The notes under the pieces are model-generated. The model had not been told where the DNA came from. It did not search any database and was given only the letters and a program-made list of their open reading frames with translations. From Pelagibacteraceae bacterium AG-359-O02 (GTDB taxonomy: Bacteria > Pseudomonadota > Alphaproteobacteria > Pelagibacterales > Pelagibacteraceae), in NCBI GenBank assembly GCA_003280485.1, contig QCEU01000001.1:62001-126000 (forward strand): 64,000 nt of DNA, written 5' to 3'. Position 1 is the first letter of the stretch. The number at the start of each line of letters is the position of its first letter. The translations under genes and the position numbers were made by a program. Of the stretch, positions 1 through 64,000 are shown piece after piece.

Positions 1-258
1 GGATTTGGTATTGCTTATGTAGAAGCTGCACAATATGGAATCCCATCTATTGGGGGTAAAGATGGAGGTGCCTCTGATGCAATAATCCATGAAAAAACTG
101 GCTTGATATGTGATGGAAATAAACTTGAGGATATCTATTCAAGTATAGAGAACCTTTTTAAAGATAATAAGTATTTAGAATACGGAAAAGAGGCAAAAAT
201 TAATGCTGAAAACTTCCTTTGGGATAGAATAATTGAAAATTATAAAAGAATCTTATAG
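1..258 (+). CDS. glycosyltransferase family 4 C-terminal fragment (5' end outside window)
   Basis: The open frame runs in from the window edge and gives 85 residues before a TAG stop. It opens with GFGIAYVEAAQYGIPSIGG, followed by GASDAIIHEKTGLICDG. This is the C-terminal donor-binding signature of group 1 (GT4) glycosyltransferases (E-A-x-x-x-G-x-P, then a loop ending in G-x-L/I). Such enzymes transfer sugars from nucleotide-sugar donors in envelope polysaccharide or glycolipid synthesis. The acceptor-binding N-terminal half is missing, so the sugar and substrate cannot be named. Confidence 0.85.
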   Translation, partial: GFGIAYVEAAQYGIPSIGGKDGGASDAIIHEKTGLICDGNKLEDIYSSIENLFKDNKYLEYGKEAKINAENFLWDRIIENYKRIL

Positions 259-267
259 AATTTAGTT

Positions 268-687
268 ATGATAGCAAAATTTAATAATATTTTTTACTTA
301 ATTATCTTTCTTGCACATTTTATAGCGATAGCCGCATATTGTTTTCAAACAATTGTAGGAACCAAAAAATTTATGGATAAGTTTGGTATAGATCACAGTG
401 CAGCTGTAATGGTTAGATTTGTTGGAGCGCTAATGCTTGGTTGGGTAATAATGGCTATTTATATAATGTTTGTTAGACCAAATGGAGTTGAAGGTACTTG
501 GGCATTTTTTAATTTAATATTTATTATACATGCATGCGTTTTAGGAACAAATTTCTACTCGCTTAAGATTGATAAAACTGGTCTAAATGAAAAAGTTACA
601 AATGAAGGAATTATAGCGCCTGCAGTCTTTTTAATTATGATGGCTATACTTTGTTACGGTTTATCAGATAAAATTTATATTACTTAA
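268..687 (+). CDS. small integral membrane protein, unknown function
   Basis: The product has 139 residues and about four hydrophobic segments, near residues 8-30, 45-68, 78-98 and 113-133, with almost no soluble domain. The ATG lies 9 bases after the stop of the preceding glycosyltransferase, so the two may be co-transcribed. I do not recognise the family. The last codons overlap the convergent flavin oxidase gene by 4 bases in a shared TTAA. The real-gene call rests on length, coding-like composition and tight packing. Confidence 0.75.
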   Translation: MIAKFNNIFYLIIFLAHFIAIAAYCFQTIVGTKKFMDKFGIDHSAAVMVRFVGALMLGWVIMAIYIMFVRPNGVEGTWAFFNLIFIIHACVLGTNFYSLKIDKTGLNEKVTNEGIIAPAVFLIMMAILCYGLSDKIYIT

Positions 688-2033
688 ACAAAACTTAATA
701 CTTCTTTTGCTACTCTTGCTCCACTTCTATCAGCTCCGTGGACTGTTCCATAATTTTTTGCTGTAGCTTCCCCTGCAAAAAAAAGTTTATCTGCAACTGA
801 AGTTTTAATATTTTTTCTTAAATTAGCTTTTCCTGGTGTTGCTGAGGCCCAAGCGCCCAATACAAATGGATTTTTACCCCAACTAGTCATATGTCCTTTC
901 ACAAAAAATTTATCAAAATCAGATCCAAAAGTATCTCGTAAGGTTTGTAAAACGAAATCTATACCTGCCTTGCTTCCTGCTTTTTCTAAATCTTTTGCAA
1001 ATTGTCCTCCCACATCAAAATATGATATTTTAGAGTCATGCAAATTCATCGTTGAACAGTATCCCTCTGGAGATTTAAGGCCTTTAGTTGTAATTTTTGG
1101 GGTAAAATACATGTCTGGTTTTACTTTATACTCTTTATAAAAATCATCTTTTAACTGTAATGTTACATGATTATAATTTGAACAGGAAAAAGCATCATAA
1201 GCTTCGTACTTTTCAATAGGTAGTGCCGGCGTAAATTTAATTTTTCCTGAATTAAATGCTGAGGTAGAAACTGTTATAACGCAGGCTTTTGCACTTATAG
1301 TTCCTTTGTTTGTGACTACCTTAACTCCATTGCCATCCCATTTAACCTCATTAACAGTTGTTTGTAGTTGAACTGGCACATTTTTTCTATAATGAGCAAG
1401 TAAAGCGCCATATCCTTGTTTTACAAATCCATCACCACCCTGACTACCTTCGCCATAACTTTCCCAATTAAGTTTACCATCAGCAGCTGTATATTGATCT
1501 ATATCTTTTCCAGACTCACAAGGAAATCTTATTTGATGTGCTGTTGCAAACCATTCATTTTCTAACCATTTTTCTTTTATTTTATTACTTAAAGGAATGT
1601 CATCTTTTGTTTTATTTTTTAACTTTCCTAACTTCTTGTACATTCCATAAAGTTTCATTCCCTTAATTTTTTTTTGACCGTCATAAATCATGACTGTGTC
1701 TGGATCTTTATAAATATCAAATATATCTTTTTGTTTCTTTCCATACTGTGCAATTTGATTAAAATTAAAATTATGTAACCAATGCGCTCCAAGATCATAC
1801 GGAACACCAAATATCGAGGTGTTTGTAAAACATCGCCCACCCTTTCTGCTCATTGCATCAAGACAAACAACTGATTTTCCTTTTTTCATTAATTCAGCTG
1901 TTACTGATAATCCCGAGGAACCACCACCAATTACCACAACATCTGGATTTGATTGTGAAAATGAAATTTTTGGTATGGCTGCAAATGCTAATGCTGATAG
2001 TGATGTTTTTAAAAATCGCCTTCTAGATATCAT
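684..2033 (-). CDS. Tat-exported flavin-dependent amine oxidase
   Basis: The protein has 449 residues. The N-terminus carries a twin-arginine signal (SRRRFLK, residues 3-9) followed by a hydrophobic stretch ending near SFSQ, so it is predicted to be exported folded. An FAD-binding Rossmann motif VVIGGGSSGLSVTAELMKKG follows at about residues 32-51, with GGRC about 15-20 residues on. The C-terminus has the flavin-contacting LFFAGEATAKNYGTVHGA motif of the monoamine oxidase family. These enzymes oxidise amines to imines/aldehydes with release of H2O2. The start overlaps the tctA stop in ATGA, so it is the last gene of a tctCBA operon. The transported solute might therefore be an amine or feed this enzyme, but that is inference. 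Confidence 0.88.
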   Translation of the reverse strand: MISRRRFLKTSLSALAFAAIPKISFSQSNPDVVVIGGGSSGLSVTAELMKKGKSVVCLDAMSRKGGRCFTNTSIFGVPYDLGAHWLHNFNFNQIAQYGKKQKDIFDIYKDPDTVMIYDGQKKIKGMKLYGMYKKLGKLKNKTKDDIPLSNKIKEKWLENEWFATAHQIRFPCESGKDIDQYTAADGKLNWESYGEGSQGGDGFVKQGYGALLAHYRKNVPVQLQTTVNEVKWDGNGVKVVTNKGTISAKACVITVSTSAFNSGKIKFTPALPIEKYEAYDAFSCSNYNHVTLQLKDDFYKEYKVKPDMYFTPKITTKGLKSPEGYCSTMNLHDSKISYFDVGGQFAKDLEKAGSKAGIDFVLQTLRDTFGSDFDKFFVKGHMTSWGKNPFVLGAWASATPGKANLRKNIKTSVADKLFFAGEATAKNYGTVHGADRSGARVAKEVLSFV

Positions 2034-3526
2034 TTTTTTATTATAGTTTTATAAAAATGCCAGACAACTATTAAAATTGTTGTTAATAAAATACACAAAG
2101 TAAGTGTTCTATCCCAAAGAAACTCCCATGATCCATTACTTAATAGCAAAGATCGTCTTAAATTTTCTTCCATTAAACCTCCCAACACAAAGGCAAGTAT
2201 TAGAGGTGGCATTGGAAAATCATAAAGGCGCATAAAAGTTGCGACAACAGCAATTCCTATCATTAAATAAATATCAAAGTTATTAAATGACATTACATAA
2301 ATTCCAGTAATAGAAAAAAATAGGATTAACGGTATTAGATAATTTTTTGGGACTGCTAGAATTCTAGCTATATAAGGAATAAGAGGTAAATTTAAAATTA
2401 ATAAAATTACCATCCCTATATACATTGACATAATGATAGACCAAAATATTTCTGGATTAGTCATATAAAGTCTCGGACCAGGCTGAACACCAAATCCTAA
2501 TAAAGCCCCCAACATAACTGCAGTGGTTCCACTTCCAGGTATACCTAAAGTAAGCATAGGTACAAATGATCCTGAGCAAGCAGCATTATTTGCAGTTTCA
2601 GGAGCAGACAAACCATTAACACTTCCTTTGCCAAACTTTTCTTTTTCCTCGTCGTTAACTACATTTCGTTCCATTCCATATGCTAAAAAAGAAGCAATTG
2701 TTGCTCCTGCCCCTGGCAAAACTCCAATTAAAAAACCAATTACTGATGATCTTGGAATTGTCTTGTACATTTTGGTTCTTTCTTCTTTGTTAATTTTAAT
2801 TGAGCCAAGCTCTGTTAATGAAACTTGTTTAGCAGCGCTTGTAGGGTCATTTCTCTTTAAAATTATGGTTAAAGCTTCACTCATTGCAAAGGTTGCCATA
2901 ACAACAAGAACAAAGCTAATTCCATCCGTTAAATTCATATTGTTAAATGTAAATCTTGTAATATCTGACAAGCTATCTTGTCCAACAGATGCTAACATTA
3001 ATCCTAGTACTACCATCATCATTGCTTTTAAAAATTGACCTTTTGAGGAAAAGGCTGCAATTGCGGTTAAACCTAAAATCATCAAAGCAAAGTAATCTGG
3101 TGATCTAAATGATAAACTTACTTTTGATAAACTTGGAGCCATAAATAATAGATATATGGCAGATAATGTTCCACCAGCAAAAGAACTCCAAGCAGCAATT
3201 GCTAAAGCTTTTCCCGCTTTACCTTGTTGAGCCATTGGGTAACCATCAAATGATGTTGCGACAGTTCCTGGAACACCAGGTGCGTTTAACAGTATTGATG
3301 ATGTAGAACCTCCAAATACTGCACCATAGTAAACTCCTGCCATTAATATTAAACCAGTTGCTGGATCAAAACCATAAGTAATTGGTATCATTAAAGCTAT
3401 CGCTGTCATTGGGCCAAGTCCTGGTAACATTCCAATAATTGTTCCAAAAAAACAACCAACCATTACCATTAAAATATTTTGAAAAGTAAGAGCTGTTGTT
3501 AAACCAATTAGAATCCCTTCTATCAT
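2030..3526 (-). CDS. tctA: tripartite tricarboxylate transporter, large permease TctA
   Basis: A 498-residue, highly hydrophobic protein with about 12 membrane segments, the normal length for TctA. The family motif G-x-x-x-G-x-x-P-G-L-G-P appears in the first repeat (around residues 26-40), and its counterpart GVLPGAGATIASFLAYGMER appears in the second half (about 268-287). TctA is the ion-coupled translocation subunit that receives substrate from the periplasmic TctC protein. It overlaps tctB upstream by 4 bases and the amine oxidase downstream by 4 bases. Substrates of this family include citrate and other carboxylates; this one is not determinable from sequence. Confidence 0.95.
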   Translation of the reverse strand: MIEGILIGLTTALTFQNILMVMVGCFFGTIIGMLPGLGPMTAIALMIPITYGFDPATGLILMAGVYYGAVFGGSTSSILLNAPGVPGTVATSFDGYPMAQQGKAGKALAIAAWSSFAGGTLSAIYLLFMAPSLSKVSLSFRSPDYFALMILGLTAIAAFSSKGQFLKAMMMVVLGLMLASVGQDSLSDITRFTFNNMNLTDGISFVLVVMATFAMSEALTIILKRNDPTSAAKQVSLTELGSIKINKEERTKMYKTIPRSSVIGFLIGVLPGAGATIASFLAYGMERNVVNDEEKEKFGKGSVNGLSAPETANNAACSGSFVPMLTLGIPGSGTTAVMLGALLGFGVQPGPRLYMTNPEIFWSIIMSMYIGMVILLILNLPLIPYIARILAVPKNYLIPLILFFSITGIYVMSFNNFDIYLMIGIAVVATFMRLYDFPMPPLILAFVLGGLMEENLRRSLLLSNGSWEFLWDRTLTLCILLTTILIVVWHFYKTIIKK

Positions 3527-3993
3527 CCCATTACTCCAATTGATTGTAGAAATGGATCTCTTAAATAAATATCAAGAACACCATGAAGCAAATACATAAA
3601 GGCTGCTACAAAAGGAAAAGATAATAAAAACATTAAGACCCATCTCCTCTCTCCTAAAAAATAATATGATGAGAACAAAAATAATGATGTAGTTAAAAAA
3701 TAACCAACTTTTAGGATTGTAGTACCATAAATTATTGCAATAATAATAAGTATTAGTGTTTTTTTATATTCTAAAGTTTTATGGTTAACTTTTATTGTAT
3801 TAGGATCAGGTAAAATTAGTTTTAACCCTGAAAAAAAAAGGCCTGCATAACCTAAATAAATTGGGAATGTTCTTGCATTAAAAGGTGCATTTTCATCGAA
3901 TGCAAAAACTTGAATTTGATAAGCTGTATATAAATAAAATGCAGAAAATATAAAAAAGAGCAGTGATATAACTTTTGTAGTATTTATATTCAC
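3523..3993 (-). CDS. tctB: tripartite tricarboxylate transporter, small permease TctB
   Basis: The product has 156 residues and four predicted membrane segments (about 7-25, 44-60, 75-95 and 100-145), matching TctB. The start is GTG, chosen because no other Met or good start occurs before the first membrane segment. That GTG lies inside a strong stem-loop (3957-3999). On the mRNA strand the stem is followed by a U tract, so the first dozen codons double as terminator sequence. It sits between tctC (27 bases upstream) and tctA (4-base overlap). Expression is likely attenuated relative to tctC. Confidence 0.88.
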   Translation of the reverse strand: MNINTTKVISLLFFIFSAFYLYTAYQIQVFAFDENAPFNARTFPIYLGYAGLFFSGLKLILPDPNTIKVNHKTLEYKKTLILIIIAIIYGTTILKVGYFLTTSLFLFSSYYFLGERRWVLMFLLSFPFVAAFMYLLHGVLDIYLRDPFLQSIGVMG

Positions 3994-3999
3994 TGCTCT
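3957..3999 (-). terminator. intrinsic terminator/attenuator overlapping the tctB start
   Basis: A perfect 10-bp inverted repeat, AGAGCAGTGA (3957-3966) and TCACTGCTCT (3990-3999), can extend by four more pairs past a bulged T. On the minus strand the stem is followed directly by TTTTTATATTTTC. It begins 21 bases after the tctC stop. The GTG start of tctB is paired inside the stem, so the element could act on both transcription and translation. Confidence 0.8.
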
Positions 4000-4020
4000 A
4001 ATATTTAATAATCGTTAAGA

Positions 4021-5001
4021 TTATATAACTCCTAATTTTTTCATAAGAGCTGTCATTTCTTCAGTTTGTTTTTCTAAGAAAGATACAAACTTACCTTCTG
4101 GATTGTAAATATTAACCCATGCATTTCTTGCTCTGACAGTTTCCCACTCAGAAGTCTTTTGTACATCGCCTAACATTTTAGCGATTTTTGATTTATCTGC
4201 ACTACTCATTCCTGGAGGTCCAAAGAAACCTCTCCAGTTAACAAATTGTACATCATAACCTTGTTCTTTTAGAGTTGGTGCATCTGGAGCATCAGAAACT
4301 CTTGAAGGAGCTGTAATACCAATAATTCTTACTTGGTCTCTTGCACCCATAAGCTCACCTAAACCAGTAGAGATAATTTGTGTTTCCCCAGATAAAAGTC
4401 CAGCTAAAGCTTTTCCACCAGCATCATAAGGAATATAAGCAACATCATTAGGATTGGCACCAGCAGCTTGGAAAGCTAAAGCACCTATTAAATGGTCCAT
4501 ACTTCCTCTTACTGATCCACCAGCCATTTTAATAGAGCTTGCATCTTTTTTGTAAGCATCAACTACATCTTTGAAATTTTTATAAGGTGAGTCTTTAGCA
4601 ACTGCTATTGCACCGTAATCACCAATGACACCCGCTATCGGCACAACATCTTTATATGACAATGTTCCACTTCCACTTACATAACCTTTGTGTCTTGTAA
4701 TTGATCTTAAAACTAATGGTGTTGATTGAACTAAGACTGTATTAGCAGGCTTATTGTTAATCATATAAGCTAGTGCTTTTCCACCACCACCACCTGACAT
4801 ATTTTCAAATGATGCACTTTTTAACATACCAGCTTTTGTTAAAGCTTCTCCAGTACCTCTAGCAGTTCCATCCCAACCACCGCCTGCACCACCACCAATT
4901 ACAAAATGCAATTTATCAATTGCTATTGAACTAGTTGTTGTTGCCGAAAGTATTAGAATTGCTGAGAATAAAACTGAAATTATTGATTTAATTAGTTTCA
5001 T
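4021..5001 (-). CDS. tctC: tripartite tricarboxylate transporter substrate-binding protein TctC
   Basis: A 326-residue protein with a Sec signal peptide (Lys-containing N-terminus, hydrophobic core, processing near TTSSIA, about residue 27). The mature part has the TctC/Bug fold signatures: FVIGGGAGGGWDGTARG near the N-terminus and GYDVQFVNWRGFFGPPGMS at about 247-265. It binds the solute in the periplasm and delivers it to TctAB. It is first in the operon, with a TctB-side hairpin downstream. A divergent AbrB-like gene starts 79 bases upstream, so the two share a control region. Confidence 0.94.
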   Translation of the reverse strand: MKLIKSIISVLFSAILILSATTTSSIAIDKLHFVIGGGAGGGWDGTARGTGEALTKAGMLKSASFENMSGGGGGKALAYMINNKPANTVLVQSTPLVLRSITRHKGYVSGSGTLSYKDVVPIAGVIGDYGAIAVAKDSPYKNFKDVVDAYKKDASSIKMAGGSVRGSMDHLIGALAFQAAGANPNDVAYIPYDAGGKALAGLLSGETQIISTGLGELMGARDQVRIIGITAPSRVSDAPDAPTLKEQGYDVQFVNWRGFFGPPGMSSADKSKIAKMLGDVQKTSEWETVRARNAWVNIYNPEGKFVSFLEKQTEEMTALMKKLGVI

Positions 5002-5080
5002 TATTTTTTCTCCTATTATAATTATAATTAGTTATTAAACATAAATTAAAATTCAGTGTCAATGAGGATTTATTGCTTAC

Positions 5081-6172
5081 ATGTTAAAAATGATTCCATT
5101 TAAACGATTATTAAATGAGATCAAGATTAGTTATAAACCTTTAATCATAGGAGTAATTGGAGGATATATTGGAACTCTAATTGGTCTTCCTTTGCCATGG
5201 TTGCTAGGTGCTTTAGGTTTAAATCTGTGTGTTGCTTTTACAAATTTTAAAATTGAATTCTCAACAAAATTACTTAACCCAGTTTTTCTGATGGTTGGGA
5301 TTATTTTAGGTGGGACTTTGAATGTATCTTTATTGTATAAAATTCATTTATGGATATTCTCATCTATGGCAATGGTTGTTTGCACTGTAGTGAGTACTAT
5401 TTTGGCAGGATATTATTTTGTTAAAGTTTGTAAATTTAATAAGTTTATTGCAACACTTGCAGCTCTACCAGGTGCATTTGTACCCATAACTGCAGCACTG
5501 TTAGAGTATGGAAAAAAAGAAAATCATAAACAAGTTTTAATTCCTCAAGCTACAAGAGTTATATTTATTGTGAGTTTTGTGCCTATATTATTTATTAGCA
5601 ATTTAGGATTTTCTGAAATCGCAGGATATAATTATGAAAATATTTACGATTTAAGATATTTTTTAGAAATATTCTTTCTAATAATTATTTGTTATTTATT
5701 TTCATTATTTCTCAAAAAATTAAGTATACCTTCACCAATTCTTGTTGGTGCAATGGCCTTATCTGGTTTATTTTATACTTTTGAGATTGTTAATTCTAGA
5801 TTTCCAGACACAGTAATTAATATAGCATTTATTTTTTTAGGAACTGCTCTTGGAAGCAGACTAAATGGATTAAGACTTAAAGAATTATTCTATTTTATTT
5901 TTCACGGTATAATTGTCTGCTCTATATTAATTATTGTTGCTATGGTTACAGCTTACTTGCTACAGTATTTAGGTTTTGATTTTATTCCAACTTTTCTAAG
6001 TTTTGCCCCAGGAGGAATTCATGAAATGGTTGTTATCAGTGTTGCTTACAATATTGATCCAATTTTTGTAAGTTATCATCATTTTTTAAGGATATTGATA
6101 ATTGTAGCCTTTTTACCATTTTTGCTAAAAAAATTCAGCACTAACCCAATTAAGAAGAAAAAGTTTAAATAA
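5081..6172 (+). CDS. AbrB-family (duplicated) membrane protein
   Basis: 363 residues with about ten membrane segments in two related halves. The halves carry LPLPWLLGALGLNL (about 32-45) and IPSPILVGAMALSGLF (about 212-227), which is the internal duplication of the 'AbrB/ammonia monooxygenase-like' membrane family. The C-terminal half has FAPGGIHEMVVISVAYNID. Members are often annotated as transcriptional regulators by mistake, but this is clearly a membrane protein of unknown transport role. It is divergent from tctC, and its end overlaps the convergent TSUP gene by 8 bases. A link to the tripartite transporter is only suggested by position. Confidence 0.82.
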   Translation: MLKMIPFKRLLNEIKISYKPLIIGVIGGYIGTLIGLPLPWLLGALGLNLCVAFTNFKIEFSTKLLNPVFLMVGIILGGTLNVSLLYKIHLWIFSSMAMVVCTVVSTILAGYYFVKVCKFNKFIATLAALPGAFVPITAALLEYGKKENHKQVLIPQATRVIFIVSFVPILFISNLGFSEIAGYNYENIYDLRYFLEIFFLIIICYLFSLFLKKLSIPSPILVGAMALSGLFYTFEIVNSRFPDTVINIAFIFLGTALGSRLNGLRLKELFYFIFHGIIVCSILIIVAMVTAYLLQYLGFDFIPTFLSFAPGGIHEMVVISVAYNIDPIFVSYHHFLRILIIVAFLPFLLKKFSTNPIKKKKFK

Positions 6173-6908
6173 AATCAAATATTAACTTTGTGCTACTGAC
6201 AAGAATTAAAACATAGATAATGTTATAAAACAAATTTTCCTCAATAATTTTAAGCAATTGATATCCAATAAATATTCCGACTAAAGCTAATGGAAAAAGG
6301 GATACAGATTGAAACAATGTATCAAAGTTCATCATTGATAAGTAAATATACAAAGGTAGTTTTATTAAGTTAATACAACTAAAAAAGATAATTCTAGTTC
6401 CTACATAAATTTCTTTTTTCAACCTTAATGGAAGTAAATAAAGACTTGTGGGTGTTCCACCAGCATGTACACAAAAACTGGAAAATCCTGCAATAGAAGA
6501 ACAAATTGCACCCTTCAAAAAGTTCTGCTTGGCTGGAACTGTCTTTTCTTTTTTAAACAAAAAATAATGTCCAGCAAACAAAAATCCCATTATTCCAACT
6601 ATTAATTTAAGTAAATCCTCTGAAAAATGATTGAATGATAGAGAGCCAATTACAATTCCCAGTGCCGCAAATGGAACAATCACTTTCAATATACTAAAAT
6701 TAAACTCTCTTCTAAATCTGTAAACAGCAATCATGTCTGAAAAAATTAAAATAGGTAGAATTATTGCTAATGCTTGCTGTAACGGCATTACAACTGTCAT
6801 CAATGGAACTGATATTAATGATATAGAACCTCCTAAACCTGACTTTGCAATACCGTACAAAATTATTGCAGGAACCACACTTATTAAAAAAAGGAAATTT
6901 ATTTCCAT
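6165..6908 (-). CDS. TSUP (TauE/SafE) family anion exporter
   Basis: 247 residues with about seven to eight membrane segments. GIAKSGLGGSISLISVPLM at about 19-37 is the first TauE/SafE repeat motif. The second repeat, around residue 140, contains FCVHAGGTP (G-x-x-P context). Characterised family members export sulfite, sulfoacetate or related organosulfur anions. The substrate here is unknown. The start coincides with the stop of the upstream GT9 gene (6908), so they are translationally coupled. A second, larger TSUP protein lies in the sulfonate block at 36819-37904. Confidence 0.85.
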   Translation of the reverse strand: MEINFLFLISVVPAIILYGIAKSGLGGSISLISVPLMTVVMPLQQALAIILPILIFSDMIAVYRFRREFNFSILKVIVPFAALGIVIGSLSFNHFSEDLLKLIVGIMGFLFAGHYFLFKKEKTVPAKQNFLKGAICSSIAGFSSFCVHAGGTPTSLYLLPLRLKKEIYVGTRIIFFSCINLIKLPLYIYLSMMNFDTLFQSVSLFPLALVGIFIGYQLLKIIEENLFYNIIYVLILVSSTKLIFDFI

Positions 6909-7849
6909 TAATTTAAAGATTTTATTAAATATTCAAAAACTTTTTCTGGAGATAATTTATTTAAATCTGTTACTTGGATAGCTTTAAAATTTTGTCTTTC
7001 TATACTTACTTTATACGCAGTGGTGTGAGAACCAAATAAAGCTAAGCCTTTAGTCTCCAAATGTGCAGCCATATGTGCTGGTCCGGTATCATTTGCTACA
7101 ACAAAAGAACTTTCTTTTATTAATGTAGCAAGCTCAGAAATATCTAAAGATCTATTTTCTTTTAAAATTGAAATAGCATTAATTTCATTTGCCATATTAA
7201 TCTCATCAGGACCAGGAGCCACTATGATTTTATATTCATCTTTAAATTTATTCTTAATTAAATCTATAAGTTTATTATAATTAGGCCATTTTTTAATCTG
7301 TAAATGTGGAGAGCAAAAAGGGAATAAAATTATATATTTATCTAAATCAAATTCCTTTTTTATATTATCTATATTAGAACAAGCCCATTTAAAATCAGGT
7401 AACATTGTTTTATTTGTTATCAGTCCTGAAGAATCTAATTGATGTTTAAATCGATCTAATACTGGTTTTTTATCAAATTCCTCTTTTGACTGATCCTTTG
7501 GTAAAGTGGTTTCTGATGATGACCAAATTGCACTATGTGCACTAGGAAATAGTATTCTTTTATAAAAACTTGATCTTGAGGAATTTTGTAAATCAAAAAC
7601 TTTTTGAAATTTATATTTTTTTAATTCACGCATCAGGCTATACAAATAAATTAGATTAAATCTTGATAATCTCTTATCCAAAATTATGTCCTCTAAACAT
7701 GGATTTTTTTTGAAAAGATCAATGTAAGGCTTTGATGTTAATAAATAGACTTTATCATCTTTGTGAAAATCAGAAATATCTTGAATTGCACCACTCGCTT
7801 GGGCTATATCACCTAAAGATCCGTGTTTAATTATAAGAATATTAGACAT
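6908..7849 (-). CDS. glycosyltransferase family 9 (heptosyltransferase-like)
   Basis: 313 residues. The N-terminal IIKHGSLGDIAQASGAI (about 5-21) is the GT9 glycine-rich loop. The C-terminal VVANDTGPAHMAAHL (about 250-265) has the D-T-G-P-x-H donor-binding motif of ADP-heptose:LPS heptosyltransferases. It probably acts on the cytoplasmic face in LPS core synthesis, though GT9 donors other than heptose exist. It lies head to head with a small conserved gene at 7882 and is coupled to the downstream TSUP gene. Confidence 0.9.
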   Translation of the reverse strand: MSNILIIKHGSLGDIAQASGAIQDISDFHKDDKVYLLTSKPYIDLFKKNPCLEDIILDKRLSRFNLIYLYSLMRELKKYKFQKVFDLQNSSRSSFYKRILFPSAHSAIWSSSETTLPKDQSKEEFDKKPVLDRFKHQLDSSGLITNKTMLPDFKWACSNIDNIKKEFDLDKYIILFPFCSPHLQIKKWPNYNKLIDLIKNKFKDEYKIIVAPGPDEINMANEINAISILKENRSLDISELATLIKESSFVVANDTGPAHMAAHLETKGLALFGSHTTAYKVSIERQNFKAIQVTDLNKLSPEKVFEYLIKSLN

Positions 7850-7881
7850 ATTTTTAACAACTTAACACACTATGTTTATAT

Positions 7882-8271
7882 ATGAATAAAATTTTAGTTG
7901 AAGTATCTGTAGGTGAACTTTTAGATAAAATTTCAATTTTAGAAATCAAAAAAGAAAAAATTAAGGATCTTGAGAAACTTAAATTTATAAATGATGAATA
8001 TAGTGTACTGAAAGATCAATTAAATAAAAATGTTAAATCAGATGAAAAACTAACTAAATTATTCAATTCATTAAAAGAAATTAATTCAAAACTCTGGGTT
8101 ATTGAAGATAATAAAAGATTATATGAAAAAAATTCTGATTTTGGTGAAAAATTTATAAAACTCTCAAGAGATGTGCACTTTTTAAATGATGACAGAGCAA
8201 AACTTAAACTAGAAGTGAATAATTATACAGGCTCTAAAATTAAAGAGATTAAAGAATATACAAGCTACTAA
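7882..8271 (+). CDS. small coiled-coil protein, probably DUF6165
   Basis: A 129-residue, Lys/Glu-rich soluble protein opening KILVEVSVGELLDKISILEIKKE. This resembles the DUF6165 family found in marine proteobacteria, often next to glycosyltransferases; the family name is from memory. Long heptad-like helices (about 15-60 and 75-110) suggest an antiparallel coiled coil. It is divergent from the GT9 gene and 7 bases ahead of the MATE gene. The function is unknown; position suggests envelope carbohydrate metabolism. Confidence 0.75.
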   Translation: MNKILVEVSVGELLDKISILEIKKEKIKDLEKLKFINDEYSVLKDQLNKNVKSDEKLTKLFNSLKEINSKLWVIEDNKRLYEKNSDFGEKFIKLSRDVHFLNDDRAKLKLEVNNYTGSKIKEIKEYTSY

Positions 8272-8278
8272 TTATTAA

Positions 8279-9589
8279 GTGAGCGATAAATCTTCAATAA
8301 AATACATATTGAGTTTATCTATACCAATATTTTTTGCTAACCTTGCAATACCTCTAGTTGGAATTGTTGATACAGCATTAATGGGAAATATGAGTGATCA
8401 AGGTTATCTCACTGCTACGAGTGTGGCATCCAGTTTTTTTTCATTATTATTTTGGAGTTTTGGTTTTTTAAGAATGGGAACTGTCGGCCTTGTAAGTCAA
8501 TCATTTGGAAGAAATGATTATAAAAATATCTTAAATATTGTTTTTAGAAATCTATTATTTGTGATTTCAATATCAATTTTATTAATACTATTTCAAAAAC
8601 AATTATTAAATTTATGTTTAATATTTTTTGATCTATCGCTTGATACAGAAAAAAAATTTAATGATTATTTTAATATAAGAATTTACTCATCTTTTTTTGA
8701 ATTGACAATTTATATTGTTATAGGTTTATTTATTGGATTACAAAAGACAAAAATTTCAAGTGTTGCAATTGGTTTATTATCTATTCTAAATATTTTGTTT
8801 AGCTCTATTTTAGTATTAAAATTCAATTTAAATATTAAAGGTGTCGCATATGGAACTTTGATTGCCACAGGAATAACATCGTTTTTATTTTTATTTTATA
8901 TTTTCTATTATTTAAGAAAATATGTATCTTTAAAATTTAATATTGAGGAAATTGTAAATACCTCAAAATTAAAAAATTTATTAGAGATAAATTTAAATAT
9001 ATTTTTAAGAACTATTTTATTAACTTTTTCTTTTTTTTGGTTTACTTATCTGGGTGGTAGAATTGGTGAAGAATTTATTGCAGCTAATACAATTTTAATA
9101 AATCTTATATTTTTATCTGCATTTATTTTAGATGCTTATGCCTTTTCAACAGAAGGTATAATTGGATATTCTATTGGTAAAAAAAATAAAATACTTTTTA
9201 CAAATATAGTTAAAAATTCTTTTATTTTAAGTTCTTTAACTGGAATATTGATTTCTTTGTTTTACCTGTTTTTCAAAAATTCATTTATAGATTTTATGAC
9301 TGACATAGAGAATGTAAGAGATATTAGTTATCAGTATTCATTTTGGTTAGTGCTTCTGCCATTTGTTTCAACTTTTTGTTACCAATTAGATGGAATATTT
9401 ATTGGAGCATCTCAAACACAAGAGTTGAGAAATGCCATGTTTATCTCTGTTTTTATTCATTTAATAAGCTCATTTATGCTTGTAGAAAGTTTTGGTAATC
9501 AAGGTTTATGGATTTCTTTCACTATATTTTTGATTTTACGAGCTCTCACATTAGTTTTTTATTTTAATAGAATTTACTTAAAAATTTAA
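8279..9589 (+). CDS. MATE-family efflux transporter (DinF-like)
   Basis: 436 residues with about twelve membrane segments. The N-terminal segment carries IPIFFANLAIPLVGIVDTALMG, the MATE signature (P-x-x-x-x-x-x-x-x-D-x-x-x-x-G), and GTVGLVSQSFG follows at about 70-80. These proteins export cationic drugs or metabolites using Na+ or H+ gradients; the DinF/NorM-type subgroup is likely. The start is GTG at 8279, 7 bases after the previous stop, and the frame has no nearby ATG alternative. No substrate can be assigned. Confidence 0.9.
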   Translation: MSDKSSIKYILSLSIPIFFANLAIPLVGIVDTALMGNMSDQGYLTATSVASSFFSLLFWSFGFLRMGTVGLVSQSFGRNDYKNILNIVFRNLLFVISISILLILFQKQLLNLCLIFFDLSLDTEKKFNDYFNIRIYSSFFELTIYIVIGLFIGLQKTKISSVAIGLLSILNILFSSILVLKFNLNIKGVAYGTLIATGITSFLFLFYIFYYLRKYVSLKFNIEEIVNTSKLKNLLEINLNIFLRTILLTFSFFWFTYLGGRIGEEFIAANTILINLIFLSAFILDAYAFSTEGIIGYSIGKKNKILFTNIVKNSFILSSLTGILISLFYLFFKNSFIDFMTDIENVRDISYQYSFWLVLLPFVSTFCYQLDGIFIGASQTQELRNAMFISVFIHLISSFMLVESFGNQGLWISFTIFLILRALTLVFYFNRIYLKI

Positions 9590-9594
9590 ATTAG

Positions 9595-10380
9595 TTATTT
9601 AATGCTTGGTATAACTTTTCTTAAATCCATAGCTATTTTTGGTTTTATATTAGAATAAATAATTCCTTTACCAACTTTCTTAAGAGCCATTATTTTACCA
9701 TCGGGTGAAATAATAACTGTATGTCCAAAAGTTTCTCTTTTAATCGTATTTTTTCCTGTTTGATTAGGTGCAAAAATATAACAAAAGTTTTCAATTGCTC
9801 TTGCTTGTAATAAAGTTAACCAATGTCTTTGACCGGTTGTTTTAGTAAATGCAGATGGAACAGTGATAAAACTAAGATTTCTTTTTGATAAGTTTCTATA
9901 AAGTTCTGGAAATCTTAAATCATAACAAATTGAAAGACCTATATTTCCCCAGGGTAATTTAGCTGATACTAATTTTTTACCTGCCTTAAATACTTTACTT
10001 TCTTTATGTTGTTCTTTTTTTGAAACTTTAACATCAAACATGTTTATTTTATCATAATAAGTATTTATTTTACCATTAGGTCCAATAAGAATTGATCTGT
10101 TTCTTAATTTGCTTTTTTCTATAATGCACATTGAGCCAAGAAGTATCCATTTCTTCTTTGTTTTAGCTATAATTTTTAATTTTTTTATTATTGGATCATG
10201 TTTCATTTCATATGAATATTTAAATAAATTATTTTTGTCAGCAGACATCAATGAAGAAGTTTCTGGAGTAATTATTAAGTCTGCTTTATTTACAATTGCT
10301 TGATTAATATATTTTACAATATCTTTAAAATTTTTATTATAATCTTCCCCACTAGATAATTGAATACAAGCCACTTTCAT
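9595..10380 (-). CDS. carbon-nitrogen hydrolase (nitrilase superfamily, Nit-like amidase)
   Basis: 261 residues with the nitrilase catalytic triad visible: Glu40 (LIITPETSS), Lys111 (YYDKINMFDV) and Cys152 in GLSICYDLRFPELYR. The C-terminal RAIENFCYIFAPNQTG matches the Nit1/Nit2 branch. That branch includes deaminated-glutathione amidase and omega-amidase, which hydrolyse small amides to acid plus ammonia. It overlaps the upstream ABC permease gene by 4 bases, so it belongs to the amino-acid transport operon. N-carbamoylputrescine amidase (AguB) is a less likely alternative given the short length. Confidence 0.87.
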   Translation of the reverse strand: MKVACIQLSSGEDYNKNFKDIVKYINQAIVNKADLIITPETSSLMSADKNNLFKYSYEMKHDPIIKKLKIIAKTKKKWILLGSMCIIEKSKLRNRSILIGPNGKINTYYDKINMFDVKVSKKEQHKESKVFKAGKKLVSAKLPWGNIGLSICYDLRFPELYRNLSKRNLSFITVPSAFTKTTGQRHWLTLLQARAIENFCYIFAPNQTGKNTIKRETFGHTVIISPDGKIMALKKVGKGIIYSNIKPKIAMDLRKVIPSIK

Positions 10381-11054
10381 GTTTGAAATCCGTATTTTTT
10401 TTCTAAATACTTTATAATATTGTGAATTATAAATGTAAGAAATAAATAAATTATTCCTGCAGTTATAAATGCTTCAAAAGGTTTAAAAGTTAAAACATTT
10501 ACTTTTCTAGCTTCACCCATTAAATCCATGATAGTTATAACACTTGCAAGTGAAGTACCTTTAAGCATTAATATTATTTCATTCCCATATGCTGGAAGTG
10601 ATTGTTTTATAGCTATTGGTAATTGAATTCTGTAAAAAGTTATTTTTTTTGTTACTCCTAAACTTTGAGCGGCTTCAATGTAACCTTTTTTAATTGTCTG
10701 AAATGCTGATCTTAGTATCTCAGACGTATAAGCTCCTGTATTTAAAGAAAATGCTATAATTGCACACCAATATGGTTCCTTTATTATTACCCAAAAAAAT
10801 GAATTCCTTAATAACTCTATATTAGCTAACCCATAATATATTAAATATAATTGAACAAGTAGAGGTGTTCCTCTAAAAAAATAAGAATAACCATAGGCAA
10901 ACTTATTAATTATTGGATTTCTATTAATTCTTAAAATTGCAAAAATTAAACCTATTATTAATCCAAAAAACATTGATGATGCTAAAAGTTGAAGAGTGAT
11001 AACTGCTCCACTTAATAAGTCGGGAAAAATACTAATCATTAATTTTATATCCAT
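10377..11054 (-). CDS. polar amino acid ABC transporter permease (HisM/OccM-like)
   Basis: 225 residues with five membrane segments. FRGTPLLVQLYLIYYGLAN is present, and the EAA loop EAAQSLGVTKKITFYRIQLP (about 142-161) is the site that docks the ATPase. This is one of two inner-membrane subunits of a histidine/lysine/arginine/octopine-type importer. It overlaps the partner permease by 1 base and the amidase by 4. No ATP-binding subunit is encoded in the window. Confidence 0.93.
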   Translation of the reverse strand: MDIKLMISIFPDLLSGAVITLQLLASSMFFGLIIGLIFAILRINRNPIINKFAYGYSYFFRGTPLLVQLYLIYYGLANIELLRNSFFWVIIKEPYWCAIIAFSLNTGAYTSEILRSAFQTIKKGYIEAAQSLGVTKKITFYRIQLPIAIKQSLPAYGNEIILMLKGTSLASVITIMDLMGEARKVNVLTFKPFEAFITAGIIYLFLTFIIHNIIKYLEKKYGFQT

Positions 11055-11746
11055 CAGTACCCTTTGCTATATTTTATTTCTAATTTATTAATTAATTTCA
11101 TACTTATGAAAGTAAGCATTAAGTACAAGACAGCTGCTATTGAATAAAAAAATAAAGGATCTCTAGTTGAGCCGGCGGCAATATAAGATTGCCTCATTAT
11201 TTCTACTAATCCTGTTACAGAAATTAAAGAAGTATCTTTTAAAGTTATTTGCCAAACATTACTTAGGTTAGGAATTGATAACCTCAACATTTGCGGTAAA
11301 ATAATTTTATAAAATTGAATATTTTTTTTAATTCCCAAAACTTTTGAAGCTTCAAATTGACCTTTATCAATTGATAATATAGCTCCTCTAAAAACTTCAG
11401 TAGAATAAGCTCCAGAGATAATCCCAATTGCAAGAGCACCAGTTATAAATGCATTTATTTCAATATAACCATCATACCCAAAAATTGAAGCTACATACAT
11501 TACAGCTCCTGTGCCACCAAAAAACAATAAGTATATTACTAATAGTTCTGGAACTCCTCTAATAATCGTAGTGTAACAATTTCCAATGATATTAAGTGAT
11601 TTATTTTTAGATAATTTTAAAGGTGTAAATATTAATGCGAATATAAATCCTATTGCCATAGCTGCAATAGAAACAGCAATGGTCATTAATGTTGCTAAAA
11701 AGAGTTCGTCTCCCCAACCAGTATCTCCAAATGAAAGAAGTTCCAT
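11054..11746 (-). CDS. polar amino acid ABC transporter permease (HisQ/OccQ-like)
   Basis: 230 residues with five membrane segments. The motif IIRGVPELLVIYLLFFGG is followed by the EAA loop EASKVLGIKKNIQFYKIILP (about 133-152). This is the partner of the permease encoded immediately downstream. It is separated from the binding-protein gene by 44 bases that hold an 11-bp stem-loop (11753-11777), which probably sets a lower expression level for the membrane subunits. Confidence 0.93.
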   Translation of the reverse strand: MELLSFGDTGWGDELFLATLMTIAVSIAAMAIGFIFALIFTPLKLSKNKSLNIIGNCYTTIIRGVPELLVIYLLFFGGTGAVMYVASIFGYDGYIEINAFITGALAIGIISGAYSTEVFRGAILSIDKGQFEASKVLGIKKNIQFYKIILPQMLRLSIPNLSNVWQITLKDTSLISVTGLVEIMRQSYIAAGSTRDPLFFYSIAAVLYLMLTFISMKLINKLEIKYSKGY

Positions 11747-11752
11747 ATAGAT

Positions 11753-11777
11753 TGGCGACTATATATTATAGTCGCCA
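11753..11777 (-). promoter_or_regulatory. intercistronic stem-loop between binding protein and permease genes
   Basis: TGGCGACTATA and TATAGTCGCCA form an 11-bp perfect stem around a 3-base loop. It starts 13 bases after the stop of the binding-protein gene. No U tract follows on the minus strand (AATCTATATGG), so it looks like an mRNA-stabilising or processing hairpin rather than a full terminator. Confidence 0.75.
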
Positions 11778-11790
11778 TATCTAAAATTAA

Positions 11791-12618
11791 TTACATAGAT
11801 GCATCAAAACCGAACCACTTGATAGCAATTCTGCTAATATGGCCATCTTTTCTTGCTTTATCGATAGCTTTGTTAAAAGCTTTTAAGAGTTTAGTATCGT
11901 CTTTTCTAATACCTACCCCTACACCATTACCAAATGCACCTCCAGAAAAAGTTGGTCCAACAAGTACAACAGCTTCGCCAGATTTTTCTGCATAGTCACT
12001 AAATGCTACCGCAGCAGCTAAAGCTACATCACATCTGCCGTTAGTCAAATCAAGATTAACCTCATCTTGGGTCTTGTAAGTTTTTAAATTTATTTTTCCA
12101 ACATCTCCAGACTCAAGAAAGTTTTGGTGAATAGTGCCAATTTGAGTACAAACTGTTTTTCCAGATAAAGCTGAAGTTAATGTTTTCATTGCTTTATTAA
12201 CAGCTGATCCACCAAGGTTTAAATTTACAGCGTCAGGAGTATCTATTCCTTCAAGATCAGAACCTTTCATAACAGCTAAGGATGCGACCTCATCAGCATA
12301 TCCTTGAGAAAAATTAATTGTTTTCATTCTTTCATCAGTGATTGACATTCCAGCCATTATAGCATCAAATTTTTTTGATGTTAAAGCTGGTATCATTCCG
12401 TCCCAGTCTTGTTCAACGATTTCACACTGCTGACCTATATATCTACAAAGTGTCCATGCAAGTTCTACTTCAAATCCTATAAGTTTACCTGAAGCATCTT
12501 TTGAATTCCAAGGCGGGTAAGCACCTTCAGTTCCTATCTTAATTTTATCTGCACTTGAAGTGCTAATTAAAAATAAAGATAACAGAACAGTTAAAAATAT
12601 ATTTTTTATTACATTCAT
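11791..12618 (-). CDS. amino acid ABC transporter substrate-binding protein (LAO/octopine type)
   Basis: 275 residues with a signal peptide ending near SSADK (about residue 24). The mature sequence IKIGTEGAYPPWNSKDASGKL, then GFEVELAWTL and GMIPALTSKKFDAIMAGMSIT are the diagnostic blocks of family 3 solute-binding proteins (lysine/arginine/ornithine, octopine). Its SD (CGGAGG) is strong. It captures a basic or polar amino acid in the periplasm. It lies 57 bases downstream of the SpeD-SpeE gene on the same strand. Confidence 0.93.
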   Translation of the reverse strand: MNVIKNIFLTVLLSLFLISTSSADKIKIGTEGAYPPWNSKDASGKLIGFEVELAWTLCRYIGQQCEIVEQDWDGMIPALTSKKFDAIMAGMSITDERMKTINFSQGYADEVASLAVMKGSDLEGIDTPDAVNLNLGGSAVNKAMKTLTSALSGKTVCTQIGTIHQNFLESGDVGKINLKTYKTQDEVNLDLTNGRCDVALAAAVAFSDYAEKSGEAVVLVGPTFSGGAFGNGVGVGIRKDDTKLLKAFNKAIDKARKDGHISRIAIKWFGFDASM

Positions 12619-12675
12619 TATTTCCTCCGTTAATAAATAATTATTTCACAGTTTTTGAGATTAAAAAAGAAAATT

Positions 12676-13719
12676 TTAATGATTTATTGAAGAAGAGAAG
12701 TTCCAAGAGCAATCAAAACTAGGTATGTAAACTCTAGATAATTTAGTATTACCAAAGTTTTTATTAAATATATTTAACCAATTTTCTACTTGTTTTGGTT
12801 TTTTATCTTGGCTTCCGATCTGAGCTGTGATGACACCTTTTGGTTTTAAAATTCTTGCAAGTGAATTCATATTTTTAGCAGCCAAATCAATGCAGTATTG
12901 ATCGTCATTTAAATCAACGTATATCTGATCATATGTATTTTCTTTAACAGATTTAATGCTCTCGAATGCATCTCCCCACACACATTTCACAGAATTTTTC
13001 TCTGTAGCCTTCTCACCTATTTTACCTAGATGCTTGTCACAGACTTCAACGACTTCAGGGTCTAACTCATACCAATCAATAAAACTAAAGTTTTTGGATA
13101 TACACTCTCTGGCAACGCCACCATCACCACCTCCGATTATTGCAGCTTTTTCCTTATGGGAGTTCAAGTCTAATCCTGCGTTAACAAAAGTAGAGCTATA
13201 AAGATATTCATCCTTTTCAGCTACTTGAATTTCATTATCTATAAATAATGCTTTTCCAAATTGTTCTAATTCTAATATCTCAATATGCTGTCCAACATCT
13301 GATTTAAAATTTTCTAACACATTATTAACTACGTATGATTTTTTTAAACCTGGCGAGCTATAAATGTCATGATAAAGATCCACTGTATCTCTATTAAATT
13401 CTTTTTTAATTATTCTGCTGTGTTCAATTTCTTCCTTAATAACATTTATTGCTACTGAGGGTGAAATTTTTGCACATGTAAAAAAGTCAAAACTAATAAT
13501 ACCTTTTTCGGGAAAAGTATGGAAGCTGATGTGACTTTCAGCAAGAAGCGCAACTAGAGTAAATCCCTGTGGTTCAAATTTATATTTAGATATTTCTAAT
13601 ACTTTAACTTTTGCAATTTTTGCAATCTTGTAAACTAATTTTTCAAAAAAAACGGGATCATACTCTTTTTTGGTACCTATAATATCAAGTGTAATATGTT
13701 CACCAACTTTTGTAGTCAT
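12676..13719 (-). CDS. SpeD-SpeE fusion: S-adenosylmethionine decarboxylase-like + spermidine synthase
   Basis: 347 residues in two domains. Residues 1-120 are a class 1 SpeD: AESHISFHTFPE places a Glu61/Ser62 self-cleavage pair. Ser62, His67 and Cys82 match Ser63, His68 and Cys83 of the Thermotoga enzyme. Residues 130-345 are a SpeE aminopropyltransferase: IIGGGDGGVAREC, YELDPEVVEVC, GDAFE and IYVDLNDDQ with both acidic catalytic positions. Together they would make decarboxylated AdoMet and transfer aminopropyl to a diamine, releasing MTA. Some SpeD homologues are known to be arginine or ornithine decarboxylases, so the SpeD substrate is open. One base separates it from the upstream aldolase gene. 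Confidence 0.88.
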   Translation of the reverse strand: MTTKVGEHITLDIIGTKKEYDPVFFEKLVYKIAKIAKVKVLEISKYKFEPQGFTLVALLAESHISFHTFPEKGIISFDFFTCAKISPSVAINVIKEEIEHSRIIKKEFNRDTVDLYHDIYSSPGLKKSYVVNNVLENFKSDVGQHIEILELEQFGKALFIDNEIQVAEKDEYLYSSTFVNAGLDLNSHKEKAAIIGGGDGGVARECISKNFSFIDWYELDPEVVEVCDKHLGKIGEKATEKNSVKCVWGDAFESIKSVKENTYDQIYVDLNDDQYCIDLAAKNMNSLARILKPKGVITAQIGSQDKKPKQVENWLNIFNKNFGNTKLSRVYIPSFDCSWNFSSSINH

Positions 13720-13720
13720 A

Positions 13721-14350
13721 CTAATCTCTTTTATACGTTTTACTTTTAGATAAAACTTTTTTCATTTCATTTAAACTTAAAAGTTTTGGTCTTCCTAGAA
13801 CAAGAGCTTTGATATATTGTTTAGCAAGATTGTCAACTTCCTCGGCAAGCTCAAATGCATCCTTAAGACTTCTTCCAAATGCAATTTGTCCATGATTTGC
13901 TATTAAACATGCTGATCTATTTTTTAAGGCTTTAAGAATATTTTTTGACAATTCTCGAGTTCCATAAGTTGCATACTTTGCACACTTTATGTCTATGCCT
14001 CCTGCTAAAGCCACCATATAGTGAAATGAGGGTATTTTCTTATTGTGAGTTGATAATGCTGTTGCGTTTGTAGAGTGAGAATGAACAATTGCTTTTGCTT
14101 TTTTTTTTGAATTATATATATCTTGATGAAATCTCCACTCAGATGATGGTTTATGATTTTTATTATATTCACCATTAAGATTTATAAAAACAATATCTTT
14201 TTCCTTAAGTGATGAATACTTTTGTCCTGAGGGAGTGATTAAAAAACCTTTTTTGTGTCTTAATGAAATATTACCAGATCTTAACGCTGATAGTTTTTTA
14301 TCGTTTAGCATTTTGGCGAATTTAATTACTTCTTTTTTTGATGAATTCAT
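13721..14350 (-). CDS. class II aldolase/adducin-family protein (MtnB/fuculose-P aldolase-like)
   Basis: 209 residues from the ATG at 14350. A longer frame from 14410 would overlap the divergent BKACE gene and adds a non-conserved Lys-rich leader, so I reject it. Motifs: SGNISLR, ITPSGQKYSSL, SSEWRFHQDIY, then the zinc pair in VHSHSTNATALS and a third His in LIANHGQIAFG. The family contains sugar-phosphate aldolases and methylthioribulose-1-phosphate dehydratase (MtnB). The presence of mtnP and mtnA 10 kb away and an MTA-producing SpeE next door makes a role in MTA or 5-deoxyribose salvage plausible but unproven. Confidence 0.85.
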   Translation of the reverse strand: MNSSKKEVIKFAKMLNDKKLSALRSGNISLRHKKGFLITPSGQKYSSLKEKDIVFINLNGEYNKNHKPSSEWRFHQDIYNSKKKAKAIVHSHSTNATALSTHNKKIPSFHYMVALAGGIDIKCAKYATYGTRELSKNILKALKNRSACLIANHGQIAFGRSLKDAFELAEEVDNLAKQYIKALVLGRPKLLSLNEMKKVLSKSKTYKRD

Positions 14351-14395
14351 TTTATTTAAGTATACTAAATTTTTAATTTTTATTAGATTGAATTT

Positions 14396-15181
14396 ATGGC
14401 CTTTTTTCAACCAGATAAATTACCAAAGTTAATGGTTGCCCCAAATGGAGCAAGAAAAGTCAAGAAAGATCATCCAGAAGTTCCCTTAACAATCAGAGAA
14501 ACAGTTGATGTTGCTAAAAATTGTTTTGAAGCAGGAGCAGGTGCTATTCATCTTCATGTAAGAAATAATAAAGGAGAACATGTTTTAGATGCTGGATTGT
14601 ATAAAGAGGCATTAAGTGAATTAGAGCACCAGGTTCCTAAAATGCATATTCAGGTCACTACTGAAGCAATTGGCAAGTATTCCCCTGAAGAAATGAGGAA
14701 GCTTGCATATGATGTAACTCCGCCAGGGACATCAATTGGTACAGCTGAATTAATACCTTCCAGAAACCCAACAGAGGAAGATGTAAAATTGTATAAATAT
14801 TTGACTGAGGCTGGAACTAAAATACAGCATATTTTGTATGATCCACAGGATGTGGGCTTATTAGTGAAACTTTTAAATAAAGCAGAAATTCCAATTGAAG
14901 GAGCTTGGTGTTTATTTGTAATTGGTCATTACACAGGTAAAATTAGTTATCCTGAAAAAATTCCAGAGTTCCTAAAAGTAATGAAAGATAATAATGTCAA
15001 TTTAGATTGGTCAATATGCGCTTTTGCAAAAGAAGAAATGAGTTGCTTGGAAAAAGCAATTAACCTAGGTGGTAAAATTAGAGTAGGATTTGAAAATTCC
15101 TTGTATATGCCAAATGGAGAAATTGCTCCGAACAATCATTCAAAAATATTGGCTATAAATCATTTGTTCAAGTTATCTTAA
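14396..15181 (+). CDS. beta-keto acid cleavage enzyme (BKACE, DUF849)
   Basis: 261 residues. The metal-binding pair His52/His54 lies in AIHLHVRN, and the C-terminal RVGFENSLYMPNG carries the third acidic ligand region; both are diagnostic of the BKACE family (founding member 3-keto-5-aminohexanoate cleavage enzyme, Kce). These enzymes condense a beta-keto acid with acetyl-CoA, giving acetoacetate and a new acyl-CoA. The start is 45 bases from the divergent aldolase start, and the end overlaps the convergent hydroxylase by 9 bases. The actual beta-keto substrate is unknown; BKACE activities include carnitine- and betaine-derived keto acids. Confidence 0.88.
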   Translation: MAFFQPDKLPKLMVAPNGARKVKKDHPEVPLTIRETVDVAKNCFEAGAGAIHLHVRNNKGEHVLDAGLYKEALSELEHQVPKMHIQVTTEAIGKYSPEEMRKLAYDVTPPGTSIGTAELIPSRNPTEEDVKLYKYLTEAGTKIQHILYDPQDVGLLVKLLNKAEIPIEGAWCLFVIGHYTGKISYPEKIPEFLKVMKDNNVNLDWSICAFAKEEMSCLEKAINLGGKIRVGFENSLYMPNGEIAPNNHSKILAINHLFKLS

Positions 15182-16633
15182 AATCAAAGAATATTTTTTT
15201 ACAAGTAAACCAACATCTTTATTTGATCTTGCTGAAGCTAAAATAAATCTATCTGGTCTTACTAAAATAGCTTTTGAATTAATATTTTTTAAATATTTTG
15301 ATACATTGATTAAATTCTTTGCTTTCAATAAAGAGTAATTTTTTAAGTTTTTGGTCTTTATTTCTGAAGATAAAATTATCATTCCTTTTTTTGAAAAATG
15401 ATCATCTAGGGTTTTATTATTTTTAAGTTTGAATTGTGGAAAAGTTTTGCCTCTATTTTTATCATTTAGCTTGCCTAAGCCTTTTCCTAGTTTAGGTTTA
15501 ATTGATTGCATACTTTTAATACCTTTATTATCAGATTTTATATTGTCTGTTATTTGAATGGACTCAACAGCATTTACAAATTCTCCCATCCTCATAGTGG
15601 TTTCAATATATTCTTTAACATTGAGAGATCTTTCTGACTGATATGTATTTAAAAGTTTATCATCAAATTTATTTCTTATACAATTGGCAATTTTCCATGC
15701 TAAATTTGATGCATCCCTAATTCCAGCACACATTCCTTGACCCATAAATGGTGGCATTAAATGAGCGGCATCCCCAGCTATAAAAACTCTACCTTTTCTC
15801 CATTTTCTGGCAATAGCAGATTCAAATGTATAAATTGTTTTTCTCTCAATAATTGCTTCGCTTTTATTTAGCCAAGGTTTAAGAAAATTCCAAATATAAT
15901 TATCTGATAAAACTTTTTTATCACTATGATTTTTCTTAATTGCAAATTCCCATCGTCTACGTCTACCAACATTTCTACAATATGTTGCTGGTTGTTTTGG
16001 ATTTGAATATTGAATTGTTCTATCTGGCAAATTATTTTTTTTCTTTTTCAATATTAGATCAACTACTGCCCATTTTTGAGTAAAACCTAAATTATCCATT
16101 TTTGTTTTCATTTGTTTTCTAGTTATAGAGTTGGCGCCGTCACAACCAATTACATATTTTGACCTTACGAGATAATCTTTGTGATTATTTATATTTAAAT
16201 ATGTTATATCTACATGATTTTTTGAATTTTTAATTTTTATAACCTCAGAATTTTGTTCTATTGATACCTTTTTATAATTTTTTAATTTTTTTCTAAGTTT
16301 TTTTTCTAGATCTGGTTGATGAAATCTATAACTTGGATACCATCCATTATCTGTAATTTTTTTTGGTCTTGGCCAATCTAATATTACTTTGTCTTTAGAA
16401 TTAACGAATTTAGTACCTTTGTTGATTATGGTGTGTTTCAAAAATTCTTTTGTAATTCCTATTGTTTGAAATACTCTCATAATTTCGTCATCAAAATGGA
16501 CCGCTCTAGGGAGAGGATAAAAACTTTTTTCTCTATCGAGAATTAATATTGATAGGTCATGCATTGCCAGAAGGTTTGCTAAAGTTCCTCCCGCAGGTCC
16601 TAATCCTACTATTGTGACATCAAATTCTTTCAT
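15173..16633 (-). CDS. FAD-dependent aromatic-ring hydroxylase (MhpA-like)
   Basis: 486 residues. The N-terminal VTIVGLGPAGGTLANLLA is the FAD Rossmann motif, GCDGANSITRKQ is the DG motif, and VFIAGDAAHLMPPFMGQGMCAGIRD is the second FAD motif of class A flavoprotein monooxygenases. YPLPRAVHFDDEIMR resembles 3-(3-hydroxyphenyl)propionate hydroxylase (MhpA). It would hydroxylate a phenolic acid to a catechol using NAD(P)H and O2. It is the last gene of the FAH, dctP, dioxygenase, hydroxylase series on the minus strand, which supports aromatic catabolism. The exact substrate cannot be read. Confidence 0.86.
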   Translation of the reverse strand: MKEFDVTIVGLGPAGGTLANLLAMHDLSILILDREKSFYPLPRAVHFDDEIMRVFQTIGITKEFLKHTIINKGTKFVNSKDKVILDWPRPKKITDNGWYPSYRFHQPDLEKKLRKKLKNYKKVSIEQNSEVIKIKNSKNHVDITYLNINNHKDYLVRSKYVIGCDGANSITRKQMKTKMDNLGFTQKWAVVDLILKKKKNNLPDRTIQYSNPKQPATYCRNVGRRRRWEFAIKKNHSDKKVLSDNYIWNFLKPWLNKSEAIIERKTIYTFESAIARKWRKGRVFIAGDAAHLMPPFMGQGMCAGIRDASNLAWKIANCIRNKFDDKLLNTYQSERSLNVKEYIETTMRMGEFVNAVESIQITDNIKSDNKGIKSMQSIKPKLGKGLGKLNDKNRGKTFPQFKLKNNKTLDDHFSKKGMIILSSEIKTKNLKNYSLLKAKNLINVSKYLKNINSKAILVRPDRFILASARSNKDVGLLVKKYSLILR

Positions 16634-16646
16634 GGGTATTAAAAAA

Positions 16647-17618
16647 TTATTTTTTTTTTAAATTTGAATACAACCAAGGACAATCAATTAACAATGGAGC
16701 TTGTTTTCCTTGAGAAGCAGTTTCGAGTCTTTTATTTCTAAATTTCATTCTCTCATCATCAGGTAAATAAAGTCTCTCGTGCCCCCAAAAACTAGGCCCC
16801 TCAAATGTTTCAACAGGCTGCCACGTATCCGGATTGATAATCCTCCCACCCCATCCATTTTCAATAAAAAATCCTGAAGGTGTAATTGAATAAAATGAAG
16901 TCATATAATCATTCGTATGTCTTCCCATTGTATAAGCAATTGCGTTATCCTTGTATTGCAGCAAGTCATACCCTTGACCTACATCGTCTAAGTTGTTGTA
17001 TTCAACCATAAAATGATGGAAACCTGTTCCACCTGAACCAAATAAAGCTAAACTATGATGTCTGCCATTAACATGAAAAAAACACAAAGATATGGGAGTA
17101 TGACTATAATCACTTATCTTGAAGCCCATTACATCTCTATAAAAAGGAATTAAATCATCAATTTTTTTAACATGCACAACAGCATGTCCCATACCAAGTG
17201 GCCCAGTCTTAAATCCTGAAATTGGCCTACCTGGTTTAAATGGATCAGTATCTAACATAGGCTTATAAACTAGCTCAATACGATTTCCTTGTGGGTCATT
17301 AAAATATATTAAATCCTCAACAAAACGTTTATCAGCAAAAGAATTCTTTCCATGATACACTACTACTTTATTTTCCTCTAATTTATTTGCAAAGGTTTGA
17401 AGATCTTCTTTGCTCTCAACTTCCCATCCTAAAAATCCTAATCCATCTCCTTTATCGCCAGTTATTGTTAATCTTTGTTTTTGGTCATCCATTCTAAAAG
17501 ATAGAATTTCTTTTCCGCGGTCCATTTGTTGCATACCAAGGTATTTTTGAGAATAGTCTGACCAATCCTCAAATTTATCTGAATTAACTCCAATATAACT
17601 TAAAGCTTTTACTGCCAT
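16647..17618 (-). CDS. type I extradiol dioxygenase (VOC family, BphC-like)
   Basis: 323 residues in two VOC modules. The C-terminal module has the 2-His-1-carboxylate iron site: His145 (GMGHAVVHV), His201/202 (FHHFMVE) and Glu253 (SGFFIENGWGG). NGRHHSLAL at about 185-193 is the other family block. Such enzymes cleave catechols next to the hydroxyls. The gene lies 13 bases upstream of the hydroxylase that would make its catecholic substrate. A hairpin and about 60 bases separate it from dctP. Length and motif order fit 2,3-dihydroxybiphenyl/2,3-dihydroxy-phenylpropionate dioxygenases of the VOC type. Confidence 0.87.
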   Translation of the reverse strand: MAVKALSYIGVNSDKFEDWSDYSQKYLGMQQMDRGKEILSFRMDDQKQRLTITGDKGDGLGFLGWEVESKEDLQTFANKLEENKVVVYHGKNSFADKRFVEDLIYFNDPQGNRIELVYKPMLDTDPFKPGRPISGFKTGPLGMGHAVVHVKKIDDLIPFYRDVMGFKISDYSHTPISLCFFHVNGRHHSLALFGSGGTGFHHFMVEYNNLDDVGQGYDLLQYKDNAIAYTMGRHTNDYMTSFYSITPSGFFIENGWGGRIINPDTWQPVETFEGPSFWGHERLYLPDDERMKFRNKRLETASQGKQAPLLIDCPWLYSNLKKK

Positions 17619-17643
17619 TTTATTATTATACTTAATTTTGAAA

Positions 17644-17669
17644 GAGCCCGCTATGAAATTAGCGGGCTC
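17644..17669 (-). terminator. strong hairpin after dctP, attenuator or weak terminator
   Basis: GAGCCCGCTA (17644-17653) and TAGCGGGCTC (17660-17669) form a 10-bp GC-rich stem with a 6-base loop, in an otherwise AT-rich region. It lies 11 bases after the dctP stop. The minus strand continues TTTCAAAATT, a poor U tract, so partial read-through into the dioxygenase gene is likely. Confidence 0.75.
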
Positions 17670-17680
17670 GAATTTAACTA

Positions 17681-18694
17681 TTAACCGTCTATTTTAGAAA
17701 TTACTTCTCTTGCTCTTTTTAATACAGCATCTCCATCAAGACCTTTGCCTTTCATTTCTGCTAACCAGTCAGATTCGATCGGAGCCAATATTTTTTTGTA
17801 TTCAGCTAAAACTGAGTCTGATGCAACAGTTATCTCGTGTCCTGGAGTATTTTCTACTTGAACTCTCATCTTGGCATTCTGAGTATCAATTAAATTAGAT
17901 GCCCAGTCGCCAAACCACTGACCAGAATGTTTATCAACACATCCTTTTGCAGCCGAAGACAGACCGTTATATTTTCCTTCATTCATTATTAATCCAAATG
18001 TTGCATTAGTGATGTTAACTTCTGTATGATATTTAGTAACATCAAATAATCTAAATGAACCAATTGCTGTGTATGGGAATGGTGTACCATCTATAACACC
18101 TTTATTTAAGGCTTCTGAAGTTCCTGGTGCTGGTACTTTAACCCCAGTTGCTCCTAAAGTTTTAAGAATAGTTCCAGCTATTTTGCTTGGAACTCTCATT
18201 TTTTTACCTTTAAAGTCTGCTGGTTTAACTACTTTAGTATCCTTCATATGTATTTGGTATCCAGGGTTCGAATGAAGTCCTATCAGTTTAATTCCTGCCA
18301 TTTCTTTATCTAGGTAACCTTCTTCAAAAAGAGTATTTAAAGCTCTAGATCCAGCTTTTGAAGTCTTGGTCAGGAATGGAAGTTCTACAACTGAACTTAA
18401 AGGAAATTGACCACCAATGTATCCAAGAACTGTCCAAGATATATCTGCAACTCCTGAAGTTACTATATCGTATTGTTTTGGAGGACTTCCTAATACTCCT
18501 CCCGCATACATTTTTACATTTAAAGCACCATTTGAACATTTGTTAACTTTATCTGCCCAAGCAGCTAAAATCTTACTTGCTATAAATGCTTTTGGTGGTT
18601 CAAAAGTTGCTAACTTTAATTCTGTAGCTGATGCCGTGCTAATAATGCTTAAGGAAAAAATTCCTATAACAAAACCAATTATTTTTTTTTTCAT
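17681..18694 (-). CDS. dctP: TRAP transporter solute-binding protein DctP
   Basis: 337 residues with a signal peptide (cleavage near STASA, about residue 23). The mature protein has KLATFEPP, then GKKMRVPSKIAG (about 143-154), carrying the carboxylate-binding Arg conserved in DctP proteins. It delivers a carboxylate to a DctQM permease. The likely partners are encoded divergently at 19664-21465, with the FAH gene between, so the TRAP system is split across two strands. Lying inside a hydroxylase/dioxygenase series, it probably imports an aromatic or related acid (inference). Confidence 0.92.
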   Translation of the reverse strand: MKKKIIGFVIGIFSLSIISTASATELKLATFEPPKAFIASKILAAWADKVNKCSNGALNVKMYAGGVLGSPPKQYDIVTSGVADISWTVLGYIGGQFPLSSVVELPFLTKTSKAGSRALNTLFEEGYLDKEMAGIKLIGLHSNPGYQIHMKDTKVVKPADFKGKKMRVPSKIAGTILKTLGATGVKVPAPGTSEALNKGVIDGTPFPYTAIGSFRLFDVTKYHTEVNITNATFGLIMNEGKYNGLSSAAKGCVDKHSGQWFGDWASNLIDTQNAKMRVQVENTPGHEITVASDSVLAEYKKILAPIESDWLAEMKGKGLDGDAVLKRAREVISKIDG

Positions 18695-18744
18695 GTTAAT
18701 CCCCTCTTATTATTAAATAATTATAAGAAAGTTTAACTTGAAAA

Positions 18745-19596
18745 TTAGATTATTTCATCCTTAATTGTATTAGATAAAGTGCCAATTTCTGTGATTTCTA
18801 TTTCAACATTATCTCCAGGCTTCATAAATACTGGAGGGTTTCTTTTAAACCCTACACCTCCAGGCGTACCAGTGACTAGTACATCACCTGCTCTCCAAGC
18901 CATAGCTTTAGAAACATACGAAATTAAAATTGGAATATCGAAAATAAGTTGACTTAATTTTGCGTTTTGCATTACCTCGCCATTTAATCTAGTTTCAATT
19001 GTTAAATTTTTATAATTATTAATGTCCTCAGCTAAAACCATGTGTGGACCAAAACTCCCTGTTTTTTCAAAATTTTTACCCATCCCAAATTGTCTTGTAT
19101 GTCTCTGCCACTCTCTTACAGTACTTTCATTATAACATGAATAACCAATTATATGCTTTAAGGCATCCTCAGTTTTTATGTGTTTGCCACCTTCACCCAT
19201 AATTACTGCCATCTCACCTTCAAAATCTAAACTTTGTGAAACAACAGGTCTTTGAATTGGCTGTAAGTGTGCAGTTTGACTTTCTGGAAATCGATGAAAA
19301 ATTACTGGGTTTTCTTCAACTGTTCTGTTTGTTTCTTTAACATGTTCACTATAATTTAAACCTACACAAATAATTTTTCCAGGATTTGGAATTAGCGGTA
19401 AATATTCTATTTCTGACTCATTAATATCGCCTAAATTATTTGTTGCATAAGATTTAGCTTCTTCAATTCCTTGATTTGAAATTAAATCTTTTAGTGTATT
19501 TGAATTAGATACTTTTCCAGTAAGATCTGTAATTTTATTATTATTAATAATACCAAACTTATTTTGTTGATTATGTTTAAAAGAAATAAATTTCAT
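18745..19596 (-). CDS. fumarylacetoacetate hydrolase (FAH) family protein
   Basis: 283 residues. ICVGLNYSEHVKETN, SLDFEGEMAVIMGEGG (Glu-x-Glu metal ligands) and VTGTPGGVGFKRNPP at the C-terminus define the FAH fold used by acylpyruvate hydrolases, 2-keto-4-pentenoate hydratases and HpaG-type isomerases. The usual metal-ligand Asp in N-D-x-[ST]-x-R is Glu here (GYSCYNESTVREWQ). As first gene of the aromatic series it would act on the ring-cleavage product after the dioxygenase. Which of hydrolase, hydratase or isomerase it is cannot be decided. Confidence 0.87.
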   Translation of the reverse strand: MKFISFKHNQQNKFGIINNNKITDLTGKVSNSNTLKDLISNQGIEEAKSYATNNLGDINESEIEYLPLIPNPGKIICVGLNYSEHVKETNRTVEENPVIFHRFPESQTAHLQPIQRPVVSQSLDFEGEMAVIMGEGGKHIKTEDALKHIIGYSCYNESTVREWQRHTRQFGMGKNFEKTGSFGPHMVLAEDINNYKNLTIETRLNGEVMQNAKLSQLIFDIPILISYVSKAMAWRAGDVLVTGTPGGVGFKRNPPVFMKPGDNVEIEITEIGTLSNTIKDEII

Positions 19597-19663
19597 GATT
19601 AATACTTTCTATTTTTGAAACTATTTATATGTTAATGTTTAGATAATTTGAAGCAACATTTTT

Positions 19664-20155
19664 ATGATTTCTAAAGTCAGTAAAGTTTTTGATTATTCAG
19701 CGATAGCTTCAGGTATTATTTTATTTTTATTAGCTGTATTAACTTTTTGTGACGTATTTGGAAGACGATTTTTAAATTCGCCAGTAACAGGTACAATTGA
19801 GTTAGTTGAGATAGGGATGGCATTAGTAGCTTTCCTTGCAATGCCAAGAGCATTTTATTTAAATGCTAATGTTTCAGCGGACTTTATAAATAATTTAAAT
19901 TTGGGAATATTTAAAACTTATTTGGTAATTTTAAAATTTGTTTTAATGATATCGATTATGTCTGTAATGGCATATTCGACTACTTTGACATCATATAAAT
20001 TTATGAATAATCAAAGAGTAACACTTGATTTAGAACTGTATTTTTATCCATTTTATTTCATATGCTCCATTGGGATGTGGTTAAGTGTTTTTGCAATAGT
20101 AATATGGTTTATCAAAACTATTTTTAAAAATAGTTCAAAAGAAAAGGAATTATAA
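19664..20155 (+). CDS. dctQ: TRAP transporter small permease DctQ
   Basis: 163 residues with four membrane segments. The motif FCDVFGRRFLNSPVTGTIELVE (FGRxxxxxPVxGxxEL) is typical of DctQ. It bridges DctP and DctM in the cytoplasmic membrane. It overlaps dctM by one base (TAATG). The divergent FAH-dctP transcript starts 67 bases away, so one control region probably drives both halves of the transporter. Confidence 0.92.
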   Translation: MISKVSKVFDYSAIASGIILFLLAVLTFCDVFGRRFLNSPVTGTIELVEIGMALVAFLAMPRAFYLNANVSADFINNLNLGIFKTYLVILKFVLMISIMSVMAYSTTLTSYKFMNNQRVTLDLELYFYPFYFICSIGMWLSVFAIVIWFIKTIFKNSSKEKEL

Positions 20156-21465
20156 TGGGTTTAGAAGCTGTAATTAATGGAGGATTATCTTTCGCTGCTG
20201 TATTAATTTTAATGGTACTAAATGTACCAATAGGAATTGCGATGTTGGTAGTTGGTTTTACTGGCTTTGCAATGATTTCAGGATTTGATCCTGCAATATT
20301 TGTTTTGGGTACCGCTCCATTTGATGCAGTTTCAAAATATACATTATCAGTGTTGCCTCTCTTTGTATTAATGGGAAATCTTGCTAATAGCTCAAATTTA
20401 TCAAGAAATTTATATGATGCTGCCTATGCAATAGTAGGCCATTACAAGGGTGGTTTGGCAATGTCTACAGTTGGTGCATGTGCTGGATTTGGAATGATTT
20501 GTGGATCTTCAATTGCAACAGCTGCAACAATGTCTCAAATGGCAGGTCCTGAAATGAGAAGGCATGGTTATAGCGATGCTCTAATTAGTGGTTCTATTGC
20601 TTCTGGAGGTACACTTGGAATAATAATTCCACCAAGTGTTATTTTGGTAATATACGCTTATTTAACCGAACAATCAGTCCAAGAACTTTTTTTTGCTGCA
20701 CTCGTACCAGGAATAATCGCAGTGTTACTTTATATGATCGCAATTAGAGTTTATCTTTTAATTTACCCTTCACAAGGTGGGTATGGAACTAAAATGCCAT
20801 TAAAAGAAAGAATTTCAGCTATCTCAAAAGTTTTTCCAATATTTTTAATATTTGCAATTATGATGGGTGGACTCTATTTAGGTTTTTTCACTGCTACTGA
20901 GAGTGCTGCGGTAGGAGTAATATTAGTTTTAGTCTTTATTTTTTTTAGAGGCCAATTAAAATTAAGTTTGTTGAAAGATGCAGTTTGGACAACAATCAAG
21001 ACAGTTGGTTCATTATATTTAATTGTAATTGGAGCAAGTATATTTAATTATCTTATTACAGTTACCCAGTTACCTTTTGCTGTGGTTGATTTTATAAATT
21101 ATTTAGAACTTACGCCTTTAGGAATAATTTTAGTAATTTGTGCGATATACTTGGTGCTAGGAACAGTAATGGACTCTTTGGCAATGCTATTTTTAACTAT
21201 TCCAGTATTTTATCCTGTAATTGTTGATGCTGGTATTGATCCAGTATGGTTTGGTATATTTGCAGTAATAGTTGTTGAATTTGGATTAATTTCACCACCT
21301 GTGGGTATGAATTTATTCGTTATTAAAGGTGTTATGCAAAAAACTCCCCTCCAAACAATATGGTTTGGAACACTTCCTTTCTTAATGACAGATGTAATTA
21401 GACTTGCCTTAATTATAGCTTTCCCAGCAATTTGTTTATATTTACCTAGTCTGATGAATCCGTAG
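20155..21465 (+). CDS. dctM: TRAP transporter large permease DctM
   Basis: 436 residues with about twelve membrane segments, the usual DctM size. It has NVPIGIAMLVVGFTG at the start, SGGTLGIIIPPSVILVIYAY in the middle and FGLISPPVGMNLFVIKGV near the C-terminus, the diagnostic Ile-Pro-Pro-Ser and Pro-Pro-Val-Gly loops. It carries out Na+-coupled translocation with DctQ and DctP. Its last 20 bases overlap the convergent small membrane protein gene at 21446. Confidence 0.94.
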   Translation: MGLEAVINGGLSFAAVLILMVLNVPIGIAMLVVGFTGFAMISGFDPAIFVLGTAPFDAVSKYTLSVLPLFVLMGNLANSSNLSRNLYDAAYAIVGHYKGGLAMSTVGACAGFGMICGSSIATAATMSQMAGPEMRRHGYSDALISGSIASGGTLGIIIPPSVILVIYAYLTEQSVQELFFAALVPGIIAVLLYMIAIRVYLLIYPSQGGYGTKMPLKERISAISKVFPIFLIFAIMMGGLYLGFFTATESAAVGVILVLVFIFFRGQLKLSLLKDAVWTTIKTVGSLYLIVIGASIFNYLITVTQLPFAVVDFINYLELTPLGIILVICAIYLVLGTVMDSLAMLFLTIPVFYPVIVDAGIDPVWFGIFAVIVVEFGLISPPVGMNLFVIKGVMQKTPLQTIWFGTLPFLMTDVIRLALIIAFPAICLYLPSLMNP

Positions 21466-21790
21466 TCTGATTGAAATTCTTAAAATAATTATAATAAATT
21501 AATCCAAAAATAGCACCTACAAGGATTAAAATATATTGATAAAATTTTAAAAGAACAAATACTACAGGAAGTTCTTTGCCAGGGTTTTGAGCAATGAAAT
21601 TTTCAGTTCCATCTTTATATAAATCTATCGGTCCAAAAGTTGCATACAGACCATAAATAAAAATATAAACGCATGGAATTATTGAAATTAATAATAGAAT
21701 TTTATTTTTTCTTAATAATTTTATAAGATTTGCAGAAACTCCAACTGTTACTAAACCGATTAAAGATAATATTAATGGATTCATTACCAC
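21446..21790 (-). CDS. small membrane protein, unknown, last gene of the MTA operon
   Basis: 114 residues with three predicted membrane segments (about 5-22, 30-50 and 82-103). I do not recognise it. Its start overlaps the end of the sulfatase gene by 7 bases, and its end overlaps convergent dctM by 20. The tight coupling argues that it is expressed with the mtnP-mtnA operon. A membrane role related to the sulfatase substrate is one possibility. Confidence 0.7.
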   Translation of the reverse strand: MVMNPLILSLIGLVTVGVSANLIKLLRKNKILLLISIIPCVYIFIYGLYATFGPIDLYKDGTENFIAQNPGKELPVVFVLLKFYQYILILVGAIFGLIYYNYFKNFNQTTDSSD

Positions 21791-23367
21791 ACTCCTATCA
21801 TAATACCGTCGTCTTTAGTATAGTCTCTTTCTTTCAAAACAAATTCATCAGTTGCTGCAACTCTATTTTTTCTATTAGTAATTCTTTCTAGTAGAATATC
21901 TTTCATTTCCTCAATAATTTTCAAGTGATTAGGAGATTGACCTAGGTCATTGAACTCATCTGGATCATTTTTTAAGTCAAACAATTGAGGTGGAAAACCT
22001 TTATAATAAATATACTTCCAATTATTATTTCTAATCATATAAGCTCTAGCATCTGATGCTCCAATATTAAGAATTTTTCTTGCTTCGTTAAATGAGTAAT
22101 CTATTTCACTAAATACACTATCTTTCCAATTAGAAACTTTATCTCCTCTAATAATTGGTAACAATGATTGTCCCTCGAGGCGATGTTTGCTTGCATTGCT
22201 ATCTACAGTGTCTAAAAAAGTAGGCAGCAAGTCTATAGCCTCTACAAATCTTTTTTCTCTAACTCCCCTATTGTTATCTGACAAATTGCTTGGATCATAA
22301 ATTATCATTGGAACTTTAACAATTTGTTCATGAAAAAGCTCTTTTTCTCCTAGCCAATGATCGCCCTGATAGTCACCATGATCTGATGTAAAAACTATCA
22401 TTGTATTATTCATATAATTTTTTTCTTCAAGAAAATTAAATAGTCTCCCAAGATTATCATCTATTTGCTTTATCAATCCCATGTATCCTGAAAGAACAGT
22501 ATTTCTCACTTCTTCTCTTGAAAAAGTCTTTGAAATATTATTTTCCATGAAAGCTTTATAGACTGGATGATCTATTTCTTTTTCAGTATTACTTCGATGA
22601 ACCGGGTAAAATTGATTTGAGGAGTACATGTTATGATAAGGAGCAGGAGCAATGTATGGCCAATGAGGTTTAATATATGATAAATGCAAAAACCAAGGCC
22701 TATCCTCACTTTCTTGAATAAATTCCATTGATCTATTTGTCATAAATGCAGTTTCAGAATGTTCTTCTTTAACTCTTGCTGGTTTATTTGAATTTCTTAA
22801 CCTCCATCCACTCAAAATATTTCCACTTTCATCCTCTGATGAATTTGCCCAACTATCCCAAGGATTATCACCCTCATATCCAAGTTTGTTTAACCAGTCA
22901 TTGTAAGATAGTTTTTTAGTTGAATTTTTAATGTGGTTATTAGGATGAAGTCCGTCATCTCTCTCATAAGGATCAAATCCTGGTTCACTAACTGTAAGAC
23001 CTATTTCTGTATTTTTTGAAATTCCAAGTCTATTCATTCCATCTATATCGGGTCTCATATGTGTTTTACCAACGACACCAGTCCTAATTCCAGATTGCCT
23101 CAAATAATCTCCAATAGTTAGTTCACCGATTGGTAAAGGTATTTGGTTCCAAGTTGATCCATGGCTAAATACTGTTCTTCCAGTATAATAAGATGCTCTT
23201 GATGGGCCACAAACAGGAGCTTGAACATAAGCTGAATCAAATATAACTCCTTTTTTTGCTAAAGCGTCTATGTGAGGTGTTTTAAGGTGCGGATGACCAT
23301 AACAAGAAAGATAATCAAATCTTAGTTGATCAGCCATTATAAATAAAATATTTTTAACTTTATTCAT
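21784..23367 (-). CDS. formylglycine-type sulfatase / phosphonate monoester hydrolase-like
   Basis: 527 residues of the alkaline phosphatase superfamily. Metal-binding Asp13 (MADQLRFDY) and the sulfatase signature CGPSRASYYTGR (Cys53 converted to formylglycine) are present, then FTSDHGDYQGDH with further metal ligands. GFPPQLFDLKNDPDEFNDLG near the C-terminus and the roughly 520-residue length resemble phosphonate monoester hydrolase/arylsulfatases of this superfamily. No export signal is seen, so it is cytoplasmic and acts on an imported or internal sulfate or phospho(no)ester. It overlaps mtnA by one base. Cys53 needs a formylglycine-generating enzyme encoded elsewhere. Confidence 0.88.
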   Translation of the reverse strand: MNKVKNILFIMADQLRFDYLSCYGHPHLKTPHIDALAKKGVIFDSAYVQAPVCGPSRASYYTGRTVFSHGSTWNQIPLPIGELTIGDYLRQSGIRTGVVGKTHMRPDIDGMNRLGISKNTEIGLTVSEPGFDPYERDDGLHPNNHIKNSTKKLSYNDWLNKLGYEGDNPWDSWANSSEDESGNILSGWRLRNSNKPARVKEEHSETAFMTNRSMEFIQESEDRPWFLHLSYIKPHWPYIAPAPYHNMYSSNQFYPVHRSNTEKEIDHPVYKAFMENNISKTFSREEVRNTVLSGYMGLIKQIDDNLGRLFNFLEEKNYMNNTMIVFTSDHGDYQGDHWLGEKELFHEQIVKVPMIIYDPSNLSDNNRGVREKRFVEAIDLLPTFLDTVDSNASKHRLEGQSLLPIIRGDKVSNWKDSVFSEIDYSFNEARKILNIGASDARAYMIRNNNWKYIYYKGFPPQLFDLKNDPDEFNDLGQSPNHLKIIEEMKDILLERITNRKNRVAATDEFVLKERDYTKDDGIMIGVW

Positions 23368-24440
23368 TATCTATTAAACATTTGTTTTAAACCGACAGTC
23401 GATGCCTGGCATATCCCTTTCTCTGTAATTAAACCTGTTACATATTTTGCTGGAGTTATGTCAAATGCTAAATTCATCGATTTACTGTTTTCAGGATAAA
23501 TTAAAACTTTCTTGATATTATTTTTATCATCTTTTCCTTCTATATGGGATAGCTCTTCAGAATTTCTTTCTTCAATAGGTATCTTATTATAATCTTTAGT
23601 TTCCCAATCAATTGTGGTGCTTGGTAAAGCCACATAAAAGGGCACATTATTATCATGTGCTGCTAATGCTTTTAAATAGGTACCGATTTTATTACATACA
23701 TCTCCAGTTGATAAAGTCCTGTCAGTTCCAACTATGCACATATCAACTTCACCTCTTTGCATTAAAATACCTCCAGTATTATCTGTAATAATTGTATTTG
23801 GTATACCCTCTTCATTTAATTCATATGATGTTAAATTTGCACCTTGGTTCCTAGGTCTAGTCTCATCAACCCAAACATGAATTGGTATTCCTTTACTATG
23901 TGCTTGATAAATTGGTGAGGTTGCTGTCCCCCAATCTATAGTTGCAAGCCAACCAGCATTACAGTGAGTTAAGATATTTACAGTTTTGTTGTTTTTATTA
24001 AAAATTTCCTCAATTATTTTAAGCCCATTAAATCCTATATTCTCACAAAATTTGACATCTTCATCACATATTAATTTTGCTTCATTTAATGCCACATCCA
24101 ATAATTCATCAGACTTCACAAATGATAATTTATTGTTCATTCTATGAATTGCCCATTGTAAGTTTATAGCTGTAGGTCTTGAATTAACTAATTCTTCTGA
24201 ACTTTTTTTAATAAAATCTAAATTTTTATTTTCTTGTATTGCCAATACTATTCCATAAGCAGCAGTTCCACCAATAAGAGGTGCTCCTCTTACCTCCATA
24301 GTTTTTATTGCTTTTACTGCATCTTTTATTGTCTTCAAATCTTTAATAATAAACTGATGCGGAAGTTTGGTTTGATCAATTATTTTTACTACATTATTTT
24401 CATACCAAATTGTTCTATATTTTTTTCCCTTTATTTTCAT
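23367..24440 (-). CDS. mtnA: S-methyl-5-thioribose-1-phosphate isomerase MtnA
   Basis: 357 residues, the normal length. RGAPLIGGTAAYG (about 51-63), Cys160 in ILTHCNAGWLATIDWGTA and Asp240 in VDMCIVGTDRT match the catalytic Cys160/Asp240 of the Bacillus enzyme at the same numbers. The related eIF2B-alpha/beta fold is present throughout. It isomerises methylthioribose-1-phosphate to methylthioribulose-1-phosphate, following MtnP. The stop abuts the sulfatase start, and the start abuts the oxygenase stop. It could also accept 5-deoxyribose-1-phosphate. Confidence 0.94.
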   Translation of the reverse strand: MKIKGKKYRTIWYENNVVKIIDQTKLPHQFIIKDLKTIKDAVKAIKTMEVRGAPLIGGTAAYGIVLAIQENKNLDFIKKSSEELVNSRPTAINLQWAIHRMNNKLSFVKSDELLDVALNEAKLICDEDVKFCENIGFNGLKIIEEIFNKNNKTVNILTHCNAGWLATIDWGTATSPIYQAHSKGIPIHVWVDETRPRNQGANLTSYELNEEGIPNTIITDNTGGILMQRGEVDMCIVGTDRTLSTGDVCNKIGTYLKALAAHDNNVPFYVALPSTTIDWETKDYNKIPIEERNSEELSHIEGKDDKNNIKKVLIYPENSKSMNLAFDITPAKYVTGLITEKGICQASTVGLKQMFNR

Positions 24441-25232
24441 TTAATTACCCCAAACCACAGGAAACCAATCTTTTCTCATTTTATCTCCTGAATTTAAATC
24501 TATTCCTTCAAAAGGTGGAGAAGTTTCTCCTTTTCTATCAATGTATCTTACATCGTCTCCAATAAATCTTGCAGAGAAAGCTTTACGGCTTTTTTTGTCA
24601 TTATTTCCTGAAGATGAATGTAAAACTTTAAAATTAAATAATATTGCATCTCCTATATTCATCTCTGTACTAAAAATATTATTTTTATCTATATTTGGCA
24701 TGTTCATAAAGTTCTTATTATTTCTATACCAAGAAGAGTCATTTGACCATTTGGTAGGCTTTACTAGCATTGGTAACTTATGGGATCCTTTTAAAACTTT
24801 CAGGCAGTTATCCTTCGATATATTATCTAATGGTATCCAGAAACTTCCTGTATCATTTCCATCTACACAATAATAGGGAAGATCTTGATGCCATGGAGTT
24901 TCCTTTTTTGTTCCAGGTTCCTTTAAGAAAATGTGTTCATGGAACACTTGAATTTTACTAGATTGAGTTGATTGAGCGACAATTTCTGCTGCTGGTGAAT
25001 TAAAAATAAAATCTTTAAATTCCTCAATTCTTTCCCAGTTACAATAATCTTCAAAAAATCTTCCTTCTTGTGGTTTTGAAATATTTTCTCTTCCATATGG
25101 ACTTGGGTTGTTCAATACTTTTTGAAATCCGTTTTTAAGTTTCTCAATCCAAGGTAAAAAGGCTTCTTTGATTAAAATTACACCATCATTTTTATAATTT
25201 GAAATTTGTTTATCAGATAGTTTTACTGTCAC
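24441..25232 (-). CDS. phytanoyl-CoA dioxygenase (PhyH)-family Fe(II)/2-oxoglutarate oxygenase
   Basis: 263 residues. The iron facial triad is visible: His115-x-Asp117 in TPWHQDLPYY and distal His205 in VLHSSSGN. The 2-oxoglutarate-binding Arg216 and Ser220 sit at the expected spacing. VFHEHIFLKEPG and LDNISKDNCLKVLKGSHKLP are further PhyH-family blocks. It hydroxylates a small substrate with O2 and 2-oxoglutarate. It sits between mtnP (4-base overlap) and mtnA (no gap), which is unexpected for methionine salvage. PhyH-family members also attack phosphonates and betaines, so the substrate is open. Confidence 0.88.
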   Translation of the reverse strand: MTVKLSDKQISNYKNDGVILIKEAFLPWIEKLKNGFQKVLNNPSPYGRENISKPQEGRFFEDYCNWERIEEFKDFIFNSPAAEIVAQSTQSSKIQVFHEHIFLKEPGTKKETPWHQDLPYYCVDGNDTGSFWIPLDNISKDNCLKVLKGSHKLPMLVKPTKWSNDSSWYRNNKNFMNMPNIDKNNIFSTEMNIGDAILFNFKVLHSSSGNNDKKSRKAFSARFIGDDVRYIDRKGETSPPFEGIDLNSGDKMRKDWFPVVWGN

Positions 25233-26101
25233 TTATTTAAAACTCTTCCTGCTACTGTTTTTAGTTTATCTTTTGTTTTTTGTGATCTTTTTTCTGGAGC
25301 AGTGATTATAGCAACATCTAAGCAATTATTTGTTGGGTCATCTGGGTCAATATGATTATCAAAATTATCAATAAGATTTTTAATCATACTTTTTGCTTTT
25401 TCAGCATTTCCTAAAAGAACTTTTATTACTTTTTGTACATCAACATTTTCATGATCAGGGTGCCAACAATCAAAGTCAGTAACCATAGATACTGAAGCAT
25501 ATCTAATTTCAGCTTCTCTCGCTAACTTTGCTTCTGGCATATTTGTCATTCCAATCACATCGGCTTTCCATGATCTATAAAGTTTCGACTCAGCCAAAGT
25601 AGAAAATTGTGGGCCCTCCATTACTACATAAGTTCCACCCATTTGATAATCTATTCCTTCTTTTTTAATTGCATCCTCACATGCATTCATTAAACCCTTA
25701 GAGGTTGGATGTGCCATTGATACATGAGCAACAATTTCATCATCAAAAAAAGTTTTATTTCTTGCAAATGTTCTATCTATAAATTGATTAATAATAATAA
25801 ACTTTCCAGGAGGTAAATCTTCTTTTAAAGAGCCAACTGCAGATATTGATACAATATCTGTTACACCTAGTTGTTTTAATGCGTCAATGTTTGCTCTAAA
25901 ATTAATATTTGATGGTGATATGAAATGTCCTCTTCCATGTCTTGGAAGAAAATAAACTTCTTTACTATTATAATTAGTTTTTAAAATCTGATCTGAGGGT
26001 TTTCCCCAAGGAGTGTCTAAATCTATTAATTCTCTGTTTTTTAATTCTTCAACGTCGTAAAGACCACTTCCTCCAATTATTGCTAATTTATTATTTGCCA
26101 T
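25229..26101 (-). CDS. mtnP: S-methyl-5'-thioadenosine phosphorylase MtnP
   Basis: 290 residues. The N-terminal LAIIGGSGLYD is the phosphate-binding start typical of MTAP. LPRHGRGHFISPSNINFRAN, SAVGSLKEDLPPG and NMPEAKLAREAEIRYASVSMVTDFDCWH are family blocks for purine and methylthioribose binding. It splits MTA (or 5'-deoxyadenosine) with phosphate into adenine and the sugar-1-phosphate. It is first in a five-gene overlapping operon and is divergent (37-base gap) from apt, which would recover the adenine. Confidence 0.95.
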   Translation of the reverse strand: MANNKLAIIGGSGLYDVEELKNRELIDLDTPWGKPSDQILKTNYNSKEVYFLPRHGRGHFISPSNINFRANIDALKQLGVTDIVSISAVGSLKEDLPPGKFIIINQFIDRTFARNKTFFDDEIVAHVSMAHPTSKGLMNACEDAIKKEGIDYQMGGTYVVMEGPQFSTLAESKLYRSWKADVIGMTNMPEAKLAREAEIRYASVSMVTDFDCWHPDHENVDVQKVIKVLLGNAEKAKSMIKNLIDNFDNHIDPDDPTNNCLDVAIITAPEKRSQKTKDKLKTVAGRVLNK

Positions 26102-26138
26102 GTAAAAAGTAATTATATTGTATTTATAAATAACTATT

Positions 26139-26666
26139 ATGAATTTAAAAGATTATATTCGTTCAATTAAAGATTATCCTAAAAAAGGTATTTTATTTAG
26201 AGATATAACTACCTTGATAAAAGATGAATTAGCATTTGAAGAAACTATTAATCAGATAGTTGAAAAATCAAAAAAATTTAAGGTGGATAAAATTGCAGCA
26301 ATTGAATCACGTGGTTTTGTGTTTGCATCTGCTGTTTCTTACATCTTAAAAAAACCTTTGATAATGTTAAGAAAAAAGAACAAACTTCCTGCTGATGTTC
26401 ATTCAGTAGATTTTAAATTAGAATATGGAACTGCAACAATAGAAGTTCACAAGGATTCTATTTCTGAGCGTGACTCAGTGTTAATAATTGATGATTTGAT
26501 AGCTACTGGTGGTACTGCTGAAGCAGCAGCAAAACTGATTGAAATTTCCAAGGGAAATGTTGCTGCTTTTATATTTGTAATCAATCTTTTTGACTTAGGT
26601 GGATGTGAAAGCCTTTTAAATAAAGGTTATGAAGTTGAAAATTTAATGAATTTCCCAGGTCATTAA
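26139..26666 (+). CDS. apt: adenine phosphoribosyltransferase
   Basis: 175 residues. The sequence DYPKKGILFRDITTLIKD is the Apt N-terminus, AAIESRGFVFASAVSYILKKP the adenine-side loop, and VLIIDDLIATGGTAEAAAKLI the PRPP-binding motif. It converts adenine plus PRPP to AMP. It is divergent from mtnP, fitting its job of recycling adenine released from MTA. The methyltransferase downstream starts one base after its stop. Confidence 0.97.
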   Translation: MNLKDYIRSIKDYPKKGILFRDITTLIKDELAFEETINQIVEKSKKFKVDKIAAIESRGFVFASAVSYILKKPLIMLRKKNKLPADVHSVDFKLEYGTATIEVHKDSISERDSVLIIDDLIATGGTAEAAAKLIEISKGNVAAFIFVINLFDLGGCESLLNKGYEVENLMNFPGH

Positions 26667-26667
26667 A

Positions 26668-27390
26668 GTGAAAAAAAATAGATTGAATATAAATTATTGG
26701 TTAAGAAAAATTTTTGTAACAAAAATTTTTCAAAAGCTTATTAAAAATAAATCATCATTAAGAAAAACAGTGTTTACAAGTATTTATAAATCAAAACATT
26801 GGGCACAACACGGAGATTTACCAGATGAATATATTTCTGTCTCTGGCCATGGGTCAAATATAAATACTGAACAATCGAATAATTTGATTTCTTCATTAGT
26901 TGAATTTATTAATAAAAATAATATCAATTCAATTTTAGACATGCCCTGTGGTGATTTTCTATGGATGAACAAACTTTTAAAACAAGTAGAAATTAGAAAT
27001 TATTTAGGTTTGGATATTGTTGAAGATATAATTAATCAAAATATTAAATTATATGAAAATGAAAATATAAGTTTCAAAGCTTGTGATATTGTTGATTATG
27101 AGACGTCAGAAGATTTTGATTTGGTTCTAATGAGAGATTTTTTTATACATACTAATAATGAAGATATTAAAAGAATACTTATCAATATCAAAAAAATGAA
27201 TATTAAATATTTTGCTTTTGAGAACTATAATATTTCTAAAAATGTAGACGTTATTCCCGGAAAACACAGAAAAATAAATTTAAAACTACATCCTTTTAAT
27301 TTGATGGAACCATTTCACTCATTTAAGGACTATGAAATTGATAAGTTCATTTATATTTACGAAAAAAAAACTCTTGATAATATAGTATAA
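26668..27390 (+). CDS. SAM-dependent methyltransferase, unknown substrate
   Basis: 240 residues with a GTG start at 26668, one base after apt, with no in-frame ATG nearby. A class I methyltransferase core is visible: SILDMPCGDFLWMNKLL (motif I, atypical D-M-P-C-G-D), YLGLDIVEDIINQN and FKACDIVDY. KHWAQHGDLPDEYISVSGHGSN near the N-terminus resembles small methyltransferases near polysaccharide genes. Function beyond methyl transfer is not assignable. Its stop directly abuts the 3' end of the convergent tRNA gene. Confidence 0.8.
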   Translation: MKKNRLNINYWLRKIFVTKIFQKLIKNKSSLRKTVFTSIYKSKHWAQHGDLPDEYISVSGHGSNINTEQSNNLISSLVEFINKNNINSILDMPCGDFLWMNKLLKQVEIRNYLGLDIVEDIINQNIKLYENENISFKACDIVDYETSEDFDLVLMRDFFIHTNNEDIKRILINIKKMNIKYFAFENYNISKNVDVIPGKHRKINLKLHPFNLMEPFHSFKDYEIDKFIYIYEKKTLDNIV

Positions 27391-27467
27391 TGGTAGCGGG
27401 AAGTGGGATCGAACCACTGACCTCGGGCTTATGAGTCCCGCGCTCTAACCAACTGAGCTACCCCGCC
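27391..27467 (-). tRNA. tRNA-Met(CAU), elongator type
   Basis: A complete 77-nt cloverleaf with encoded CCA. Acceptor GGCGGGG pairs with UCCCGCU (two G-U ends). The D arm is GCUC/GAGC, the anticodon loop CUCAUAA (CAU) and the T arm AGUGG-UUCGAUC-CCACU, with discriminator A73. The paired 1-72 end and lack of three G-C pairs at the base of the anticodon stem argue against initiator tRNA. A tRNA-Ile2 with lysidine is a less likely alternative. The 31-39 pair is A-G, a mismatch at the top of the anticodon stem. Confidence 0.95.
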
Positions 27468-27484
27468 ATAAACTCATGAAAGTT

Positions 27485-27513
27485 ATAATAGAAATTTTAT
27501 ATAACGCAATCAA
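27485..27513 (-). promoter_or_regulatory. sigma-70 promoter of the tRNA-Met gene
   Basis: On the minus strand TTGATT, a 17-base spacer and TATTAT fit the -35/-10 consensus well. Transcription would start around 27478, about ten bases before the tRNA 5' end. Confidence 0.65.
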
Positions 27514-27524
27514 CTATTAAAAAA

Positions 27525-28211
27525 TTAAGTTTTTTTAACTCCCGTTGGGTGTGGAATTCCATCAATAACTAATTTTGGTTCAATACTTACATCGATTAAT
27601 TTAGGACGATTGTCTAGGTAATACTTTATACTTTCAATTGACATCATGTCTTTTACAAATTTTTCTAATCTAGGAAATTTTTTTATAATTGATGGATCTA
27701 GCATTTTAGATAAATCTAAATGATGAAACGTAACAAAATCACATGCTCTTGGTTCATCAAAGATAAAAAACTTTTTGTCATTGCTCTTCAAAACTTTCTC
27801 AAGATCTTCAAATCTTGATAATAAAAATGGCATCATGTCATCTTTTTTTTTAATAAATCTCTCTCCTTTTGCAAAATTTACTGTCGGGTTAAGTGGTATA
27901 AAAAGTTCCTGTGCACTCTGCATAATAGCGTTTGCTTTAGCATTTAATATTGGATCAGTAATGTTGATGCCTGCTAAATTTTCTATAAATGTCATTATTG
28001 CCATGCTTTGACAAATTTCATATTTCTTATCTATAATTAACATGGGTAATTGTTTAAAAGGAATATTAGGTTTTACCTCTGACCATTCCTTATTATAGTA
28101 GTCCCATGACATAAGATCTTCATATTCAATATTTGTGTAATGAAACAATAAACGAGGAGCTTCCGCTAAAGCTCTCATTTTAAAATATATTAATTCTAAT
28201 TTATGTATCAC
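27525..28211 (-). CDS. glutathione S-transferase-like protein
   Basis: 228 residues. The N-terminal thioredoxin-like part LIYFKMRALAEAPRLLFHYTNIEYED, the cis-Pro block FKQLPMLIID and the ES/QS-type glutathione contact YEICQSMAIMTFIE are arranged as in sigma/alpha-class GSTs. A helical C-terminal domain follows. The expected catalytic Tyr is present (LIYFKMRA). The substrate is unknown; roles in detoxification or thiol metabolism are possible. The gene lies between the tRNA promoter and a short membrane protein gene. Confidence 0.82.
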   Translation of the reverse strand: MIHKLELIYFKMRALAEAPRLLFHYTNIEYEDLMSWDYYNKEWSEVKPNIPFKQLPMLIIDKKYEICQSMAIMTFIENLAGINITDPILNAKANAIMQSAQELFIPLNPTVNFAKGERFIKKKDDMMPFLLSRFEDLEKVLKSNDKKFFIFDEPRACDFVTFHHLDLSKMLDPSIIKKFPRLEKFVKDMMSIESIKYYLDNRPKLIDVSIEPKLVIDGIPHPTGVKKT

Positions 28212-28217
28212 TTAAAT

Positions 28218-28400
28218 TTATGAGGCAATAAACTTTATTAAGTAATAAAGTATACCAGTAATTATAGTTGCAAGAACAAAGCCTACAACAAAGAATTTGA
28301 TAATTATTTTGTTATCATCATATTTTGATTTTAAATATACATAAATGAGAGTGTAAATTCCCACAATTGCAATACTCAATAATATATCTGTTGGATTCAT
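28218..28400 (-). CDS. short two-helix membrane protein, unknown
   Basis: 60 residues from the ATG at 28400 (MNPTDILLS). A longer TTG-initiated frame to 28445 is possible but less likely. Two hydrophobic helices (about 5-22 and 34-56) are separated by a charged loop. It lies 6 bases upstream of the GST-like gene on the same strand. No recognised family. Confidence 0.6.
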   Translation of the reverse strand: MNPTDILLSIAIVGIYTLIYVYLKSKYDDNKIIIKFFVVGFVLATIITGILYYLIKFIAS

Positions 28401-28526
28401 AGATTTTTTTAATTCTAATTTAATCCAATAATAATACTTATTCAATTGATAATAGAATAATTTTAGATTGTCTTATCCTTGTCAAATAATAAACTACTAT
28501 AAATAAAAATATAGAGAGAGGAAAAA

Positions 28527-29543
28527 ATGATTAAATTTAAATCGATTAGTAAAACTTTTATGAGTTTTGTGTTAGTTATTTCATTTTTAGCATCTTCAAC
28601 AGCAGCATTTGCAGAAATAGTGGGTAGACTTTCAGTTCATTGGAGTCCTAAGCACCATAGTGCAAAGCACGCTCAAATTTTTGCTGATGAGGTTAATAAA
28701 AGAGCAAATGGAAAATTAAAAATTGAAGTTTATCCTTCAAAGCAACTTTTTGGGATTAGAGAAGTCATGGGAGCTGTAACTTCAGGTGCAGTTGAATTAG
28801 GGGGAATTGTTGGTGTAGTAAGTTTTCCACCAATAAATAAAAACTTTAATGTAGCGTCTTTTCCAGGTCTATTTAATTCTTGGGAACAACAAAGAGGTTT
28901 TTTCCAAAATTCATCGAAAGGAAAAGAAATTTGGGGGGAATTAACAAAAAAAACTAATTCAACTTTAGTAATGTACAATCCAGTTGGACCAGTCATGTCA
29001 ATTTCAAGTGCTAGAGAGTTAACTGGTATTGATGCTATGAAAGGTTTAAAGGCAAGAAGATTACTTAAAAGTGAAGAGCCTATGTGGGATGCTCTTGGTG
29101 CAAACCGTGTATCTTTAAAAACGGGTGAAGTATACAATGCTTTACAGTCAGGAATGATTGATACAATAAATAGTCCTCCAGGAAGTATAAAAGCTTATAG
29201 CTGGTGGGAATTTTTAAAATACGCTCAAAAGCCATACCAATATTATGCTGATGCATATATAATGGCTAACTCTAGTTGGTTTAATAGTTTACCAGCAGAC
29301 TTACAAAAAATAATTATGGATGTTGGTAAAGAAGTTGGAACGCTTTCAACAGACAGAATTATGGATCATGGTGAAACTGTTCTTAAAGAATTTCAAGATA
29401 GAGGCGGTGTTGTAACTACTCTTTCAGGAGCTGAGAAAGCAAAATTTGATAAGCTTATGAAGGATAAAGTTATGCCGGCAATGGCTAAAATGATTGATGC
29501 TGACGCTTTAAAAGCAGCACAAGAGTACGCAAAAAATAATTAG
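28527..29543 (+). CDS. dctP: TRAP transporter solute-binding protein DctP (second system)
   Basis: 338 residues with a signal peptide processed near TAAFAE (about residue 30). KLKIEVYPSKQLFG, GAVELGGIVGVV and MKGLKARRLLKSEEPMWDALGA (with the conserved Arg) are TRAP SBP blocks. The SD (GAGAGAGG) is strong. It is followed by dctQ and dctM in a conventional order, unlike the split system at 17-21 kb. An imperfect hairpin overlaps its stop codon. The substrate, likely a carboxylate, is not identifiable. Confidence 0.93.
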   Translation: MIKFKSISKTFMSFVLVISFLASSTAAFAEIVGRLSVHWSPKHHSAKHAQIFADEVNKRANGKLKIEVYPSKQLFGIREVMGAVTSGAVELGGIVGVVSFPPINKNFNVASFPGLFNSWEQQRGFFQNSSKGKEIWGELTKKTNSTLVMYNPVGPVMSISSARELTGIDAMKGLKARRLLKSEEPMWDALGANRVSLKTGEVYNALQSGMIDTINSPPGSIKAYSWWEFLKYAQKPYQYYADAYIMANSSWFNSLPADLQKIIMDVGKEVGTLSTDRIMDHGETVLKEFQDRGGVVTTLSGAEKAKFDKLMKDKVMPAMAKMIDADALKAAQEYAKNN

Positions 29544-29567
29544 AATAAGTTATTTGCTTAATCTAAT
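29539..29567 (+). promoter_or_regulatory. stem-loop between dctP and dctQ
   Basis: ATTAGAATAAG (29539-29549) and CTTAATCTAAT (29557-29567) form an 11-position stem with one A-A mismatch. It covers the dctP TAG stop and ends 3 bases before the dctQ ATG. There is no U tract. It is analogous to the hairpins after the other binding-protein genes here, but weaker. Confidence 0.55.
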
Positions 29568-29570
29568 AAA

Positions 29571-30062
29571 ATGAAAGCGTTGCGAGCAGTTAATAATTTT
29601 CTAGCTTCGGCTTCTTTAACTCTCGCAATGTTAATCATTTTTATAATGGTTGCTGCATTATTTTTAAGCGCGGCCACAAGATTCATTACTGGGACTGGAT
29701 TTGCTTGGTTTATTGAATTACCACCTGTATTGGTTAGTTGGTTAGTCTTTCCGTTACTAGGTCCATTATTGAAAAAAGGACAGCATATTAAAGTTGATTT
29801 TTTAACCCCATTACTCTCAAAAAAAAATAAAGAAATTTTATTTTTAATTGTAAACACAATTGCATGTATATCGGCCTGTGTTTTTTTTAAAGCAGGTCTT
29901 GATGCAACAATAATGTATTTTAATTTAGGTCAAGTAATGGAAATTGAGATAAGTATTCCTATATGGTGGATGTTTTTAGCATTCCCTGTGGGTTTCATTA
30001 TATTAGGATTAACCTCTTTAGAATTGCTATTTGATAATATTTTAAATTTAATAAAAAATTAA
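29571..30062 (+). CDS. dctQ: TRAP transporter small permease DctQ (second system)
   Basis: 163 residues with four membrane segments. The family pattern appears as SAATRFITGTGFAWFIELPPVLVSWLVF, with EL/P before the second helix, then LGPLLKKGQHIKVDFL, the conserved cytoplasmic loop H-I-x-V-D. It couples DctP to DctM. The dctM start follows its stop with no gap. Confidence 0.9.
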   Translation: MKALRAVNNFLASASLTLAMLIIFIMVAALFLSAATRFITGTGFAWFIELPPVLVSWLVFPLLGPLLKKGQHIKVDFLTPLLSKKNKEILFLIVNTIACISACVFFKAGLDATIMYFNLGQVMEIEISIPIWWMFLAFPVGFIILGLTSLELLFDNILNLIKN

Positions 30063-31328
30063 ATGTTTATATTAGCATCTATCCTATCCTTAGCAGCTTT
30101 AATAATTTCTGTTCCTATTTTTTTAGTATTTGGTTTAGGTAGCTCTATAGCTGCTATAGGTGGACTAAATCTTCCTTGGTCTGTTTTAATTCAAGTATCT
30201 TTTGGAGCTCTAACAAAGCATGTACTTATAGCTGTACCATTATTTATTTTTAGTGGGATGGCGATGCTTAAAGGTGGAGCAGCACTTAGACTTGTAAGAT
30301 TTGCAACAACTTTGGTTGGACATTGGCCAGGAGGTTTAGGTGTTGCAATGGTAATTGCGATGGGATTTTTTGCAGCATTCTGTGGATCTATTTTGGCAGC
30401 AATTACTGCGGTAGGAACAATTATGATGCCCAAAATGATTGAACAAGGTTACCCTACTCCGTTTGTTGTTGTTCTTGCAGCATCTGCTGCACTTCTTGAA
30501 GCTTTAATACCTCCATCAAACGCTGCTATTTTATTTAGTGCTCTTACTTATGTACCTGTTTCTAAAACATTTGCAGCCGGTGTAATACCAGGAGTTATAC
30601 TTTTAATTTTGATGGTTCTTTTAGTTTTGTTTAAATGTAGACATATAAGAGCTGACAAAAAAGCTACATTTAAAGAAAGATTAAGTTCTTTTATTGCAGC
30701 TCTTCCAGCTTTGATAACGCCAGTTATAATTTTGGGTGGAATATATGCAGGTTTTTTAACTCCATCTGAGTCTGCAGCGATCGCGGGTGTTTATGCTGTA
30801 GCTATAGGTTTTCTAATTTATAGAGAATTAACATTTTCATCTTTACTTAGTTGTTTAAAAGATACGGCAATAATTACTGCTGTTATATTTTCAATTATTG
30901 CAACAGCAACTTTTTTAAGTGTTGTTCTTACTTACACTCAAGCACCTCAGAAAATTATAACTTATTTCACAGATATGGGAGTAAGTGTGAATTTATTCTG
31001 GATAATGTTAGGAACTATATGTTTAATTTTAGGAACATTTATAGAAATAGTTCCAGTATTTTATTTAACTGTTCCAATTTTTGCAGCTTTAACACTATCT
31101 TTTGATCAAAGTTTACTTCATTTGTATGTAGTATTTGTTGCTTTTGCTGGAATAGGAATGATTACACCTCCAGTTTGCGTAGGCATATATACTGCAGCCA
31201 GCGTAATAAAAGAAAACCCAGCTAATGCATTTAAAGAAGTTCCATTGTTTACAATAGTAGGAATAATTTATGGAATATTAATGATTTTATTTCCAATTTT
31301 TTCAACTTGGTTGCCAAGTCTTCTCTAA
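30063..31328 (+). CDS. dctM: TRAP transporter large permease DctM (second system)
   Basis: 421 residues, about twelve membrane segments. AAFCGSILAAITAVGTIMMPKM, EALIPPSNAAILFSAL and GIGMITPPVCVGIYTAASV are the DctM loop motifs in order. It completes a P-Q-M operon on the plus strand. The stop overlaps the convergent hydrolase gene by 4 bases, leaving no room for a separate terminator. Confidence 0.93.
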   Translation: MFILASILSLAALIISVPIFLVFGLGSSIAAIGGLNLPWSVLIQVSFGALTKHVLIAVPLFIFSGMAMLKGGAALRLVRFATTLVGHWPGGLGVAMVIAMGFFAAFCGSILAAITAVGTIMMPKMIEQGYPTPFVVVLAASAALLEALIPPSNAAILFSALTYVPVSKTFAAGVIPGVILLILMVLLVLFKCRHIRADKKATFKERLSSFIAALPALITPVIILGGIYAGFLTPSESAAIAGVYAVAIGFLIYRELTFSSLLSCLKDTAIITAVIFSIIATATFLSVVLTYTQAPQKIITYFTDMGVSVNLFWIMLGTICLILGTFIEIVPVFYLTVPIFAALTLSFDQSLLHLYVVFVAFAGIGMITPPVCVGIYTAASVIKENPANAFKEVPLFTIVGIIYGILMILFPIFSTWLPSLL

Positions 31329-32278
31329 AACAGTTTTTCTAAATATTTGATTACTTCTTCGTTTCTTGGGTCTTTATTTGCAAAACACTTAGTAAGAGTT
31401 ATTCCATGCCATCCGCCAGTTTTTAATTTTTTTTTACAATTGGTATCACTTACATCAACAAATCTTACATTTTCTGATTCAGATAAAAATTTTGATGTTC
31501 TTGGGTTTTCATACTTATCTTTTTCATGGCTAAAAACTAAAACATTTTCTAATTGTTCTACTTTTATCATTGATATTTTATAATTTCTCCAATTTACCCA
31601 GCCTCTATGAGGTTTTTTTTCTTTAGCAAATTTTCCTGATCTTGCAGGATGGAATGCTATTACACCATCAATTTCATCTGGAAAATTTGATTTTAAAACA
31701 AGAGAGTCCCATCCACCAGCTGAATGACCTGAAAGAAGAATATTATTAAAACCCTCCTTTTTAAATTCTTCAATCTTCAATTTAATAACTTTTTGTTGTA
31801 TTAGACCTTTCCATTTATTAATCAAAAATACTCCATTTTCATCTTTAAGATTTAAAACACTATTTACGTCTTGATTGTTTTTGTCATAAATGTTCCAAAA
31901 TAAGTCCTCCTCTTTTTGAGTCCATCCTCTGGCACCTTTGCAAAGCTGATAAGTTTTGATTGTAAAATCTTTTATTTTAAATCCATCTAATTGATAAACT
32001 GTTGGTGGTATTTGATACCACGAATTTTTACAGAGCTGTAATGAACTATCTTTCCCTGCAGAACCATGACTATAAATTAAGATTATTGTTTTATCTTTAT
32101 CAATATTTTTATCTAATTCGTAACGATTTCCATCACTATTAACAAAATAATTATATTTCGAAAGTTTTTTTAAATCTTTTTCAAATCTTGTTTCAGAAGA
32201 TGCACTTGTTATAATTAATAAAAAAAATATAATTGTATAGAAGTAAAAATTATTTACTTTGTCTAATTTCTTTTTCAC
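31325..32278 (-). CDS. exported alpha/beta hydrolase
   Basis: 317 residues with a hydrophobic signal segment (about 9-27). The nucleophile elbow GHSAGGWDSL (about 194-203) and an oxyanion region near LIYSHGSAGKD mark an alpha/beta hydrolase of the dienelactone hydrolase/esterase type. A C-terminal His (GGWHGITL) and upstream acidic residues could complete the triad. Four or more Cys residues hint at disulfides in the periplasm. The start overlaps the preceding small gene by 29 bases. Substrate unknown. Confidence 0.8.
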   Translation of the reverse strand: MKKKLDKVNNFYFYTIIFFLLIITSASSETRFEKDLKKLSKYNYFVNSDGNRYELDKNIDKDKTIILIYSHGSAGKDSSLQLCKNSWYQIPPTVYQLDGFKIKDFTIKTYQLCKGARGWTQKEEDLFWNIYDKNNQDVNSVLNLKDENGVFLINKWKGLIQQKVIKLKIEEFKKEGFNNILLSGHSAGGWDSLVLKSNFPDEIDGVIAFHPARSGKFAKEKKPHRGWVNWRNYKISMIKVEQLENVLVFSHEKDKYENPRTSKFLSESENVRFVDVSDTNCKKKLKTGGWHGITLTKCFANKDPRNEEVIKYLEKLF

Positions 32279-32447
32279 AGATTTTTCTTGCTTCTTCTGG
32301 TTCTGTTTTTTTCATTAATTTGCTTTTTGCAATAACACATGCTGATATAGATTTTTGAAGACTAAATTCCTCATATTTTCCCACACTTAAGTAAAGAAAA
32401 ATTGCAGCTGCACCCAAGAATAAAAATAATTTATAGTTTTTATACAT
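32250..32447 (-). CDS. small single-helix membrane or exported protein, unknown
   Basis: 65 residues: one N-terminal hydrophobic helix (about 6-21), then a charged region with two Cys (SACVIAKSK and ARKICEKEI) that could form a disulfide if periplasmic. The start directly abuts the end of the desaturase gene, and the end overlaps the hydrolase gene. Family not recognised. Confidence 0.65.
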   Translation of the reverse strand: MYKNYKLFLFLGAAAIFLYLSVGKYEEFSLQKSISACVIAKSKLMKKTEPEEARKICEKEIRQSK

Positions 32448-33448
32448 TAAGAAGGCTGTTGCTCTGGTAAAGAAATATCTAGATGATAATTTGGTTCATC
32501 TCTTTGTTTTTTAAGAGCTGGTATTATTTCTTTGTAGGTATGAAATAATCCATTTTTAATTTCAGGTAACTGATCTTTTAAATGATAATGTAATTTTTCT
32601 AAATTATAAGCTGGAACAGTTGGGAACATATGATGTACACAATGATATTCCATTTTCCAATAAAAGAAACTTAGTATTGGATTTAATTTCATATCCCTTG
32701 CTGATAATCTATGATCTTTTACGTCTCTTGCTAAACCAGCATGTTGAGTAAAGGCAACAAACTTGTGTAATCCTTTTCCGTAATAATGTGGCAACAAAAG
32801 ATATAATGCGGGCAACCATGAAGATATTAATAGAGACCAAATAATTATAGACAACCAAATACCAACATAAATCCTTGAGATCAAAATAGCTCTTGGTCTT
32901 GCATTTTCTGGAATACTATCAATCATAACTTTAGTTCGTATCCCAAAAGCATGTTTTATGACTTCAAAAGCTATGCTTTTTTTGAAAAATAATAATTCCC
33001 CAAAAGGAATTAAATTCATTATTAATTTTTTAGGAGTATCTTTTAAATTATTGTCATATTCAATTTCATGATCATAAGGATTTTTTGTTGAATAAGTATT
33101 TCCGTGGTGAACAAAATGTGTAAATCTCCATCTGGTAGGTTCAAAGTAAGCCATGAAACATGAAATATAGTAAAATATTTCATTTAAAAATTTAGTCTTG
33201 AACGCTGTTTTATGACCTGTTTCATGCCAAATTGGATTACAAAAACAAAAAATATTTCCATAAATATAAAACCAAAATACTGACCACCAGCTACCCCAAG
33301 TTAAATATGCTAAATATCCAACAATGCTTAGTAAACTAAAATAAACACTTACATGAATTAATCCTTTGATGTCTGATTTTTTTGTAAGTTCTTTTAAGAC
33401 TTCTTTGTCAATATTAGGTCTGAACCACTTTTCTAATTTAACGTCCAT
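32447..33448 (-). CDS. membrane fatty acid desaturase
   Basis: 333 residues. The three His boxes of membrane di-iron desaturases are all present: HETGH (about 75-79), HFVHHGN (about 111-117) and HCVHHMFP (about 270-277). Hydrophobic pairs of helices lie between them. It would insert a double bond into acyl lipids, using electrons from a ferredoxin or cytochrome and O2. Homologues also act on carotenoids or sphingolipid-like substrates. It is upstream of two small-protein genes with no gaps, and 37 bases downstream of xsc on the same strand. Confidence 0.9.
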   Translation of the reverse strand: MDVKLEKWFRPNIDKEVLKELTKKSDIKGLIHVSVYFSLLSIVGYLAYLTWGSWWSVFWFYIYGNIFCFCNPIWHETGHKTAFKTKFLNEIFYYISCFMAYFEPTRWRFTHFVHHGNTYSTKNPYDHEIEYDNNLKDTPKKLIMNLIPFGELLFFKKSIAFEVIKHAFGIRTKVMIDSIPENARPRAILISRIYVGIWLSIIIWSLLISSWLPALYLLLPHYYGKGLHKFVAFTQHAGLARDVKDHRLSARDMKLNPILSFFYWKMEYHCVHHMFPTVPAYNLEKLHYHLKDQLPEIKNGLFHTYKEIIPALKKQRDEPNYHLDISLPEQQPS

Positions 33449-33485
33449 AAATTACAGTATGAATAAACATCATACATATATTTAT

Positions 33486-35270
33486 TTATCCTACCAATGA
33501 TTTTTGGGGCTTCATATCACCTTTTTCAATTCCTGCTACTTCTACTGGCTTCTTCATAGCGTCTCTTCTAAATGGCTCACCTAATTCTTGGTTTAAAATT
33601 ACCTCTATAAATGTTGTAATTCCCTTTTTTTGATCTTCGCATGATTGCTTAATTGCTGCAGTTGTTTCTTCCATAGTTTTGACTGCAACTCCTTTTAAAC
33701 CACATGCATTAGCAACCTTAGCGTAACTTAATTCTGGATCAAGTTCTGTGCCTATAAAATTATCATCAAACCATAGTATAGAATTTCTCTTTTCTGCTCC
33801 CCATTGATAGTTTCTAAAGATAACCATAGTTATTGCAGGCCATTCTTCTCTCGCACAAGAACTCATTTCATTCATACTTATTCCAAAAGCACCATCACCA
33901 GCAAAACCAATTACAGGTGTGTCAGGGCACCCAATTTTTGCGCCTAATATTGATGGAAAACCATATCCACATGGACCGAATAAACCTGGTGCTAAATATT
34001 TTCTTGGTTTTTCAAAAGTTGGATATGCATTGCCTATTGCACAATTATTTCCGATATCACTTGAAATAATTACATCATCTGGCATTCCAGCTTGAATTGC
34101 TCTCCAAGCTTGTCTTGGGGACATTCTGTCTGAGTCTCTTTCTCTAGCTTCTTTATTCCAAACGGTACCTGGATCATCATCTTCATGATCTAAACTTGTA
34201 AGAGTTTGTAACCAAGCTGATTTTGTTTTATGAATTAAATTTTTTCTATCATCTCTACCCTTGTCGCCAGCTGTTGGTGAAAGTTTTTCTAAAATCTGTT
34301 GTGAAACCATCTTTGCATCTCCACAAATACCAACTGTTACTTTTTTTGTAAGTCCAATTCTGTCTGGATTCATGTCTACTTGAATAATAGTTGCATCTTT
34401 TGGCCAATAATCAATTCCGTATCCTGGTAAAGTTGAAAAAGGATTTAATCTTGTTCCTAGAGCCAAAACTACATCTGCTTTTGAAATTAACTCCATTCCA
34501 GCTTTTGAACCATTGTATCCTAATGGTCCCACTGCTAAAGGATGACTTCCTGGAAAACTATCATTGTGTTGGTATCCATTGCATACTGGAGCATCTAACT
34601 TCTCAGCTAACTTTTTACATTCATCAATTGCATTACCAATTACCACTCCTGCTCCAGATAATATTACTGGAAATTTTGCATCTGATAAAAGTTTTGCAGC
34701 TTTTTCAATTGCCTCTTTTCCTCCACCTTGTCTTTCAAATCTTACAATTGGTGGTAAATCAATATCTATTACTTGTGTCCAATAATCTCTAGGTACATTT
34801 ATTTGTGCTGGTGCAGAGCCTCTAAATGCTTTTTCAATTACTCTATTTAGTACTTCAGCCATCCTTGATGGGTCTCTAACCTCTTCTTGATAACAAACCA
34901 TATCTTTAAATAAATTCATCTGTTCTACCTCTTGAAAACCACCTTGACCCATAGTTTTATTTGCTGCTTGAGGTGTAACTAATAATAATGGTGTATGGTT
35001 CCAATAAGCTGTTTTAATAGGTGTTACTAATCCAGTAATTCCTGGCCCATTTTGAGCTATAACCATTGACATTTTTCCGGTGGCTCTTGTGTATCCATCC
35101 GCAATTAATCCTCCATTAGTCTCATGAGCAACATCCCAAAATGTAATTCCTGCTTTTGGAAATAAATCAGATATTGCCATAAAAGCTGATCCAATTATTC
35201 CAAACGAGTGTTCAATCCCGTGCATTTGAAGAACTTTTATGAATGCTTCTTCAGTTGTCATTTTAGTCAT
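33486..35270 (-). CDS. xsc: sulfoacetaldehyde acetyltransferase Xsc
   Basis: 594 residues, a thiamin-diphosphate enzyme. Catalytic Glu50 lies in WDVAHETNGG, and the ThDP-Mg2+ motif begins GDGAFGISMNEMSSCAREE. NYQWGAEKRNS and the overall length match Xsc rather than acetolactate synthase. It converts sulfoacetaldehyde plus phosphate into acetyl phosphate and sulfite, the key step of taurine and related C2-sulfonate breakdown. It is divergent from suyAB and near a TSUP exporter and the apr operon, all of which handle the released sulfite. Confidence 0.93.
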   Translation of the reverse strand: MTKMTTEEAFIKVLQMHGIEHSFGIIGSAFMAISDLFPKAGITFWDVAHETNGGLIADGYTRATGKMSMVIAQNGPGITGLVTPIKTAYWNHTPLLLVTPQAANKTMGQGGFQEVEQMNLFKDMVCYQEEVRDPSRMAEVLNRVIEKAFRGSAPAQINVPRDYWTQVIDIDLPPIVRFERQGGGKEAIEKAAKLLSDAKFPVILSGAGVVIGNAIDECKKLAEKLDAPVCNGYQHNDSFPGSHPLAVGPLGYNGSKAGMELISKADVVLALGTRLNPFSTLPGYGIDYWPKDATIIQVDMNPDRIGLTKKVTVGICGDAKMVSQQILEKLSPTAGDKGRDDRKNLIHKTKSAWLQTLTSLDHEDDDPGTVWNKEARERDSDRMSPRQAWRAIQAGMPDDVIISSDIGNNCAIGNAYPTFEKPRKYLAPGLFGPCGYGFPSILGAKIGCPDTPVIGFAGDGAFGISMNEMSSCAREEWPAITMVIFRNYQWGAEKRNSILWFDDNFIGTELDPELSYAKVANACGLKGVAVKTMEETTAAIKQSCEDQKKGITTFIEVILNQELGEPFRRDAMKKPVEVAGIEKGDMKPQKSLVG

Positions 35271-35299
35271 GGTTCAGCCTTTCTAATTCTTTTTTTTAA

Positions 35300-35327
35300 T
35301 TGTCAAAGTGCCCGATTAATATATAAG
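35300..35327 (+). promoter_or_regulatory. sigma-70 promoter for suyAB
   Basis: TTGTCA, a 16-base spacer and TATAAG stand 34 bases before the suyA ATG, within the 90-base gap between divergent xsc and suyA. Both hexamers are close to consensus. Confidence 0.55.
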
Positions 35328-35360
35328 ATTGAGCGAATTTCAAATAAAGAAATCGTCACA

Positions 35361-35648
35361 ATGTCAAAAACTGATATAATAATACATGATGAAAAAGACA
35401 ACGTAGGCGTAGTAGTTATAGAGAAAATAACCCCAGAACAAGATTGTAGTTGTTGGATAATGGAAAATGATAAGTCTGTTTCAATACAATCAAAAGATGA
35501 AATACCATTGGGTCATAAGATTGCAATGGCAGATCTAAATGAGGGTGACACCATTTTGAAATATGGTCATGATATTGGGAAAGTAGTTAAAAATATTAAA
35601 AAAGGTGAACATGTTCATGTTCATAACGTAAAAACAAAAAAGTGGTAA
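35361..35648 (+). CDS. suyA: (2R)-sulfolactate sulfo-lyase subunit alpha SuyA
   Basis: 95 residues from ATG 35361. A longer frame beginning at 35208 runs back into xsc and its promoter region, so I reject it. The product is a SAF domain (GHKIAMADLNEGDTILKYGHDIG, then KGEHVHVHNVKT) as in the small subunit of altronate/galactarate dehydratases and SuyA. Context (xsc, TSUP, apr) and pairing with a SuyB-type large subunit favour sulfolactate sulfo-lyase, which makes pyruvate plus sulfite. Three bases separate it from suyB. Confidence 0.85.
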   Translation: MSKTDIIIHDEKDNVGVVVIEKITPEQDCSCWIMENDKSVSIQSKDEIPLGHKIAMADLNEGDTILKYGHDIGKVVKNIKKGEHVHVHNVKTKKW

Positions 35649-35651
35649 TAA

Positions 35652-36818
35652 ATGGAAATTCCAGAAAGTTTTTTAGGATATAAAAGAGAAAATGGTCGTG
35701 CTGGAACACGTAATCACGTTATTATTCTTCCTGTAGACGATATTTCAAATGCATGTGCAGAAGCAGTAGCAAATAACATTAAAGGTACAATAGCTCTACC
35801 TCACTCTTATGGGCGACTGCAGTTTGGTGCAGATTTAGAACTTCATTTTAGAACAATGATCGGTACAGGAAAAAATCCTAATGTTGCAGCTGTTATAGTT
35901 ATAGGTATTGAACCTAAATGGACAAAAAGGATTGTTGATGCAATTGCAACAACTGGCAAACCAGTTGAAGGATTTAGTATAGAAGGAGTTGGAGATATAG
36001 ATACTATTGCTAAAGTTTCAAAAAAAGCACAAGAGTTTTCAATGTGGGCTTCTGAAAAACAAAGAGAAGAGTGTCCAATGAGTGATTTATGGATTTCAGT
36101 AAAATGTGGAGAGTCTGATACAACATCAGGATTAGCATCTAATCCTACTGTTGGAAATCTTATGGATAAGTTAGAACCACTTGGTGTTCATTTATGTTTT
36201 GGTGAGACTTCTGAGCTTACAGGAGCTGAAACAGTTTGCGAAAAAAGAGGCAAAACACCTGAGGCTCAGGCAAAGTTTAAAAAGACATGGAATGATTATA
36301 ATGATTTTATTCTTAAAGAAGCAACAGATGATTTATCAGAAAGTCAACCAACTGCAGGTAACATTGCTGGTGGCTTAACTACTATCGAAGAAAAAGCATT
36401 TGGTAATTTTCAGAAAATTGGAGGATGTCAGTTTATTGATGTTCTAGAGCCAGCCGAGGAACCGACAAAAGGTGCGGGATTGTACTTCATGGATACTTCT
36501 TCAGCTGCTGCAGAATGTGTTACTTTACAAGCTGCAGGAGGTTTTAATATCCATTTATTCCCAACTGGACAGGGCAATATTATAGGAAATCCAATAGAGC
36601 CTGTGATTAAATTGACAGCAAATCCTCTTACAGCAAAAACTATGAGTGAACATATTGATGTGGACGTTTCTAAAATTTTATCTAGAGAAATGAATTTGAG
36701 CCAAGCAGGAGACGAGTTAATCAAATCAACTTTAAGGGTTGCTAATGGAAGATTAACTTGTGCTGAAGCTCTTGGTCATAAAGAGTTTGTTATGACTAAA
36801 TTATATAGAAGCGCCTAA
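35652..36818 (+). CDS. suyB: (2R)-sulfolactate sulfo-lyase subunit beta SuyB
   Basis: 388 residues of the UxaA/SuyB family. The N-terminal [19 protein letters not shown], the catalytic-core block [17 protein letters not shown] and [22 protein letters not shown] are family hallmarks. The substrate class is inferred from operon partners, since altronate dehydratases share the fold. With SuyA it eliminates sulfite from (R)-sulfolactate. The stop is immediately followed by the stop of the convergent TSUP gene. Confidence 0.87.
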
Positions 36819-37904
36819 TTATTTTTTTAATTTTGCTAATCTTTTATCATCCCAATTAGAATAAACTCTTCTAATCATTGCAGCTCCAACTCCGAGTACT
36901 ACAGCAAGTAAAACTGAGGTTAGACCATAAAATACTGGTAAATCTTTTGAAAAATTTAATATAAATTCACTTAATGGTCCTAAATTATCTGTAGCATTAA
37001 CAATAACACTTGTTGTTTTTTCATCTTTGATAAAAGTATCATAAGCAATTGCTATACCAACCAATAATAATAATATTGCTAAAATAGTTTTAAATTCTGA
37101 GCTATCAATTTTTTCTCCAATTTTTTGTCCAAACTGTACACCTATTATTGAACCTAAAATTAAAACAGTAACTAATATTAAATCTATGGTTCCATAATTC
37201 AACGCATGCAAAATTGTAACTATTGCACTGATAAATATAGTTACAAAAAGGGAAGTACCTGGAATTAATCTTGTTGGCATCCCAATAATATAAATCATTG
37301 CTGGTACTAAAATGAAAGCGCCACCTATTCCCATAATTGCAGCGATGAAACCAACTATCAGACCAATTATTATTGGTGTAAATGCACTTTCATAAAGTTG
37401 CGACTTTTTAAAACGCATTCTTAAAGGAAGACCATGTATCCAAAAATGTTTATGCAGTTTCTTTTTTTCAGTTATTTTTTTTCTTGCTTTATCAATTTCT
37501 GATACACCTTGAATAAGCATAAAGGTTCCTAAAATTGCAAGAATATACATATAAGCTAAAGAGATAACGACATTGATTTTTCCAATATCTTTGAAATATG
37601 AAAAAGTTATAATTCCAAGTATTGTTCCGACAACTCCTCCAATGACAATCATTAGTCCCATTTTATAATCGAGTGTTCCTTTAAGATAATGAGTTGTAGA
37701 TCCAGAGACTGAGGTTCCTAAAATATTACTGGCTTCATTAGGAACTGCATAAATAGGAGGCACACCTAAAAAAATTAAAAAAGGTGTCATCAAAAATCCT
37801 CCACCTACTCCAAATAAACCAGATAATATTCCTACAACTAAACTTAGACCAAATATAAAAAGTAAATTTATTTCGACTTGTGCAATTGGAAGAAAATACT
37901 CCAT
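36819..37904 (-). CDS. TSUP (TauE/SafE) family exporter, probable sulfite exporter
   Basis: 361 residues with about nine membrane segments. Two TauE/SafE repeats are seen: LSGLFGVGGGFLMTPFLIFLG (about 27-47) and VGFIAAIMGIGGAFILVPAM (about 184-203). The larger size and the long charged loop between repeats separate it from the 247-residue TSUP protein at 6165. Between suyAB and the apr operon, it most likely removes sulfite produced by SuyAB and Xsc (inference from context). Confidence 0.87.
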   Translation of the reverse strand: MEYFLPIAQVEINLLFIFGLSLVVGILSGLFGVGGGFLMTPFLIFLGVPPIYAVPNEASNILGTSVSGSTTHYLKGTLDYKMGLMIVIGGVVGTILGIITFSYFKDIGKINVVISLAYMYILAILGTFMLIQGVSEIDKARKKITEKKKLHKHFWIHGLPLRMRFKKSQLYESAFTPIIIGLIVGFIAAIMGIGGAFILVPAMIYIIGMPTRLIPGTSLFVTIFISAIVTILHALNYGTIDLILVTVLILGSIIGVQFGQKIGEKIDSSEFKTILAILLLLVGIAIAYDTFIKDEKTTSVIVNATDNLGPLSEFILNFSKDLPVFYGLTSVLLAVVLGVGAAMIRRVYSNWDDKRLAKLKK

Positions 37905-37956
37905 TTAAAGTAATTATTCCTCTAAGAATATAAAGTCAATAAATATGAATGTTTTT

Positions 37957-38103
37957 TTAAATAAAATTCTGTGCAGTACTAAGAAGAATTATGCCCCAAG
38001 CAAAGAAGATAAAAAGATATAAAAATGATTTAATTATTTTACTTAGTTGATTTTCAAAGAATAAAGGAAGTTTTTTTAAATTATGATTTATTATTTGAAA
38101 CAT
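37957..38103 (-). CDS. 48-residue single-helix membrane protein downstream of apr
   Basis: ATG at 38103 opens a 48-residue frame (MFQIINHNLKKLPLFF...). It has a basic/amphipathic start and one strong membrane helix (about 27-43, IFFAWGIILL). It lies 51 bases after the 116-residue gene that follows aprA, on the same strand, and fills most of the 250-base space before the TSUP gene. No clear SD was seen. A small subunit or assembly protein is possible, but it may be a chance frame. Confidence 0.45.
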   Translation of the reverse strand: MFQIINHNLKKLPLFFENQLSKIIKSFLYLFIFFAWGIILLSTAQNFI

Positions 38104-38154
38104 ACTCGCGGAATATCACAAGTTGTAATAAATGCAAATATTTTTTAAAAATAT

Positions 38155-38505
38155 TTAGAATATTGTTGCACCGAAGACTTTGACTTCATCTCCCTCTTCT
38201 CCAAGAACTAGCCTTCCCAAAAAGTCTCCGGGGATCTTTGTGCTAGTCTGTTTATATAAGACTGTTATATAAAGACCTCTTCTAAGACAACCGATTGCCT
38301 TACATCCTTCAGCTAAACTTGAAATCAACTCATTATTTGCCCATTGTTTTCCAAGTTCGACTTCATTAGCTCCATACATCATTTGGGAGGACAAATCTCG
38401 AGTAAAGCCACCATAATCTTTAATGTTTGAGGACTTAACTAAGTTAGCCCACATTGGTTCTGCAATTTTAATAATTTCCTCGTCGGATTTATCTAAAAGA
38501 GCCAT
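38155..38505 (-). CDS. 116-residue soluble protein in the apr operon, unknown
   Basis: A soluble, mixed alpha/beta product with two close cysteines (GCKAIGCLRRG, about 68-78) and Trp-containing N-terminal helices. It starts 16 bases after the aprA stop on the same strand, so it is very likely co-transcribed. I do not recognise the family. A sulfur-carrier or sulfite-handling accessory role is suggested only by position. Confidence 0.75.
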   Translation of the reverse strand: MALLDKSDEEIIKIAEPMWANLVKSSNIKDYGGFTRDLSSQMMYGANEVELGKQWANNELISSLAEGCKAIGCLRRGLYITVLYKQTSTKIPGDFLGRLVLGEEGDEVKVFGATIF

Positions 38506-38521
38506 TTCTGATTTGTTTCAA

Positions 38522-40384
38522 TTAAGAAGCTTCTTTTTTCTTCTCGTTCTCATCTACGATATGGTAAACGGGCACTTTTTCTAAGGTAAACTTACCAGTT
38601 TTAGGATCTCTTCTAGAAACTGTCAAACAATGCCAATTATCATCGTCAAGCTTCATATGATCGCCTCTATAATAATAGCCCGGCCATCTAGTTTCTTCTC
38701 TAAACATAGTATGTTCTGTAACACACTGAGATGTTAAAGCTCTATGCTTAAGCTCCCAAGCTCTCATTAGTTGATGATAGTCCTCTGCTCCAACATTTTC
38801 TAGATCTTCTTCAAGCCATTTGAGCAATTCTAGACCTTTTTTAAGCATGTTTGCGTTAGTCATGTAGTTTGTTGCAATTCCTCCAACATATTCGTCCATA
38901 ATTCTTTGTAATCTTTGAAGGCCTTGAATTGGAGAGATATAACTAGGTGAAACAGTTCCTCCAGTTATCTCGTTTCTTCCAACAGTATAATTTTCAAGTG
39001 GTTTATAAACAGCGGTTTTAAAGTCCTCACATTGTTTATCGCTAACTTTAATATCATTAGCTTTTTGGTCTTCAATATATTTAACTGCAGCTTTTGCTGC
39101 TAAACGACCTTCTGTGAATGATCCTGATGAAAATTTATGTGCGCTACCTCCAACAGTATCTCCAGCTCCAAAAAGTCCCTCGATTGTTAACATTCTGTTG
39201 TAACCCCAGAAATATTCTGGTGGTGATAGATCTTCTGGTCCGCTTACCCATGCCCCTGAACATGTAGCATGTGAACCCATGACGTAAGGCTCCGATGTAG
39301 TAAGTTCTGGATTTGTGTACTTAGGATCAATATTCTGTGATGCCCAAACAACAGCTTGACCAACTGTCATTCCTAAGAAGTTTTCCCAACCAACAGTTTC
39401 TAAATGTGGATCTTGAAAAGCCTCTGTAGTGACCATATGAATTGGGCCTCCACCTGCCATAGTTTCTTGAATAAACGCATGATTTCTTAAACATGTAGGG
39501 GTTGGGTGATGGTCTATATATTCACCAACCAATTCTTTAGTTTGTTCATACCATTTCTTTTCATAGTTTTCCCCATTAGCATTTTGAGTATAAGTTTTTA
39601 AATGTAGGAAGTATGCGCCAACAGGACCGTATCCGTCTTTAAATCTACATAAAACAATTCTGTTCTCCATTTGAGTCATTTTAGCTCCTGCTGCAATAGG
39701 AAGCGCATATGCTGAACCATTACTCCAAGGAGCATACCAAGTTCTTCCCATTCCTTCTCCTACAGCTCTTGGTTTAAATATGTGAGATGCTCCACCTGCA
39801 GCAACTATAACTGTCTTTGCTCTGAAAACATGGAAATCTCCAGTTCTCATATTAAACCCTACAGCTCCACCAACTCTATTTTCTTTTTCCTCATCCATTA
39901 AAAGATGAGTGATCATTATTCTATTGTAAATTTTGTCAGCTGATTTTTTAGCGGCTTCAGCTACTATTGGTTTGTAACTTTCACCATGAATCATGATTTG
40001 CCATTTACCTTCTCTTAAGTAACGACCAGTTTTTTCATTTTTCATCATTGGCAGGCCCCACTCATCAAACATGTGGACAGTTGAGTCTACATGACGAGCC
40101 ATATCATAACCTAAATCTTCTCTTACCATTCCCATTAAATCATTACGAGCATATCTAACGTGATCTTCAGGTTGGTTTTCACCCCATTGCATACCCATAT
40201 AACAATTAATTGCATATAATCCTTGGGCTACAGCTCCGCTTCTATCTATATTTGCTTTTTCAACACAAACAATTTTCAAATCTCTGCCCCAGTGCCTTGC
40301 TTCAAATGCTGCACCTGTTCCAGCCATGCCACCTCCAACTACTAGAACGTCACAATCCTCATAATGTGTTTTATGTTTGGCCAT
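38522..40384 (-). CDS. aprA: adenylylsulfate reductase subunit alpha AprA
   Basis: 620 residues. The FAD-binding start VLVVGGGMAGTGAAFEARHWG and later IVAAGGASHIFKPRAVGEGMGRTWY, GSHATCSGAWVSGPEDL and LFGAGDTVGGSAHKFSSGSF are AprA blocks of the succinate dehydrogenase-like flavoprotein family. With AprB it interconverts sulfite + AMP and APS. In an aerobic, non-sulfate-respiring cell the oxidative direction (sulfite to APS) is expected. aprB overlaps it by one base. Confidence 0.96.
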   Translation of the reverse strand: MAKHKTHYEDCDVLVVGGGMAGTGAAFEARHWGRDLKIVCVEKANIDRSGAVAQGLYAINCYMGMQWGENQPEDHVRYARNDLMGMVREDLGYDMARHVDSTVHMFDEWGLPMMKNEKTGRYLREGKWQIMIHGESYKPIVAEAAKKSADKIYNRIMITHLLMDEEKENRVGGAVGFNMRTGDFHVFRAKTVIVAAGGASHIFKPRAVGEGMGRTWYAPWSNGSAYALPIAAGAKMTQMENRIVLCRFKDGYGPVGAYFLHLKTYTQNANGENYEKKWYEQTKELVGEYIDHHPTPTCLRNHAFIQETMAGGGPIHMVTTEAFQDPHLETVGWENFLGMTVGQAVVWASQNIDPKYTNPELTTSEPYVMGSHATCSGAWVSGPEDLSPPEYFWGYNRMLTIEGLFGAGDTVGGSAHKFSSGSFTEGRLAAKAAVKYIEDQKANDIKVSDKQCEDFKTAVYKPLENYTVGRNEITGGTVSPSYISPIQGLQRLQRIMDEYVGGIATNYMTNANMLKKGLELLKWLEEDLENVGAEDYHQLMRAWELKHRALTSQCVTEHTMFREETRWPGYYYRGDHMKLDDDNWHCLTVSRRDPKTGKFTLEKVPVYHIVDENEKKKEAS

Positions 40385-40854
40385 TAATAATAAACTCCTT
40401 TTTTGAAAGTTTCTTTTGGAACTGATGGTAGTTCTCCATCAATATTTAAACCTTCTGGCTCAGTATATAATCTTTGAGAGTTTATCTCTCCTTGATTTGG
40501 TTTATCTCCTTCAGCAAGTTTTGGAATAAACTTTCCCCAAGGTTTAGTTGTGATTGGAGATACAAAATCTTTTGTAGTTCCATTTCTAAATTTTATCTTC
40601 CATGAGATGGTTCCTTTTTCTTCTTCACGTCTTACTCTTACGCTGTGTCCCATTGGTGCAAAATCTGCATAACCTCTTACATCAATTGCATGATTAGGGC
40701 ATGCTTTCACGCACGAATAGCACTCCCAACAAAAGTTTGGTTCAATATTCTTTGCTCTTCTTATTGTTTCATCGATATGCATTATATCCGACGGACAAAT
40801 ATCTACGCAGTGACCACAGCCATCGCAACGGGTCATGTATACAAAAGTTGACAT
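40384..40854 (-). CDS. aprB: adenylylsulfate reductase subunit beta AprB
   Basis: 156 residues carrying two [4Fe-4S] cluster motifs, CDGCGHCVDICPSDIMHID (about 10-28) and CWECYSCVKACPNHAID (about 42-58). A C-terminal extension wraps AprA in known structures. It moves electrons between the AprA flavin and the membrane partner. A strong SD (AAGGAG) precedes the ATG, and the stop overlaps the aprA start (TAATG). Confidence 0.96.
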   Translation of the reverse strand: MSTFVYMTRCDGCGHCVDICPSDIMHIDETIRRAKNIEPNFCWECYSCVKACPNHAIDVRGYADFAPMGHSVRVRREEEKGTISWKIKFRNGTTKDFVSPITTKPWGKFIPKLAEGDKPNQGEINSQRLYTEPEGLNIDGELPSVPKETFKKGVYY

Positions 40855-40888
40855 AATTTAATTTTTCTCCTTTTTAATTTTTATCATA

Positions 40889-41689
40889 TTAATAGTGTTT
40901 TGGCTCTTCTCTTTTTATACCTAAGCCAAATTGCTCAGGTGCATCTGCTTCTGGTGGTAGATTATCTCTAGAACCATCTGCTTCTGCTAAATTTTTTTGT
41001 AGTGCTGCGCCAGGTTTATAAAACATATGAGCAAATTTTGACCAATATACTCCCCCAAATAAGACCAGATTTGCAACAATGAATAATGCTAAGAAAACCA
41101 TATCATCATATCTTCCAACAAGATTTAGTGATTGAAGATAAGACCATATCAAACCAAATAAAGATGATGCTATTAATGCTAAAACAAATAAGTCAGCTTT
41201 AATTACTCTAAACCAAGGTTGTGCCTCAGAATAAACATCAACTCTTAGAAAGAACCAAAACCAAGATCCTCCTAATACAGTTAGTGCTGCTCCAATATGC
41301 CATATCATTGGCCATACTGCAGGGGTTGTAGATCCCGGCGATGTATAAAAGAAGATCATTACTACTGAACCTACCCAAAAAAGTATAGTTCCATACATTC
41401 CCATTACATGCGCGACTCTTCTTTTACCGGCACCAAGTTCTGACGTAGTAGCAATGTCGCTCGCTATAGTTTTTGAAATTACAGATATTCTCTCTCCTGT
41501 TGATAAGGTTTTCGTAGCTGATAATTTTGCTTTTTTTGCATTGTTAAAGAAATACTTCACATTTTTTTTATGGATAATATCCATAACTGTTCCAACTAGA
41601 ATTAGTAAGCCCATTAAAATAACAAAAGATTGCATCAAAAATGGTGGTACAGTCTCTGCTAGTGTTAAGAATGGATTAGTTAATATCAT
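40889..41689 (-). CDS. aprM: AprM, putative membrane anchor of adenylylsulfate reductase
   Basis: 266 residues with about six membrane helices, and conserved His residues in MIWHIGAALTVLGGSW and RRVAHVMGMYGTILFW that could bind haem. It is the expected AprM of the apr type found in sulfur-oxidising and SAR11 bacteria, where it replaces the Qmo complex as electron acceptor. It is first in the aprM-aprB-aprA operon, 34 bases before aprB. The electron acceptor, probably quinone, is inferred. Confidence 0.87.
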   Translation of the reverse strand: MILTNPFLTLAETVPPFLMQSFVILMGLLILVGTVMDIIHKKNVKYFFNNAKKAKLSATKTLSTGERISVISKTIASDIATTSELGAGKRRVAHVMGMYGTILFWVGSVVMIFFYTSPGSTTPAVWPMIWHIGAALTVLGGSWFWFFLRVDVYSEAQPWFRVIKADLFVLALIASSLFGLIWSYLQSLNLVGRYDDMVFLALFIVANLVLFGGVYWSKFAHMFYKPGAALQKNLAEADGSRDNLPPEADAPEQFGLGIKREEPKHY

Positions 41690-41785
41690 TGTGAATTTGT
41701 TCCTTCCGCTTAAGATTTTTAGTACACTTATTTAAATAGATCAACCGCGATATAATGACATTTCAACAGCTTATAATCGTAATTA

Positions 41786-42187
41786 TTATTTGGTTTTACG
41801 CACATAATGTTGTTTAGAGGCAATTACGCTTCTAACACCACCTTGTGGGTTGTCAACGTCTCCAGATCTTCTTGGAATCAAATGAATATGACAATGATTA
41901 ATTGATTGTCCTGCAGTTTTTCCAGAGTTTGATCCAACATTAAATCCTTCGATTGTACCATCTATAATTTCAAGCTTCTTCTTAAGTTTTTTTATAAGGG
42001 CATCACAGGCAAGAACTTCCTCACTATTTAATTCAAAATAATTTTCTACATGTCTCTTTGGAACAATTAAAGCATGATACTTTGAAACTGGGTAAGTATC
42101 ATAACTAGCGAAAGCCAATTCATTTTCTAGTTCGAAATCATTGTTGGATATATTGCAAAACAAACATGGGTTATTGGGATCTCTCAT
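41786..42187 (-). CDS. HIT-family hydrolase
   Basis: 133 residues. The histidine triad HCHIHLIPRR lies near residue 98, and CLFCNISNN at the N-terminus is the usual zinc-type Cys pair of HIT/HINT or Ap4A hydrolase-like proteins. It would hydrolyse nucleoside phosphoramidates or dinucleoside polyphosphates. It sits at the end of the metC to pabC gene series, 3 bases after pabC. Confidence 0.9.
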   Translation of the reverse strand: MRDPNNPCLFCNISNNDFELENELAFASYDTYPVSKYHALIVPKRHVENYFELNSEEVLACDALIKKLKKKLEIIDGTIEGFNVGSNSGKTAGQSINHCHIHLIPRRSGDVDNPQGGVRSVIASKQHYVRKTK

Positions 42188-42190
42188 TTT

Positions 42191-42961
42191 TTAATTATAA
42201 ATATATTTTTCTTTTTTAAACTCTTTTTCAAAAGTCTTGTACATAGAATTAAATATTTTGCTTTTTCTTCTCTTCCAATTGCTATCTACAATATAACTTG
42301 TAGAAACAACACCTTTGCCAGAACCAACTAATAAAATTTCATCAAATTGATTTAATTCTTTAAGATAAATATCTTTTTTAATTATATTAAATTTTTTTTC
42401 ATAAAATTTAAAATTAGTTCCTCTATAATATTTGTTTTTAGGTGAATAAATTTTGTTATTTTTTACAAATAATAAATTTGAAGTTCCAGTTTCAAATATT
42501 TTATCTTTTACGCATAAAGCAATGTCTTCTTTAGATGTATTCATTTTCGATAAGTAACCTAGTATTTTTTTGTATTTTAAATTTTTATATTCAGGTTTCA
42601 CTCTTTCATAGTGGACTAATTTAATGCCAAATTTATTGTTAAGTTTGACTCTGTCTCTAAGAGATATTGAAATAGTACTTTTATTTAAAGCAACTCTAAG
42701 TAAATGATTGTAAGGTTTTGTTTTATCTATATTTTCATTTATTAATTTTAATATTTTACTTTTTATTCCTTTATCATATATCTTATAGGCCTTTAATGAT
42801 TTTATTAAATTATCAATGTGTGTTTTAAAAAAAAGAATTTTAGGTGGCTTATTATAGATCCACATTGTTGTAAAAACGCCATCCTTGTTCCATAGATCAT
42901 CAAACTCAATTTCTTTAAAGTTTTTACGCTGATAAGATTTTTTTAATAAGTAATTTACCAT
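42191..42961 (-). CDS. pabC: aminodeoxychorismate lyase-like PLP enzyme (class IV aminotransferase)
   Basis: 256 residues. WNKDGVFTTMWIYN near the N-terminus, KTHIDNLIKSLKAY, and FETGTSNLLFVKNNKIYSP are class IV aminotransferase motifs. The expected PLP Lys lies in the middle (YKKILGYLSKMN region). Next to pabA and pabB, it most likely releases pyruvate from aminodeoxychorismate to give 4-aminobenzoate for folate. The start overlaps pabA by 38 bases. A branched-chain or D-amino acid transaminase is the alternative. Confidence 0.85.
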   Translation of the reverse strand: MVNYLLKKSYQRKNFKEIEFDDLWNKDGVFTTMWIYNKPPKILFFKTHIDNLIKSLKAYKIYDKGIKSKILKLINENIDKTKPYNHLLRVALNKSTISISLRDRVKLNNKFGIKLVHYERVKPEYKNLKYKKILGYLSKMNTSKEDIALCVKDKIFETGTSNLLFVKNNKIYSPKNKYYRGTNFKFYEKKFNIIKKDIYLKELNQFDEILLVGSGKGVVSTSYIVDSNWKRRKSKIFNSMYKTFEKEFKKEKYIYN

Positions 42962-43481
42962 TATTTGTCAAAAAAGATTCTGGGTGAAACTGAAATCCAT
43001 ATACATCATCTTGAGTATTTTCGAAACCCATTGCTATATCAGATTTAGTACATCTCATTGTGATATTAAAGTTTTCTGCCTTAAAAGGTTCTTTTAACTT
43101 AAGTGAGTGATACCTGCCAACTGTAAAAATTGAATTTTTTTTAAAAATAGAATGATTACTTGCAACTTTTACAGTCGATTGAAAACCATGATAAATTTTT
43201 TTTTGTTGAATAATTTTTCCATTTTCACTGTGTAGGATCAATTGATAACCAAGACAAATACCAATAATTTTTTTTGTTCCTTTGTATTCATTATAAATCT
43301 TTATAGATGTTGGGTAATCCTTGGGTGATCCTGGTCCAGGAGAAAATACTATTGTTTTAGATTTATCCAATAATTTTTTATTTATATCAAAGTAATTTGA
43401 GCAATATACTTCGTCAAATTCAGAAAATTGATGAACTACATTCCAAGTAAATGAATCTTGATGATCAATAATATAAATCAT
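42924..43481 (-). CDS. pabA: aminodeoxychorismate synthase glutaminase subunit PabA
   Basis: 185 residues of the class I glutamine amidotransferase type. YIIDHQDSFTWNV opens the protein. The nucleophile Cys is in GICLGYQLI (about 75-83), and FQFHPESFLT near the C-terminus supplies the His-Glu pair. It generates ammonia for PabB. The start overlaps pabB by 4 bases. TrpG is the usual alternative name, but the neighbours point to folate. Confidence 0.91.
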   Translation of the reverse strand: MIYIIDHQDSFTWNVVHQFSEFDEVYCSNYFDINKKLLDKSKTIVFSPGPGSPKDYPTSIKIYNEYKGTKKIIGICLGYQLILHSENGKIIQQKKIYHGFQSTVKVASNHSIFKKNSIFTVGRYHSLKLKEPFKAENFNITMRCTKSDIAMGFENTQDDVYGFQFHPESFLTNNGKLLIKKILSA

Positions 43482-44692
43482 TTAAATAATTCCAAAAGTG
43501 ATTTTGCCTTGATAAAGTTTTCATTGAATTCTTTATTTGGATTACTATCCAACACAACTCCAGATGCAGCAGATATTTCTGATCTATTTTTAAAATTTAA
43601 AATTGATCTAATAATTATGTTAAACCTCATATCTTCATTAAATTTTATATACCCAAAACTCCCAGTAAAAATATTTCTATCTTCCTTTTCTTGTGAATTA
43701 AGTAATTCCAATGTTCTTATTTTAGGACAACCAATTACAGATCCACCTGGCATCATTGACTTAATTATTTCTATGACAGATGTTTTTTGATTTAATTTTC
43801 CAATAATGCTAGTCACGTAATGATATAGGTGCTTATATTCCTCTACATATTTTTGTTTTTTGATTTTTACTGTACCTGGTTTGCATATTCTAGATAAATC
43901 ATTTCTCTCAAGATCAACAATCATATTATGTTCTTTAGTTTCTTTGATGTTATTTCTAAAGAATTTGAGAGCTTTAGATTTTGTTGTATATTTATTTTTT
44001 TTTAAGGTACCGGCAATAGGTTTGGTATTTATAAAATTACCAACTCGATTGATTAAAGTCTCAGGAGAACAGCTAACTATTGAATAATCTTTATCTCTAA
44101 TCATAAATGATTCAGGCGAAGAGTTAATCTTCATTAGTTTCCAAAAGAAATTTACCGAATTAATTGTAGATTTATTTTTGTACTTTGTGCATATTTTAAT
44201 TTGGTACGTTTCACCCTCTCTAATTTTTCTTGAAAATGTATCAAATATTTTTTGATATTTGCTAAAATCTAAATTGAGCTTAAAAGGGCTTAGAATTTTT
44301 GTTTTTTGAAAGACTTCATTGAATTCAGCACTTTTTATATTTGAATGAATAGTAATTTTTTTTCTTATTTTAATTAAAGTTTCAGGTTTATAAAAAATAC
44401 CCTTGTGAAATTTTAAATTTTTTTGGTTTTTTATAGATAAATTTAAAAGACTACATAAAATCTCATAACCAAAAAATCCCACATATAAGTCGGTTTCTTT
44501 TCTATATTTTTTCGAAGAAAAGCTATTTAAAAATTTTGCAATATTATTTTTGTTAAGCGTTATCTTTTTTGAAAAATCAGTATAAATATTATAACCCCCG
44601 TCAACTTTATAAATAATAAGGGGCTTATTTGACTGATAAAGTTTTTCTAAATATTTATTAAACTTAAGTTTATGCTGCCTGAACTCGTTCAA
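43478..44692 (-). CDS. pabB: aminodeoxychorismate synthase component I PabB
   Basis: 404 residues of the chorismate-binding family. REGETYQIKICTKY, CSPETLINRVGNFINTKPIAGT, DLERNDLSRICKPGTV and MMPGGSVIGCPKIRTLELLN follow the anthranilate/aminodeoxychorismate synthase order. The PIAGT motif contributes the catalytic region: PabB uses Lys here, TrpE-type uses Ala, and I see Ala, so a PabB-like or TrpE-like mechanism should be checked. It aminates chorismate using PabA ammonia. The start overlaps the MFS gene by 23 bases. Confidence 0.87.
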   Translation of the reverse strand: MNEFRQHKLKFNKYLEKLYQSNKPLIIYKVDGGYNIYTDFSKKITLNKNNIAKFLNSFSSKKYRKETDLYVGFFGYEILCSLLNLSIKNQKNLKFHKGIFYKPETLIKIRKKITIHSNIKSAEFNEVFQKTKILSPFKLNLDFSKYQKIFDTFSRKIREGETYQIKICTKYKNKSTINSVNFFWKLMKINSSPESFMIRDKDYSIVSCSPETLINRVGNFINTKPIAGTLKKNKYTTKSKALKFFRNNIKETKEHNMIVDLERNDLSRICKPGTVKIKKQKYVEEYKHLYHYVTSIIGKLNQKTSVIEIIKSMMPGGSVIGCPKIRTLELLNSQEKEDRNIFTGSFGYIKFNEDMRFNIIIRSILNFKNRSEISAASGVVLDSNPNKEFNENFIKAKSLLELFK

Positions 44693-45893
44693 TTGTTTTC
44701 TCTTTTATAGGTAAGTGTATCATACCAGCAAAAATAGAAAGTGCGATAGATGCGTACCAAGCATAATCAAAGTTACCATGCATTTCATAAAAAACTCCAC
44801 CTAGATATGCTCCAAGAAAGGATCCTACCTGATGACTGACAAATACAATACCATATAAAAGACCTAGATGTTTTGTTCCAAATATATGTCCCACTATTCC
44901 ATTAGTTGGGGGTACAGTTGAAAGCCACAGAAGCCCAAATGTTACTCCAAATACTATACAATTAAATACGCTTGGAGGTAAAAATATAAAATAAATTAAT
45001 GAAACACCTCTTAAAAAATAAATTGCACTCAAAACTTTCTTTTTGCTAAATCTAGTTGCTAAATAACCTGCACCAATTGTACCAATCATATTAAAAACAC
45101 CAACTAGAGCTAAAATCATTGCTGCAGTCCAATCGGGTAACCCTCTATCCATCATATAAGTTGGGATATGCGTAGCCACTAAAGCAATATGCCAACCACA
45201 AACAAAAAAACCAAGAGTTAAAAATATGAAACTTTTATTTCCAAAAGCCTCTCTTAAAGCTTCTGATGCTGTTTGATTGTTATCTAAATTACTACTTCCA
45301 ACTGGAATTTTTGGTGTATTTACAAATAGAGCAACAATTAATCCAATTCCTAATAGAAAACAAAAATATAAAATTGTAATTTCCCATCCCATTTCAATTA
45401 ATGAGTATCTAACCAATAAAGGTGAAACAAAAAAACCAAATGATCCTGCACATGTAACAATACCTGTTGCAATTGTTCTATTAGAAGCAGGAAAATGTTT
45501 GGCAACTACTGATACTGGGATGCTTATAGCAGTACCACCTAATCCTATACCAATCAATATTCCAATCGTTAGAGTGAAGTAGTGTCCAGTATTAAGTCCT
45601 GAGTAGAAAAGTAATAGTCCTGATAAAAAAAATAAAAAACCTACAAATATAGCTGTTGCACCTCCATATTTATCAGTTATGAAACCAAAAACTGGACTGA
45701 AAATTCCCCACATTAAAAGTTGCAGACCTATTACAAAACCAAAATGTGAAATAGAAATATTCAGATCTGTATTAAAATCAAAAAAAAATAAGCCAAATGT
45801 TTGCCTAATACCCATTGCAAAAATAACTGTTAATGAAGCTGCAATAAGGGTAACCAATGCTTTTTTACTAGTGAAAAATTTTTCTTTGCTCAT
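44670..45893 (-). CDS. MFS transporter (oxalate/formate antiporter-like)
   Basis: 407 residues with twelve membrane segments. GIRQTFGLFFFDFNTDLNISISHFG opens the first half, the loop motif GFITDKYGGATAIFVG appears after TM2, and its counterpart is GYLATRFSKKKVL in the second half. It resembles the monocarboxylate/OxlT-like MFS branch. It is between metC (4-base overlap) and pabB, but nothing specifies its substrate. Confidence 0.88.
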   Translation of the reverse strand: MSKEKFFTSKKALVTLIAASLTVIFAMGIRQTFGLFFFDFNTDLNISISHFGFVIGLQLLMWGIFSPVFGFITDKYGGATAIFVGFLFFLSGLLLFYSGLNTGHYFTLTIGILIGIGLGGTAISIPVSVVAKHFPASNRTIATGIVTCAGSFGFFVSPLLVRYSLIEMGWEITILYFCFLLGIGLIVALFVNTPKIPVGSSNLDNNQTASEALREAFGNKSFIFLTLGFFVCGWHIALVATHIPTYMMDRGLPDWTAAMILALVGVFNMIGTIGAGYLATRFSKKKVLSAIYFLRGVSLIYFIFLPPSVFNCIVFGVTFGLLWLSTVPPTNGIVGHIFGTKHLGLLYGIVFVSHQVGSFLGAYLGGVFYEMHGNFDYAWYASIALSIFAGMIHLPIKEKTIERVQAA

Positions 45894-47065
45894 TTAACGA
45901 GCATAAGGCTTTTTCTAATATCTTCAATTAAATCTTTTGGGTCTTCTAGTCCTATATGTAATCTTACCAAGTGTTCATTTTTATCTAAATTTAGGAATTT
46001 TCTATCACCCATCTCAATATCACTTTGCAGCAATGCTAAACTTTCAAACCCACCCCAACTATAACCATGACCAAATAATTTTAACGAATTTACAAATTTC
46101 AAAACAGATTTTCTGCTTTTAGATCTTATAATTAATCCCATAAGACCTGATGAGCCAGAGTAATATTTTTTCCACATTCTAAAATTGAAAGAGTTTTTTT
46201 TATAAGGATACAAAAGTTTTACTTTTTTACTTTTGGAAAGAAACTTACAGACTTCTTTAGCATTAGACTCATGTTTATCTAATCTAATATCTAAGGTTCT
46301 TAAGCCTCTTGTTATTAAATAAGCATCATCAGGACCTAATCTTAAACCCAAAACATCGTCTGCTTTTTTGACGTGTTTATATACTTTTTTGTTAACAGCT
46401 AAAGTTCCACCCATCACGTCGGAATGTCCTGAATAATATTTTGTTGCTGATACTATTGACATATCAAAACCCAATTTAATGGGTTTAAAAAAATATGGTG
46501 TTGCCCAGGTATTATCTATTGCAGTAAATATTTTATTTTTTTTTGCAATAGAAATAACTTTTTTTAGATCTTGAAATTCAAAAGTATTACTTCCAGGACA
46601 CTCAACGTAAATTAGTTTAGTTTTACTTGTTATACTTTTTTCTAGAGACTTTAAATCATGAGGGTTATAAAACTTTGTTTTAATTCCAAATTCTTTAAGA
46701 TAATTTTCACTTAAATTTCTAGTTGGATTGTAAAGTGGATCTGAAACTATTATCTCATCTCCTGGTCTTGTTACACTAAATATTGATAGAAATACCGATC
46801 CAAATCCAGTTGGAGTTAAAAATACATTGTATGATTCCTCCAGTTTGTTAAGAATTTTTTGTAATATGAAAGTAGTTGATGTGCCTTTTCTACCGTAATC
46901 ATAATGTCCACCTAATGGTTTTTTTAAAGCCATTCTTTGCATTTTTCTTAAATCTTGCATTGATTTAAAAATAATTGTGGATGCCCTTACAACTGGTGGA
47001 TTGACAGAATGGTTGTGAAAATCTTTAGCTGTATGCTTTAAAAAAGTTTTAAAGGAATAATCCAT
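45890..47065 (-). CDS. metC: cystathionine beta-lyase / Cys-Met metabolism PLP enzyme
   Basis: 391 residues of the Cys/Met metabolism PLP family. YDYGRKGTSTTFILQKIL, FLTPTGFGSVFLSIF, NTWATPYFFKPIKLG and the PLP Lys in SATKYYSGHSDVMGG are in the right order. The Tyr-x-Tyr-x-R block and GHSDVMGG favour cystathionine beta-lyase. It cleaves cystathionine to homocysteine, pyruvate and ammonia. It heads the metC-MFS-pabB-pabA-pabC-HIT series. No SAM riboswitch is visible upstream. Confidence 0.88.
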   Translation of the reverse strand: MDYSFKTFLKHTAKDFHNHSVNPPVVRASTIIFKSMQDLRKMQRMALKKPLGGHYDYGRKGTSTTFILQKILNKLEESYNVFLTPTGFGSVFLSIFSVTRPGDEIIVSDPLYNPTRNLSENYLKEFGIKTKFYNPHDLKSLEKSITSKTKLIYVECPGSNTFEFQDLKKVISIAKKNKIFTAIDNTWATPYFFKPIKLGFDMSIVSATKYYSGHSDVMGGTLAVNKKVYKHVKKADDVLGLRLGPDDAYLITRGLRTLDIRLDKHESNAKEVCKFLSKSKKVKLLYPYKKNSFNFRMWKKYYSGSSGLMGLIIRSKSRKSVLKFVNSLKLFGHGYSWGGFESLALLQSDIEMGDRKFLNLDKNEHLVRLHIGLEDPKDLIEDIRKSLMLVK

Positions 47066-47072
47066 AAAAAAT

Positions 47073-47101
47073 TTGATATGTACTTAGGACAATGCTATAT
47101 C
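47073..47101 (+). promoter_or_regulatory. sigma-70 promoter for the tiny basic ORF
   Basis: TTGATA, an exact 17-base spacer and TATATC lie on the plus strand upstream of the 27-residue gene. Transcription from about 47108 would give a roughly 33-base leader with an SD. Confidence 0.55.
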
Positions 47102-47140
47102 CACCAAATAAGTCAATAAAATAGTAAAACTAAGGAGATT

Positions 47141-47224
47141 ATGGGATATCCAAAAAAACATAGAGGCCGTAGAAAAATGGGCTCTAAAAAGAGAAGAGCA
47201 AGAAAAAAAAATAAAAAGAAATAA
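47141..47224 (+). CDS. 27-residue highly basic protein (AURKAIP1/COX24- or bL38-like)
   Basis: ATG at 47141 with AAGGAGA just upstream encodes 27 residues, 17 of them Lys or Arg (MGYPKKHRGRRKMGSKKRR...). Pattern R-R-K-M-x-x-K-K-R-R resembles the AURKAIP1/COX24 small ribosome-associated proteins (mS38/bL38-like) found in mitochondria and some bacteria. It sits alone on the plus strand between metC and mnmA, with its own promoter-like sequence and SD. It is probably a small ribosomal or RNA-binding protein; the family match is from memory. Confidence 0.7.
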   Translation: MGYPKKHRGRRKMGSKKRRARKKNKKK

Positions 47225-47229
47225 AATTT

Positions 47230-48348
47230 TTAATCTTTAATCCAACCACCACCTAGAACTTTGTGACCAAATTGGTCTTTTTTGTAAAATACACAAGCTT
47301 GGCCAGGAGATATTCCGTATTCTGGTTTTAGAAGATTTACTTTAACATTTTCATTATCTTTTATATCTACTTTTGCATCTAAAAGTTTGCCAGTAGATCT
47401 TACTTTGACCAATATATTTTTGTCTAATTCATTTATATTTGTTAGTAAATTTACGTTTTTTAAATTTATATTACTTCTTGCCAGCTCTTTTTTTTGACCA
47501 ATGTAAATTTCATTTTTCTCAGCATCAATTTTAATTACATAAAATGGCTCCTCATTTGAAACTTTAATTCCTTTTCTTTGACCAATAGTAAAATTGACTA
47601 TACCATCATGTACTCCAACAACTTTTCCATCTAAATTTTTAATATTTCCTTTTCTGTATGATTCTGGTTTGAATTTTTTTATTACAGAAGCATAATCTCC
47701 GTTGGGCACAAAGCATATATCTTGACTATCTGGTTTATCAGCAACATTTAAATTCAGATTTTTTGCAATTTCTCTTGTTTTATCTTTAAGAAGTCCACCT
47801 AGTGGAAATCTTATATAATTTAATTGCTCTCTTGTAGTATTAAATAAAAAATAACTTTGATCTCTATTTTCGTCAATTGCTCTGTACATATTTGTTGAGT
47901 TATCTTTAGTTAAACTTTTTACATAATGACCTGTGATTAAAGCATCTGCATTTAAATCTTTAGAAAATTCAAATAAATCTTTGAACTTAACTGTCTGATT
48001 ACATTGTACACATGGTATTGGTGTTTCACCCTTTAAATAACTATCTACAAAGTTATCTATAACACCTTGTTTAAACTTATCTTGGTAATATAAAATCTTA
48101 TGTTCGATATCTAATTTATGTGCAACTCTTTTTGCATCCATTATATCTTGACCAGAACAGCATTGTTTTGAAGCAGCAACTTCTTTGCCATCATTATAAA
48201 GTTTTAAAGTAATCCCAATTACTTTATAACCTTCTTGCTTCATCATCCCAGCAACTGTTGACGAGTCTACGCCTCCAGACATGGCCACCACTACTGTAGT
48301 TTCTGACGGTTTTTTATTAAATCCTAATGAGTTAGTTTCTAAATTCAT
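47230..48348 (-). CDS. mnmA: tRNA-specific 2-thiouridylase MnmA
   Basis: 372 residues. [23 protein letters not shown] is the PP-loop (about 20-42). The catalytic cysteines are in [14 protein letters not shown] and [12 protein letters not shown], and [14 protein letters not shown] and [12 protein letters not shown] are C-terminal blocks. It makes s2U34 in tRNA-Lys/Glu/Gln using sulfur relayed from a cysteine desulfurase. It reads toward the tiny basic gene, ending 5 bases beyond it. Confidence 0.96.
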
Positions 48349-48389
48349 TTGATGGTATTTATACTTATTTCCATTATAAGTTAAATTAA

Positions 48390-48566
48390 ATGATTTTAGA
48401 TTTTGAACCAGGTGACAAAGTTATTAATCCAGCTAATAAAAGTTGGGGTATTGGTCAAGTTCAGTCAATTATCAATGACAAAGTAACTGTTAATTTCCAA
48501 AATGTTGGAAAAAAAGTAATAAATGCAAATAATATAGAACTCGAGAGAATTGATAATAATGGATGA
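48390..48566 (+). CDS. DUF3553 small protein
   Basis: 58 residues from ATG 48390. It has [20 protein letters not shown] followed by a valine-rich strand region ([14 protein letters not shown]). This is the DUF3553 pattern (F-x-P-G-x-x-V-x-x-P-x-x-x-x-W-G-x-G-Q-V), a short SH3-like barrel seen in alphaproteobacteria and in UvrD/CarD-type tails. The stop overlaps the next gene's start region (ATGGATGA), so the two are translationally coupled. Role unknown, perhaps nucleic-acid or polymerase binding. Confidence 0.85.
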
Positions 48567-49332
48567 AAGTAAAATAAGGAGTGTTGTCGAAGATTTAATT
48601 GACACTTTTCTAATCGCTGGTGAATTGTCTATTAAACTAAGAGAGAAAGGTTTAAATAAAGAGATAAAATCTGACAATACCCCTGTGAGCAATGGTGATC
48701 TTGAGGTAAATAAAATTATCACAAAAAAATTGTTAGAGTTGACGCCAGATATACCAATTGTTTCTGAGGAAACTTCACACAATAAATCTAAAAATAATTT
48801 AAACAACTTCTGGCTAGTTGATCCAATTGACGGAACATATGACTATATAAATGATGGTGAGGAATTCACTATTAATGCTGGATTAATATTAAATGGAAAA
48901 GCTATTGCCGGTTTAATTAATGTGCCTGCAAAAAAAAGGATGTTTTATAGTTTTGGAAAAGATCAATCATATGAATTTACTTTAAACAAAACTATAAAGT
49001 TAGACTGTAAGAAAATTACTCCTAAAGGTTCAATTAAAGTAGTTTCATATTCAAATAATCTTAAACCTGAAATTGCAAAAATACATAAAGATTTAGGAGT
49101 AACAGAACACGTTCGAATGAAAAGCTCCCTTAAATTTTGTGTAATAGCTACAGGAGAATTTGATGGATATGTTGCTGAGCCAAGAGCTTGCGAATGGGAT
49201 ATAGCTGCAGGGCACGCTATACTTGAAAACGCAGGTGGAATAGTAACAGATTTTAATGGCAATGAAATTACGTATGGTAAAAAAGATTTTAAAAATCCAA
49301 GTATAATTTTAAAGAGAAGTAAAAATTTATAA
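48559..49332 (+). CDS. cysQ: 3'(2'),5'-bisphosphate nucleotidase / inositol monophosphatase-family (CysQ-like)
   Basis: 257 residues from ATG 48559; a TTG nine bases earlier is less likely. SDNTPVSNGDLEVNKII, IPIVSEET, WLVDPIDGTYDYI (metal site) and ACEWDIAAGHAILENAGG follow the inositol monophosphatase order, with CysQ-like spacing. CysQ removes the 3'-phosphate of PAP, a product of sulfotransfer. Plain inositol-phosphatase activity is the alternative. It overlaps DUF3553 upstream and a small membrane protein downstream. Confidence 0.87.
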   Translation: MDESKIRSVVEDLIDTFLIAGELSIKLREKGLNKEIKSDNTPVSNGDLEVNKIITKKLLELTPDIPIVSEETSHNKSKNNLNNFWLVDPIDGTYDYINDGEEFTINAGLILNGKAIAGLINVPAKKRMFYSFGKDQSYEFTLNKTIKLDCKKITPKGSIKVVSYSNNLKPEIAKIHKDLGVTEHVRMKSSLKFCVIATGEFDGYVAEPRACEWDIAAGHAILENAGGIVTDFNGNEITYGKKDFKNPSIILKRSKNL

Positions 49333-49478
49333 TGAGTGAACAATTAAGAATAATTTTAATTATAGTTGTATCTGTATCAATATTTGGTTTAATTGTATTT
49401 GTGATGGTTAAAAATTATATAAGAAACAAAATTCAATACTATTTAGAAGAAAAAAATAAAAAAACTAAAGAAGATTAA
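49332..49478 (+). CDS. 48-residue single-helix membrane protein, unknown
   Basis: ATG at 49332 shares its A with the TAA stop of the cysQ-like gene. It has a short N-terminus, one long hydrophobic helix (about 6-28), then a strongly charged Lys/Glu tail. This is the plan of many small anchoring or regulatory membrane peptides. Its 3' end overlaps recX by 14 bases. Overlapping starts and stops support a real gene. Confidence 0.65.
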   Translation: MSEQLRIILIIVVSVSIFGLIVFVMVKNYIRNKIQYYLEEKNKKTKED

Positions 49479-50028
49479 TTATTTTTAAATATTCATCTTT
49501 TTCAAGATCCATAACTCTTCTTGAAACTTCAAAATCGAAACCTGAACGAGCTAATACTCCTATATCTTTTTTATAAAACAGAGGTCGATTATCCTCTTGT
49601 CTTGATGGTCCAATTCTTTTCTTTTTACAGATTTTTATGGCTGAAAAAAAATCCTGATCTTCATTCTTATCTTTTATTTGTTCAATTGTATTTTTAATAT
49701 ATTTTTCACCGACACCTTTATTCATTAAGTAATTTCTTATTTTGTTTATAGATGATCCTCTTTGTATTAAACTTTTTGCTTTAGACTCTGAATAAAACTT
49801 ATCGTTTATAAACTTTGATTTCTCTAAATCCTCAAGAACAATATCTATAAGATTAGAAACATCGTTTTTTTTTATATTAGGGGTCCTTGATGTTAGATAT
49901 TTTTTTAATAAATAAGTTCTTAATTGTTGTTTAGATGGTGCAAATTTTTCTACATAATTAAGTGCAAAATTCGTCATCTCATCAACGGTTACTTCTAAAG
50001 TCTTTTTTTTATTTTTTATGGGAATCAT
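49465..50028 (-). CDS. recX: RecX-family regulatory protein
   Basis: 187 residues composed of repeated three-helix RecX modules. Landmarks are ALNYVEKFAPSKQQLRTYLLKK, KFINDKFYSESKAKSLIQRGSS and RNYLMNKGVGEKYIKNTI. The protein modulates RecA filament growth. The basic, Lys-rich N-terminus (MIPIKNKKK) is unusual but short. recA is not in the window. Its end overlaps the convergent small membrane gene. Confidence 0.87.
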   Translation of the reverse strand: MIPIKNKKKTLEVTVDEMTNFALNYVEKFAPSKQQLRTYLLKKYLTSRTPNIKKNDVSNLIDIVLEDLEKSKFINDKFYSESKAKSLIQRGSSINKIRNYLMNKGVGEKYIKNTIEQIKDKNEDQDFFSAIKICKKKRIGPSRQEDNRPLFYKKDIGVLARSGFDFEVSRRVMDLEKDEYLKIINLL

Positions 50029-50057
50029 TGTTTTATTTAATATAATATAAAAATAAT

Positions 50058-50531
50058 ATGATTGAACAAATAGCAGCTTTTTTTACCATTGAGATGATTT
50101 ATTTGTGGTTAAATATAGGTGTAATACCCTTCTGGTTAATTCTGATTATTTTTCCACAGTCAAAGATTTGTGGATTATTGGTTACTTCTGTGTTCCCATT
50201 TTTTATTTTAACGGCTGTCTATGTTTATCTAGGTTATTATTTCTACATTTCTGGATATGATTTTGATTATAATTTTACATTGTACCTTGGTCTGTATGAC
50301 TTGAGAAATCTTTTTGAAGCTGAAGCTTTTTTGATAATGTTTTGGACTCACTTTTTAGCAATAAACTTATTTTGTGGAGCATGGGTAATGAAAGATAGTC
50401 AAAAATTATTTATGTCAAGATACATAGTCTTCATTCCAATAATAATAACTTATTTTATTGGTCCCTTAGGTTTAGTTATTTATTGGATAATAAGAATGTT
50501 CTACGCTAAAAGAATAAATTTGTTAGATTGA
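50058..50531 (+). CDS. ABA4-like membrane protein (DUF4281)
   Basis: 157 residues with four membrane helices. WLNIGVIPFWLILIIFPQS near the N-terminus and FWTHFLAINLFCGAWVMKDSQ in the second half match the ABA4-like (DUF4281) family. Plant ABA4 acts in neoxanthin synthesis; the bacterial role is unknown. It lies 29 bases divergent from recX and 8 bases convergent with the rhodanese gene. Confidence 0.82.
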   Translation: MIEQIAAFFTIEMIYLWLNIGVIPFWLILIIFPQSKICGLLVTSVFPFFILTAVYVYLGYYFYISGYDFDYNFTLYLGLYDLRNLFEAEAFLIMFWTHFLAINLFCGAWVMKDSQKLFMSRYIVFIPIIITYFIGPLGLVIYWIIRMFYAKRINLLD

Positions 50532-50539
50532 AAGCTAAA

Positions 50540-50926
50540 TTACTTTACTACTTTAAAACCTGAATTTTGCATTGATCCAAAACCACCATCTACATGGCAA
50601 ATATTTTTAAAACCCATACTTTGTAAAGTTTTTGTAGCTAATGCTGATCTTAGGCCTCCAGCACAAAAAAGAACCATTTCCTTATTCATATCAATTTTAC
50701 CATCTTTAAAATATTGACTATCTGGATCCATCCAAAATTCAAGCATTCCTCTTGGTATGTGGGAAGACTTTTCTATTCTTCCTAATTTTTCTAATTCTCT
50801 TACATCTCTGATATCGATAAGGTTGCATGTATCATTATTTAATTTTTCTAAAGCTTCCTCTGGTGATATAGTTTTAATTTCCTTTAAAGCTTCTGCGACT
50901 AAAGTTGATGCTGATTTTATTGTCAT
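50540..50926 (-). CDS. rhodanese-domain sulfurtransferase
   Basis: 128 residues, a single rhodanese domain. CNLIDIRDVRELEKLGRI is the CH2A-like start, GSMQNSGFKV the end, and the active-site loop FCAGGLRSALA carries Cys and Arg as in catalytically active rhodaneses. The loop is short (C-A-G-G-L-R), fitting PspE/GlpE-type proteins. It may transfer sulfane sulfur or serve as a signalling domain. It is convergent with the ABA4-like gene. Confidence 0.87.
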   Translation of the reverse strand: MTIKSASTLVAEALKEIKTISPEEALEKLNNDTCNLIDIRDVRELEKLGRIEKSSHIPRGMLEFWMDPDSQYFKDGKIDMNKEMVLFCAGGLRSALATKTLQSMGFKNICHVDGGFGSMQNSGFKVVK

Positions 50927-50984
50927 AAATGTTTATTACACTAAATTAAAAATATTACTATATAAATTAAACAAAGGTTATTGA

Positions 50985-51428
50985 ATGAAAGCTCCAAATT
51001 TTAAATTATCATCTACATCAGGTAAAACTGTTGAGTTAAGTAAAGTAAAATCAAAATTTATCATCATCTATTTCTATCCAAAAGATAATACAAGTGGATG
51101 TACAATTGAAACAAATGATTTTAATAAACTTTTAAGTAAATTTGAGAAACTTGGATGCACAATTTTTGGAATATCTAAAGATAGTTTAGAAAGTCATGAA
51201 AAATGGAGCAAAAAACTTAACTTAAAATTTGAACTATTAGCAGACGAAGATAAAACTTCCTTAAAAGCTTATAAAGCTTGGTCCAAAAAGAAATTTATGG
51301 GAAGAGAATTTATGGGCACAGTAAGAAGCACTTTTATTATTGAGAAAAATAAAATCATTAAGGAATGGAGAAACGTTAAGGCAGCGGGCCATGCTGCAGA
51401 AGTTTTAGACTTCATAAAAAATTACTAA
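50985..51428 (+). CDS. bcp: peroxiredoxin, Bcp/PrxQ type
   Basis: 147 residues. The peroxidatic Cys39 lies in PKDNTSGCTIETNDF, and the upstream KFIIIYFYPKDNTSGC is the Bcp block. The second Cys that many Bcp proteins carry five residues later is Asn here, with another Cys near residue 65, so recycling may use a different partner. It reduces H2O2 and organic peroxides. An intrinsic terminator follows. Confidence 0.93.
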   Translation: MKAPNFKLSSTSGKTVELSKVKSKFIIIYFYPKDNTSGCTIETNDFNKLLSKFEKLGCTIFGISKDSLESHEKWSKKLNLKFELLADEDKTSLKAYKAWSKKKFMGREFMGTVRSTFIIEKNKIIKEWRNVKAAGHAAEVLDFIKNY

Positions 51429-51431
51429 AAA

Positions 51432-51457
51432 AAAAGGCCCCATTTAAGGGGCCTTTT
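51432..51457. terminator. bidirectional intrinsic terminator between bcp and amt
   Basis: AAAAGGCCCC and GGGGCCTTTT form a perfect 10-bp stem with a 6-base loop (ATTTAA). It lies 3 bases after the bcp stop, and the amt stop lies 30 bases away on the other strand. A and T runs flank both sides, so it can end both transcripts. Confidence 0.92.
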
Positions 51458-51487
51458 ATCAACTATAGAGAGAGAGATAGTTATTCT

Positions 51488-52789
51488 TTAGTCTCTTATT
51501 GCGTATGCGATTACTCCAGACTCTGTAACATCTGTACCAAGTCTTTCTGCTTCTTTACTCAATCTAATACCCATTGTTCCTTTCATAATTCCCCAAACTA
51601 TTAGTGAAACTATAAATACAAATGCATTGATTGAAATTACTCCTAGAAGCTGCGCTCCGAATGATGCATCACCGTTTGTTAGCGGAACTGCTAAAGTTCC
51701 CCAAATTCCAGCGAATAGGTGAGCAGGTACTGCTCCAACAACATCATCGATTTTTAGTGAGAATAAAAATTTAGTTCCGAAGACAACTATTATTCCACCA
51801 ATCGCACCTATAAGAATTGCTGCTAGCGGTGAAGGCATTAATGGTTCAGCTGTAATTGCAACAAGACCACCAATTGCTCCGTTAAGCATTTGAATGACAT
51901 CAGTTTTACCCGACATTAATCTTGTTATTGCACCAGCTGCTAACACACCACCACAGGCTGCTAAGTTTGTATTAATGAAAATATTTGATACTGCTACTGC
52001 GTCATCAAATGTTCCCATTGCTAATTGTGATCCACCATTAAATCCGAACCAACCTAGCCATAAAATAAATACACCAAGTGTTACTAATGGCACTGATGAT
52101 GCTGCAAATGGCTTCATAGGTTTAGCTGCTCCAGATTTATCAAATCTACCAGTTCTAGCTCCTAAAAGAATTGCTCCAGCTAATGCTGCTGCACCTCCAG
52201 TTGAGTGAACAAGCGTTGAACCTGCAAAGTCAGAGAAACCAGCAGCTGCCAACCAGCCACCGCCCCACTGCCAACCCATAACGATTGGATAGATAATTCC
52301 TGATAGAATAGCCGCAAATAAAAAGAACGGCCATAATTTAATCCTTTCAGCTAATGTTCCAGATACAATTGAAACTGTTGTTGCACAGAAAACCATTTGG
52401 AAATACCAATCAGATCCATCTGCATAACCAGTATCAACTGCACTTGCATCAGACCATGGAGTAAAGCTTCCAATGTATCCACCTTCTGGAATTCCGTATG
52501 CTAAATTATATCCAACCATCCAGAACATAATTCCAGCTATTGAAAATAATCCGATATTTTTGGCACATATTACTGATACACTTTTTGATGTTACCATTCC
52601 TGATTCGAGCATGGCAAAACCTGCTGCCATAAACATTACTAAGAAACCACAAACCAAGAAAAGAAATGTATTGAATATGAAACCAACTTCAGCTGAAACT
52701 GTAGTTTCAGCATAACCTGCACTAGTCATATTTAGTAAGAAAAATAAACTTACTAATGGACCAGCCAGTCTTTTTAAAAGTTTAACCAT
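51488..52789 (-). CDS. amt: ammonium transporter Amt
   Basis: 433 residues, about eleven membrane helices after a signal-peptide-like N-terminus (processing near SAGYAE, about residue 28). The Amt signature STLVHSTGGAAALAGAILLG carries the first of the twin His pair, and AHLFAGIWGTLAVPL carries the second. It takes up ammonium at low concentration. The SD is strong (GGAGGTG). An inverted repeat ATGCA-N5-TGCAT lies about 80 bases upstream. I see no glnK/PII gene beside it. Confidence 0.96.
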   Translation of the reverse strand: MVKLLKRLAGPLVSLFFLLNMTSAGYAETTVSAEVGFIFNTFLFLVCGFLVMFMAAGFAMLESGMVTSKSVSVICAKNIGLFSIAGIMFWMVGYNLAYGIPEGGYIGSFTPWSDASAVDTGYADGSDWYFQMVFCATTVSIVSGTLAERIKLWPFFLFAAILSGIIYPIVMGWQWGGGWLAAAGFSDFAGSTLVHSTGGAAALAGAILLGARTGRFDKSGAAKPMKPFAASSVPLVTLGVFILWLGWFGFNGGSQLAMGTFDDAVAVSNIFINTNLAACGGVLAAGAITRLMSGKTDVIQMLNGAIGGLVAITAEPLMPSPLAAILIGAIGGIIVVFGTKFLFSLKIDDVVGAVPAHLFAGIWGTLAVPLTNGDASFGAQLLGVISINAFVFIVSLIVWGIMKGTMGIRLSKEAERLGTDVTESGVIAYAIRD

Positions 52790-52865
52790 TTCACCTCCGT
52801 TTAATTAAAGATGCTGTTATAGATTTAATAAAACTAAAAACTATTGATTGTTATTTAAAAGAGAT

Positions 52866-52880
52866 ATGCAGTATTTGCAT
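52866..52880. promoter_or_regulatory. inverted repeat upstream of amt, candidate operator
   Basis: ATGCA-GTATT-TGCAT is a perfect 5-bp inverted repeat with a 5-base spacer, 77-91 bases before the amt start. Dyads of the form TGCA-N-TGCA are typical of nitrogen regulators such as NtrC, but the match to any known site is unproven. Confidence 0.4.
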
Positions 52881-52905
52881 GTAGTACACCGTATGCTTGT
52901 ATAAA

Positions 52906-52949
52906 AAAACAGCCTTTATTAAATTCTAATTTTTAATAAAGGCTGTTTT
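52906..52949 (-). terminator. intrinsic terminator of the HU gene
   Basis: AAAACAGCCTTTATTAAA (52906-52923) and TTTAATAAAGGCTGTTTT (52932-52949) form an 18-bp perfect stem with an 8-base loop. The stem begins 7 bases after the HU stop, reading on the minus strand, and ends in a U-rich tract. Confidence 0.88.
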
Positions 52950-52956
52950 AAAAAGT

Positions 52957-53232
52957 TTATTTATTGAAAACTTCTTTAAGCGCTTTTGCAGGTAAAAACT
53001 TTACCTTTTGAGAAGCAGCGATTTGGATCTGTTCTCCAGTTCTTGGATTTCGACCAATTCGAGCTTTTCTTTTAGCCACTTTATATGTTCCAAAACCAGC
53101 AATTTTAACATTATCGTCGCCTTTTAAAGCGTCCAAAATAGTGTTGGTAATCGTATCAAATGTACGCTCAGCATCAGCTTTACTTTGATTTAATGACCCT
53201 GCTAATTTTGCTATAAGTTGTTTTTTGTTCAT
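52957..53232 (-). CDS. hup: HU-family DNA-binding protein
   Basis: 91 residues. The HU hallmark GRNPRTGEQIQIAASQKVKFLPAKALKEVFNK at the C-terminal end contains the DNA-binding arm with the Asn-Pro kink. MNKKQLIAKLAGSLNQSKADAERTF is the usual first helix. It bends and compacts DNA as a nucleoid protein. It is 151 bases from rseP, with a 12-bp palindrome in that gap, and has its own terminator. Confidence 0.97.
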   Translation of the reverse strand: MNKKQLIAKLAGSLNQSKADAERTFDTITNTILDALKGDDNVKIAGFGTYKVAKRKARIGRNPRTGEQIQIAASQKVKFLPAKALKEVFNK

Positions 53233-53383
53233 TTTAGCTCCGGTTTTAAAGGTTATATTTATATACTTAACAAAATCGTTGATAATTCAAGCTTTTTTTT
53301 TGTGTCTCTAATTAGAGTTACCACAATATATAGTTATAAATAAGTATTGATTTATATAGCCTTTTTAACGTTAGAAAATCCCT

Positions 53384-54493
53384 TTAAAATAAGCCTAAAT
53401 CTTTAAGGTCATTGAATGTTGCAAAAAACATCAAAGTTAACAATAAAAACATTCCGATTCGAAAAAAACCTTCCTGTGTTTTTTGACTTAATGGCTTTCC
53501 TAAAACCTTTTCAAATGCATAAAACATCAAATGGCCCCCATCTAAAAGTGGTATTGGAAAAAGGTTAATTAAGCCTAAACTTATCGATATATAGGCCATC
53601 ATACTAATAAATGGCAATATTCCAAATTCAGCTACTTGTCCTGAAATCTTTGCTATTCTAATTGGCCCACCTAATTGTGAACTATCTCCAGATCCAGTAA
53701 GCATTGAACCCATATATTTAAGAGACGAAGTAGTTACAAAATATACTTCTTTAACAGACTCTATTAATGCATTTGCTGGACCTAATCGTTTATGATTTAT
53801 TTCATTGTTATATGGACTTAGTTTAATACCAACTATTCTTTTATTAATTTTATTTCCTAAATTATCAACACTTGCAACAATTTTAGGTTTAACTTTTAAT
53901 AATATCTCTTGATCATATCTAGAAATTTTGAAATCAACTATCTCAGATGTTGACATTAATATCAGTTTAGAAACATCAAGAATACTCTCCACTTTATTGT
54001 TATCTATTTCAAGTATCACATCATTTTTTTGCATTCCCGCTACTTCTGCTGGACTATCTTTTTGGACTTCGTCAATAACTGCAGGTGTAAAGTCTTTTCC
54101 AGCAAACATATATATAAATAAAAAAATAAATATTGCTAAAACGAAATTTGCTATTGGCCCACCCGCTACAATCAAGGATCTTTGATATAAGGGTTTTGTT
54201 ACAAAGAGTTTTTCTTGATCCTCTTTGTTATATTTTTTTAACAATTCTTCTTGATCGGCTTGAGAAAATACATTTCTATCACCAAAAAATTTTACATAAC
54301 CTCCAAGAGGTATCCAGCAAATTTTCCATCTTGTGCCCGATTTATCATTCCAACCAATCAATTCTCTACCAAAACCTATTGAAAAATCTGTTACACCAAC
54401 TCCATATTTTTTTGCAAAATAATAATGGCCATATTCATGTATGAAAACGACTACTAAAATCAGTACTATAAATGGCAATATAAAAGAGAGCAT
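53384..54493 (-). CDS. rseP: RseP-type site-2 membrane metalloprotease
   Basis: 369 residues. The zinc motif HEYGH (His19, Glu20, His23) lies in the first helix and LLDGGHLMFYAFEKV supplies the third ligand near the C-terminus. A PDZ domain (about 130-200) lies between, with DSPAEVAGMQKNDVILEIDNNKV. It cleaves transmembrane substrates such as anti-sigma factors or remnant signal peptides. The expected neighbours (dxr, bamA) are absent here. Confidence 0.93.
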   Translation of the reverse strand: MLSFILPFIVLILVVVFIHEYGHYYFAKKYGVGVTDFSIGFGRELIGWNDKSGTRWKICWIPLGGYVKFFGDRNVFSQADQEELLKKYNKEDQEKLFVTKPLYQRSLIVAGGPIANFVLAIFIFLFIYMFAGKDFTPAVIDEVQKDSPAEVAGMQKNDVILEIDNNKVESILDVSKLILMSTSEIVDFKISRYDQEILLKVKPKIVASVDNLGNKINKRIVGIKLSPYNNEINHKRLGPANALIESVKEVYFVTTSSLKYMGSMLTGSGDSSQLGGPIRIAKISGQVAEFGILPFISMMAYISISLGLINLFPIPLLDGGHLMFYAFEKVLGKPLSQKTQEGFFRIGMFLLLTLMFFATFNDLKDLGLF

Positions 54494-54648
54494 TTGATTT
54501 AATTATATTAACTATATGGGTTTCTTACAAGTTTCAAAGTGTCCAGTTTATGTCAATTATAAGCATTCTAAAGTCCTAAATAAATGATTTATTGTAATTG
54601 GCATTAGAACATATAAGCATTTTCTATATATCTTTAAAAGAATCAAGC

Positions 54649-56094
54649 ATGAAAAACTTTAATGAATTAGACATTGAAAACAAACTAAAGAATTCAATTA
54701 AGTATTCAAATTTTATCACACCCACACCAATTCAATCTCAAGCAATACCTATTGCACTAGAAGGAAAAGATGTGCTTGGAACTGCACAAACTGGAACTGG
54801 TAAAACTTTAGCATTTACAATTCCATTAATAAATAAATTGATCATCAATAAAAATGCAATGGCTTTAATCATATGCCCAACGAGAGAATTAGCTAGTCAG
54901 GTAATGGGCACGATATCTAAACTCACTTTAGGAGATATAAGAATTGGTAATGCTCTTTTAATTGGTGGAGAAAGTATGCAAAAACAACTGAGACAGCTGA
55001 ATAAAAGAGCTCGAATAATTGTTGGAACACCAGGCAGAATTAATGATCACTTAAAAAGAAAAAGCTTAAATTTAACAAGAGTTAATTACTTAGTTTTAGA
55101 TGAAACTGATAGAATGCTTGATATGGGCTTTACACCTCAAATTGAAATAATTTTAAAATTTATCCCAAAGGAACATCAAACATTATTATTTTCAGCCACC
55201 TTGCCAAGTAATATATTAAAAATTTCTGAAAAATATTTGAGAAAACCACAAAGAATTTCAGTTGGATCAGTTTCAACTCCAATAGAAAAAATTAAACAAG
55301 AAACCTTTCAAATAACTCCAGATAAAAAATATCATGAATTAATCAATCAATTAGTTGAGAGAAAAGGTTCAATATTAGTTTTTGTTAAAACAAAATATGG
55401 TGCAGATAAAATTGTAAAAAGATTAAAATATGATGCTCATTCAGCAGAAGCAATTCATGGAAATCTAAGACAAAGTAAAAGAGACAGAGTTATTAGAGGT
55501 TTCAGATCTGGCAAAAGTAGAATTCTAGTTGCAACTGACGTTGCTGCAAGAGGATTAGATATTCCATTAATCCAACATGTAATAAATTATGATCTACCAC
55601 AAGTACCTGAGGATTATATTCATAGAGTTGGTAGAACAGGTAGAGCTGGTAAAGAAGGATCGGCACTCACCTTCTTAACAAATAATGATCGTACTATGTG
55701 GAGAGAAATTCAGAAATTAATAAATCCAAATTTTAAATTTGAAGAAAGTTTTAATAGAAAATCTAACAAAAAAAATAAAAAATTTAAAAAAAGAGGTAAA
55801 TCATTCAAAGATAGCGGAAATAGAAACGATAGGCGGGATAACAAAAGAAAATTTAAGTTTAAAAGTAATAAATTAAAAAGGTCTTATTCAGATAAGTCAA
55901 ACAACAGTGATAGTGAATTTGATAAAAAAAAGAATTTTAAGTTTAAAAATAAAAAATTTAAAAAATTTCATACTGATAACTTAAAAGAACAAGGTGATAA
56001 TCCTAATATTAGAAAAAAATTTAAATTTAAGAAAAAATTTAAGAAAAGAAAAAGACAAAGAAACTTCTCCTTTAAAAAATTTAAAAAAAATTAA
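54649..56094 (+). CDS. ATP-dependent RNA helicase (DEAD-box family, DETD motif)
   Basis: 481 residues from ATG 54649; a TTG-initiated extension to 54598 is less likely. Q motif TPTPIQSQAIP, Walker A AQTGTGKT, motif II V-L-D-E-T-D rather than DEAD, SAT, and the C-domain motifs ATDVAARGLDIP and HRVGRTGRAGKEG are all present, as in RhlE-type helicases. A C-terminal tail of about 115 residues (from about 367) is packed with Lys/Arg/Phe/Asn. It likely unwinds RNA in ribosome assembly or mRNA turnover. Stop codons of this and the thiV gene are 1 base apart. Confidence 0.92.
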   Translation: MKNFNELDIENKLKNSIKYSNFITPTPIQSQAIPIALEGKDVLGTAQTGTGKTLAFTIPLINKLIINKNAMALIICPTRELASQVMGTISKLTLGDIRIGNALLIGGESMQKQLRQLNKRARIIVGTPGRINDHLKRKSLNLTRVNYLVLDETDRMLDMGFTPQIEIILKFIPKEHQTLLFSATLPSNILKISEKYLRKPQRISVGSVSTPIEKIKQETFQITPDKKYHELINQLVERKGSILVFVKTKYGADKIVKRLKYDAHSAEAIHGNLRQSKRDRVIRGFRSGKSRILVATDVAARGLDIPLIQHVINYDLPQVPEDYIHRVGRTGRAGKEGSALTFLTNNDRTMWREIQKLINPNFKFEESFNRKSNKKNKKFKKRGKSFKDSGNRNDRRDNKRKFKFKSNKLKRSYSDKSNNSDSEFDKKKNFKFKNKKFKKFHTDNLKEQGDNPNIRKKFKFKKKFKKRKRQRNFSFKKFKKN

Positions 56095-56095
56095 A

Positions 56096-57526
56096 TTACC
56101 TCAATTTCCACGTAACCACAGGTAAGAGTGTTGCAACAATAAATGAGCAAAACAACAAAGATTGTGAGATAAATATTGGAAAAAAATCGGCAGGTAATAT
56201 TATTCCTACAAGTATTGATTTTGTGAAATCGGGACTAGGAAATAATAAAATTCCACCAATTAAACCAACCATAATTGAAACATATGCATTTTTTTCATTA
56301 AATGATTTTGAATAAAAACCATAAAATACACTTAATACTGCTGCACAACAAAATAAATCAGCTAATAAAAATAGATATAAAATACTTAATCCTTTTGATG
56401 CAACAAAAAATGAAATCAAGGATAAAAATATTATAATTTGTTTAGATAATTTTAAATAATTACCTTTAAATTTTATAACTTTATTTCCATCAACAATAAT
56501 CAAACTAGAGATAGCATTTACCAGTGTATCTATACTGCTCACTGTCAGTGAAATTGCTAAAATAGTTATTATCATTGATAAAAAGATGGCTTGGTCTTTT
56601 AACAATAAAGAAAAGAATGCAAGGTCAGGAACTACACTAGGATTTTGGGAGGTTGCAACTAAACCTGAAAAGCCCATGATGAATACTATTGGTATAATAA
56701 TTATAAAAGAAATTATTAAGCTATTTTTTAAAACTTTATTATTTTTAGCAGCATAAACTCTTTGCCAGTTACCTTGATGAAAAAGATTGGTTGCTGCAAC
56801 AGCTATAAAAAAAGTTAGGCCTGCAGTAAAGTTAGGCAAATAACCTGAGCTTAACAAATAGGGTTTGTTCTGTTTTACAAACTCAAAACTAAAATCATTA
56901 GAATTAAAAGAAATTAAATAAGAAAATGCAATTATTAAGAGCAAACCAAAAACTATAAATTGAATATTATCTGTAAATATTGAAGCTCTAAGACCACCAT
57001 ACAAAGTGTAGACAAGTGAGCTAACAATTACAATAAATGCCGTGATCCATAGATCAGTTCCTGAAATGTAATTAATTAAAATTGAAACGGCGGTAACTTC
57101 TGCTATTAAAAAAATAGTCATATAGAAGATAGATAAAAACAAAATTAACTTAAATAATTGTGAGCCAAATCTAGATCTAATCACCTCAATTAATGATTTT
57201 CCTGTTGGATATTTATCTCTAAATTTTTTTCCTAAATAAATTAATGCAAAAAGAGGAAACGCTGCCCCTAAAGAATATCCAATAACAGCTCCTACTCCTC
57301 CCCAGGTTGCTGCTGATGCGGGACCGAATAAAATCCATGCACCTAGAGCAGATGCAACTAAACTAGTTGTTAGTGAAAAAGTCCCTACAGATCTACTTGC
57401 AACTAGATAATTGTTCAACCCTTGATATTTTTTTGAATATACAAAGCCAACTATTACAAAAATGATACTAATAATTAAGGTTAATAAAATTGCAGATGAT
57501 TGATTTAAGATGTTTATTTGATCCAT
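56096..57526 (-). CDS. thiV: sodium:solute symporter, predicted HMP/thiamin transporter ThiV
   Basis: 476 residues with about thirteen membrane helices of the SSS family (YLVASRSVGTFSLTTSLVASALG, GVGAVIGYSLGAAFPLF). A TPP riboswitch directly precedes the ATG, so it belongs to the thiamin regulon. SAR11 bacteria have a described TPP-controlled SSS transporter, ThiV, predicted to import the thiamin precursor HMP. The assignment is from family plus riboswitch, not from substrate residues. The gene is convergent with the helicase. Confidence 0.88.
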   Translation of the reverse strand: MDQINILNQSSAILLTLIISIIFVIVGFVYSKKYQGLNNYLVASRSVGTFSLTTSLVASALGAWILFGPASAATWGGVGAVIGYSLGAAFPLFALIYLGKKFRDKYPTGKSLIEVIRSRFGSQLFKLILFLSIFYMTIFLIAEVTAVSILINYISGTDLWITAFIVIVSSLVYTLYGGLRASIFTDNIQFIVFGLLLIIAFSYLISFNSNDFSFEFVKQNKPYLLSSGYLPNFTAGLTFFIAVAATNLFHQGNWQRVYAAKNNKVLKNSLIISFIIIIPIVFIMGFSGLVATSQNPSVVPDLAFFSLLLKDQAIFLSMIITILAISLTVSSIDTLVNAISSLIIVDGNKVIKFKGNYLKLSKQIIIFLSLISFFVASKGLSILYLFLLADLFCCAAVLSVFYGFYSKSFNEKNAYVSIMVGLIGGILLFPSPDFTKSILVGIILPADFFPIFISQSLLFCSFIVATLLPVVTWKLR

Positions 57527-57591
57527 TTTTCCCTTTCTGAATTACCGGACAGGTTCCTTGGGTATTTCTCAGCCATATGGCACCCCAAAAT
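57527..57591 (-). promoter_or_regulatory. TPP riboswitch (THI box) controlling thiV
   Basis: On the minus strand GGGGTGCC, GGCTGAGAAATACCC, GAACCTG, CCGGTAAT and AAAGGGA occur in the canonical order and spacing of the TPP aptamer. The P3 stem is minimal (GCC-ATAT-GGC). The closing P1 stem uses U's at 57587-57590 and A's just before the start, and can extend into the AUG. The aptamer's own AGGGA serves as the ribosome-binding site, so thiamin pyrophosphate should block translation. Confidence 0.95.
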
Positions 57592-57860
57592 AATTTTTAT
57601 ATTAAATGGTATATAAGTAAAGAGAGATGTTAAGCAACTATATGAATTATACATAGCTATTATTCACTATTAGCGCTCCTAATATGTAAATAATGTTATA
57701 AATTACAATTCTCTCTCTTATTATAAGTTAATTATAATACTAGGCTTCGTAGATTGAAGCCTAGAAAAAAATTTTATTGAATTTTCAGCCTAAATTGGAA
57801 ATAGATGTGTCACTATAAATTATTTTCTTTAGTTGTCTAAGGGTGTAATTTCCTGTCTTA
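57592..57860. other. remainder of the only intergenic gap over 300 bases
   Basis: Besides the thiV promoter, this stretch holds a perfect 9-bp hairpin, CTAGGCTTC (57740-57748) and GAAGCCTAG (57756-57764). On the plus strand the hairpin is followed by an A run then TTTT. It also holds an imperfect long-range repeat, TAAAGAGAGA near 57617 facing TCTCTCTTA near 57712. No coding frame of note is seen. It could be the leader of the thioredoxin-like gene or a small RNA. Confidence 0.45.
57610..57637 (-). promoter_or_regulatory. sigma-70 promoter of thiV
   Basis: TTGCTT, a 16-base spacer and TATATA on the minus strand predict a start near 57603, giving a leader of about 75 bases that holds just the riboswitch. 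Confidence 0.6.
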
Positions 57861-58250
57861 ATGAAAAAAATTTTAATTTTTATTTTCTGTTTTTTTGCAT
57901 TTGCTGCAAATTCAATGGAAAAGAAAACTACGTTTGATAAAGATTTGTTTAGCAAAGCCCAGTCTGAGGGTAAAATTATAGTTATCAGTTCTTGGATCGA
58001 ATATTGTGGATCTTGTGCAAATCAAATGAAAGTTTTGCAAAAAGCAAAAAAAAATGGTGAATTATTAGATATTAAATTCGATAACATCGAATATTTTGCA
58101 TTTGATGTAACAAACAGAGATATAGCGGATTCGTTTGATGTTCTTTATCAAACTACTCTATTAATCTTCAAGGGTAAGACAGAAGTTTATAGAAGTATTG
58201 GTGAAACTACAGAGGATTTAATTTATGAAGCTTTAAAAGCTTCTATTTAA
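57861..58250 (+). CDS. exported thioredoxin-like protein
   Basis: 129 residues with a short signal peptide (about 1-18, processing near AANS). The active-site motif WIEYCGSCANQ gives Cys49-Gly-Ser-Cys52, as in the periplasmic C-terminal domain of DsbD-like and thioredoxin-fold proteins, followed by TTLLIFKGKTE with a Thr where cis-Pro is usual. It probably shuttles electrons to periplasmic disulfides. No SD is evident before the ATG, and a 9-bp hairpin lies about 100 bases upstream. Confidence 0.82.
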   Translation: MKKILIFIFCFFAFAANSMEKKTTFDKDLFSKAQSEGKIIVISSWIEYCGSCANQMKVLQKAKKNGELLDIKFDNIEYFAFDVTNRDIADSFDVLYQTTLLIFKGKTEVYRSIGETTEDLIYEALKASI

Positions 58251-58276
58251 AACCAAAATCTAAAAAATATTATATC

Positions 58277-60811
58277 TTATTCATTTCTGACAAGTGGATA
58301 AACTTTTGGACTTAGATACTTAAGGTTTGTAAAAACTATCAATATCATTGTTACTAATCCAACTGTAATTGTTACATTTAAGAATATGTCAAATTCAAAT
58401 AGCCATTTAAGTTGAAAAATATTTTCAATAATAAATTTTGATGAAACTATAGAAAAAATTGTAGAAAAAAGAATTATAGAAAAAAATGTAATTATAAATT
58501 CAATTAAAGATGAGTAAATTATTTCTTTTTTTGAAAATCCCAAAATCTTAAAAACTAAATTTTGGAAAGTTTTTATTTTTCCTTGCACTATAATTGCACT
58601 CGATATTACAACCAATCCTATTATTACTGTAACAGTTGAAATTATAATGACCGCTATAAATACTTTATTAAGAACATCAGTAACTTTTTTTAAATAATCA
58701 GAGATTTTTACAATAGAAACACTGGGGAATTCGTCTAGAAAATTAATACCATCGAATTTATCAATATTATTAAACTTCACTGTCGAAAGGTACTCATGAG
58801 GAATTTTATTTGCAAATTGAGGGTTTAGTAACATTGCAAAATTAATGCTAAGATCTCTATAATCAACTAATCTAAAATTCACTACCTCACCATCTATTTC
58901 TCTTCCATAAATGTTGAGAGTGAATATATCTCCAATTTTTACTCCAAAATCTTGTGCCACTTTGCTATCCAAAGAAATTTGTAGTTTGTCTGGGCTTGAT
59001 AAATCCCACCAGCTACCTTGTGTTAAAGGATTGTCTTTTGGTATCTCATCTGACCAAGATATTCTTCTATCATTCATTATAACCCAATAACTGTCATTAG
59101 TATTTTTGATGTAAGAATTAGGATCTATCCCATTAATTTTTACAAGACCTGCTGAAACCATAGGAACTACCTCTATTTTTGACTTATTATCAGAATTGAA
59201 TATCATTTTTTCGAATTTTTCTCGTTGATCATTTTGAATTCCTAAGAAAAAATAATCTGGCGCAATTTCTGGAATAGATTTGGAAATTTCTCTTTTAAAA
59301 TTTGAGCCTACAAATGTCAGTGTTAACAAAAGTGTCATTCCAAGACCTAAAGACATTATTGTAATGGGTGTAATACTTTTTGATTGAGTTATATTTTTGA
59401 CAGCTATTTTTACTGAAATCTTAGAATTTTTATATTTTTTTAATAAATAAATAATTGTTACAGAAAGATAATAAAAAATTAATAAACAAATAAAAAATGA
59501 TACGAAATATGCAACACTATAAAATGGTATTGAAGACCTAATTGCAAAAAGACTAATTAATATTATCAATAATACTATGCTAATTATTACTGATTTCACT
59601 GAATAATTAAATTGAAGGCTTTGAAATACATTTCTAAATAAATTTGATGCTTTAACTTGATCTATAGAATTAACAGTTGGTATAGAAAATATTATCATTA
59701 CCAACATTCCAACCAAAAAAACAATAATTAAATTTAGAAAAGAAAAACTTGCTTCTATATTTAAACCCAAACCATCTGAAATATATTTATCGACTATTGG
59801 GATTAAAAAAAAACTTAACCCATATGAAAAAACAGTGATTAAAACTAATAAGATAGCTAATTGTAAATAATATATTGTTTTTATATTTCCAGAAAATACA
59901 CCTATTGCTTTTTGAACTGCAATTGATGAATTTTTTTGATTTATAAATGATAAAAGAGTATTCGCTATACCAATACCAGCAATTAACATAGCACTTATTG
60001 ATACAAGTGATAAAAATTGTGAAAAATTATCAACAATCCGTCTAATGCCTCCTGCTGAGTTTTCGGGGTATCTTAATCTAACTCTATTTTGATCTTTAAA
60101 TAAGCTCTCTACTCTTTTAATACCCTCTTTGCTATTAACAGATTTGTTAAATTTTACTTTGTATTCATAATTTAAAAAACTACCAAGGGTATTTAAATCT
60201 AACTTATCTAAAGTTTTTTTTCCAGTTAAGGCAAAATCTCCAAATACAAAGGCACCTCCAATATCAGGTAAAACTTTAACTATGCCGATAACTTTAAACT
60301 CTTTGTCTTGAACTTTTACAATGTCATTTATTTTTAAGTTTAAATTTTTAAAAATATTTTCATTTACTAATATTGAACTTTCTATCTGATTTAATTTTTC
60401 TAAAGCGTCATTGGGTTCATAGAATGCATTGCCATATAATGGATAAAATTGATCAACTGATTTTACTCTAGTAAATGAAGTTTTATTGATTTTTTTATTA
60501 ACAGTTGAAATCATTGTACTAAATTCAACCATTTGAGAGACTGTAGCAAATTTAGTAATTTTATCTATTTTAGTTTGATCACCTTCTCTATTGTTGTAAT
60601 CAATTTCTATATCACCTCCTAATAATAATTTTGCATTTTCATTAAGTTCATTTTCTAGACTATCTTCAATTGTCATTATAGAACTTAAAATAAAGAGACT
60701 TATAAAAAGAGTAATAATTATACTTAAGATCTTATTATAACTTCTTGTTAAATCTCTAAGAGCATATTTAAAATAAAGACTAAAATTTTGATTTTTATTC
60801 AATTTTACCAT
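58277..60811 (-). CDS. ybbP: FtsX-type ABC transporter permease, YbbP-like
   Basis: 844 residues. There is one N-terminal membrane helix (about 20-40) and two FtsX modules, each with three helices (about 265-385 and 715-835), around large periplasmic domains (about 45-260 and 505-710). Additional helices sit in the middle, the layout of YbbP. It pairs with the ATPase encoded just upstream (17-base overlap). Family members act mechanically on lipids, lipoproteins or peptides at the envelope. tesA next door is the same neighbour as in E. coli. Confidence 0.88.
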   Translation of the reverse strand: MVKLNKNQNFSLYFKYALRDLTRSYNKILSIIITLFISLFILSSIMTIEDSLENELNENAKLLLGGDIEIDYNNREGDQTKIDKITKFATVSQMVEFSTMISTVNKKINKTSFTRVKSVDQFYPLYGNAFYEPNDALEKLNQIESSILVNENIFKNLNLKINDIVKVQDKEFKVIGIVKVLPDIGGAFVFGDFALTGKKTLDKLDLNTLGSFLNYEYKVKFNKSVNSKEGIKRVESLFKDQNRVRLRYPENSAGGIRRIVDNFSQFLSLVSISAMLIAGIGIANTLLSFINQKNSSIAVQKAIGVFSGNIKTIYYLQLAILLVLITVFSYGLSFFLIPIVDKYISDGLGLNIEASFSFLNLIIVFLVGMLVMIIFSIPTVNSIDQVKASNLFRNVFQSLQFNYSVKSVIISIVLLIILISLFAIRSSIPFYSVAYFVSFFICLLIFYYLSVTIIYLLKKYKNSKISVKIAVKNITQSKSITPITIMSLGLGMTLLLTLTFVGSNFKREISKSIPEIAPDYFFLGIQNDQREKFEKMIFNSDNKSKIEVVPMVSAGLVKINGIDPNSYIKNTNDSYWVIMNDRRISWSDEIPKDNPLTQGSWWDLSSPDKLQISLDSKVAQDFGVKIGDIFTLNIYGREIDGEVVNFRLVDYRDLSINFAMLLNPQFANKIPHEYLSTVKFNNIDKFDGINFLDEFPSVSIVKISDYLKKVTDVLNKVFIAVIIISTVTVIIGLVVISSAIIVQGKIKTFQNLVFKILGFSKKEIIYSSLIEFIITFFSIILFSTIFSIVSSKFIIENIFQLKWLFEFDIFLNVTITVGLVTMILIVFTNLKYLSPKVYPLVRNE

Positions 60812-61460
60812 CCTTAATTTTAATAATTCTCTTAGAAAGATTTGCCAATTTATTATCGTGCGTAACCATAATTAAACTTGCATTTTCTTCTTTCACATAA
60901 TCAAAAAGAATGTTTGAGATTAGCTCAGAATTTTCACTATCTAAATTTCCAGTAGGCTCATCTGCTAGAATTAATTCAGGCTTCATAACAATTGAACGTG
61001 CAATTGCTACTCTTTGCTGTTCTCCTCCAGATAATTGACTGGGTAAATTATTTAGCCTATTTCCAAGGCCAAATTTATCTAGGATTTCTTTTGCTTTATT
61101 AATCGGATCTTTAATTTTATTAATTTCTAATGCTAAACTCACATTTTCTATAGCTGTATAATTGGGTATTAAATAACATGATTGAAAAACAATACCAATA
61201 TCCTTTCGTCTTATCTCTGAAATCTCATCTTCTTTTAAACTTGAAATCTCAAAGTCTTTAAATTCAATTTTTCCTGAAGATGCTTTTTCCAAACCACCTA
61301 TCAGCATTATTAAGCTTGTCTTTCCTGACCCACTTTCTCCTACAACAGATATTGTTTCCTTATAATCAACCTCAAAGCTTACATCTTGTAAAACATTTAT
61401 AAGATTGTTATCAGTATTATAGTTTAGGTTCACATCTGTTAGTTTAAGAAGTTTAGTCAT
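60795..61460 (-). CDS. ybbA: ABC transporter ATP-binding protein, YbbA/LolD-like
   Basis: 221 residues. Walker [10 protein letters not shown] (about 40-48), signature LSGGEQQR (about 143-150), Walker [11 protein letters not shown] and the H-loop MVTHDNKL are intact. It powers the FtsX-type permease downstream. Its ATG at 61460 shares the CATG palindrome with the divergent tesA start, so the two start codons overlap by two bases. Confidence 0.93.
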
Positions 61461-62070
61461 GTTTAAAAAATGTATTATTAAAATAATTATATTATGTCTA
61501 GTTGCATTTGGGGTAAATGCTGAGAATAAAGTTGTTTTATTTGGAGATAGTTTGATGGCTGGATATGGACTTAATAAAGAAGATCATTTGTCTGCAGTGC
61601 TTCAAAAAAATTTAAATAATAATGGATTAGATGTCAAAATTATAAATGCAAGTGTCTCAGGTGATACAACTGCAGGAGGTTTAAATAGAATAAATTGGAC
61701 CCTATCTGAAAAGAATATTGATATTTTGGTTTTGGGTTTAGGCGCAAATGATATGTTAAGAGGTATAAAGCCAAAAGAGACAAAAGAAAATTTAGAGAAA
61801 ATAATTAAAATTATAATTGATAAAAACATTAAAATTATATTAGCAGGTATGATTGCCCCTGAAAGTCATGGTAAAGAATACAGAGATAAATTTAATATAA
61901 TTTATTCTAACCTTTCTGATAAATATAACTTAACTTTTTTACCTTTTCTTCTAGAAGGTGTTGCCTTAAAGCCAGAGCTAAATCTTGAGGACGGTATGCA
62001 TCCAAATCCTAAAGGTGTTCAAATTATAAGCAAAAATATTGAAAAAAAAATAACTAGTTTGATTAATTAA
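61459..62070 (+). CDS. tesA: SGNH-type esterase/thioesterase TesA-like
   Basis: 203 residues with a signal peptide processed near VNAEN (about residue 22). The catalytic Ser31 is in LFGDSLMAGYG, and GLGANDMLRG and DGMHPNPKG supply the Asn and the Asp/His of the SGNH family. This is the periplasmic acyl-CoA thioesterase I/arylesterase/lysophospholipase type. It is divergent from ybbAP in the same arrangement as E. coli tesA-ybbAP. Confidence 0.92.
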   Translation: MFKKCIIKIIILCLVAFGVNAENKVVLFGDSLMAGYGLNKEDHLSAVLQKNLNNNGLDVKIINASVSGDTTAGGLNRINWTLSEKNIDILVLGLGANDMLRGIKPKETKENLEKIIKIIIDKNIKIILAGMIAPESHGKEYRDKFNIIYSNLSDKYNLTFLPFLLEGVALKPELNLEDGMHPNPKGVQIISKNIEKKITSLIN

Positions 62071-63182
62071 TTTAAAGCCTCACCAGCACTTAAATAATTA
62101 TATCCGAAAACATCTGCAACTGCTTTGTATGTTACTTCACCCTTATGGACATTTAAGCCAGCTAAGAAATTTGGATCATCTTTTAAAGCTTTATAATAAC
62201 CATCACTAGCTATTTTGTTTAAAAAAGGAAGCGTAGCATTATTTAATGCGATGGTTGATGTTCTAGGGACGCCACCTGGCATATTTGCTACGCAATAATG
62301 AACAATATCATCTACAATGTATGTTGGTTCAGCGAATGTGGTAGGTTTACTTGTTTCAACGCATCCTCCTTGATCTATTGCAACATCAACTATTACTGAT
62401 CCTCTTTTCATGTTTTTAAGCATCTTTTTTGTGACAAGTTTTGGTGCTTCTGCACCTGGTATTAAAACACCTCCAACTAATAAATCACATTCTGAAATTA
62501 ATTTTTCTAAATCAGTTTCATCACTCAATTTTGGTATTATAAGATCACCAAATTTTTTTGATAATTCGTTTAGTCTTTGCTCTGATTTATCTACTATATG
62601 AACTTTTGCTTTCATACCTGTAGCAATAATTGCTGCATTTTCACCAACAACTCCACCACCCAAAATCACTACATTTCCAGGATCAACACCAGGCGCTCCT
62701 CCTAAAAGAAGTCCTCTCCCCTTTTGATTTTTTTCAAGGCAATGTGCGCCAGCTTGAACTGACATTCTTCCAGCAACTGCACTCATTGGAGCTAATAAAG
62801 GTAATCTACCGTTGTTGTCAGTAACCGTTTCATAAGCAATACAAACTGATTTAGAGTCTACTAAGCCTTTAGTAAGTTCTTTTGCAGCCGCTAGGTGTAA
62901 ATATGTAAAAACAATTTGATTTTCTTTAATCATTTTTACCTCGCTTGGTTGTGGTTCTTTTACTTTTACGATTATTTCTGCATCATCAAAAATATCTTCA
63001 GCTTTATCTAAAATTTTTGCACCTGCAGATTTATATTGTTCATTATAAAATCCAGCTTCGAAACCACCATTATTTTCTACTAGTACCTCATTTCCATTTG
63101 AAGTTAGTATTTTTACACTTTCAGGAGTAAGGCCAATTCTATTTTCTTGAGACTTTATTTCTTTTGGAACACCTATTTTCAT
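62067..63182 (-). CDS. ald: alanine dehydrogenase
   Basis: 371 residues. The N-terminal MKIGVPKEIKSQENRIGLTPESV is diagnostic, with VFTYLHLAAAKELTKGL, the NAD motif VVILGGGVVGENAAIIATG and HYCVANMPGGVPRTSTIALNNATLP. It interconverts alanine and pyruvate plus ammonia with NAD+. Nine bases from the aminotransferase gene on the same strand, it could regenerate pyruvate from the alanine formed by that enzyme. The stop overlaps tesA by 4 bases. Confidence 0.96.
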   Translation of the reverse strand: MKIGVPKEIKSQENRIGLTPESVKILTSNGNEVLVENNGGFEAGFYNEQYKSAGAKILDKAEDIFDDAEIIVKVKEPQPSEVKMIKENQIVFTYLHLAAAKELTKGLVDSKSVCIAYETVTDNNGRLPLLAPMSAVAGRMSVQAGAHCLEKNQKGRGLLLGGAPGVDPGNVVILGGGVVGENAAIIATGMKAKVHIVDKSEQRLNELSKKFGDLIIPKLSDETDLEKLISECDLLVGGVLIPGAEAPKLVTKKMLKNMKRGSVIVDVAIDQGGCVETSKPTTFAEPTYIVDDIVHYCVANMPGGVPRTSTIALNNATLPFLNKIASDGYYKALKDDPNFLAGLNVHKGEVTYKAVADVFGYNYLSAGEALN

Positions 63183-63191
63183 ATAAGTGGA

Positions 63192-64000
63192 TTAATTTTT
63201 TTTGCTTTTCGAATAATTTGTAATCCCTGTTCTTAATTTATCTATTATTTCATCGATGTGTTTTTTTTCACAAATAAACATTGGTGCAATAATTAAACAA
63301 TCCCCTGTTGCTTTAAAATTCACTCCAGCATCATAACAATGTTTAAAGCATGTAAATCCTGCTGCTCCAGGTTTTTTATCCATTTTAATATCAATTCCAC
63401 CCATCATTCCATAACCTCTTATGTTATCAACAACGTCTATATCTTTTAACGACATCAAGCCTTCTTGGAAATATGGTGCTAAATTTTTAGCTCTATTAAA
63501 TATATCTTCTTTTTCAAATATATCTTGAACAGCTAAACCTGCTGCAACAGAAACAGGTATTCCTGAATATGTGTAACCATGAAATAATTCTATAGAACCT
63601 TTTGGTGATCCATCCATTACCGTATCATAGATTTCTTCTTTGCATGCAACTGCACCCAAAGGACTTATTCCATTTGTTGTAGCTTTTGCCATAGTTATAA
63701 TATCTGGTGTAACACCATATTCTTGTGATGCAAAAGGAGAGCCCGTTCTTCCCCATCCAGTTATAACTTCATCAAAAATTAATAATATGCCGTGCTTATC
63801 ACAAATTTCTCTTAGTCTTTGTAAATATCCTTTTGGTGGGACTAGAGTTCCTGTAGATCCTGCAATTGGTTCTACAATACATGCTGCAATATTTTCTGAT
63901 CCAAAATTTGTACAAATTCTTTCTAAGTCTTCAGCAATTTCAACTCCTGTTTCTGGTTGGCCTGATATAAATTTATGTTCTGGTAAATGCGTATGTCTCA
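63192..64000 (-). CDS. class III PLP aminotransferase, C-terminal part (omega-amino acid or taurine:pyruvate type)
   Basis: The frame is open to the window edge, so the N-terminus is missing (269 residues seen). CIVEPIAGSTG, ILLIFDEVITGWGRTGSPFASQEYGVTPD, and the PLP Lys in TMAKATTNG are the class III hallmarks. GYTYSGIPVSVAAGLAVQDI follows. The gene sits next to ald, and xsc lies elsewhere in the window. A taurine:pyruvate aminotransferase, which makes sulfoacetaldehyde for Xsc, is therefore an attractive guess, but beta-alanine or GABA transaminases share these motifs. Confidence 0.88.
   Translation of the reverse strand, partial: RHTHLPEHKFISGQPETGVEIAEDLERICTNFGSENIAACIVEPIAGSTGTLVPPKGYLQRLREICDKHGILLIFDEVITGWGRTGSPFASQEYGVTPDIITMAKATTNGISPLGAVACKEEIYDTVMDGSPKGSIELFHGYTYSGIPVSVAAGLAVQDIFEKEDIFNRAKNLAPYFQEGLMSLKDIDVVDNIRGYGMMGGIDIKMDKKPGAAGFTCFKHCYDAGVNFKATGDCLIIAPMFICEKKHIDEIIDKLRTGITNYSKSKKN

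Follow-up and report, generated by a model that had tools for sequence, protein, structure and literature searches.

The fused AdoMet decarboxylase-aminopropyltransferase gene of Pelagibacter and the putative methylthioadenosine modules in its neighbourhood

The window considered here is the whole stretch of 64,000 nucleotides that was analysed, taken from a Pelagibacter (SAR11) genome whose assembly spans 1.10 Mb and is 84.7% complete. It carries a speDE gene, which lies between transporter genes on one side and, on the other, a candidate aldolase gene, ald2, beyond which stand mtnA, mtnP and a divergent apt (Table 1). The solved structures nearest to Ald2 are those of FucA, with 6btd and 6btg further off; the protein scores under the NCBIfam equivalog cut-offs and is a class II aldolase by family only. 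Since mtnA and ald2 are 9 kb apart in the window, they do not form one operon there. The island that separates them contains genes for a BKACE protein, an MhpA-like FAD monooxygenase, an extradiol dioxygenase, DctP, an FAA hydrolase, two TRAP membrane proteins and a sulfatase-like hydrolase. It is absent from those loci where mtnA, ald2 and speDE are contiguous, and it recurs in another genome (G725, L194) as in the window, as far as that stretch was read. A gene 62% identical to the PhyH-family gene of the window is found in genome G012 beyond the permeases that follow speDE (L183:11721-12506). No riboswitch or structured RNA was found near speDE, a single tRNA being all that reaches Rfam gathering scores in the window. 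Elsewhere in the same stretch, a three-domain TPP enzyme (33486-35270, minus strand) faces two plus-strand genes (35208-36818) that we take to code for sulfolactate/altronate-type enzymes, and near the window edge a flavin amine oxidase family protein with an RR-containing N-terminus (684-2033) could be a putative amine or polyamine oxidase.

Table 1. Coordinates of the features discussed, in the window unless a locus handle (L) is given
Feature	Position	Strand	Evidence
ABC permease 2	10377..11054	-	
ABC permease 1, in 80/80 loci	11054..11746	-	
Solute-binding protein of family 3 (basic amino acid type); follows speDE in 80/80 loci	11791..12618	-	
speDE, class 1b AdoMet decarboxylase-aminopropyltransferase fusion, 347 aa	12676..13719	-	start 13719, stop at 12676
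SpeE half, residues 120-341, without the usual aminopropyltransferase C-terminal ~40 residues	12697..13362	-	Pfam, alignment, structure matches
SpeD half, residues 8-110	13390..13698	-	Pfam AdoMet_dc; NCBIfam TIGR03330 over cut-off
Cys82 codon, partner of Ser62	13474-13476	-	
His67 codon, partner of Ser62	13519-13521	-	
Ser62 codon, predicted pyruvoyl-forming residue	13534..13536	-	aligned AdoMetDC chains from T. maritima and, presumably, A. aeolicus
Candidate ald2 (class II aldolase), a single base from speDE on its upstream side	13721..14353	-	Aldolase_II
Island between mtnA and ald2-speDE, ~9 kb	14396..23367	.	
mtnA, methylthioribose-1-phosphate isomerase	23367..24440	-	TIGR00512, 416 bits, cut-off 279
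PhyH-family oxygenase between mtnA and mtnP	24441..25232	-	
mtnP, methylthioadenosine phosphorylase	25229..26101	-	TIGR01694, 306.4 bits, cut-off 274.85
apt, adenine phosphoribosyltransferase, divergent	26139..26666	+	TIGR01090, 191.2 bits, cut-off 185.85
677-aa bifunctional aldolase/short-chain dehydrogenase, PRK08324 type, in the place of ald2	e.g. L026:2879-4912	opposite strand	
175-aa nucleosidase-like gene	L183:7753-8280		
Putrescine cluster: 392-aa PLP decarboxylase, SpeY-type protein, AguB, AguA in a row	L100, own genome, contig C2		

That SpeD and SpeE are joined in one polypeptide, as the sequence-only reading had it, is borne out by Pfam domains over their cut-offs in both halves: AdoMet_dc at residues 8-110 (88.9 bits, cut-off 25), then Spermine_synt_N, a tetramerisation domain, at residues 120-168 (34.6 bits, cut-off 22.1) and Spermine_synth at residues 172-341 (81.3 bits, cut-off 22.9). 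The SpeD half further reaches 91.4 bits with TIGR03330, the B. subtilis-type AdoMetDC model, against a cut-off of 75.65. Taking the second half as a spermidine synthase went further than the models allow: the aminopropyltransferase domains are present, but the two NCBIfam spermidine-synthase equivalog cut-offs are missed (108.9 bits against 249.55, and 128.4 against 260), and 'aminopropyltransferase' is therefore the safer name. The residues earlier proposed as an intact pyruvoyl site, Ser62, His67 and Cys82, were correctly numbered, as they align with S63, H68 and C83 of T. maritima; the other chain aligned, structure 2iii, is presumably that of the A. aeolicus AdoMetDC. Among 98 distinct fusion proteins, drawn from 142 loci, Cys82, Pro70 and a GGGDG motif are present without exception; S62, H67 and DLND are conserved in this set by construction, because they were part of the selection pattern. 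Judged on the aligned sequences, the conserved residues of the fusion are not there by chance. The T. maritima triad is the one named in PMC10407285.

The predicted structure of the fusion has a mean pLDDT of 87.5, and its best whole-length Foldseek match is human spermine synthase (3c6m). The superposition of the model over that length is poor, with an rmsd of 10.8 over 351 columns, so that the arrangement of the domains is not fixed by the model. Taken alone, the SpeE half fits aminopropyltransferases at about 2 Å, with Z of about 28-31 over some 220-240 residues; it stops about 40 residues before 7xif and, in alignment, 60 or so residues before the SpeE proteins found at class level. The animal enzyme (3c6k, 3c6m in human) likewise combines a SpeD-like N-terminal domain with an aminopropyltransferase, and is said to derive from a bacterial fusion of the SpeD-SpeE kind; it differs in that its N-terminal domain lacks AdoMetDC function (PMC12803844), while identity is 18% and the Pelagibacter SpeE half is the shorter at its C-terminus.

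The fusion itself is already known, and it is found throughout the genus. From 435 related stretches, 80 loci from named genomes were kept, all of them labelled Pelagibacteraceae, the nearest being 98% identical; relatives within the family range from 61 to 98% identity, the lower figure being that of a fusion in two genomes of a second genus. Matches to the fusion occur in 231/300 genomes of the genus, and in 41 of the 44 that combine at least 90% completeness with at most 5% contamination. Partial or split matches, as in G073, G084, G131, G292 and others, lie in several cases at contig ends, and that of G084 has an internal stop. Class-wide, matches come from 160 of 386 genomes and, among those listed, are mostly to separate SpeD and SpeE stretches; fused frames exist elsewhere at 28-29% identity (e.g. 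L154, L155). A phage origin was considered and rejected: 142 phage records match, none covering 80% of the query, and the best of them, Microcystis phage MaAM05, has speE and speH annotated as separate genes. A Pelagibacter AdoMetDC-APT fusion was reportedly described by Green and colleagues in 2011, a study that PMC12803844 cites.

Both activities have been demonstrated by others in relatives, and may by analogy be ascribed to the protein of the window. Expressed in E. coli, the fusions of strains HTCC1062 (WP_011282223) and HTCC7211 (WP_008544956) restore spermidine in a speD deletion, yield spermine and thermospermine when speE or speG is deleted, and turn 1,3-diaminopropane into norspermidine (PMC11107197). 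They belong to the same or a near genus and share an N-terminal class 1b AdoMetDC followed by an APT, but come from other species, the likeness resting on genus and domain order. The sequence-only reading would have the fusion channel decarboxylated AdoMet; complementation in E. coli would be equally expected if this intermediate diffused freely between the domains. These products raise the question of what the SpeE half mainly does. It could be chiefly a spermine/thermospermine or norspermidine synthase, or else degrade spermidine by running in reverse, a reversible SpeE having been argued for SAR11 by Noell et al., who mention the fusion (PMC8437039). The missed equivalog cut-offs point the same way, as do Asp199 of motif 2 with Gly at +2 and Glu218 of motif 3, which fit, with motif columns of our own reading, the spermine-synthase pattern of PMC11107197. 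Yet the same orthologues make spermidine too, and the case for a reverse reaction was made from metabolite levels, which were clear in one of two strains. A main role other than spermidine synthesis is thus distinctly possible, though we would not go so far as to call it probable.

What is new is the context of speDE, and we understand it as follows. The place immediately upstream of the gene is occupied by Ald2, on the same strand, in 49 of the 80 named-genome loci and by a 677-aa aldolase/short-chain dehydrogenase, on the opposite strand, in the other 31. The gene mtnA lies within the fetched flank in at least 36 of the 80 (28/49 with Ald2, 8/31 with the aldolase/dehydrogenase), these counts being lower bounds because many loci are cut or contain the island. 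A survey of 115 genomes, made up of the window's own and 114 with a completeness of 90% or more, found Ald2 in 77 (a threshold of E 1e-10 gives 78, including one weak match) and the full-length aldolase/dehydrogenase in 17. The two never occur together, against 11.4 genomes expected, with a chance figure of 3e-10 that overstates independence, since the 115 genomes are related. Searching for mtnA in 52 of the 115 revealed it over cut-off in all 17 genomes with the aldolase/dehydrogenase, in 13 of 14 with Ald2 (the other being cut by a contig end) and in a single one of the 21 with neither; a partial mtnA stands at a contig end in G713. A third type of neighbour was met upstream of speDE in G012 and G218, where a 175-aa gene has PRK05634 as its nearest model, at 95.8 bits and below the cut-off of 129. 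This nucleosidase-like gene is present in 8 of the 21 genomes that have neither aldolase, each time between apt and speDE, and in none of the 31 others. The remaining two named among the 21 are G725, with mtnA and no aldolase found in a stretch whose reading ends within the island, some 1.6 kb short of the contig end, and G236. Co-loss of speDE with mtnA, considered for three genomes at least 90% complete and without speDE (G217, G236, G257, by elimination), was dropped because in G236 apt-mtnP-mtnA runs into a contig end, its last part in mixed orientation.

We would describe the slot between apt and speDE as holding one of three interchangeable modules, each a predicted means of removing the SpeE by-product methylthioadenosine (MTA), namely mtnP-mtnA-ald2, mtnP-mtnA with the 677-aa enzyme, or the nucleosidase-like gene, so that speDE would be wired to the disposal of its own by-product. 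The functions of the modules are predicted from protein families, and we regard this reading as somewhat probable. The DHAP shunt, where mtnP or mtnK acts with mtnA and ald2, and of which an MtnP variant has been named (PMC10986504), shares mtnP and mtnA with the locus, as well as a class II aldolase; it differs in that Pelagibacter has these genes linked to a fused speDE and, in some members of the genus, another gene in the place of the aldolase. A more prosaic view would be that speDE and its mtn and ald neighbours have stayed together by descent only, the aldolases serving deoxy-sugar catabolism and playing no part in the fate of MTA. SAR11 genomes generally keep their gene order, fuculose-phosphate aldolases are the best solved relatives of Ald2, and the aldolase/dehydrogenase resembles rhamnulose-phosphate enzymes. 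Against this, an aldolase goes with mtnA in 30/31 of the genomes searched, as opposed to 1/21 of those that have no aldolase, and the third module in the slot, unrelated to the others, is of the MTA/SAH-nucleosidase type. Furthermore, in a speDE tree built from 84 proteins (81 labelled as Ald2 or aldolase/dehydrogenase, two as nucleosidase, and one outgroup) one aldolase type gives way to the other at least four times in the same place, as judged by well-supported branches of a quick method with few starred branches, and recombination could be behind these changes. Descent alone appears unlikely to account for the pattern.

There remains the origin of the diamine. The sequence-only reading had suggested that the SpeD half might decarboxylate arginine or ornithine, thus feeding its own SpeE. 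SpeD relatives with such activities do exist, one of them in a pelagiphage of the SAR11 host group (PMC9992855), and both the arginine type, SpeDA, and the ornithine type, SpeDC, belong to the same family and are expected to keep the Ser/His/Cys triad, so that a pyruvoyl site alone cannot tell the types apart (PMC10407285). A proline separates bona fide AdoMetDC from SpeDA (section 7 of that paper), and SpeDC is marked by diagnostic Gln, Thr, Phe and Tyr. Unlike SpeDA, the fusion keeps the proline: it has P70 as well as P50, at the two places with Pro in the T. maritima alignment, the relevant column being deduced from the text of PMC10407285 and that alignment. Where the fusion reads HTWPE, the SpeD homologue of pelagiphage HTVC021P reads HSWDE. 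This phage protein (L178:2345-2740), without the AdoMetDC proline, may be arginine-type, like the HTVC201P enzyme. Within the 84.7% of the window's own genome that is assembled, the AdoMet_dc match is unique, and neither a standalone speD nor any second AdoMetDC that could supply SpeE was found. The same genome has two PF02784 decarboxylases: one is LysA, which exceeds its cut-off, and the other is the 392-aa protein of the putrescine cluster of Table 1; the SpeY-type protein of this cluster is over the NF002699 cut-off, and its AguA and AguB types are below their NCBIfam equivalog cut-offs. The make-up of the cluster is that of the Fig. 2 legend of PMC9992855, and in Ca. P. ubique and Fonsibacter the decarboxylase of such a cluster uses arginine, with no detectable activity towards ornithine or lysine (PMC9992855). 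This separate route, together with the single AdoMet_dc match, implies that putrescine is made elsewhere and that the SpeD half is needed as an AdoMetDC. With same-genus orthologues assayed as AdoMetDC (PMC11107197), the proline kept and a dedicated cluster at hand, we reject arginine or ornithine decarboxylation as what the SpeD half mainly does, and even as an additional role it is highly improbable.

The pathway that we propose would then run as follows. The SpeD half would cleave itself before Ser62, generating the pyruvoyl group used to decarboxylate AdoMet, and the SpeE half would transfer the aminopropyl group to putrescine, probably also to spermidine, releasing one MTA each time; putrescine would be supplied by the arginine-type PLP decarboxylase with AguA and AguB. 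MtnP would split MTA into adenine, to be taken up by Apt, and methylthioribose-1-phosphate, which MtnA would isomerise. Ald2, with a substrate assigned after the DHAP shunt, would cleave the product into DHAP and methylthioacetaldehyde, while the 677-aa enzyme would carry out the aldolase step and also process the aldehyde. From this arrangement we infer that SpeDE and MTA salvage are coupled. For the account as a whole, an AdoMetDC-aminopropyltransferase fusion that receives its putrescine from another cluster and whose MTA is handled by the speDE locus, our confidence is high. No paper on a speDE/MTA locus was found by title or start of abstract, and PMC8437039 may mention mtnP outside its main text; a class II aldolase is placed in an Arctic SAR11 island by PMC12421898, with no link to MTA or polyamines in the part of its text cited here.

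The analysis thus confirms a published fusion in the most abundant marine bacteria, closes a speculative lead on the source of their diamine and, should the modules act as predicted, singles out the 677-aa aldolase/dehydrogenase as a candidate enzyme. SAR11 cells are not known to reduce sulfate. If this holds and the reading of the modules is true, the module standing next to speDE would decide whether polyamine synthesis costs the cell reduced sulfur or returns it; and if the predicted functions of the modules hold, polyamine synthesis in SAR11 would be linked to the salvage of both adenine and sulfur.
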